DNA of 36,811 nt from Holophagaceae bacterium (GTDB taxonomy: Bacteria; Acidobacteriota; Holophagae; Holophagales; Holophagaceae): the NCBI GenBank assembly GCA_025361955.1, contig JANYIU010000168.1, positions 1 through 36,811 on the forward strand, read 5' to 3'. Made by a program: the position numbers and the translations under genes. Shown piece by piece: positions 1-36,811 of the stretch. The first letter of the stretch is position 1, and every line of letters begins with the position of its first letter. The notes beneath the pieces are model-generated. The model did no database searches and was not told where the DNA came from. It saw only the letters and a list, made by a program, of their open reading frames with translations.

Positions 1-933
1 TTGCGCCAGCCGCTCCACCAGGATGCGGTACTTGGGCAGGAGCCCCGCGTGGTGAAGTCCTATGCCATGCCGCAGCCAGCGCTTGAGATCCGGCCCATAG
101 GGGCTGTTGAACTTGCACCCCTCCAGGGCCTTCTGAATCGCAACCTTCTCCTCCCGAGTGCAGACATTGATGCTGGTGAAGTCCTGGGCGCTGGTGGCCG
201 CGTCCAGCTGGGTGAAATGCACCACATAGACCGGCGCCTTGTTCTCCAGCACCAGCTTCTCCACCGTCAGCGCCAGGGGCGATTCTGCGTATGAAAAGGC
301 CAGGGGTACCGGCCGGTCCTGGGATTTCACCGCCACCGTGGGCAGGCCGTTGCGGCGCGTGAGTTCCTCTTCGAAGAAGCTGGTGTCGCCCAAGGTGGCG
401 GACATGAGCAGGAAGCGCGCCCGGGGCATCGTGAGCAGTGGCGCCTGCCAAGCCACACCACGCTCCCGGTCCGCGTAATAGTGGAACTCGTCCATCACCA
501 CGTCCTGGACATCGATGGCTTCGCCTTCCCGCAGCGCCAGGTTGGCGAGGATCTCCGCGGTGCAGCACAGGATGGGAGCGTCGCGGTTGACGGAGGCGTC
601 CCCGGTGGCAAGGCCTACATTTTGCGGACCGAACTCCCGGCATAGATTGAGCCACTTCTCGTTGACCAGCGCCTTGATGGGACACGTGTAGACTGAACGC
701 CGCCCCTGGGCCAGGGCGCGGAAGTGCAGCGCCGCCGCCACCAGCGACTTGCCTGAGCCGGTAGGGGTGTTCAGGATGACGTTCTTCCCCTCGAAAACCT
801 CCAGGATCGCCGCCTCCTGGGCCGGATAGAGCTTCAGCCCCTGACCTTCCGCGTAGTCCAGGAACCGTCCCAGCAGTGCATCCGAGCTGAAGTCCCCATC
901 GCGCGGAAGCAGATCGTAGAGTGTTGCGGGCAT
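1..933 (-). CDS. DEAD/DEAH-box (Ski2-like) helicase, N-terminal part, truncated by window edge
   Basis: Not in the ORF track because it runs off the edge. Minus-strand ATG at 933 opens [71 protein letters not shown]...; Walker A TPTGSGKS, motif II DEFH, motif III SAT; open to base 1. Confidence 0.88.
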
Positions 934-1038
934 CGAGGAACTCCAGAGGCTGCAACCATCATCCCAGGTCCGGTGCCTCTCATCGCCCGGAACCACGGAG
1001 AGCTGGGAATCGCATGGATCCCGCCCCGCCCTGACGTT

Positions 1039-1491
1039 CTAGCGCGCCCAGTCCAGGCTGTCGCGCTTAGCGGACCAGTGGGCGCCGAGGTTCAGGCCGA
1101 TGGCGAGGTCGCTGAGTTCCAGTGCCTCGTGGAATTCCCCGCGCTCACTGCGGGCCTGGACGCCTCGCTCCAGGGCGGTGGTGGCTTCCAGGGCCTCCCT
1201 GTAGCCGTGCCCCAAGCCTGCTTCCATTTCAGGAAGGTATTTAAGGAATCCCGCTACCGCGTCGATGACGCCTGCCCAGTCCTGAAGCTGGGCGCGAGCC
1301 TCTGCCAGGCGATCAAAGGCCACGGCCTTGACGGCATTGGGGAGGCTCTGCTGACCTGCCAGGGTTCGGTCGAGGTATTTCTGGGCTGCTACAGGACCGT
1401 TGAAGGCCGCTTCCCGGTGGCCGGCCAGGAGATCCGCCAGGATCTCTTTCACTGTTTTGCGAACAGGTTCATTGCGTTTGGACATGGGCAC
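1039..1491 (-). CDS. Hypothetical protein, alpha-helical/TPR-like
   Basis: 150-aa ORF with Ala/Leu-rich helical repeats (AVAFDRLAEARAQLQDWAGVIDAVAGFLKYLPEME); fits the gap and strand of neighbours. Confidence 0.6.
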   Translation of the reverse strand: MPMSKRNEPVRKTVKEILADLLAGHREAAFNGPVAAQKYLDRTLAGQQSLPNAVKAVAFDRLAEARAQLQDWAGVIDAVAGFLKYLPEMEAGLGHGYREALEATTALERGVQARSERGEFHEALELSDLAIGLNLGAHWSAKRDSLDWAR

Positions 1492-1772
1492 CCAAGCAAA
1501 ATTGTCAGTGAATTACTTGTCCCCACCTGCAAAATCCAGGGGGTATTTGGGGCGTAGTCCCACGCGAACTCCGAGGGCTTGGTCGGCTCGCGGCTTCGCG
1601 ACCTTCAACACGGCCAGAGCGAAGTCCTTCGAGTAGCCGGTCACGGGGGCTGAACCGGAAGCTCCGTTGGCATAGCTGCAGGTCACAGAGTAACTCGCGG
1701 AAACGACGTGTTAGTTGGTCAGCAGTAGGGGTCGCAGACCAGGGGGATCATGGGCTCTCGTCCGCGGGTGCC

Positions 1773-2762
1773 TCAAAAGTTGCCGGTCAGCCCCAGCCGG
1801 TCCAGCATCGCGCGGTAGGCCTCGGGCAGCGGGGCTTGGACGGCGATGCGGTGGCCATCGCCGGGGTGGTCCAGGGATAACTTCCACGCATGCAGGGCCG
1901 GATGTTCGCAGGCGAAGGAGCGCTGATCCTCATCCTTCCAGTGCAGCGCGCCGCCGTAGATCGCATCCCCCAGGATGGGGGCGCCGAGATGAGCCAAATG
2001 CACCCGGATCTGATGGGTCCGGCCTGTGAGCAGTTCGCACTCCAGCAAAGCCAGCCCCCGGTTCTTGGCCAGCACCTTGACCTTGGTCTGGGAGGGGCGA
2101 CCGTGGCCGGCGATGGTCATTTTTAGTCGATCCACCCGGTGGCGGGCGATCGGCTGATCCACCAGGAGGAAGCCCATCTCCGGCAGTTTGCGAGAGTGGC
2201 GCACCAGCGCGAGGTAACGCTTCTCGACGGTGCGGGCCTTGAACTGCGCTTGCAGGTTCGTCTGCGCCTCGGAGTCCTTGGCCATGGCCAGACATCCGGT
2301 CGTGTAGCGATCCAGGCGATGCACGAGGCCGGGCCACAAAGGCGCCACCTCTTCCTCGCTAGCGTCTTCCTCGCCATCGAGGCGCGTCAAGTTCCGGGCC
2401 TCAGCCTGCATTCGTCCCAGCAGGGCGTTCACCACGGTCCCCGAGGCATGGCCTGGCCCCGGATGCACCACCATACCCGCAGGTTTGTCGATGATCCAGA
2501 GGCGGTCGTCCTCGAACAGGGTGGGCAGGTCGATCACCTCCGGTTCCAGATAGAGACCGGGTGGGACCAGCTCCGGGAGTTCCGTCTCGATCACCGCTCC
2601 GCTGCGCAGCCGCGTGCCTGCCTTGGTCACGGCTTGGCCGTTCACGGCGACATTGCCGGAGCGGATCCAGGCTTCCCACTGAGAGCGAGGGATCTGGGGA
2701 TGGAGATCGGTGAGAAAGCGATCCAGACGAGGGGCTTCAGTTGCCATGAGGTGACGCATCAT
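1773..2762 (-). CDS. RluA/RluD-family ribosomal large subunit pseudouridine synthase
   Basis: S4-like N-terminus (SGNVAVNGQAVTKAGTRLRSGAVI), HRLDRYTTGCLAMAKD catalytic motif, GRTHQIRVHLAHLGAPILGDAIYGG. The listed ORF start (2879) overlaps lgt; ATG at 2762 overlaps the lgt stop as ATGA. Confidence 0.92.
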   Translation of the reverse strand: MMRHLMATEAPRLDRFLTDLHPQIPRSQWEAWIRSGNVAVNGQAVTKAGTRLRSGAVIETELPELVPPGLYLEPEVIDLPTLFEDDRLWIIDKPAGMVVHPGPGHASGTVVNALLGRMQAEARNLTRLDGEEDASEEEVAPLWPGLVHRLDRYTTGCLAMAKDSEAQTNLQAQFKARTVEKRYLALVRHSRKLPEMGFLLVDQPIARHRVDRLKMTIAGHGRPSQTKVKVLAKNRGLALLECELLTGRTHQIRVHLAHLGAPILGDAIYGGALHWKDEDQRSFACEHPALHAWKLSLDHPGDGHRIAVQAPLPEAYRAMLDRLGLTGNF

Positions 2763-3553
2763 ATCTCCGCCAGGGAAGTTTGCTGTTGGCGGCGGAACCA
2801 GACCCAGAGGGACGCGCCGATGAAGAGGAACAGGAGACCCGTGAGGCGGCCCGTGGAAAGCCAGGAGACCTCGAACCACAGCCCCCGCTCCAGGTCGCCG
2901 CGCCAGGATTCCGTGATCGTGCGGCCCAGGCCCTCGAGTAGAAAATAGCTGGCGGCAACCTGGCCCTTGAACTGGCGCTTGCGGCCGATGAGCAGCAGCA
3001 GCCCCAGCACGGTGAAATTGGCCAGGCTGTTGTAGATCTGCACGGGGTGGAGAGGCATATCCAGGGGCGTCCCCTGGCTGATGTCAGAGCTGGTGAAGGT
3101 CACCGCCCAGGGAACCTGGCCGTCCGTGCCGAAACAGCACCCGGCGAAGAAACAGCCCCAGCGGCCGATGGCTTGGCCCAGGGCGAGGCCTGGGGTGAGG
3201 GCATCCATGGTGAGACTCAGCGGCAGTTTCAGCTTGCGGATGCGCCAGAAGAAGGTGAGCAGGCCCAGGATGACGCCCCCGTGGATGGCTCCCCCGGCCC
3301 GGAGGGTGCCGAGGCTGAACACGCTGGCGAGGGGCTCCCCGTGCAGCAAGTCCACCCCGATCATCAAGAGCTTGGAGCCGAGGATGCCGCCCAGCAGGAC
3401 GGCGACAGAGATATCAGCCAGGGCGTCTGGCGCGAGACCGTCGCGCTTGCCGAGCTGCCGGGCCAGAACCATGCCGGCGAGGAATCCCAGGGTCAGCATG
3501 AGTCCGTACGTGCCGATGGGGAAAGCGCCGATCTGGAAGAGGATGGGGTGCAT
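2759..3553 (-). CDS. lgt: Prolipoprotein diacylglyceryl transferase
   Basis: MHPILFQIGAFPIGTYGLMLTLGF..., RAGGAIHGGVILG, GRWGCFFAGCCFGT, HPVQIYNS signatures of Lgt. Confidence 0.95.
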   Translation of the reverse strand: MHPILFQIGAFPIGTYGLMLTLGFLAGMVLARQLGKRDGLAPDALADISVAVLLGGILGSKLLMIGVDLLHGEPLASVFSLGTLRAGGAIHGGVILGLLTFFWRIRKLKLPLSLTMDALTPGLALGQAIGRWGCFFAGCCFGTDGQVPWAVTFTSSDISQGTPLDMPLHPVQIYNSLANFTVLGLLLLIGRKRQFKGQVAASYFLLEGLGRTITESWRGDLERGLWFEVSWLSTGRLTGLLFLFIGASLWVWFRRQQQTSLAEI

Positions 3554-3613
3554 AGCGTTCCTTGAAGGTGCCTGGATCCCAGCGTTGGGCTAGTCTCAGA
3601 GGAGGAGGCTCCC

Positions 3614-4615
3614 ATGTCCCAGCATGCACTCAAAGCCCAGGAACTGGCTGAACGCTTGGGAGGCGCCCTCCATGATTGTCCCCCAGATCGCCTTTTGACA
3701 GAAGTGTTACCCCTGGATGAAGCCGGGCCGACCTCGGTGAGCTTCCTTGCCAACCCCAAATACCTCCCCAAGGCGAAAGCAAGCCGGGCCGGGCTGATTC
3801 TGGCGGATCCCAAGACCGACCTGCAGGGTCAGCCGCTGCTGGTCCTGACGAATCCTTACTGGGGCTTCGCGCAAGCCACGGGACTGCTGCATCCGGAGCC
3901 TGAACCGGCGTGGAGTGATGGGCCCATTCATCCCTCAGCCAAGGTGTCTGCCGATGCGCGGCTCGCACCGGGGGTGACCCTGGGCGCCCGCACGGTGGTC
4001 GGTCCGCGCTCTGTGCTGCACCCAGGCGTTCATATCGGCGAGGACTGTCATCTCGGCGCGGATTGCGAGCTCTTCAGCGGTGTGGTGCTCTATCGGAAGA
4101 CGCGCGTGGGCAACCGGGTGCGCATCCACGCCAACACGGTGTTGGGTTCTGATGGTTACGGCTATGTCCTGGTGGAGGGCCGCCATCAGAAAGTGCCTCA
4201 GGTGGGCTGGGTGGAGGTGGGCGATGATGTGGAGATCGGCGCCTGCACCACCGTGGACCGGGGCGCCCTGGGGGCCACGCGGATCGGCGCGGGCACCAAG
4301 GTGGACAATCTGGTCCAGCTTGCCCACAACGTCCAGATTGGTCAGCACTGCCTCATCATCAGCCAGACGGGTATCTCCGGGAGCACCTCCCTGGGAGACT
4401 ATGTGACCCTTGCTGGCAAGGTGGGCGTCGTGGGTCACATCCACATCGGGAGCCACAGCATCGTGGGCGGCAATTCCGTGGTAGCCAAGAACGTGCCCGA
4501 AGGCAGCTTCGTCACCGGCTTCCTGGCCCGGCCCCACAGAGATTGGATGGAGAGCCAAGCCGCCCTGAACCGGCTGCCGAAACTGATGCGGAAGCTGGTG
4601 TTGAAGAAAGACTGA
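3614..4615 (+). CDS. lpxD: UDP-3-O-acylglucosamine N-acyltransferase
   Basis: LpxD N-domain followed by hexapeptide repeats; VLGSDGYGYV, IGACTTVDRGALGATRIGAGTKVDNLVQLAHNVQIG. Confidence 0.95.
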   Translation: MSQHALKAQELAERLGGALHDCPPDRLLTEVLPLDEAGPTSVSFLANPKYLPKAKASRAGLILADPKTDLQGQPLLVLTNPYWGFAQATGLLHPEPEPAWSDGPIHPSAKVSADARLAPGVTLGARTVVGPRSVLHPGVHIGEDCHLGADCELFSGVVLYRKTRVGNRVRIHANTVLGSDGYGYVLVEGRHQKVPQVGWVEVGDDVEIGACTTVDRGALGATRIGAGTKVDNLVQLAHNVQIGQHCLIISQTGISGSTSLGDYVTLAGKVGVVGHIHIGSHSIVGGNSVVAKNVPEGSFVTGFLARPHRDWMESQAALNRLPKLMRKLVLKKD

Positions 4616-4618
4616 CCG

Positions 4619-6028
4619 TCAGCCCAGGGCCCGCAGGGTCGGTCCCACCACCAGGGATCTCAGGCTTGGGATGGTTCCGTCGGGGCCTTGGGTGAGGGAG
4701 TAGATCCTCAGATCCACAGGCTTACCCAAGTCCTCCAGCTCCATCTTCATGCTCTCCTTTTCGCGTTCCAGTGCCTCAGGGTGTTCGGTCCAGATCCGGA
4801 TCTGGAGGCCGAAGGAACCTTGAGCCATGCCCAGGCGGGTCTCCCCCAGTTGGGAGAACTTCAAGCCCAGGAGCACCCGCTGGGTGGCATCCCCGCCCCT
4901 CCCGCGTTCCTCCGGGGGATCGGATTCCACCCAGATTTGCAGGGGGCTCGCCTGGGCCCAGGGCAGGGGGATCTCGAAGAAGGCTGTGCCCTCCTTTGCC
5001 TGCAGGGCGTGGAAGGGAGCCTCCCTTGGGGAGATCGCGGGATTCGCAAGGGTGGTGAGGGAACCCCGGATCCAGGCTTCCCACGATTCGGGGAGTTCGG
5101 CCTTGGAGCCGGGGTGAGACTGTAGGGCTGTCATCAATTTCGGCAGGATGAGGGAATCCGCGGCAAGGGCGGAGCCTGACCGGGCACCAGGATCCGTTCG
5201 GGCGCCAGGTATCGCCGTTGCAGCTTTGGCTATCGGGGGAGTCTCTTCGGCCCCTTTTTGCAGCAGCGTCCGGATCCAGGTGACCAGGGCATCCCGGTCC
5301 CCTGCTGGAATCTCTGGGTGCTGGGCGATCAGCGCCTGGAACCTAAGGACCTGCTGCTGGGCAAGGGCATCTCGACTCTCGCCCTTGGCTCCGAGGAGGG
5401 CGGCATCCAGGAGCCCGGCTTCGGCGCTCAGGCCCGGCATCGCCTTCTGCGGATCTTGCAAAAACGCCTGCAGCGAGGTCGCTAGTTCCTGGATCGTAGC
5501 CAAGCCGCCGGTCCCGAGCGTTCGGCCGAGGCTGGACAGGAGGTTCCCGGGAAGTTCTTGCAGAACCGCCTGAAGTTGCTCACCCGCAGGCAAGCTTCTA
5601 GGCCCATCCGCGAGCAGGGCAAGGAGCCGCACCAGGGGAGCCAATTCAGGGAGGGGCGGTTCCTGGGTCAGGCGTGCGGCGAGGGTCGCAGCCTCGCTCT
5701 GGATTAAGGGCAAGAGCAAGGCTGGGGGAGCGGGTGGCCGAGCTTCCTGCAACTGCAGGCGAAGCCCCGTTTCGCCGGTTACCGGTGGCAAGATCCGCAC
5801 TCGGAGCTGGGTGCCCTCGGGGTAGGGCAACTCACCTTGGGCGGTCACGGTCTGTCCCGACGGAAACTGGAGTTTGACGCCCCCCGGCGCCAAGGTCTGC
5901 AAGAGCACCTCCACATCCTGGCCGAGCAGGGCCAGCAGGGATGAGCCCTCCATGGCCGCGCCCTGCCGCACCAGGAGGGCCTGTACGGCAGTCACGAGGT
6001 TGGCGGATTGGGGGGAGAGGGGATCCAT
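4619..6028 (-). CDS. FliK-like flagellar hook-length control family protein (putative)
   Basis: 469 aa; central Ala/Leu/Pro-rich region and C-terminal LGLKFSQLGETRLGMAQGSFGLQIRIWTE...LGKPVDLRIYSL reminiscent of FliK C-domain; start overlaps the cheB stop by 1 nt (TGATG). Confidence 0.5.
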   Translation of the reverse strand: MDPLSPQSANLVTAVQALLVRQGAAMEGSSLLALLGQDVEVLLQTLAPGGVKLQFPSGQTVTAQGELPYPEGTQLRVRILPPVTGETGLRLQLQEARPPAPPALLLPLIQSEAATLAARLTQEPPLPELAPLVRLLALLADGPRSLPAGEQLQAVLQELPGNLLSSLGRTLGTGGLATIQELATSLQAFLQDPQKAMPGLSAEAGLLDAALLGAKGESRDALAQQQVLRFQALIAQHPEIPAGDRDALVTWIRTLLQKGAEETPPIAKAATAIPGARTDPGARSGSALAADSLILPKLMTALQSHPGSKAELPESWEAWIRGSLTTLANPAISPREAPFHALQAKEGTAFFEIPLPWAQASPLQIWVESDPPEERGRGGDATQRVLLGLKFSQLGETRLGMAQGSFGLQIRIWTEHPEALEREKESMKMELEDLGKPVDLRIYSLTQGPDGTIPSLRSLVVGPTLRALG

Positions 6029-7125
6029 CAGATCTGGAAGTGCTTTCGCAGGATGCCCGCCATCTCATGGATAGGTGCCACCTGGTCGACGCAACCCCGC
6101 TCGAAGGCCGCCCGGGGCATGCCGTAGACGACGCAGGTCTCCTCGGCCTCCGCCAGGGTGTGAGCCCCCTTGGCCTTGAGCAGCTCCATGCCCTTGGCCC
6201 CATCGGCGCCCATGCCGGTGAGAATCATCGCGAGCACTTGGCGGGGGCAGTTATCCGCGACGCTCTGGAACAGCACATCGACGCTGGGCCGATGGATGCT
6301 GGTCGCAGGTTCGGGGTTCAGCTCGAGGAGGATCTGGCTGCCGCGCTGCCGGTAGTACATGTGCACGCCCCCCGGGGCGATGTAGACGATGCCTGGATGG
6401 GCGGTTTCGCCATGTTCGGCCTCCTTGACCTCCACCTGGCAAATGTTGTCCAGCCGCTCTGCGAAAGGTTTCGTGAAGGAGGCTGGCATGTGCTGGACGA
6501 TGAGGCAGGGGACGGGCAAGGCTTTCGGCAGACCCGGCAGGAGATCCTGGAGGGCCTTGGGCCCCCCGGTGGAACAGCCGATGACGAGCAGCTCGGCCAT
6601 GGGACTGCCCTTCAGGAGCCCGGGTGCGTCGGCGGCGGGTCGCGCGTGCCAAGGCCGGGAAACGACCGGGACCGGCAGGCTGGGACGGACGCCGGCGGGG
6701 GGCGGCGGGGTCTTGCGGAAGCGCGGGCTCCGGGCCAGTTTCCGGACTTTTTCCTGAAGATCTTGCTGAATCTGCAGAATGGCCTGATTGGCGAAACTGC
6801 TTTCTTTCGGGATGAAATCCAGGGCACCCAAGGCCAAGGCCTCCAGGGTGGCTTGGGCTCCTTCCTGGGTGAGGCTGGAAACCATCAGTACCGGCAGGGG
6901 CATCTCCACCATGATCCGTTTCAGGCAGGCGAGGCCGTCCATGCGCGGCATCTCCACATCCAGGGTGACGATGTCCGGCTTCAGCTGGGCGATCTTCTCC
7001 AGGGCATCCTGGCCATCCCGCGCCGATCCGATCACTTCAATGTCCTCGGCGGCCACGAGCATCCGCTCGAGGGCCTTCCGCATGAAGGGACTGTCATCGA
7101 CGATCAGGACGCGGATTCGTTCCAT
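6028..7125 (-). CDS. cheB: Chemotaxis response regulator protein-glutamate methylesterase
   Basis: Receiver domain (RVLIVDDSPFMRKALERML, DIVTLDVEMPRMDGL) plus CheB catalytic domain (VIGCSTGGPKALQDLLPGLP, VQHMPASFTKPFAERLD, MILTGMGADGAKGMELLKAKGAHTLAE). Confidence 0.97.
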   Translation of the reverse strand: MERIRVLIVDDSPFMRKALERMLVAAEDIEVIGSARDGQDALEKIAQLKPDIVTLDVEMPRMDGLACLKRIMVEMPLPVLMVSSLTQEGAQATLEALALGALDFIPKESSFANQAILQIQQDLQEKVRKLARSPRFRKTPPPPAGVRPSLPVPVVSRPWHARPAADAPGLLKGSPMAELLVIGCSTGGPKALQDLLPGLPKALPVPCLIVQHMPASFTKPFAERLDNICQVEVKEAEHGETAHPGIVYIAPGGVHMYYRQRGSQILLELNPEPATSIHRPSVDVLFQSVADNCPRQVLAMILTGMGADGAKGMELLKAKGAHTLAEAEETCVVYGMPRAAFERGCVDQVAPIHEMAGILRKHFQI

Positions 7126-7131
7126 TCGGGT

Positions 7132-7989
7132 TCAATCCTGGAAAGCGAGGTTGACGAAGGAGATGGCGTGTTCCAGCTCATCGTCGATGCTGAAGGTGAT
7201 TCTTTCAATATCCAAATTCTCGGGGGGGATGCCACTGAAGACCTCGCGAAAGGCTGGCAGTTCCTCCAGGCTGAACGCCAGAGTCTCGTCGGCTGGGCTG
7301 TTGGGGAGACGGGCCCGGACCAGGAGATCGCTTAGATTGATGAGATTGGACAGAAAGGCACCGGGTGGGGGGGAATGGTGATCCCGGAGCACCTCCACCA
7401 ACACATCGGCAAAACCCCAGTTCACCGCCACCATGGCCCCCACCTCCGCATGGGTGAGGCCGAGCAGCTCCGCCTCAATTTCGTAGCCCACGCGTCCGGC
7501 CTGGATGGCGGCGACGACCGGGGCATATTCTTCGGGGAAGCAGCTGTCCAGGGCGATCTTGCCAATATCGTGCAGGAGCCCGGCCAGGAAGGCCGATTCT
7601 TCGAGAGCTCGGCGCTGCAGAAGTCGGCAGAGGCCCTTGGCGGTCATGCCAACGGCGACGGAGTGCTGCCACAGCCGCAGGGGATCCAGGTGGGAGGCTC
7701 CCTGAAAGGTCCGGATGATGGCGGTGGTGCGTCCCAGGTTGAGCATGGCGTCGAAACCCAGGCGCAAGACAGCGCTCCGGAGATCCGTCACGCGGTTGTC
7801 CCCGGCATATAGAACGGAGTTGGCCAACCGCAGCATGGTGGCGGAGAGGGGTGGATCCTTGGTCAGGATGCCCAGAATCCGGTCCACGGTGCAGCGCTCA
7901 TCCGTCACCGCTTGGCCCATGGCCACCACCGTCGTGGGGAGGCTGGGGAGGGTCTTGACCCTGAGCCGGACGCTGGCCTCGGTGATCAT
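7132..7989 (-). CDS. HDOD domain protein (first of tandem pair)
   Basis: LPSLPTTVVAMGQAVTDERCTVDRILGILTKDPPLSATMLRLANSVLY...FLAGLLHDIGKIAL; HDOD pattern. Confidence 0.88.
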   Translation of the reverse strand: MITEASVRLRVKTLPSLPTTVVAMGQAVTDERCTVDRILGILTKDPPLSATMLRLANSVLYAGDNRVTDLRSAVLRLGFDAMLNLGRTTAIIRTFQGASHLDPLRLWQHSVAVGMTAKGLCRLLQRRALEESAFLAGLLHDIGKIALDSCFPEEYAPVVAAIQAGRVGYEIEAELLGLTHAEVGAMVAVNWGFADVLVEVLRDHHSPPPGAFLSNLINLSDLLVRARLPNSPADETLAFSLEELPAFREVFSGIPPENLDIERITFSIDDELEHAISFVNLAFQD

Positions 7990-7990
7990 G

Positions 7991-8863
7991 TCAGAATTCC
8001 GTGAGAAGGGACTTGTCCATCTCGAGGACTTGCAGGACGGCTTCGCGATGGTCTTCGAGCTGTTCGGGAGTGAGATTCAGGATCTCCAGGGCTTGCTGGG
8101 TTGGCAGCGCCAGAGACTCTGGGCGGCCGATGCCAATCTTCTGATTCAGGGCCATTTGATTCCCCAAGGCCACCAGGGCGGTCAGGGAACGGCTCTCAGG
8201 TGGCGCATCCAGAGGTTCGTGATGCCAGCGCGCGGTCTGTTCGATGCTTCGCGCCAGATTCCAGGATCTCAGCAGGGCCTCGCCCACCATGGAGTGATCG
8301 AAGCCGAAGATCTCCAATTCCATGTCCAGGCAATCGCCTTGACCGTTGTAGATCGTGCGGATCATGGCTCCATACCGGTCCGGGAACTTGATGCCCATCA
8401 CGGATTTACCGATGTCGTGCATCAATCCGGCAAGGAAGATCTCCTCCGTCTGTGGGAAGCGGAGCAGCTTGCCGTAGGCCCGCCCTGCCATGGCTGTGGC
8501 CAGGGCATGTTCCCACAGCAGGCGTTCCTGGAGCCCCACGCTCCCCCGGCTATAAAGGTTCTTGGCGCTGGAGGCGATGACTACGCTCTTGATGGTGGAA
8601 AAACCCAGGGTCATGATGGCCTGGGTGACGGTCTTCACCTCGCGCATCATCGCGAACATCGCGGAATTGGCGATTTTGAGGATCTGGGACGCGAGCGCTT
8701 GGTCCGTGGAAATGACCCGTTGGAGTTCATCGGCGGTTGAATCAGGATCCGCCACGATCCGCAGCACCTGGGCCGCCACCTGGGGAAGGGGGGGCAGGTC
8801 GCCGAGATTCGTGATCAGTTCCTGAGGGGTGATGGGCATTGCCTTCGTCTCCGTTGCTTTCAA
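7991..8863 (-). CDS. HDOD domain protein (second of tandem pair)
   Basis: LGDLPPLPQVAAQVLRIVADPDSTADELQRVISTDQALASQILKIANSAMFAM...FLAGLMHDIGKSVMG; HDOD pattern. Confidence 0.9.
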   Translation of the reverse strand: MKATETKAMPITPQELITNLGDLPPLPQVAAQVLRIVADPDSTADELQRVISTDQALASQILKIANSAMFAMMREVKTVTQAIMTLGFSTIKSVVIASSAKNLYSRGSVGLQERLLWEHALATAMAGRAYGKLLRFPQTEEIFLAGLMHDIGKSVMGIKFPDRYGAMIRTIYNGQGDCLDMELEIFGFDHSMVGEALLRSWNLARSIEQTARWHHEPLDAPPESRSLTALVALGNQMALNQKIGIGRPESLALPTQQALEILNLTPEQLEDHREAVLQVLEMDKSLLTEF

Positions 8864-9717
8864 TCCCGTTTGCGGTAACCCATGGCCTTGGTGAAGTGCA
8901 TCAATTCGAAACCGATATTGAACGAGTGGATGGATTCGCTATGACCCACGAGCAGGAAACCCTTGGGCTGAAGCTGTTCGTGGAAGCCTCGCAACACCTT
9001 GATTTTTACGGCTTCATCGAAGTAGATGAGGACATTTCGGCAGAAGATGACCTCGAAGCTCCCAAGGGCCTTGTAGGCGGAGTATTCGACCAGATTGACG
9101 AGTTTCAAGGATACCAGTTGCTTCAGCTCCGGCTTCACTTCGTAGCAGTCCTGAGAAAGCAGGTTGAAGTGCTGCTTGAGTTGGGGGCCGGTCAGGTTGC
9201 GCAGCGTATAGCTGCCATAGATCCCTTCCTTGGCCTGGGCCAGCACCTTCTCGCTGATGTCCGTGGCGATGATCTCCACCAGCATTCCTTTGAGCAGGGT
9301 GTCCTTCGCTTCGGCACAGATCATGGCGAGGGTGTAGGGTTCCTCCCCGGACGAGCAGGCTGCGGACCAGATCCTCAGTTTGCTAGAGCCCTTGGCCTTA
9401 GCCAGGGCGATGGCCTCGGGCAGGACGATGCGCTGGAAGGCCTCGATCTGGGGGGGATTCCGCCAGAAACTGGTCTCATTGGTGGTGATTTCAATGAATA
9501 GTTGTTTAAGTTCTTCTTTGCCCATGGGGCCTTGAAGCAGCTCCAGATAGCCCTGGTAAGTCTTGATATTCACCCCCACCAACCTGCGCGCGAGGCGATT
9601 CTCCAGGAAATACTGCTTGGCTTCGGCAAAGTAGATGCCAGTCCGGGCGTAGATGAAATCTCTCATCGCCAGGAAATCCGGGAGGCTCATTGGTGGGTTG
9701 GTGACTTGAAGGGCCAT
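8860..9717 (-). CDS. cheR: Chemotaxis protein methyltransferase
   Basis: DFLAMRDFIYARTGIYFAEAKQYFLENRLARRL, TTNETSFWRNP, RIWSAACSSGEEPYTLAM, VIFCRNVLIYFDE, GFLLVGHSES. Start at ATG 9717 (MALQVTNPP); the longer ORF to 10152 is antisense read-through over acpS. Confidence 0.95.
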   Translation of the reverse strand: MALQVTNPPMSLPDFLAMRDFIYARTGIYFAEAKQYFLENRLARRLVGVNIKTYQGYLELLQGPMGKEELKQLFIEITTNETSFWRNPPQIEAFQRIVLPEAIALAKAKGSSKLRIWSAACSSGEEPYTLAMICAEAKDTLLKGMLVEIIATDISEKVLAQAKEGIYGSYTLRNLTGPQLKQHFNLLSQDCYEVKPELKQLVSLKLVNLVEYSAYKALGSFEVIFCRNVLIYFDEAVKIKVLRGFHEQLQPKGFLLVGHSESIHSFNIGFELMHFTKAMGYRKRD

Positions 9718-9761
9718 GCACGTCGTCCTAACATCCGGAATCGGCCGGGATCGGCAGAGCA

Positions 9762-10145
9762 TTAATCGTGGCGAGTTGGATCTCCTTCCAGGATGACTAC
9801 CGCAAAGGCCATTCCGGAATCGTGGCTGATGCTTCCATGCAGGCGTGCAATGCCTTTCCGCTGCATCTTCTCGGCGAGTAACCCCTCGGTCCATAGGCGC
9901 CCATTGCGGAAGCGGAGCTCCTTCCAGGACCAACCATCGAGGCCCACGCCAAGGGCCTTGCCGAATGCTTCTCGCAGGGCCCAGCGCCCGGCGAGCCGTT
10001 CTGGAAGCCTCTGCCGGTTGCCATTCAGCAAGTACTCGGCTTCCTCGGGGGCCAGGATCCTGTGGATTGGCTTTTCTCCGAAACGGTCCATGAGGTGGAC
10101 CCATCGGGCCGCAGGGCAGATGTCTGTTCCAAGGCCTTGGATCAA
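9762..10145 (-). CDS. acpS: Holo-[acyl-carrier-protein] synthase
   Basis: MIQGLGTDICPAARW...RILAPEEAEYL...LAGRWALREAFGKALGVGL...LHGSISHDSGMAFAVVILE; 127 aa, AcpS-like. Confidence 0.9.
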   Translation of the reverse strand: MIQGLGTDICPAARWVHLMDRFGEKPIHRILAPEEAEYLLNGNRQRLPERLAGRWALREAFGKALGVGLDGWSWKELRFRNGRLWTEGLLAEKMQRKGIARLHGSISHDSGMAFAVVILEGDPTRHD

Positions 10146-10338
10146 GGGTCACCCTCCGGGATCGGAAGAGTTAAGATACCCGAAGGGATGGGGGAACGTC
10201 TGCGGCTTGCCGTTGTGATTCCATCCACCAGGGTTGTGACCCGATACACACGGGGCGGAATCAATACTGCCACCGGCCGAAGTAAGTATTTCTAGTCATT
10301 TTGGCAGCTTGAAGCCTTGGAAACTGAGGAGCGCGACC

Positions 10339-11733
10339 ATGCCCATACTGAAAGAGAAACCCAGACCCTTCCTGGTACCCGAGTACTGCAAAGGCTGCGG
10401 CCGATGTGTCAGCGTGTGCGTGAAGGGCTGCATCGCCTTCGCCGATGAGATCAACCCAGCTACGGGTATCATCCCGATCGTGCTGGATCTGGAGAAATGC
10501 ACCGGCTGCGGTCTGTGCATCGATGCCTGTCCAGAGCCCTATGGTCTGCGCGCGATGGCCCAGGACGAAGCCTACGAACTCCAGGATCCCGCCAAGCTCT
10601 TCGGAGCCAAGCAGAGCGCGGCCCCGGAGCCCGTGGACATCCCGGCCCAGCAAGTGGCCTTGCCGAAGACTCAGCCCCTCATCATCAAGGGCAATTATGC
10701 TTCCGCGGTGGGCGCACTGTTGGCGGGCTGCCGCCACTTCTATGGCTATCCCATCACCCCGTCCACCGAGGGTGCCGAGTTGATGGCCAAGCTGCTCCCG
10801 AAACTGAATGGCGTGTTCCTTCAGGCCGTTTCTGAAGTCGCCACCGTGAACCACATGTATGGCACCGGCGGCGCCGGTCTCCCCACGATGACCTTCACCT
10901 CCAGCCCCGGGTTTTCCCTGATGCTGGAAGGCATCTCCTATATGATCGGGGCCGAGGTCCCCGGAGTGTTCGTAAACGTCATGCGTGGCGGCCCCGGTTT
11001 GGGGAACATCGCACCTGAGCAATCCGATGTGAAGCTGGCCTGCCGCGGGCTTGGCCACGGGCACACCCACTGCATCACGCTTATGCCAAGCACGCCCCAG
11101 GAAATGCTCGACTATTCCATGCAGGCCTTCGAACTCAGTTTCAAGTACCGGAACCCCGTGATTGTCTTGGCCGACGGCTACCTGGGCCAGATGACTGGAA
11201 AGGTTCAGTTGCCCGCTCAAATGGTCAAGGCAGGAATTCCCAAGTGGGCCGTCTATGGGGATCGGAGCCATCGGGGAAACCTCATCTCCTCCATCCAGCT
11301 CCAGGAAACGGACCTGGAAAAGTTCAATGCCCATCTGGAAGAGAAGTACCAGTCCATGAAGGTCGAGGCCAGGTCCGAGTCCTACCTGACCGAGGATGCG
11401 GAAATTCTGCTGGTGGCCTGCAACACGCCGGCCCGTGCTGCTAAGGGCGCGGTCAAGAGCCTTCGGGATCTGGGCATCAAGGCGGGTCTGTTCCGGCCCA
11501 TCACTATCTGGCCGTTCCCATCCAAGCAGCTCCAGGCCCTGCTCCCCAAGATCAAACATCTGGTGGTGGTTGAGGCCAACGCGGGCGGGCAAATCCTGGA
11601 CGAACTCCGGTTGAACATGAGTCAGGTCGGAGTGGAGAAGCTCCCCCCCATCACCCACGTGCGCCGTTTTGGCGGGATGCTGCCCCAGCAGACCGAAATC
11701 GTCGACCACGTGAAATCCATCCTCGCCAAGTAA
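10339..11733 (+). CDS. 2-oxoacid:ferredoxin oxidoreductase (KOR/VOR type), fused ferredoxin (delta)-alpha subunit
   Basis: MPILKEKPRPF start with upstream GAGGA; two 4Fe-4S motifs (CKGCGRCVSVCVKGC, CTGCGLCIDACPEP) followed by the alpha domain (KGNYASAVGALLAGCRHFYGYPITPSTEGAELM...NVMRGGPGLGN). Confidence 0.92.
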   Translation: MPILKEKPRPFLVPEYCKGCGRCVSVCVKGCIAFADEINPATGIIPIVLDLEKCTGCGLCIDACPEPYGLRAMAQDEAYELQDPAKLFGAKQSAAPEPVDIPAQQVALPKTQPLIIKGNYASAVGALLAGCRHFYGYPITPSTEGAELMAKLLPKLNGVFLQAVSEVATVNHMYGTGGAGLPTMTFTSSPGFSLMLEGISYMIGAEVPGVFVNVMRGGPGLGNIAPEQSDVKLACRGLGHGHTHCITLMPSTPQEMLDYSMQAFELSFKYRNPVIVLADGYLGQMTGKVQLPAQMVKAGIPKWAVYGDRSHRGNLISSIQLQETDLEKFNAHLEEKYQSMKVEARSESYLTEDAEILLVACNTPARAAKGAVKSLRDLGIKAGLFRPITIWPFPSKQLQALLPKIKHLVVVEANAGGQILDELRLNMSQVGVEKLPPITHVRRFGGMLPQQTEIVDHVKSILAK

Positions 11734-11742
11734 GGAGGCCCT

Positions 11743-13176
11743 ATGTCCGTTTTCTATGACAAGTTTGAGCGTCACGCCCACGGCGAGGGCCTTAAGGGCC
11801 AGTCCACCCACTACTGTGCAGGCTGCGGTCACGGGCTCGCTCACAAGTATCTTGCCGACGCCATCGAAGAACTGGACATCCAGGACAGCACTGTCCTGGT
11901 GAGCCCCGTGGGCTGCTCGGTCTTCGCCTACTACTACTTCAACACTGGCAACACCCAGGCTGCCCATGGCCGCGCCGCCGCTGTGGCCCTTGGCCATAAG
12001 ATGGCCAACCCTGAGGCCACCGTCATTTCCTACCAGGGCGACGGGGATCTGGCCTCCATCGGTCTCGCAGAAACAGTGGCCGCTGCCCAGCTGGGCGCCC
12101 CGATCACTGTCATCTTCATCAACAATGCCATCTATGGCATGACCGGCGGCCAGATGGCCCCCACCAGCCTCATGGGCCAGACCACCGCTACCAGCCCCAA
12201 AGGCCGGAACCGGTTCAATGGCGAGCCCATGAAGATGGCCGAGCTCATCGCCGGCCTTGACGGGCCGGTCTATGTCGAGCGGGTCGCCCTCTTCAGCCCT
12301 GCGGACCGCAAGAAGGCCGCCAGGGCCATCAAGAAGGCCGTCCAGCTGCAAAAGGAAGGCCGCGGCTATTCCTTCATCGAAGTGCTGGCCGAGTGTCCCA
12401 CCCATTTGAAGCTGATGCCCGACCAGGCCGAAAAGTGGGTCAAGGAGAACATGGTCCCGATCTTCCCCCTGGGGGTGAAGAAAGACACAACCGTCGAACC
12501 CTGGTTCAAGTTGCCCACCCCCAATTTCGAGGCTGAACCCCTCCTCCATGCCGTGGGTGCGAGTACCGAAGCCCAGAGCCGCTTCTGCAAGGCCTTCCCC
12601 ACCCACTTGAACCCGGTCGACATCAGCATGAAGTTGGCCGGTTCGGGGGGTGACGGTGCTCAGACGGCCGCCATGCTCGTGGCCACCGCCGCCATCAATG
12701 AAGGCTACGACGGCACGCACATTCCGAGCTACGGCCCTGAAAGCCGCGGCGGCACCAGTTATGCCGATGTCCATGTAGCCAAGGATGAGGTACTGAATCC
12801 CGCCAGCCCCACGCCGGACATCCTGCTCGCCTTTAACGCCCCGAGCCTCGCTAAGTTCGGCCTCACGGTGAAAAAGGGCGGCTTCATCATCTACGACAGT
12901 TCCGTCGCAAAGGATGTTAAGCCTGCGGATCCCAGCATCACGGTCGTGGCCGTGCCCTTCACGGAGATCGCCGCCGGTCTTGGCAAGCTGGTGGTGAAGA
13001 ACATCGTGGCCCTCGGCGCCCTCCAGGCTGCCACGAACCTCTTCCCGAAAGAGACCTTCATCACCGCCATCAAGGGAGCTCTCAAGGAAAAGGCCAGTCT
13101 GATTCCGCTTAACGAACAGGCCTTCCAAGCCGGCATGGATGCCGCCAAGGCATTCCTGGCCACCAAGAAGAAGTAG
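11743..13176 (+). CDS. 2-oxoacid:ferredoxin oxidoreductase (KOR/VOR type), fused beta-gamma subunit
   Basis: N-terminal TPP-binding beta domain (HYCAGCGHGLAHKYLADAI, SYQGDGDLASIGLAETVAAA, FINNAIYGMTGGQMAPTSL) continuing into a gamma domain (MKLAGSGGDGAQTAAMLVATAAINEGYDGTHIPSYGPESRGGTSYADVHVAKDEV). Confidence 0.93.
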   Translation: MSVFYDKFERHAHGEGLKGQSTHYCAGCGHGLAHKYLADAIEELDIQDSTVLVSPVGCSVFAYYYFNTGNTQAAHGRAAAVALGHKMANPEATVISYQGDGDLASIGLAETVAAAQLGAPITVIFINNAIYGMTGGQMAPTSLMGQTTATSPKGRNRFNGEPMKMAELIAGLDGPVYVERVALFSPADRKKAARAIKKAVQLQKEGRGYSFIEVLAECPTHLKLMPDQAEKWVKENMVPIFPLGVKKDTTVEPWFKLPTPNFEAEPLLHAVGASTEAQSRFCKAFPTHLNPVDISMKLAGSGGDGAQTAAMLVATAAINEGYDGTHIPSYGPESRGGTSYADVHVAKDEVLNPASPTPDILLAFNAPSLAKFGLTVKKGGFIIYDSSVAKDVKPADPSITVVAVPFTEIAAGLGKLVVKNIVALGALQAATNLFPKETFITAIKGALKEKASLIPLNEQAFQAGMDAAKAFLATKKK

Positions 13177-13182
13177 GTTCAG

Positions 13183-13226
13183 CGTACGCAGGAAGGCCCG
13201 GCGATTGCCGGGCCTTCCTGCGTACG
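13183..13226. terminator. Perfect 20-bp inverted repeat between convergent genes (candidate bidirectional terminator)
   Basis: CGTACGCAGGAAGGCCCGGC-GATT-GCCGGGCCTTCCTGCGTACG: 20 of 20 bp paired with a 4-nt loop; lies 6 bp after the KOR beta-gamma stop and 9 bp from the metK end. Confidence 0.8.
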
Positions 13227-13235
13227 ATCGGTGGG

Positions 13236-14378
13236 TTACTTCACCGCAGTCCTCAAGGCGTTGATGCGGTCCGTCTTCTCCCAACTGAAGCCGTCACGGC
13301 CAAAGTGGCCATAGGCGGCGGTGGCTTTGTAGATGGGCTTGCGCAGGTCCAGGGTTTCGATCATGGCCTTCGGGGTGCAGCTGAACACCGTGCGGACCGC
13401 CTTGATCATTTGTTCGTCGGAAACCTGACCGGTGCCAAAGGTGTCCACATCGATGGAAACGGGTTCTGCCACGCCGATGGCGTAGGCTAGCTGGATCTCG
13501 CATCGTTTCGCGAGACCCGCAGCCACGATATTCTTCGCGATGTAGCGACCCATATAGGCAGCTGAACGGTCCACCTTGGAAGGGTCCTTGCCGGAGAAGG
13601 CGCCACCTCCGTGATGGCCGCTACCACCGTAGGAATCCACGATGATCTTCCGGCCCGTGAGGCCCGTGTCGCCCATCGGGCCGCCGATGACAAAGCGGCC
13701 GGTGGGGTTGACATGGAAGATCGCGTCATGGTCCAGGTATTCTGCGGGGAGTGCCAAGCGGATGACCTCCTGGATGATCCGTTCCTTGATCTCGGCATGG
13801 GTCACGTGTTCATCGTGCTGCGTCGAGATGACGACGGTGGGAATCCGCACCACCTTGCCGTTTTCGTACTCCACCGTGACCTGGGATTTTCCGTCGGGTC
13901 GCAGCCACGGGATTTGACCGCTCTTGCGGACTTCCGCCAACTTGCGGGTCAGCAGATGGGCGTAGTGCAGGGGGGCCGGCATCAATTCAGGGGTCTCGTC
14001 GGTGGCATAACCGAACATCAGGCCTTGGTCGCCTGCGCCGCCAGTGTCGACGCCCATCGCGATATCCGGGCTCTGTTGGTCCAGCGTCACGATCACGGCA
14101 CACGTGTCGCAATCAAAGCCCTTGAAGCTTTGATCGTAACCAATCTCCCGGACCGTTTCGCGAGCCACACGCGGGATGTCGATGTAGCAGTCCGTGGTGA
14201 TCTCGCCTGCCACCAGGATCAAGCCGGTCGTCACCAGGCTCTCGCAGGCCACCCGACTCTTGGGATCCCCGGTGAGCGCCGCGTCGAGGACTGCATCAGA
14301 GATTTGATCGGCGATCTTGTCAGGATGCCCTTCCGTCACGCTTTCTGAAGTGAACAAGTGTCTGCCAAGGTTGCCCAT
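13236..14378 (-). CDS. metK: S-adenosylmethionine synthase
   Basis: [68 protein letters not shown]. Start chosen at MGNLGRH (14378) with GGAGAG 5' of it. Confidence 0.97.
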
Positions 14379-14521
14379 TTTTCTCTCCAAAAATTTTCAA
14401 TCAGAACGATTCGATGCGCTGACCATCGGATGGTTACAGGATAGCAATACTTTTGGATGCCCGGGTAGATCACGTAAGCATCAATCACTGTTAGAGATGC
14501 CTACGGTACAAAGCCTTTTGC

Positions 14522-14550
14522 TTGCCAGACTATGGGGAAACGGCTAGTGT
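14522..14550 (+). promoter_or_regulatory. Candidate sigma70-like promoter for the coiled-coil lipoprotein gene
   Basis: TTGCCA (14522-14527), 17-nt spacer, TAGTGT (14545-14550), about 50 bp upstream of the start codon. By eye only. Confidence 0.3.
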
Positions 14551-14602
14551 TAAGGCTCCGTGCACTCTTACAGTGTGTCTCTTTTTTTTCAGGAGCCCTA
14601 TC

Positions 14603-15745
14603 ATGTCCCTGAAGCACCTAACTCGACATTTGTTCAGCATCATTGCTGTCGCACTGCTCGTGCTTGCTCCGGCCTGCAAGAGGAGTTCCGAAGAACCCAA
14701 GGAAATGAGGGATGTGGCTGAGAAGGTCGGTGAGCTGGACAAACTCAGTCAGAAGGCCAACACGGTCGGCGCCGAACAAGCCGAGAAACTCAAGGCAGCT
14801 GGCGTCAACGATATTCGTCCTGACACGCAGACCATGCAACTCACGGAGGAACAGAAGCAGAAACTTGAAGCGCGCGTCAAGGCCGAGAAGGACAGCTCCT
14901 ATCGCGCCCTCCTCCAAGAGGTGATCGACAAGGACAAGGAGATCACCCAATTAAACGACCAGATGGCCAAGCTGAAAGCCAGCCTGCCGAAGCCCGATAC
15001 GGCGCATTCCGGCGACAACCACTACAGCATGGCCCTCAAGTACCTGCGCAAGACAGGCATCTCCCAGGAGAAGGCCAAGAACCTGATCAACAAAGTGAAC
15101 ATCATGGAGAAGCTGGCGCCCGGTTTTGAGGTCTACCACTTCTATAGCAATGGTGTTTATGGCACCTGGGTCAATCAGGGCCGAGCCAAGGTGAGCCCCA
15201 GCGACCTGGTCCGCCAGGAACGGGAGAAGGTCGAAGGAGAGCGGGACACAGCCGTCGCGGAGAACGAGAAACTACAGGAGGACGTGAACGACCTGATGAA
15301 CGAGAAGACCCGTCTCACCGGCGAGATTGACAGTCTGCGCACCGAACGGACCAAGCTTGTCAGCGACATGAACGACCTGACCGCCATCTCGGAATCCCAG
15401 AAGGCCAAGCTGAACTCCATGCACTATGTGGTGGGCAACCGGAACAAGCTCAAGACGGACGGCGTCATCGTGATTCCCGTCTTCTCCAAGGATCGCGCGG
15501 GCAGCAATTGGTCCGACACTGTGTTCGATAAATCCATCGATCTCCGCAGCAACGACGCCCTCACCTTCACGGCTGCCGATGCAGGCTTGAAGCAGATCTC
15601 CAAGGTGAACGTCGTGCCGGGCTCGCTGGAAAAGGATAAGCACTATACATTGACCATCGCCCCGGACAAGCAGTCCGCAAATGTGAAGCTCCTCGTGAAG
15701 GACCGCTTCGTCAACGAAAAGGTGGTCTTCGCCGTCGTCGAGTAA
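14603..15745 (+). CDS. Putative coiled-coil lipoprotein
   Basis: MSLKHLTRHLFSIIAVALLVLAPAC|KRSSEEPKE: signal peptide with lipobox-like LAPAC; AGGAG upstream; long Glu/Lys coiled coil then a MHYVVGNRNKLKTDGVIVIPVF C-terminal domain. Confidence 0.75.
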   Translation: MSLKHLTRHLFSIIAVALLVLAPACKRSSEEPKEMRDVAEKVGELDKLSQKANTVGAEQAEKLKAAGVNDIRPDTQTMQLTEEQKQKLEARVKAEKDSSYRALLQEVIDKDKEITQLNDQMAKLKASLPKPDTAHSGDNHYSMALKYLRKTGISQEKAKNLINKVNIMEKLAPGFEVYHFYSNGVYGTWVNQGRAKVSPSDLVRQEREKVEGERDTAVAENEKLQEDVNDLMNEKTRLTGEIDSLRTERTKLVSDMNDLTAISESQKAKLNSMHYVVGNRNKLKTDGVIVIPVFSKDRAGSNWSDTVFDKSIDLRSNDALTFTAADAGLKQISKVNVVPGSLEKDKHYTLTIAPDKQSANVKLLVKDRFVNEKVVFAVVE

Positions 15746-15869
15746 CGACGGCCGATAGACGGTGGCGTCAAAAACAATTTAGTCGCCAGGGTGGCGTACC
15801 GGCCAAAGGGTTGGGACAAAAAATGGCCAGAACGACCCAAGTTCACGCGCAACAGCCTCAAAAGACTGC

Positions 15870-15900
15870 AACGATCGGCCCCAGAACGGGGCCGATCGTT
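15870..15900. terminator. Hairpin between convergent genes (candidate bidirectional terminator)
   Basis: AACGATCGGCCCC-AGAAC-GGGGCCGATCGTT: 13-bp perfect stem, 5-nt loop; on the minus strand followed by GCAGTCTTTT. Confidence 0.75.
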
Positions 15901-16073
15901 TCATGTGATCGTGAATCGCAACGCCAGCTGACGGAGCTGGACAGCAAGGCGTGAGAGGGCGTCCACGGTGCGGTGGGTCTCCTCGACGGTGGTCGCAAAG
16001 GGCCTCTGGCCACCCTCTCGGCCTGCTGACGGCATGGCTGCAATTTGGTCGTGTGGACGCTGATCCTGGCGGA
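15901..16073 (-). pseudogene. Out-of-frame MCP-like C-terminal tail immediately downstream of the MCP stop
   Basis: In the frame shifted relative to the MCP: VRQDQRPHDQIAAMPSAGREGGQRPFATTVEETHRTVDALSRLAVQLRQLALRFTIT*; stop at 15903-15901 directly abuts the terminator hairpin. Confidence 0.45.
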
Positions 16074-17654
16074 CTACTCTGCCTTCCAAGTGGCCGTCGC
16101 GGCGCCGAATCTCTGCCCCATGACGTAGCAGGGAACCGTCAGCAGGACCACGACCTCGCCCGTATCCCGGGCATAGGTCTGAACGAGAAAATCCAGGGCG
16201 GACTGTTCCGAGTAGTTCAGGTCGCAACCGGCTTGCACGAAGTCCGCCCTGGCCGCCCGTTCGCTCAGGTTGGCCGCCTGAGCGAGGCCTACGCGCGCGC
16301 CTCGCAAGGAGGCACCCAGGTAGAACTTCTTACAGCGGTTCGTGAGCAGGTCGATGGCGTGGTTGCCCGTCCAGTCCTTGCATACCTTGCTGGGATGGAT
16401 GGGGATGTAGCCGTTCAGATCGATGATGGTCGCCGTGTTCACCATCGGTTCGCGCGCCATCATCGCATCGATGAGCCGCATGAATTCCTTGTCCACGAGG
16501 GCGTCATAGGCGGTTCCGAACTTGGGCGGATCAAAGCCGCTGGGCGGAACCCGGCTGATATCGAAGAGCCGCGACAGAGAGTAGGTAGCTGCTCCTTCGT
16601 ATTCGAAATAGTGGTACTCCAGCAGGTCGTTCAGGGAGATCTGCTCTTGCCGGAGCAGCTCCTCGAAATAGTCCTGGGCTTGCCTCGACAGGTTTCGCAG
16701 CAACGCGAGGACTCTGCAGAAGACAGTGTCCGTCTGGATGCGGCCCAGGTGGATATAGGCCCCCTCGGATAGCGCGGCCAGATCCTCGGTGGCCTTGACC
16801 ACCAGCCTGGCTTCGGACTGGACCCCGTTGATGCTTTCGGTGGTGGAGCGGGAATGCGTCGACAGCATCTCCATCTGGGAGTTCTGCTCATTGACCGCCA
16901 CGGACACCTGCTGCATGTGTTGAGAGGATTCGCGCGCCAACTGGCTTATCGCCCCCAGCGAATTGCCCAGTTCGGTCGTGTGCTGGGAGGCGAGGTCGCC
17001 TAGTTCCTGGCTCTTGGCCACGGCACCTTGGACGGGCTGCAGCAGTGCGGTGATCTCGTCAATCAGCGTGCTTATATCGGACGTCTGGGCCCAGGAATGC
17101 TCCGCGAGTTTCTGCACTTCGGTGGCTACCACCGCGAAACCCCGACCGTGCACACCCGCGTGTGCGGCTTCGATCGCCGCATTTAGGGCGAGGAGCTTGG
17201 TCTGTTCGGAGATGCCATTGACAACCTGGGTGATCCGGGTGATATCGAGAATCTTGTCCGTCAGAACATTCAGCCGACGGGCCATATCGTGTACCTGCTC
17301 CTGCAGGATCCGGTTCGCCTCAGACGCCTTGGCCCCCACTTCATGCCCGGATCGTGCGAGCTGGTCGACCTGCTCCCCGAGCTGCGCAGCCTGCCCGGCC
17401 TCGACTGCGACCTTCTGGATCCCGGCCTGGATCTGCCCGGCTGCCAGGGTCATCTTCTCCATGCCCTGGTAGGCCTGCTCGAGGTGAGAGGAGAGTTCCT
17501 TCAGGGCTTTCGCATTGCGGGCGGCGCCCACTCCGGTCTGCCCCACGACTCCGTCAAGTCCTTTGACCACCTGGAGGATATTTTCGTCGTTGTCAGTCGC
17601 TTGTACAAGGGGAGATGTCTTTTCCGAGATCCCAAGGGTTTGCCAGAAGGCCAT
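16074..17654 (-). CDS. Soluble methyl-accepting chemotaxis protein-type receptor with signalling domain N-terminal to a sensor-like domain
   Basis: ISEQTKLLALNAAIEAAHAGVHGRGFAVVATEVQKLAEHS is the canonical MCP tip; no hydrophobic TM segment seen; C-terminal MVNTATIIDLNGYIPIHPSKVCKDWTGN resembles sensor domains of other MCPs. Confidence 0.88.
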   Translation of the reverse strand: MAFWQTLGISEKTSPLVQATDNDENILQVVKGLDGVVGQTGVGAARNAKALKELSSHLEQAYQGMEKMTLAAGQIQAGIQKVAVEAGQAAQLGEQVDQLARSGHEVGAKASEANRILQEQVHDMARRLNVLTDKILDITRITQVVNGISEQTKLLALNAAIEAAHAGVHGRGFAVVATEVQKLAEHSWAQTSDISTLIDEITALLQPVQGAVAKSQELGDLASQHTTELGNSLGAISQLARESSQHMQQVSVAVNEQNSQMEMLSTHSRSTTESINGVQSEARLVVKATEDLAALSEGAYIHLGRIQTDTVFCRVLALLRNLSRQAQDYFEELLRQEQISLNDLLEYHYFEYEGAATYSLSRLFDISRVPPSGFDPPKFGTAYDALVDKEFMRLIDAMMAREPMVNTATIIDLNGYIPIHPSKVCKDWTGNHAIDLLTNRCKKFYLGASLRGARVGLAQAANLSERAARADFVQAGCDLNYSEQSALDFLVQTYARDTGEVVVLLTVPCYVMGQRFGAATATWKAE

Positions 17655-17815
17655 GACAGCTCCGCTCGATGCACATGCAGTTCCTAAGCATGGAGCGGGG
17701 TGTGTGCACTTTCCCCGGACTCCTCAAAAGCCAAAGAGTGTAATAAATAAATAATTAAAAAAATAGCAATCAGCCTAGAGTCGCTCAAAACACCTTATCG
17801 GAGCGTCTTCAGGAA

Positions 17816-20263
17816 TTATTGAGTGCTGGCAGCATTGTCCTGGCCGAGAGGGGCCTGAACCGGCGCGCTACCGCCCTCTGTTTGGGCTTTTCGGGGCTCG
17901 GGAGCCCGGGTCAGGGCTAACTGGATGACCTCGTCCATGTGGTTCACAAGGTGGATGCTTAGCTGCTCGCGCACTTCGGCGGGGATTTCCTCGAGGTGCC
18001 TCGCGTTCTCACTGGGGATCAGCACGGTCTTGCAGCCCATGCGGTGGGCCGCCAGGAGTTTCTCCTTCAGACCGCCGATGGGGAGCACCATGCCGCGCAG
18101 CGTGAGCTCGCCTGTCATGGCCAGATCCGAGCGGATGGGGATGCCGGTAAGTACCGAAATCAGGGCCGTCGCGAGCGTGATGCCAGCGCTGGGACCATCC
18201 TTCGGGATGGCGCCCTCGGGCACGTGGACGTGGAGATCGATCTTCTCGAGGAAGTCCTCCTTCAGGCCCAGTCGTTCGGCGCGGGCCCGCACGAAGGACA
18301 GGGCCAGATTGGCGCTCTCCTGCATGACCTCCCCCAGCTTGCCGGTGAGCTTGAGGTTGCCCTTGCCGGGCAGACTCGCCGCTTCGATGGTGAGCAGATC
18401 ACCGCCCGTGGGGGTCCACGCGAGACCGTTCACCACACCAGGCGGTGGCTGGTCCGTGGGAGGTCTTTCCAGGAACCTTTCGGGTCCCAGCAATTTAGGT
18501 AGGCGTTCGGCGCGCACGCGGGCGTCGAAATCGTCGCCCGCGAGTTCGCCCTTGCCTGGCTGGAGGCTGTGCCGGGCGAGCTTGCGCAGGACGGCGCTGA
18601 TCTCCCGCTCCAGTTGCCGAACCCCGGCCTCCTTCGTGTAGGCCTGAACGATCTTTTCCAGGGCCTTGTCTTCGAAGACGATGTCCAAGTCGGCCATGCC
18701 ATGGCGTTCGAGCGCCTTGGGAACCAGGTGGTGCTGGGCGATGGCCAGTTTCTCGCGCCGGGTGTAACCCGAGAGCTCGATGATTTCGAGGCGGTCCTCC
18801 AGGGGCTGGGGAATATGGTGACGGACATTGGCCGTGCAGAGGAACAGCACTTGGCTCAAGTCGAAGCCAACGTCCAGGTAGTGGTCCTGGAAACCGCTGT
18901 TCTGCTCAGGGTCGAGGACCTCCAGCAGCGCGGAACTCGGATCACCACGCCAATCTGAAGCCATCTTGTCGACCTCATCCAGGAGCATGAGGGGATTGCG
19001 AACGCCAGCTTTCTTCATGAGCGAGATGATGCGGCCGGGCATGGAGCCGATGTAGGTGCGGCGGTGGCCGCGGATCTCCGCCTCATCGCGCACGCCGCCC
19101 AGGGAGAGGCGCAGGAAGGGGCGGTTCAAGGCTCGGGCGATGGAACGCGCCAAGGAGGTCTTGCCGACGCCGGGAGGGCCCACCAGGCACAGGATGGGGC
19201 CCCGCAGCGGCGCAGGCTGGCCATCCTCGCGCTTGCCGGTGTCGCGCAGGCGCCTCATGACGGCGAGGTATTCCAGGACCCTGGCCTTCACCTTCTCGAG
19301 ACCTGCATGGTCCTCCTCGAGGATGCGCTCGGCCTCGTCCAGGTCCAGGTGTTCGTCCGCGAATTGCTTCCAAGGCAGCGCCAGCAGCCAATCAATGTAG
19401 GTTCGGGAAACCGTGGCTTCGGCGCTCTGAGAGGGCATGGTCTCCATCCGGTCCAGTTCTTCAATGGCCTTCTTCTCAGCCTCTTCGCTCATGCCGACGG
19501 CGATGATCCGTTCCCGGAGCCGCGTGATCTCGTCCTTCTCGCCCTGCTTGCCGAGCTCCTGCTGGATCACCCGCATTTTTTCGCCGAGGACGTAATGCTT
19601 GTGATCCTCGTCGAGGCGCTGCCGCGTCTTCTCCTCCAGCTCCCGTTCCACGACCTGGCGCGCGGCATCCAGCGCCAGGAGCTTGAGGGCGGTGTGGAGC
19701 CGAGGCTCGATTTCCAGCTGCTCCAACACGTCTTGTTTCTCGCGCACCTCCGCTGGAATCAAACCCGCCACGGTATCGATGGCGCGGCCCAGGGGGAGTT
19801 CCTTGATCTGGTCCACGGACAGCAGGCGGCTGGCATCGGGATTCCGCACCAGGAAGGCTCCAGTAGCTTGGTGGAAGGACTCCAGAAGCACGGTCTCGCC
19901 TGCCGTCGTGGGTTCGTTCAGGATCGAGACCTCCGCCTGGATTACGTCCCCGTCGTCCAGATAACGTTCCAGGTGGACCCGCGCGATGCCCTTCACGCCC
20001 ACCTTGTAATAGTCCTTGGGCAGCGCGATGAGCGATTCCACCAGGGCGAGCGTGCCGGTGACATAGAGGCTTTCCTGCTTGGGTTCTTCTTCCTTGGGGT
20101 CGCGCTGGGTGAGCATCACCAGGTGATCGCCGGCCTTGATGGCCAACTCGAGCGTGCGTACGGAGGCCTTGCGGCCCACCACGAAGGGCACGCGGCCACC
20201 AGGAAACAGGACCATGTCACGGATCGGAATGGCGGGAAGGGTGAGGGACTTGGTGCTACTCAT
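17816..20263 (-). CDS. lon: ATP-dependent endopeptidase La
   Basis: [97 protein letters not shown] with catalytic PKDGPSAG. Confidence 0.97.
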
Positions 20264-20312
20264 GGGAGTTCTCCCGGTGGGACACATGCATCACTACTTG
20301 GATGAAAGTAGG

Positions 20313-20398
20313 GGCCACGAATCACACGAAATTTAGCCAAATCCACGAACGCGAATCCCATTCGTGCCAATTCGTCTTCATTGGTGCGATGCGTGGTT
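20313..20398. repeat. Imperfect palindromic extragenic element (CCACGAAT.../...ATTCGTG type) in the lon-clpX intergenic gap
   Basis: GGCCACGAATCACACGAAATTTAGCCAAATCCACGAACGCGAATCCCATTCGTGCCAATTCGTCTTCATTGGTGCGATGCGTGG: repeated CACGAA words in one half, TTCGT words in the other. Confidence 0.5.
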
Positions 20399-20415
20399 TT
20401 CTTTTGCGGTGTCCC

Positions 20416-21663
20416 TCAGCCGGCGGCCGAGATGGGCAGACTCGGCAGTCCCAATTCCTGCTCCACCCGCTCTCGGGTGATGTGCAAGACCACCTTGCTG
20501 GTGCGGGTTTCCGAGGGCATTTCGAACATGGGTTCCAGGAGGATCTGCTCGAGCATGGAGCGAAGGCCACGAGCGCCCAGTTTGCGGAGCATGGCCTGAT
20601 CGGCGATGGTTTCCAGAGCTGCTTGCTCGAAGACCAATTCCACCTCGTCCATGTCGAAGAGCTTGGCGAACTGCTTGGTGACCGCATTCTTGGGCTGGGT
20701 GAGGATGGCCACCAGGGCCTTCTGGTCCAGGGCCTCAAGGGTAGCCACCACGGGCAGGCGTCCCACCAGCTCAGGGATGAGGCCGAATTTGATGATGTCC
20801 TCGGGCTCCACGAATTTGAGGAAGCCCTCCTTGCCGGTCTTGGAGGTGACTTGGGCGCCGAAGCCCACAGCCTTGGCCCGGATGCGCTGCTTGACGATCT
20901 CTTCGATGCCCACGAAGGCGCCGCCGCAGATGAACAGAATGTTGGACGTATCCACCTGGATGAACTCCTGGTGGGGATGCTTGCGTCCGCCCTGGGGCGG
21001 CACATTGGCGACGGTACCCTCAATGAGCTTCAACAGCGCCTGCTGGACGCCTTCGCCGGAGACATCGCGCGTGATGCTCGGGTTCTCGCTCTTGCGGCCG
21101 ATTTTGTCGATTTCGTCGATGAAGACAATGCCGCGCTGGGCCCGTTCCACATCGTAATTGGCCACTTGGAGCAGCTTGGTGAGGATGTTTTCCACGTCCT
21201 CGCCCACGTAGCCCGCTTCAGTCAAGGTGGTGGCGTCGGCCATGGCGAGCGGCACATCCAGAACCCGGGCCAGGGTCTGTGCGAGCAAGGTTTTACCGGT
21301 GCCGGTGGGGCCGATGAGTAGAATATTGCTCTTGGCCAGCTCCACATCGTTGCTTGCTCCCAAGCTGCGCTTGGGCACCAGAATGCGCTTGTAGTGGTTA
21401 TAGACGGCCACAGCAAGTCGCTTCTTGGCGGGATCCTGGCCGATGACGTAGTCGTCCAGGAAGGACTTGATCTCCTTGGGGCGGGCCAGTTTCGTCTCGT
21501 GCCGGCCCACGGCCTTCCCTTGGCGGCTCATGCGCAGCTGCAGCTGACCTGCCTCCACGCACTCATTGCAAATGAAGGCTCCCGGTCCAGCCAGGAGCTG
21601 CTCGACCTCGTTGGGAGCCTTTCCGCAGAAGGAGCAACGCTGGTCTTTTTTTGGCCTGTTCAT
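20416..21663 (-). CDS. clpX: ATP-dependent Clp protease ATP-binding subunit ClpX
   Basis: N-terminal C4 zinc-binding domain ([27 protein letters not shown]), [53 protein letters not shown]. Confidence 0.97.
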
Positions 21664-21690
21664 CGTGCCTCCCGCCGAAGCCTGCCCAGT

Positions 21691-22164
21691 TTACTTCCCG
21701 TGGATCGTGATGAGCGACAAGACCTCAAAATGCTTGGTGCCTGCCGGGATCTTGATCGTCACTTCAGCGCCTTCCGCCAGTCCCACCAAGGCCATCCCGA
21801 TGGGCGAGCTGATGCTCAGGAACTCTGGATTATTATCCAGCTCCTCAGGCAATACCAGTTTATAGGTCACTTCCTTGGCGGTATCCAGATTCAAAAGGGT
21901 CACCAGGGAGCCATAGGCGACTCTGTCCTTGGGGAGCCGACCGATGTCCAGGCTGGCGATCTCCTGGATGCGCCGCTCCATGGAGACCACCTTGGACTGG
22001 AACATATCCCGCTTGGAAAGGGCCTGCTCGTACTCGGCGTTCTCGGATAGGTCACCCTGGGAGGCGGCCTGAGCGATCTCCTTGGGGATATCGTTCAGAA
22101 GCATCCGTTTGAGTTCCCGGAGTTCAATTTCCAGCTTGGCAAGGACGTGTTTGGGCATAGTCAT
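21691..22164 (-). CDS. greA: Transcription elongation factor GreA-type
   Basis: 157 aa; coiled coil with DIPKEIAQAASQGDLSENAEYEQALSKRD and C-terminal ISSPIGMALVGLAEGAEVTIKIPAG. Confidence 0.92.
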   Translation of the reverse strand: MTMPKHVLAKLEIELRELKRMLLNDIPKEIAQAASQGDLSENAEYEQALSKRDMFQSKVVSMERRIQEIASLDIGRLPKDRVAYGSLVTLLNLDTAKEVTYKLVLPEELDNNPEFLSISSPIGMALVGLAEGAEVTIKIPAGTKHFEVLSLITIHGK

Positions 22165-22180
22165 TCCGCAGTGAGGGGAG

Positions 22181-23149
22181 TTAACCCCGGTTGACGGTGG
22201 GGGGAACAGACTGGATCCATTCCGGAGAGGGAAGGGGCATGGGCAAGGGACCGCCCTCGCCGGGGCTGGTCTTGAACCGTCGGTGCATCCAGAACCACCA
22301 GCGGGGGTCCTTGTGGATCTGATCTTCGATGCAGCGCGTCATGACTTGCGTGGCGATCCAGATGTCCCGATCCCGGTCTCCGCTGCGCGGCATAGTGAGG
22401 GGAGGATCAATACGGACGGAAATGGATCCATCTGCGCTCGGCCAACTGAACATAGGGACCACAGGGATCTGGTATTTCACGGCCAGGAGACCCGCTGTGG
22501 AATGGGTGGAGGCCCAGCGGCCGAGAAATTTCGTGAAAAGGCCCTTGGTGAGCGCGTCTTGATCCAGCAGGAAACCAATGCCCTCGCCCTGTTTCAGGAG
22601 ACGAAGCGTGTCACGCATGGCGCCTGCCTTGAGGATCACGCGATTTCCCCAGCGGCTGCGAAGTTTCCGTAGGTAGGGGTCCAGGAGGGGGTTATCCAAC
22701 TCCCTGCCGATCACGGCGAAGGCCCGTCCGTTGACGCTGAGGGCCAAGGCCAGGGCCTCCCAGCAGCCGTAGTGACCCGTGAGAACGATGAATCCTTGCC
22801 CTTGGGCTCGGGCAGCGTCCCAGTTCTCCAACCCTTCGACATGAACCAGCCGCCCCAGGGCCTCGGCTTCCATATGAAGCAATTGCGGGGCGCTCAGCAG
22901 CATGGCGCCAAAGTGGGCGAAGCACTCCTTCGCGAGTATGCGGGTCTGGGCTTCCGTCAAGTTCAGATCCGACAATCGCAAATTCTCCCGCACCACCCGA
23001 CGATGGCGGGTATCCACCAAATAGGCCAGCCGACCCAGGCTCCTTCCCAGACCCAGGGCGGCAGGCCAGGGCAGGAGGCGGATGACCGGTTCCATGGTGC
23101 GGAACAACAGGTATTCCAGGCGATGTCGGAAGGTTGGTTTCTGGGACAT
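22181..23149 (-). CDS. LpxL/HtrB-family lipid A acyltransferase
   Basis: RENLRLSDLNLTEAQTRILAKECFAHFGAMLL, FIVLTGHYGCWEALALAL (HX4-type motif), WVGRWASTH-like GRWASTHSTAGLLAVKYQIPVVPMF, HKDPRWWFWMHRRFK. Confidence 0.88.
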   Translation of the reverse strand: MSQKPTFRHRLEYLLFRTMEPVIRLLPWPAALGLGRSLGRLAYLVDTRHRRVVRENLRLSDLNLTEAQTRILAKECFAHFGAMLLSAPQLLHMEAEALGRLVHVEGLENWDAARAQGQGFIVLTGHYGCWEALALALSVNGRAFAVIGRELDNPLLDPYLRKLRSRWGNRVILKAGAMRDTLRLLKQGEGIGFLLDQDALTKGLFTKFLGRWASTHSTAGLLAVKYQIPVVPMFSWPSADGSISVRIDPPLTMPRSGDRDRDIWIATQVMTRCIEDQIHKDPRWWFWMHRRFKTSPGEGGPLPMPLPSPEWIQSVPPTVNRG

Positions 23150-23159
23150 AAAAAAAGGT

Positions 23160-23180
23160 GCGCCTCGGGGATCGAGGCGC
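23160..23180 (-). terminator. Intrinsic-terminator-like hairpin with T7 tract abutting the lpxL-like start codon
   Basis: Minus strand: GCGCCTCG-ATCCC-CGAGGCGC-ACC-TTTTTTT-ATG; 8-bp GC-rich stem, 5-nt loop, seven T (23156-23150) directly before ATG 23149. Confidence 0.6.
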
Positions 23181-23212
23181 GGGGTCTGTCATCCTATCAG
23201 AGTTCCAAAGGA

Positions 23213-23239
23213 GGAGGTGAATTCACTTGATTCACCTCC
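23213..23239. other. 10-bp hairpin whose arms are SD-like and anti-SD-like
   Basis: GGAGGTGAAT-TCACTTG-ATTCACCTCC, perfect 10-bp stem with 7-nt loop. Confidence 0.6.
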
Positions 23240-23256
23240 ATAAACGGTCGTGTAAT

Positions 23257-23285
23257 ATAATCTAATTATTAAAATGATAGGTCAA
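23257..23285 (-). promoter_or_regulatory. Candidate sigma70-like promoter for the lpxL-like gene leader
   Basis: Minus strand TTGACC (23285-23280), 17-nt AT-rich spacer, GATTAT (23262-23257). By eye only. Confidence 0.35.
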
Positions 23286-23343
23286 CAGAAGGGGCTAAAA
23301 CAAAAAACCAGAGCTGCGTGGGTTCTTTTGCAAAACCCCCCAA

Positions 23344-23826
23344 CTAGTCGTGGAGCGCGACTTCCACTAGGACTGGGTGCAGTATCCTGACCGCATCCTT
23401 CGGGTCCATGGCCACCAGGAAGCCCCTCGACCCGCCGTTCAGAAGGATCCGCTCCAGATCGAGGATCGTCCTTTCCATGTAGACAGGCAGGGCCTTCCGG
23501 GTGCCGAACGGGCTGGTGCCTCCCACCTGGTAACCCGAGTGCTTGTTGGCCACATCGGGCTTGCAGATCTGGACAGTCTTGCAACCGATCTGCCGGGCCA
23601 AAGCCTTGGTGCTCACCTCCAGATCGCCGTGCATGAGCATCACCAGGGGCCTGGCGTTCTCGTCCTCCATGATCAAGGTCTTGATGACGCAGTGCTCGTG
23701 CACATTGCACTCGCGGGCGCAGACCTTGGTGCCACCGTGTTCCTCGTAGCGGTAGAGCTGCTCGAGAAAGGGCACCTTGTGCTCCTTCAGCAGGCGAGTT
23801 GCTGCGGTGGAAGGCGCTTTGGACAT
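23344..23826 (-). CDS. ybaK: YbaK/EbsC-family Cys-tRNA(Pro)/aminoacyl-tRNA deacylase
   Basis: MSKAPSTAATRLLKEHKVPFLEQLYRYEEHGGTKVCARECNVHEHCVIKTLIMED...GYQVGGTSPFGTRKALPVYME; YbaK signature GGxSPFG-like. Confidence 0.88.
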   Translation of the reverse strand: MSKAPSTAATRLLKEHKVPFLEQLYRYEEHGGTKVCARECNVHEHCVIKTLIMEDENARPLVMLMHGDLEVSTKALARQIGCKTVQICKPDVANKHSGYQVGGTSPFGTRKALPVYMERTILDLERILLNGGSRGFLVAMDPKDAVRILHPVLVEVALHD

Positions 23827-23903
23827 GGAAGACCTCTGGAGCATCACTGGAATTTTCGGGGCCGTTAAGGATCAGGAGCGACGGGGACATAAATCTGGGC
23901 AGT

Positions 23904-24695
23904 TCAGGCCTTCACGGACGTGATCCGTCCTTCCTGTTCCAGCTTGCCCAGCAGCCTGAGCAGGCCGTCCAGAATCGTGAGGGGATGGGGCGGGCAGCCT
24001 GGAATGAACAGATCTACCGGAACCACGCTGGACGCCCCGCCGAGCTGCTCCTCCTGGCGGTAGTAGGGACCACCACTGATGGCGCAGGCACCCACGGCGA
24101 TGACGATCTTGGGATCCGGCACGGCTGCGTAAGTCTTGCGGAGGGCCAGTTCCATATTGGCGGTAACGGGGCCGCAGACCAGCACAGCATCAGCGTGGCG
24201 GGGGGCTGCCACGTATTGGATGCCGAACCGGCCGAGATCCCAGGCCAGGGTCCCCAGCACGTTCACGTCTACCTCGCAACCGTTGCAGCCTCCGGCGCTC
24301 ACTACGCGGATCTTCAGGGATCGCCCAAAGAGGCGCATCAGTTCTGCGTTCAGCTTCTCGGCAAGCTGAAGTTCCTGGTCCGGGGCCAGCACCAGATGGT
24401 CCCGATCCCGGGTCGACAGACGGTGGTCCCGGGTAAAGGCGATGGCGCCCTTGGGGCAGGCCTCGACGCACAGGTCGCAGAAGAGGCATTTGCCCAGATC
24501 AATGTCGGGGCCGGTAGGACCTAGTTCGATGGCCTCGGTGGGGCAGGCCTCGGCGCAGACATGGCAAACCTCGGGACAGGCCTGGGCATCGATCCGGGGC
24601 AACCCCCGGAACCGTCCCGGCAGCACCGGGATCGTCTTGGGATAGGGAAGGGTGCGATGTCCCTGGCGCCAGCGAGAAAGCAGGATGTGGATCAT
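23904..24695 (-). CDS. Fusion of 2x[4Fe-4S] ferredoxin (HycF/NuoI-like) and small subunit (HycG/NuoB-like) of the complex I/group-4 hydrogenase-like complex
   Basis: MIHILLSRWRQGHRTLPYP...CPEVCHVCAEACP...CLFCDLCVEACP then GGCNGCEVDVN...CGPVT...GACAISGGPYY...FIPGCPPHP. Confidence 0.9.
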   Translation of the reverse strand: MIHILLSRWRQGHRTLPYPKTIPVLPGRFRGLPRIDAQACPEVCHVCAEACPTEAIELGPTGPDIDLGKCLFCDLCVEACPKGAIAFTRDHRLSTRDRDHLVLAPDQELQLAEKLNAELMRLFGRSLKIRVVSAGGCNGCEVDVNVLGTLAWDLGRFGIQYVAAPRHADAVLVCGPVTANMELALRKTYAAVPDPKIVIAVGACAISGGPYYRQEEQLGGASSVVPVDLFIPGCPPHPLTILDGLLRLLGKLEQEGRITSVKA

Positions 24696-26212
24696 CAGAG
24701 GTCGTGTCCGCAGTAGGAGAGATTGAAACTCTTGTTGCACAAAGGAAAGTCGGAGATCTGCTCGCCGCGCAGGGCCAGGGCCAAGCCGAACCAGTTGTGG
24801 AAGGAGGGATCGACGATCTTGTAGCGGGCGAAGCGGCCGCTGGCATCCGTGACGGCCAGATGCAGGATCTCCCCCCTCCACCCTTCCGTGAGGGAGACGC
24901 AAAGGCTCTCCGGTGCCAGTGCCATAGTCCCAGTCGGCTTCGGATCGGTGGCCGAATCCGCGAGCGCTTCGAAGGCCTCCGCCAGGAAGGCATGGCTCGC
25001 CTGCAGTTCGCGCCAGCGCACCCAGGCCCGGGAGTGCACGTTGCCGCTCTGGGCCAACCCCAAGGCGACGGGATGCTCGGCATAGGGACCAAAGGGATGA
25101 TCCTTGCGAACGTCCTGCTCGATGCCACAGGCGCGAGCCGGAACGCCCACCAGGCCCACCTCTCGGGCCTGGATGGGATCCACGAAACCGGCGGCCTCGA
25201 AACGATTGAGCACGGAAGCGGCGCCCCAGAGCAATTCAATGGCGTTCTGGGTGTCTCCCCAGATCTGCGCCAGCCGGGAGGTCAGCATTTTGGCAACCTC
25301 GGGTTCCAAATCCACGCGAAGGCCTCCGGGTCGCAGCAAGTCGCGCCCCAGGCGGCTGCCGCAGAGTTCGGCGGTGAGGTTCAGCCAGTCGCCGCGGATT
25401 CGGCCACAGAAGGAAGCAGTGGGCAGGAAGCCCGCATCCCCCGCCAGGGCGCCGAGATCGCCGGTGTGGTTGGCACACCGTTCCAACTCCAGGGCGATGC
25501 CCCGTACCCATTGGGAGCGGGGGGGCACCTCGATTCCGGCCAAACCCTCGAGCAGCTGGCAGTAGGCCCAGCCATGGCCGAGGGTGGTGTCCCCAGCGAC
25601 GGTTTCCGCAAATTTCAGACTCAAGGGGTGGGGACCCCCGAGCATGGCCCGTTCGATGCCCCGGTGCTGATAGCCCAGGGCGATTTCCAGATGGAAGACC
25701 GTTTCGCCATGGCACTGGAAACGGAAATGCCCCGGTTCGATGACTCCGGCATGCACAGGCCCCACGGCCACTTCATGGACTTCTTCGCCCTCGACCCGGA
25801 AGAAGTCGGTGACGCCGGGTTCGATCGGGCCCGTGCGCTGCCAGGCATCCCGGCCTTCCACCCACGAGGCGTGGTAGCGCACCGGCTTGAACCAGGGGTG
25901 CTTCTCGGGCACGATGCCGAACTGTTCGGCCAGCTCCCGCTCGAAGAGATGCGCCTGGGGGCAATGGGGCGTGAGGGAGGGATAGTGGGGATGGTCCAGG
26001 CGGGTGCGCCCGATCCACAGCGCCCCGGCTGGGTCATCGGCCAGCACGGCGAAAAGACGCAGCTCCGCATCGGCGCAAAGACAGGCCAGACGTTTGCCTG
26101 AGTTGACTGCTTGGAGGATCTCATCCTGAAACTCCGGGAAAAGGAGCTCCGGGACATCCTTCATAAGCAAGGCGCGACCATTCCGGCAGGGGGCGAACTG
26201 AATGTCACTCAT
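24695..26212 (-). CDS. HycE/NuoCD-like large subunit lacking NiFe-ligand cysteine motifs
   Basis: NuoC-like N-domain (HLFERELAEQFGIVPEKHPW) fused to a NuoD/HycE-like domain (IALGYQHRGIERAMLG...AGDTTLGHGWAYCQ...IVDPSFHNWFGLALALRGEQISDFPLCNKSFNLSYCGHDL). Confidence 0.88.
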   Translation of the reverse strand: MSDIQFAPCRNGRALLMKDVPELLFPEFQDEILQAVNSGKRLACLCADAELRLFAVLADDPAGALWIGRTRLDHPHYPSLTPHCPQAHLFERELAEQFGIVPEKHPWFKPVRYHASWVEGRDAWQRTGPIEPGVTDFFRVEGEEVHEVAVGPVHAGVIEPGHFRFQCHGETVFHLEIALGYQHRGIERAMLGGPHPLSLKFAETVAGDTTLGHGWAYCQLLEGLAGIEVPPRSQWVRGIALELERCANHTGDLGALAGDAGFLPTASFCGRIRGDWLNLTAELCGSRLGRDLLRPGGLRVDLEPEVAKMLTSRLAQIWGDTQNAIELLWGAASVLNRFEAAGFVDPIQAREVGLVGVPARACGIEQDVRKDHPFGPYAEHPVALGLAQSGNVHSRAWVRWRELQASHAFLAEAFEALADSATDPKPTGTMALAPESLCVSLTEGWRGEILHLAVTDASGRFARYKIVDPSFHNWFGLALALRGEQISDFPLCNKSFNLSYCGHDL

Positions 26213-27657
26213 GGTTTTCCCTCCACCCAGCTGCCGGCGCTCTGAAGCATCGTTTCAAGGGGCTGGGGCAGCCAGAGCCCAAGGACCAGGGACAATCCGA
26301 GAGCCAAGATCAAGGGGGCCGTCGTGGCGAAAGTGTCCTTATAGGGGGTGCGTACCCGCTTCGCATCCGGCGTGCCGAAGATCATCTTGACCACCGTATC
26401 GCTCATCGCCAAGAAGACGCCGCAGAGCAGCAGCAGGAAGGTTCCACCCAGCCAGAGATGGTTCCGGGAGAAGGCAGCGGCGACGATGTTGAATTCGCTG
26501 ATGAAAGGGGCGAAGGGAGGCGTGCCGGTGATGGCGAGAAAGGCGATCAGGAAAAGCCATCCGGAGATGGGCGTGCGCCGGATGGCGCCGGTGACGAAGG
26601 GCAGCTGTCGGCTCGCATAGCTCCGATGGATATTGCCCGCCGACAGAAAGAGCACGCTCTTGACGAGTGCGTTCGCCGCGAGGTGGTAGAGAGCGAAGCG
26701 GGCCGCGGTGCCACCGATGCCAATGCCGAACACGAGGATGCCCATGTGCTCGACGCTGGAGTAGGCGAGCATGCGCTTGAAGTCCAATTGGCGGACCATG
26801 AACACCATCGCCCAGGCCATGGAAAGTACGCCGAAGCCGATCATGAGCTCCTGGGCGAAGGCGGCCTCCCCGGCCGCGGCTACGACCGCGTAAATCCGAA
26901 GCAGGGCCAGGAAGGCGCAGCTGGTCACGCCGCCGGCCAGGAGGGCCCCAATGACCCCAGGGGTCTCGCCGTAAGCGTCTGGTTTCCAGGTATGGAGCGG
27001 GGCCAAACCCATCTTCGTGCCATAGCCGATCAGAGTGAGCACGAAGCCCGCCCTCAGCCAAGGCCGGGAAAGATGCTCCGCCTCCTGCATCAGCCGAGTG
27101 TATTGCAGGGGTTCGTTGATATCGCCCATATGGGCGGCGTAGGCGATGAAGAAAGTACCCAGTAGGGCGAGGGCGATACCTACGGAGCCGATGATCAGGT
27201 ACTTCCACGCGGCCTCCAGGGAGTGCCGGTTGTGGTTGAAGTAGATCAGCGGAGCCGTGGTCAGGGTCGTGGTTTCCATGGCCACCCAGACCAACCCAGG
27301 GTGGCGTGCCTGGGCCACCAAGGAGGCCATGCTCAGGAAGCACAGGAAGCAGACGATGAAGATCCGGTGGTCCCGGTCGGGGCGTAGAGCCAGGTAGGCC
27401 GGTGCATAGAGGGCGCAGATGCAGAAGAGCACGCTGACCACCAGCAGCACCCAGCCGCCCAGGGCGTCCAGCCCCAGCCAGACGCCGGGAGGAAGCGTCT
27501 CCCATCCCCGCAGGGAGGCGAGGATGAGCGTGACCACTAGGCCAAGTAGATGGAAAATCGCGGTCCCTGGCAGGAGCCGGATCCGCAGAGAATCGGAAGA
27601 GGTCCTCCAGGCGAGGATGGCAGCGAAAAGAGGGAGAAAAATCAAATACCAGGCCAT
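26209..27657 (-). CDS. HyfF/NuoN-like proton-translocating antiporter-type subunit
   Basis: Polytopic; FVLTLIGYGTKMGLAPLHTWKPDAYGETPGVIGALLAGG and RMLAYSSVEHMGI signatures of the Mrp/NuoLMN family. Confidence 0.9.
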   Translation of the reverse strand: MAWYLIFLPLFAAILAWRTSSDSLRIRLLPGTAIFHLLGLVVTLILASLRGWETLPPGVWLGLDALGGWVLLVVSVLFCICALYAPAYLALRPDRDHRIFIVCFLCFLSMASLVAQARHPGLVWVAMETTTLTTAPLIYFNHNRHSLEAAWKYLIIGSVGIALALLGTFFIAYAAHMGDINEPLQYTRLMQEAEHLSRPWLRAGFVLTLIGYGTKMGLAPLHTWKPDAYGETPGVIGALLAGGVTSCAFLALLRIYAVVAAAGEAAFAQELMIGFGVLSMAWAMVFMVRQLDFKRMLAYSSVEHMGILVFGIGIGGTAARFALYHLAANALVKSVLFLSAGNIHRSYASRQLPFVTGAIRRTPISGWLFLIAFLAITGTPPFAPFISEFNIVAAAFSRNHLWLGGTFLLLLCGVFLAMSDTVVKMIFGTPDAKRVRTPYKDTFATTAPLILALGLSLVLGLWLPQPLETMLQSAGSWVEGKP

Positions 27658-27660
27658 TGC

Positions 27661-28296
27661 TCAATCCTTCAGTTCGGCCAGGTGGCGGGTGTCGATGGAA
27701 TCGAAGGCCACGCGGATGTGGTTGATGACGATTCCCATGACGAAGATGCCCACGAAGAGGTCCAGCAGGATGCCGGCTTCCACCAGTAAGGGCATCTCTT
27801 CCACCAGCAGCAGGGCGAACAGATAGATGCCGTTTTCCAGCACCAGGTAGCCCACCACCTGCGTGAGCGCCTTGCGCCGCGAGACCAGCAGCAGGAACCC
27901 GGTAAAGAGAGTGGCAAGGGAGGCTGGCACGAACAGTGGATTGGCCGTTCCCAGCTTCAAGGGCAGGTTGTGGGCCAGCAGCATGCTGAGGCCCGTCCCG
28001 AGGGCGCACAGCAGCAGCGACGCCGAGAACCCGATGTAGGGCCCGACCTCCCGATCGATCTTGACCTGCTGGAGGGCGCGCCGGAACAGAGAGGGAATCA
28101 GCCATCCCTTCACCGCCACGGCGGCCGCAGCCAGCAGAACGATGTGGGGAATTCGCCAAAGGCCCATGGTCAGCGGGAGAAGGCCGAGCAGGACCCCCTG
28201 GAGTACCGCGAACTGGATGGATTTATTGATGCGGCTGGTGGTCACCAAGGAGAAATTGGTGAGCATGATCAGGGCGATCAGAAAATCGGAGAGCAT
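27661..28296 (-). CDS. HyfE-like membrane subunit
   Basis: Hydrophobic 211 aa; KALTQVVGYLVLENGIYLFALLLVEEMPLLVEAGILLDLFVGIFVMGIVI, NuoK/HyfE-like. Confidence 0.85.
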   Translation of the reverse strand: MLSDFLIALIMLTNFSLVTTSRINKSIQFAVLQGVLLGLLPLTMGLWRIPHIVLLAAAAVAVKGWLIPSLFRRALQQVKIDREVGPYIGFSASLLLCALGTGLSMLLAHNLPLKLGTANPLFVPASLATLFTGFLLLVSRRKALTQVVGYLVLENGIYLFALLLVEEMPLLVEAGILLDLFVGIFVMGIVINHIRVAFDSIDTRHLAELKD

Positions 28297-28305
28297 GGGT
28301 TTCTC

Positions 28306-29232
28306 CTATACCAGCAGGAGCAGGAAGGCGAAGGCCGTCGCCAGGACGCTGGCCATCAGGAACTGGGGCACCTGGTTCATCCGGAACCGCGCGGTGATGC
28401 TTTCGATCACCCCCACGACGACAGCGAACAAACCCAAGGCCAGGAAGTAGGCGGCCCAGTCGAGCCAGGGATTGTCGGTCCTCGGCAGGAGCGGTCCCAG
28501 GATCAGCGCCGCGAGCACGAGCAGCTTCAGGCTGGCCCCATAAAGCACCAGCGCGAGGGGGCGTCCGGAATGATCCAATACCATGACCTCGTGGATCATG
28601 GTCAATTCCAAATGCGTGTTCGGATCATCTACGGGGATGCGGGCGTTTTCCGCGAGGTAGACGATCATCCAGCCCGCCAGCACCAGGATGAACGGGCCGG
28701 TGGCCCTGGAGATGGCGAAGCCCGGCGAGGCCAGCATCGCGGACAGGGATAAGCTTCCCGAGGATTTCGCCAAAGCCGCGAAGCCGAGGAACAGGGCGGG
28801 TTCGGCGAGGGCCGAGAAGGTCACTTCCCGAGCGGCCCCCATGCCCTCGAAGCTCGAGCCCGTGTCCAGGGCCGATAGCACGGTGAGGAACCGGGCCAGT
28901 CCGAACAGGTAGGCGAACAGAATCACATCCCCCTGGAAGTGGATGGGCGCCGGGGAATGACCGAAGGGTACCAACAGGGCGGCCACCAGCCCCGCGGCCA
29001 CCGTGGCCACGGGACCCGCCAGGAAGATCCAGGTGGTGGTTTGGCTGAACACTGCCTGTTTCCGGGCAAGTTTCGCCAGATCGTAGTAGAGCTGCAGGAC
29101 TGGAGGGCCGCAACGTCCCGCCACCAGAGCCTTGACCTTGTTGATGAGGCCCGGGATCAGCGGCCCCAGCAGCAGGGCTGTCAGGAGATGGAGGGCGATG
29201 TGAATGATACGGAACAAGAGGGACTCGGACAT
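28306..29232 (-). CDS. HyfC/HycD/NuoH-like membrane subunit
   Basis: GLINKVKALVAGRCGPPVLQLYYDLAKLARK; ARIPVDDPNTHLELTMIHEVMVLDHSG. Confidence 0.92.
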   Translation of the reverse strand: MSESLLFRIIHIALHLLTALLLGPLIPGLINKVKALVAGRCGPPVLQLYYDLAKLARKQAVFSQTTTWIFLAGPVATVAAGLVAALLVPFGHSPAPIHFQGDVILFAYLFGLARFLTVLSALDTGSSFEGMGAAREVTFSALAEPALFLGFAALAKSSGSLSLSAMLASPGFAISRATGPFILVLAGWMIVYLAENARIPVDDPNTHLELTMIHEVMVLDHSGRPLALVLYGASLKLLVLAALILGPLLPRTDNPWLDWAAYFLALGLFAVVVGVIESITARFRMNQVPQFLMASVLATAFAFLLLLV

Positions 29233-29235
29233 GAT

Positions 29236-31176
29236 TCAGGCCACCATCCAGATCAAAAGGGTGAGCAGGGTGATCAAGATGTAGAGCAGGTATAGGGGCA
29301 GCTGCCCACTCTGCAGGACGCGCAGCAGCGTGAAGCCGCGGGCGACAAGATCCAGCCCGGGGGCGCCGACTCGGTCCAGCACCGGGTCGGGCACATGGCT
29401 ATGGAAGCGGCGGGCAGTCGGGAAGAACGCCGCGATCCTCCGGAAATGGAACTGAGGCCAGAGCACGAACCGCAGCCCGGAAACCAGTCCATCCGCGAAC
29501 GAGGAGGCCGAGTATTGCATCCTCGGACTTGCCGCCAGGTAGCCGCAATCCCAGGTCGGCACATCCTTGCGCGCGGAGGCGGGTCTTGCCCAGCGCCAGC
29601 AGAGGCAGGCAAGCCCCAGGAGCAGCGCGGCCATGGCGGACAGAAGACCGAGGTGCGCAAAACCCGCCAGGCTGGGTAGGGCCTGCACGCCGGAGGCGCT
29701 GGAGACCAGACGATCCAAGGCCGGGATGAGCAGGACGGGAGCCAGCCCCAGCGCTATGCAGAGGCCTGCCAGCAGAACCATGGGACCGCGCATGGCGCGT
29801 GGAGATTCCTGCACTTTTGACGCCTCTGCGGAGCGCGGTTGTCCCAGAAAGACGGTCCCATAGGCCTTGGCGAAGCAGGCTAGGGCCAAGGCCCCGATGA
29901 TCGCCAGGGCCGAGAGGGCGATGACGGTCCAAGGAAGGCGTGACAGGGCGAGTCCCTGGAAGGCAGCCAGATAGATCAACCATTCGCTGACGAAGCCGTT
30001 GAGGGGAGGCAGGCCGCAGATGGCCCAGGCGCCGATCAGGAAGGTACCTGCGGTGACCGGCATGGAGTTGGAGAGGCCCCCCATCTGTTCCAGATTCCGG
30101 GTCCCCATGCCACGAATCACGGAACCCGCGTTCAGGAATAGCAGGCCCTTGAAAAGGCCGTGATTGAGGACGTGGAGGAGTCCTCCCGCGTAGCCCAGGA
30201 CTTGGACGCTCACGGAGCCGATGCTCTTGCCGAGGGTCCCGATGCCGAGACCCAACAGGATGATCCCGATGTTCTCGATGGAATGGTAGGCCAGGAGCCG
30301 CTTCAGGTCGTGCTGTCCCAGGGCGAAGGCCACCCCCAGGATCCCCGAAATCGCCCCCAGGACCACCAGGAGGCCCCCCCACCACAGGGGCGGGTCCGGG
30401 ATCCAGGACAGCAGCCGGATCAATCCCAGGATCCCCATCTTGAGGAACACCCCGGACATGATTGAGGAGACATGACTCGGCGCGGCGGCGTGGGCCGGAG
30501 GCAGCCAGAAATGGAAGGGGAAAATGCCCGCCTTGATGCCGAACCCCACCAGGAACAGAACAAAGGTCAAGCTGCCGCGCCCGGTGGACGCGAAGCCCGA
30601 GGAGAAGCCGGTAAAGGCGAAACTGCCGAGGGTGGAGGCCATGAGGGAGAACGCCCCGAACAGGCAAAGGGTTCCAGTGTGGGTGGCGATGAGGTAGATC
30701 CAGCCGGCCCGTTGGGTCTCAGGCTCCCGGTCCTCGGTGATGACCAGGAGAAAGGCGGTGATCGCCATGCCTTCCCAGGCCAGCATGAACGTAACCGCAT
30801 GGGCCGCCGCTACCAGGAGCGCAAGGAAGGCCGTGGTGAGGCCATAGAGCAGCCGGACCCTGCGGGCCCCCTCGTGCGTGTCCCCGAAATAGGCGACCCC
30901 ATAGACTGAGCCACAGGCAGCCAGCAGCAGGACCGGGATCAGGAAAAAAGCCGCGATCGGATCGAACCGGAGCAGGCCAGGGGAGCCAAGGGGTGTGAAG
31001 GGAAGGCCCTGGGTCCAGACCGCGCCTCCGTACAGAGTCCAAACGGAGGAGGCGAGTCCAAACACCGCCGCCAGGCTGAGCATCCCGGCCGCGACTTCCC
31101 CGCCCCGCTTCCGGAGCAGCAGACCTGGCACACCCGAGAGGGCCGCCAGCAGCACCGCGAGCCCGAACAAGATCAT
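29236..31176 (-). CDS. HyfB/HycC-like antiporter-type subunit (copy 2)
   Basis: VGFGIKAGIFPFHFWLPPAHAAAPSHVSSIMSGVFLKMGILG, KRLLAYHSIENIGIILLGLG; C-terminal TWDCGYLAASPRMQYSASSFADG. Confidence 0.92.
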   Translation of the reverse strand: MILFGLAVLLAALSGVPGLLLRKRGGEVAAGMLSLAAVFGLASSVWTLYGGAVWTQGLPFTPLGSPGLLRFDPIAAFFLIPVLLLAACGSVYGVAYFGDTHEGARRVRLLYGLTTAFLALLVAAAHAVTFMLAWEGMAITAFLLVITEDREPETQRAGWIYLIATHTGTLCLFGAFSLMASTLGSFAFTGFSSGFASTGRGSLTFVLFLVGFGIKAGIFPFHFWLPPAHAAAPSHVSSIMSGVFLKMGILGLIRLLSWIPDPPLWWGGLLVVLGAISGILGVAFALGQHDLKRLLAYHSIENIGIILLGLGIGTLGKSIGSVSVQVLGYAGGLLHVLNHGLFKGLLFLNAGSVIRGMGTRNLEQMGGLSNSMPVTAGTFLIGAWAICGLPPLNGFVSEWLIYLAAFQGLALSRLPWTVIALSALAIIGALALACFAKAYGTVFLGQPRSAEASKVQESPRAMRGPMVLLAGLCIALGLAPVLLIPALDRLVSSASGVQALPSLAGFAHLGLLSAMAALLLGLACLCWRWARPASARKDVPTWDCGYLAASPRMQYSASSFADGLVSGLRFVLWPQFHFRRIAAFFPTARRFHSHVPDPVLDRVGAPGLDLVARGFTLLRVLQSGQLPLYLLYILITLLTLLIWMVA

Positions 31177-33134
31177 CCCAGCAGCCTCGCTCTCACCAGC
31201 ATCCAGAGAAAGACGCCCAGAAGGGCCAGCAGAATGTAGAGAATGTAGAGCGACAGATGGCCGTGTTGGAGTTGGCGAAAGCGCAGCAGTCGCTCCGCGA
31301 GGCGATCAACCCGGGGTTCGACGAAGGCCTCGCCCACGGCGTCCTGGAATTCAGATCGGTAAGTGAGCGGCCGGGGAAAGACCGCTCTGACTCGGCGCAT
31401 CCGTTCCTTGCAGCCGGGCACGAGGGAGGCCCATCCGGCGGAGAAGGAAGAGGCCGTGTACTGCATGCGTGCCGTGGGTCGCGCGTAGCCGCAGTCCCAG
31501 GTCGGCGGCCGGGTCGTGAGGTTGCGCCTGGATCTGCGCAGCCATAGGAATCCCAGCGCACCCAGCACCAGCAAGAGGGCCAACATCCAGGAAAGCAGCG
31601 CCAAGTCCGGGCCGATCCCGAGCACGAGCAGGCCGGTAGCCTCCGGAGCCACGACGCCGACCACGTGATCCAAGAGGGGCAGCAGGAGCACGCTGCCGAG
31701 GCCCAAGCCAACGCAGAGCAGGGCCAGGATCACCATGGGTAGCATCATGGCCTTGCCGGGATCGTGGGCATGTTCCACTGCCGATGTGCGGGGTTCTCCC
31801 AGGAACACGAACCCGAAGAACTTGGCGAAGGCGACGGCGGCAAGGCCTCCCGAAATAGCGAGGGCGGGCAAAGCAAGGCACGCAGCCCAGGATTCGCCTC
31901 GCTGGAAAGAGGACAAAAGCCCCCGGTAGAGGAACCATTCACTGAGGAAGGCGTTGAAGGGCGGGAGCGCCGCCACGGCCAGCACGGCTGGGAAAATCAC
32001 CAGGGCGGTCTGGGGCATGCGCTTGGCCAATCCCCCCAGGGCCTCGATCTTGCGGGTCCCCGTGGCGTGCAGCAGGGAGCCCGCCCCGAAGAACAGCAGG
32101 CCCTTGAATACCGAGTGATTCCAGATGTGGAACACCGCCCCCGCGAACCCCAGGGCGGTGAGCCAGGACTCATGGTAGGCCCGCCCGGTCCAGCCGAGGC
32201 CCAGTCCGATGCCGATGATGCCGATGTTTTCGATGCTTGAATAAGCCAGCAGGCGTTTGAAGTCGCTCTGGGCCAAGGCATTGATGACCCCGTAGACCGC
32301 TGTCACCGCTCCCAGGGTCAGGACCAGTCCGCCCAGGAAGGCTGGGGTGGTGGGGACCAGCCCGGAAAGGCGGATGATGCCGTAGAGGCCCGCCTTCAGC
32401 ATCACGCCCGACAGGATCGCGGACACATGACTCGGGGCCCAGGCGTGAGCCTCCGGTAGCCAGAAGTGCAGGGGCAGGAAGCCCGCCTTGATGCCGAAGC
32501 CGAGCAGAGCCAGCACCATGATGGCTGAATCCAAGGACGAATCCGGCAGTCCCGGATGGGGAATCCAGAGCAAGTCCCCGCAGCGATGAGCCAGCAGAGC
32601 CACCGCCGCGATCAGCAGCAGCGTGCCGGTGTGGGTGCACATGAGGTAGATCCAGGAGGCCCGCTGGACCTGAGGTGTCCCGTGCTCGGTGCCGATGAGG
32701 AGGAAGGCGGACATCGCCATCACTTCCCAGGCCATGAGGAACAGGATTCCCTGTCGGGCGATGAACACCAGCATCAGGGAGGCTGCGAGCAGGCCGAATA
32801 GTCCCCGAACCGAGCGCCCGGTCACCATTGAGGTTGGCCAATATTCACTCTGGTAGATGATGCCGAGGCCAGCCACCAGATTGAGGGGCAGCAGAAAGGC
32901 GGCGGAAAGCGCGTCCACTTCGATGCGAGCAGGCAGCTTCCAGAAAACAAAATCCAGTCCGGAGGCGTTGCCAGTGATTAGCACATGGAGTGCGCCAACC
33001 ACAGCCAGGAGGGATCCCAAGACGCCCAGGCCCAGATAGAACCGTTCGTCCAAAAGTTTGAACAAAGGGATGAACGACGCGGCCAGCCAGCATCCCAAGG
33101 CCGCGAGGATCAGCACGATATCCAGCATTTGCAT
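31173..33134 (-). CDS. HyfB/HycC-like antiporter-type subunit (copy 1)
   Basis: Start MQMLDIVLILAALGCWL (33134) preferred over the ORF start 33380. LGFGIKAGFLPLHFWLPEAHAWAPSHVSAILSGVMLKAGLYG, KRLLAYSSIENIGIIGIGLG; TWDCGYARPTARMQYTASSFSAG. Confidence 0.9.
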   Translation of the reverse strand: MQMLDIVLILAALGCWLAASFIPLFKLLDERFYLGLGVLGSLLAVVGALHVLITGNASGLDFVFWKLPARIEVDALSAAFLLPLNLVAGLGIIYQSEYWPTSMVTGRSVRGLFGLLAASLMLVFIARQGILFLMAWEVMAMSAFLLIGTEHGTPQVQRASWIYLMCTHTGTLLLIAAVALLAHRCGDLLWIPHPGLPDSSLDSAIMVLALLGFGIKAGFLPLHFWLPEAHAWAPSHVSAILSGVMLKAGLYGIIRLSGLVPTTPAFLGGLVLTLGAVTAVYGVINALAQSDFKRLLAYSSIENIGIIGIGLGLGWTGRAYHESWLTALGFAGAVFHIWNHSVFKGLLFFGAGSLLHATGTRKIEALGGLAKRMPQTALVIFPAVLAVAALPPFNAFLSEWFLYRGLLSSFQRGESWAACLALPALAISGGLAAVAFAKFFGFVFLGEPRTSAVEHAHDPGKAMMLPMVILALLCVGLGLGSVLLLPLLDHVVGVVAPEATGLLVLGIGPDLALLSWMLALLLVLGALGFLWLRRSRRNLTTRPPTWDCGYARPTARMQYTASSFSAGWASLVPGCKERMRRVRAVFPRPLTYRSEFQDAVGEAFVEPRVDRLAERLLRFRQLQHGHLSLYILYILLALLGVFLWMLVRARLLG

Positions 33135-33324
33135 TACACTCCACGAGGAGAAAGCCACGACACCGTGGATCGCCAAGGACGATCCAGGGGAAGGGCCAAC
33201 AAACCCGGCTGTTCTGGCGCAGCTTAAGGCCATGGTAGCAGAAGCAACGCTGGGCGAGGTTTGGTGGCGCGGTGAGCCACGGAAGGAAGCGGATACTCCC
33301 GTCCGCGGTTTTTCTTCCGGGTGC

Positions 33325-33387
33325 ATCCTTGTGCAGCTGTGGTTCAAGAAGCTCTTCAACCACGGCTGCCTGGGCTGCACACGGATA
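33325..33387. repeat. Imperfect palindromic extragenic element (GTGGTT.../...AACCAC type) between the seven-gene operon and ribH
   Basis: GCAGCTGTGGTT-c-AAG-AAGCT-CTT-c-AACCACGGCTGC: 12 bp (one G-U) plus 3 bp, 5-nt loop (33333-33369); outer arms ATCCTTGTGCAGC and GCTGCACACGGAT also complementary with one mismatch. Confidence 0.5.
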
Positions 33388-33578
33388 AAACTCGATCGAC
33401 CGGGTTGCCCTCTATTCCATGGTTGTCTGGGGTCGGACCAAGGCGATGTCTCGCGGCTTCGTGAACTTCAGCGGCGCTCATACCTGGCACGCGGCACTTC
33501 TTCCAGAGTCCAGCCTTCGCGCCCGGCTCACTTCATGCTAAAGTTTTCGACTCAACAACCACCTCTCGGGGGGTTCCA

Positions 33579-34088
33579 ATGAAGATCTTTGAAGGCCAGC
33601 TTCGTGTCGACAAGGGCGACCGCTTCGCCTTTGTGGCCGCCCGTTTCAACGAATTCGTCGTGGACCGCCTGGTGGGCGGGGCCGTGGACTGTGTTTTGCG
33701 GCACGGGGGCAGCGAAGCCCAGATCGATCTCTTCAAGGTGCCCGGCTCCTTTGAATTGCCCCAAGTGGCGCAAAAGGCTGCCCGCTCCGGGAACTACGCA
33801 GGTGTGGTGGTACTGGGAGCGGTCATCCGCGGGGGCACGCCCCACTTCGACATGATCGCGGGAGAGGTCACCAAGGGCACGGCCGCAGTGGGCCTCGATA
33901 CCGGGATTCCGGTCGTTTTCGGGGTGCTGACCACGGATTCGGTGGAACAGGCCATCGACCGGGCTGGTACCAAGATGGGCAACAAGGGCTGGGAGGCCGC
34001 CCAGTCCATGATCGAGATGGTGGATCTCTACCGGAACTTGAAGACTGGAAAGGGCGGGAAGCCCCCCATGAAGCAGGGGGACGCGTAA
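33579..34088 (+). CDS. ribH: 6,7-dimethyl-8-ribityllumazine synthase
   Basis: [96 protein letters not shown]. Confidence 0.96.
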
Positions 34089-34585
34089 TGGGCGTTCGCC
34101 GCCGAGGGCGCGAGTACGCCCTCCAGATGCTCTACGCCATGGATCTCACCGCCTATCCACCGGACGAGGTCTTCGCGGGCTTCAACGCCATCCAGGACCT
34201 GAACCGGGATGCCTTCTACTACGCTCGGCGTCTGGTGGACGGGGTCCACGGACATTTGGACGAGATCGATGCCGTGCTAACGCGTTTCGCGGAGCACTGG
34301 AAGATCCACCGGATGGCGGCCGTGGATCGAAACCTGCTGCGGTTGGGCATCTACGAGCTGATGTACCTCAAGGACATCCCTTTTCCCATCATCATCAACG
34401 AAGCCCTTGAAATCGTGAAGGAATTCAGCGACCAAGAGGGCACCCAGTTTGTGAACGGCATCCTGGATGCTGCCAGCCGGGAGTTCCGCGCCGAGGAGAG
34501 CGGCCCCAAGGCGCGCACCAAGAAGCCGCTTCACGAGCCCACCTCGGAAACCCACGATGAGCCTCAGCTTCCCGCTGGGGAATGA
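34088..34585 (+). CDS. nusB: Transcription antitermination factor NusB
   Basis: RRRGREYALQMLYAMD, MAAVDRNLLRLGIYELMYLKDIPFPIIINEALEIVKEFSDQEGTQFVNGILDA; TAATG overlap with ribH stop. Confidence 0.95.
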   Translation: MGVRRRGREYALQMLYAMDLTAYPPDEVFAGFNAIQDLNRDAFYYARRLVDGVHGHLDEIDAVLTRFAEHWKIHRMAAVDRNLLRLGIYELMYLKDIPFPIIINEALEIVKEFSDQEGTQFVNGILDAASREFRAEESGPKARTKKPLHEPTSETHDEPQLPAGE

Positions 34586-34597
34586 TCGGAGTCTGCC

Positions 34598-35131
34598 ATG
34601 AGCCTGCCTAAGAAAACCTCGGTACCCGCTGCCAAGGCGGTCCCTTCACTCATCGGTGTCGAGGATGTGAAGGCGCTCATCTCGCTGGTGGCCAAAGAGC
34701 ATATCCACGAATTCGAGTTTGAATCCGGCAGTGTCCGTTTCCGCATCCGCAAGGACCCCGCACCCGCTGCAACCTTAGTGCCTCCGACCCTCGTCATGGT
34801 GCCCGGGCCCCCGGCGGCGCCGCAGATGCTTACCCAGGTCTCGGCAACTCCCGTTTCCGAGGCATTGGGCATCCCGGCCAATGAACCTGGTGTCCACTAC
34901 GTCACCAGCCCCATCGTGGGGACGTTCTACCGGGCTCCCAGCCCCAGTGCCTCGGCCTATGTGCAAGTGGGAGATTTTGTCAAACCTGGCCAGACCCTCT
35001 GCGTTGTGGAAGCCATGAAGCTCATGAACGAGATCGAGTGCGATACCGCGGGCGAGGTGGTCAGGGTAATGGTGGAGAACGGCCAGCCTGTGGAATACGG
35101 GGAGCGCCTCTTCGCTGTCCGGATTGGTTGA
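34598..35131 (+). CDS. accB: Acetyl-CoA carboxylase biotin carboxyl carrier protein
   Basis: [51 protein letters not shown]; biotinylation motif EAMKLMNE. Confidence 0.96.
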
Positions 35132-35135
35132 GCCC

Positions 35136-36593
35136 ATGAGCGCCATCAAGCGGATGCTCGCCGAGCGGAAGTCCGCCGCACCTAAGCCCGCTGTGCGGAA
35201 TTCCGTCATCCAGGCTGAGGATCCGCCCTTCCGCAAGGTGCTCATCGCCAATCGCGGTGAGATCGCCCTGCGCATCATCCTGGCTTGCAAGGAACTGGGG
35301 ATCCAGACGGTGGCCGTCTATTCTGAGGCTGATCGACATGCCCTGCATGTGCGCTTCGCCGATGAAGAGGTCTGCATCGGTCCCCCTCCCAGCAGCAAGT
35401 CCTACCTGAATATTCCCCAGGTCATCGCGGCCGCCGAGGTCACCGGTGCGGAAGCCATCCATCCCGGCTACGGATTCCTGAGCGAGAATCCGCACTTTGT
35501 GGACGTCTGCCAGGCCTGCGGCATCGTCTTCATCGGCCCCAACGCCGATATCATCCGCATGATGGGCAACAAGGCGCAGGCCAAGGCCACCATGAAGGCT
35601 GCGGGTGTGCCCATGATGCCAGGCAGCGATGGCTTAGTGGCCACGGTGGAGGAGGCCCTGGAATGGGCCGAGAAGATCGGCTACCCGGTCATCGTGAAGG
35701 CCAGTGCGGGGGGTGGTGGGCGCGGCATGCGCATCGTCAACAGTCCCGAGAAATTGCCTGATCTCTACCACACCGCCCGCAACGAAGCCAAGGCGGCCTT
35801 CACGGACGATACGGTCTACATGGAGAAGTACCTGCTGGAGCCGCGTCACATCGAGGTGCAGATCCTGGGCGATCTGTTCGGGAACGTGGTGCATCTAGGC
35901 GAGCGGGAATGTTCGATCCAGCGCCGTCACCAGAAGTTGATCGAGGAAAGTCCCAGCTCCGCCCTCAGCCCGGAACTGCGCAAGCGGATCTGTGATACCG
36001 CAGTGAGAGCGGCGAAGGCGGTGGGCTACTTCAACGCAGGCACCATCGAGTTCCTGCTGGATGCGCGCGGTGACTTCTTCTTTATGGAAATGAACACCCG
36101 CGTCCAGGTGGAGCACCCCGTAACGGAGTTCGTGAGTGGCGTGGACATCGTAAAAGAGCAGCTCCGCATCGCTGCGGGACGCAAACTCACCTTCACCCAG
36201 GACGATATTCAGCTCCGGGGGCACGCCATTGAGTGCCGCATCAACGCGGAGGATCCTTTCAAGTTCACGCCCAGTCCCGGCCGCATCACGGCTCTCCACT
36301 TCCCCGGCGGCCCCGGCATCCGCATGGATACGGCCATGCACCAGGACGCCATCATCCCGCCCTACTACGACTCCATGGTGGCCAAACTCATCGCCTACGG
36401 CAGCGACCGCACCGAGGCTCTGGCCCGCATGCGACGAGCCCTGGACACCCTGGTCATCGAAGGCATCCAGACCTCCGCGCCTTTGCACCGACTGATCATG
36501 GATCACCCGGATTTCATCAGCGGCAAGTTCTCCACGAAATGGATGGAGACCTTTCTGGAAGAACTGGAGAAAGAGCGCGCCGAAAAACGCTGA
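35136..36593 (+). CDS. accC: Acetyl-CoA carboxylase biotin carboxylase subunit
   Basis: [95 protein letters not shown] 35136 preferred to TTG 35124. Confidence 0.97.
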
Positions 36594-36643
36594 GCCAGAG
36601 TGATGCAGCGCAGGCCTCCCTCCCGCGCTATCATGGTCACGCC

Positions 36644-36718
36644 GCCGCATTAGCTCAGTGGTAGAGCGCTCGCCTTGTAAGCGAGGGGTCGTTGGTTCAA
36701 TCCCGACATGCGGCTCCA
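36644..36718 (+). tRNA. tRNA-Thr, anticodon TGT, with encoded CCA
   Basis: Acceptor GCCGCAT/ATGCGGC; anticodon stem CTCGC-CTTGTAA-GCGAG; T arm GTTGG-TTCAATC-CCGAC; 3' TCCA. Confidence 0.95.
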
Positions 36719-36729
36719 TTCAATAGCCA

Positions 36730-36756
36730 TCAAGCCCCAATACTGGCGGGGCTTGA
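36730..36756. terminator. Weak hairpin downstream of tRNA-Thr
   Basis: TCAAGCCCC-AATACTGGC-GGGGCTTGA, 9-bp perfect stem, no T-tract. Confidence 0.4.
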
Positions 36757-36811
36757 AGACACCTATCTATCCTGGAGCAGAGCACCATCGCTCCCTACCG
36801 GATGTCCCGAC

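Follow-up and report, generated by a model that had tools for sequence, protein, structure and literature searches.

The energy-converting hydrogenase-related (Ehr) complex is known from Geobacter sulfurreducens, in which the genes GSU0739-0745 encode the subunits EhrA-1, EhrA-2, EhrB, EhrC, EhrD, EhrL and EhrS (PMC7894505, PMC13194489), and it has also been reported from Sulfobacillus, Nitrospira and Margulisbacteria (PMC4378227, PMC10284858, PMC6349859). The published complexes share with the operon analysed here the number of seven genes, the two NuoL-like subunits and a large subunit without NiFe motifs (PMC7894505, PMC13194489, PMC4378227, PMC10284858, PMC6349859). No established substrate of Ehr was found in the literature. 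The present operon lies in a window (the whole stretch of DNA analysed, 36,811 nucleotides) that is part of contig C33 in the draft genome (3.06 Mb) of an uncultured Holophagaceae bacterium. It almost certainly encodes an Ehr complex and is thus a new member of a known family, as a preliminary description of the locus had proposed; the comparison with the Geobacter cluster, which it matches, is one of gene content as given in the papers (PMC7894505, PMC13194489). The genes, in order of transcription (33134 to 23904; HyfB, HyfB, HyfC, HyfE, HyfF, large, small), are:

31173..33134, minus strand: EhrA-1, first HyfB/NuoL-like antiporter subunit, 653 aa, ATG start at 33134
29236..31176, minus strand: EhrA-2, second HyfB/NuoL-like antiporter subunit, 646 aa
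28306..29232, minus strand: EhrB, HyfC/HycD/NuoH-like membrane subunit, 308 aa (NADHdh, E 1.6e-33)
27661..28296, minus strand: EhrC, HyfE-like membrane subunit, 211 aa
26209..27657, minus strand: EhrD, HyfF-like antiporter subunit, 482 aa (Proton_antipo_M, E 6.1e-43)
24695..26212, minus strand: EhrL, large subunit, NuoC plus NuoD/HycE-like, 505 aa (Complex1_30kDa and Complex1_49kDa)
23904..24695, minus strand: EhrS, small subunit, 263 aa (Fer4 and Oxidored_q6)

All seven open reading frames are intact. The two HyfB genes overlap by 4 bases, as do the HyfF and large subunit genes, the large and small subunit genes have 1 base in common, and gaps of 3, 9 and 3 bases separate the second HyfB from HyfC, HyfC from HyfE and HyfE from HyfF, respectively. 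The tightly packed same-strand arrangement described earlier was recovered at the same positions, and Pfam and NCBIfam agreed with the subunit types assigned then. EhrA-1 and EhrA-2 match Proton_antipo_M in Pfam (E 4.7e-50 and 7.3e-57), EhrC matches the NCBIfam model 'hydrogenase 4 membrane subunit' with E 4.4e-25, under the cut-off of the model, and EhrS has a NuoB/HycG-like proximal-cluster domain, to which two 4Fe-4S ferredoxin motifs are fused. A group-4-related large subunit and NuoH-like, HyfE-like and antiporter-like subunits, the features by which Ehr is recognised, are encoded in one operon. The operon stands alone, since its neighbours are a divergent lumazine synthase gene upstream and a gene for an aminoacyl-tRNA editing protein downstream. 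The nearest large subunits, approximately 68-75% identical, are from Holophagaceae including Geothrix; a literature search gave no paper describing Ehr in Geothrix or Holophaga.

Compared to E. coli hydrogenase-4 (Hyf), homologues of HyfB, C, E, F, G and I are present in identical order, but there is no homologue of HyfA, HyfD or HyfJ, HyfH and HyfI are fused, HyfB occurs twice and the NiFe ligands are missing. The nearest solved large subunit, by both sequence and fold, is that of E. coli formate hydrogenlyase (Hyc; PDB 7z0s), with 155 bits and a TM-score of 0.85 to HycE. Unlike EhrL, HycE is extended at its C-terminus and carries a cysteine in each of the four ligand columns, and the membrane arm of Hyc differs in having one antiporter-like subunit and a Leu in HycC at the position of the TM7 Lys. 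Respiratory complex I (NuoCD, NuoB, NuoH, NuoLMN) has the same fold and homologous subunits, whereas the operon has no NADH module, a hydrogenase-type proximal CxxC and no quinone-head His. Pfam and NCBIfam searches found no NuoEFG module in the operon, and none recurs in the related loci. In one genome (G137) NuoG-, NuoF- and NuoD-like genes were observed approximately 4 kb from the Ehr operon (L129:85-3918).

In an alignment with E. coli HycE and HyfG, which served as positive controls, EhrL was found to have Ala206, Thr209, Ser499 and Gly502 in the four ligand columns, so the reported lack of NiFe ligand motifs is correct and every one of the four cysteines has been replaced. Across 81 sequences the first column is A62/S14/C5 and the second T65/S14/A2, and in the 80 of these readable at the third and fourth columns they are S and G without exception. 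CxxC pairs at the ligand columns were detected in the controls (HycE, HyfG, the loci L121-L123 described below and the genome's own hydrogenase) and not in EhrL. The Pfam search gave no match of EhrL to NiFeSe_Hases (PF00374), the only matches in the genome being on contigs C263 and C320. The best internal control is the genome's own group-4 hydrogenase, which keeps the four cysteines and is split by a contig break over C263 (L002) and C192 (L005) with an identical overlap of 47 residues; a NuoA-like subunit adjoins this catalytic enzyme. Two NuoD genes are located on C320 and C142. The caution against automatic annotation as hydrogenase-4 or formate hydrogenlyase was fair: these names would mislead because the corresponding NCBIfam models match far under their cut-offs. 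The earlier remark that the window has no hyp genes agrees with the reading frames scanned, but it is uninformative on the cell, since the genome encodes HypD (C322) and a catalytic hydrogenase (C263/C192).

The same order of genes was found in 80 independent loci from many phyla (Acidobacteriota, Planctomycetota, Thermodesulfobacteriota, Lentisphaerota, Spirochaetota and others) and the arrangement is therefore not due to chance. EhrL was matched at E <= 1e-100 in 59/297 Acidobacteriota genomes, the weakest of these matches including proteins with four cysteines. The latter are encoded in three Acidobacteriota loci (L121, L122 and L123), which are second copies in genomes also holding a cysteine-less one (G245, G005 and G098). 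They share with the window operon the gene order B-C-E-F-L-S and the tail motif DFPLxNKSF (the tail reads DFPLVNKSFELCYSCTDR or a near copy), and they differ from it in the intact cysteines (ICGVC/LCGAC and LCYSC/LCYAC). An upstream HTH-EIIA gene is absent from these loci. The large subunits of L121 (3917-11398), L122 and L123 end in ...CTDR, and as there is no C-terminal extension, a maturation protease would not be required.

A tree was calculated without the ligand columns and rooted on NuoD. In it, L121-L123 and all cysteine-less sequences formed one clade (100/100) nested among hydrogenases, which makes the loss of the NiFe ligands a derived state. EhrL grouped with the cysteine-less sequences, apart from the catalytic enzymes. 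The branch that sets the cysteine-less group to one side is modestly supported (88/76), and a single loss of the ligands is thus likely, not proven. The number of HyfB genes varies between one and two among Ehr operons. The first HyfB copies of Acidobacteriota, including EhrA-1, form a clade of their own (SH-aLRT 99) apart from the second copies, which indicates an old duplication in Acidobacteriota rather than repeated recent ones; L125, a same-family member from a single-contig genome, has one HyfB only.

The loss of all four metal ligands, together with the patchy occurrence of Ehr (15 of the 27 sampled Holophagaceae genomes), could be read as the decay of a hydrogenase into a non-functional remnant, and the Geobacter Ehr has been suggested to be non-functional (PMC13194489). 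This explanation is hardly credible for the present operon, in which the order and all reading frames are kept. Moreover, no other stretch of 18 residues in EhrL is as conserved as its last one (488-505), the segment holding two of the NiFe ligands in hydrogenases (0.98 compared to a mean of 0.70 in a set thinned to 27 sequences of <65% identity from across phyla), and the pocket is therefore selected, not decayed. The 80 recruited loci resemble the query overall by construction; this conservation is, however, not a direct artefact of recruitment, since the segment was absent from the peptide patterns used. EhrL ends exactly in ...CGHDL, and the same C-terminal end residue was found in 81/81 EhrL proteins. 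A near-invariant set of residues is formed by His154, Glu159, His162, Cys167, His183, Asp208, His213, Asn493-Lys494-Ser495 and Ser499-Tyr500, usually with Cys492, Cys501 and His503, and by the fixed C-terminal carboxylate. Cys492, Cys501 and His503 hardly vary within the main Ehr clade but do so in the basal clades (SYSGND, SYSGCD and SYSGQD tails), and thus mark a subgroup. AlphaFold gave a good fold for EhrL alone (pLDDT 88.8); as the confidence of the pocket loops 151-164 and 500-505 was <50, we claim no distances between Cys492, Cys501 or other residues.

Upstream of related operons we found a gene encoding a fusion of an HTH domain with a PTS EIIA-2 domain. Among main-clade operons outside Holophagaceae with at least 900 bases of upstream sequence it lies directly upstream in 41/43, the median distance to the first HyfB match being 135 bases. 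It was not found upstream in Holophagaceae, in the catalytic sister operons or in the basal Ehr clades, and when one of the fusion proteins was used as a query against this genome there was no match; in lacking the gene the window operon differs from most relatives outside its family. The fusion was observed as HTH_17 plus PTS_EIIA_2 in L052 (2318-3022) and 40 further loci, which come from many phyla, and L034 and L038 carry two in tandem. No paper linking Ehr with EIIA or PtsN was found in the literature search. We tentatively propose, as a possibility well short of an even chance, that the emptied NiFe pocket is no relic but a new site of catalysis, in which the near-invariant residues have replaced the metal and act on a substrate other than H2, possibly via a disulfide or another metal, and that in most phyla a dedicated HTH-EIIA protein controls the operon. 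EIIA(Ntr) proteins are regulators of potassium transport in E. coli, and the upstream gene could also suggest a machine mainly for ion homeostasis, in which the redox part only gates the antiporter under control of the PTS(Ntr) pathway. We regard this as very unlikely, as Holophagaceae, including this genome, are without the gene and all redox clusters are conserved.

EhrS contains 12 cluster cysteines, eight ferredoxin-type and four for the proximal cluster, the latter in a hydrogenase-type CxxC and not the CC of NuoB. EhrA-1 and EhrA-2 keep the TM5 Glu, TM7 Lys, TM8 Lys and TM12 Glu, and EhrD keeps the TM5 Glu, TM7 Lys and TM12 Glu with a Ser at the TM8 Lys position. The TM5 Glu, TM7 Lys and TM12 Glu are used for ion movement in complex I, and judged from these residues ion pumping by the Ehr complex is plausible. 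The best explanation, to which we give an even chance, is a ferredoxin-oxidising proton or sodium pump that reduces a quinone-like acceptor, of which we infer the donor, acceptor, pumping and direction. Electrons from reduced ferredoxin, supplied e.g. by the 2-oxoacid:ferredoxin oxidoreductases of the genome, would enter EhrS at its two ferredoxin-type 4Fe-4S clusters, and the proximal cluster would pass them to an acceptor bound in the former NiFe pocket, lined by its invariant, re-specified residues. The energy would drive proton or sodium pumping via EhrB/EhrC and the antiporter-like EhrA-1, EhrA-2 and EhrD. The most likely acceptor would be a membrane quinone. The acceptor is also the weakest point, because the position of the complex I quinone-head His is Ile158 in EhrL: the classical quinone site is not intact and a quinone would have to bind differently. 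Tyr217, common to hydrogenases, is present.

A soluble electron carrier fits the genomic data, because, across phyla, the operon has no recurrent neighbour that encodes a donor enzyme; the HTH-EIIA gene was the only one found to recur. Seven genes with a POR domain occur in the genome, one of them in the window, where a two-gene 2-oxoacid:ferredoxin oxidoreductase (Fer4 + POR_N + PFOR_II; TPP_enzyme_C + POR) is encoded at 10309-13176 on the plus strand. A 1007-aa open reading frame opposite these genes matched no Pfam family and is probably not a real gene. Elsewhere in the window, on the minus strand at 6028-10152 and 16074-17654, CheB, two HDOD proteins and CheR were observed in a row, with an MCP-type receptor further on. 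The presence of POR was rejected as a correlate of Ehr, being near universal (276/297 genomes). A strong RnfC match did not occur together with Ehr in any genome (0 observed compared to approximately 6 expected, Fisher p 0.0009, 297 Acidobacteriota genomes, 0/59 Ehr-bearing). Such exclusion would be expected if both drain ferredoxin, but as significance is lost at the family level (p 0.21), we keep it as a weak hint only.

Other partners have been considered for Ehr and its relatives. A link to formate, in which a cytoplasmic formate dehydrogenase docks on EhrS to give a formate-driven ion pump, has been proposed for Margulisbacteria and Saganbacteria (PMC6349859), and in Geobacter the abundance of the Ehr subunits was higher on formate than under conditions with hydrogen (PMC7894505). 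This genome encodes an FdhA above the NCBIfam cut-off. The gene is, however, located on C43 and not with the operon on C33, formate dehydrogenase genes are not recurrent neighbours of the operon in the 80 loci, and a linker subunit of the HycB/HyfA type is missing, so we consider formate an unlikely donor. Relatives without a functioning NiFe site have been solved or published, including Mbx (PMC6349859), and by analogy Ehr could couple the oxidation of ferredoxin to ion pumping by reducing sulfane sulfur or NADP in the emptied site. We think this quite improbable: closest homology to MbsL/MbxL was not found, the match to 6u8y_L (MbsL) being much weaker, at 62 bits, than those to HycE (155), Nqo4 (115) and MbhL (114), and the pocket motif NKSFNLSYCGHDL is partly common to the catalytic hydrogenase clade with the same operon.

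The most useful of the new findings are that the emptied pocket is constrained, that matched catalytic sister operons exist and that an HTH-EIIA gene is associated with Ehr. The sisters, having the same operon, form a matched pair with Ehr in which the change of a hydrogenase into something different can be studied, and the question of when the Ehr complex is made can be approached through the conserved HTH-EIIA gene. As Geothrix is in culture and has the operon, Ehr is testable there. If Ehr conserves energy from ferredoxin, it would take the place of Rnf in lineages that lack the latter.
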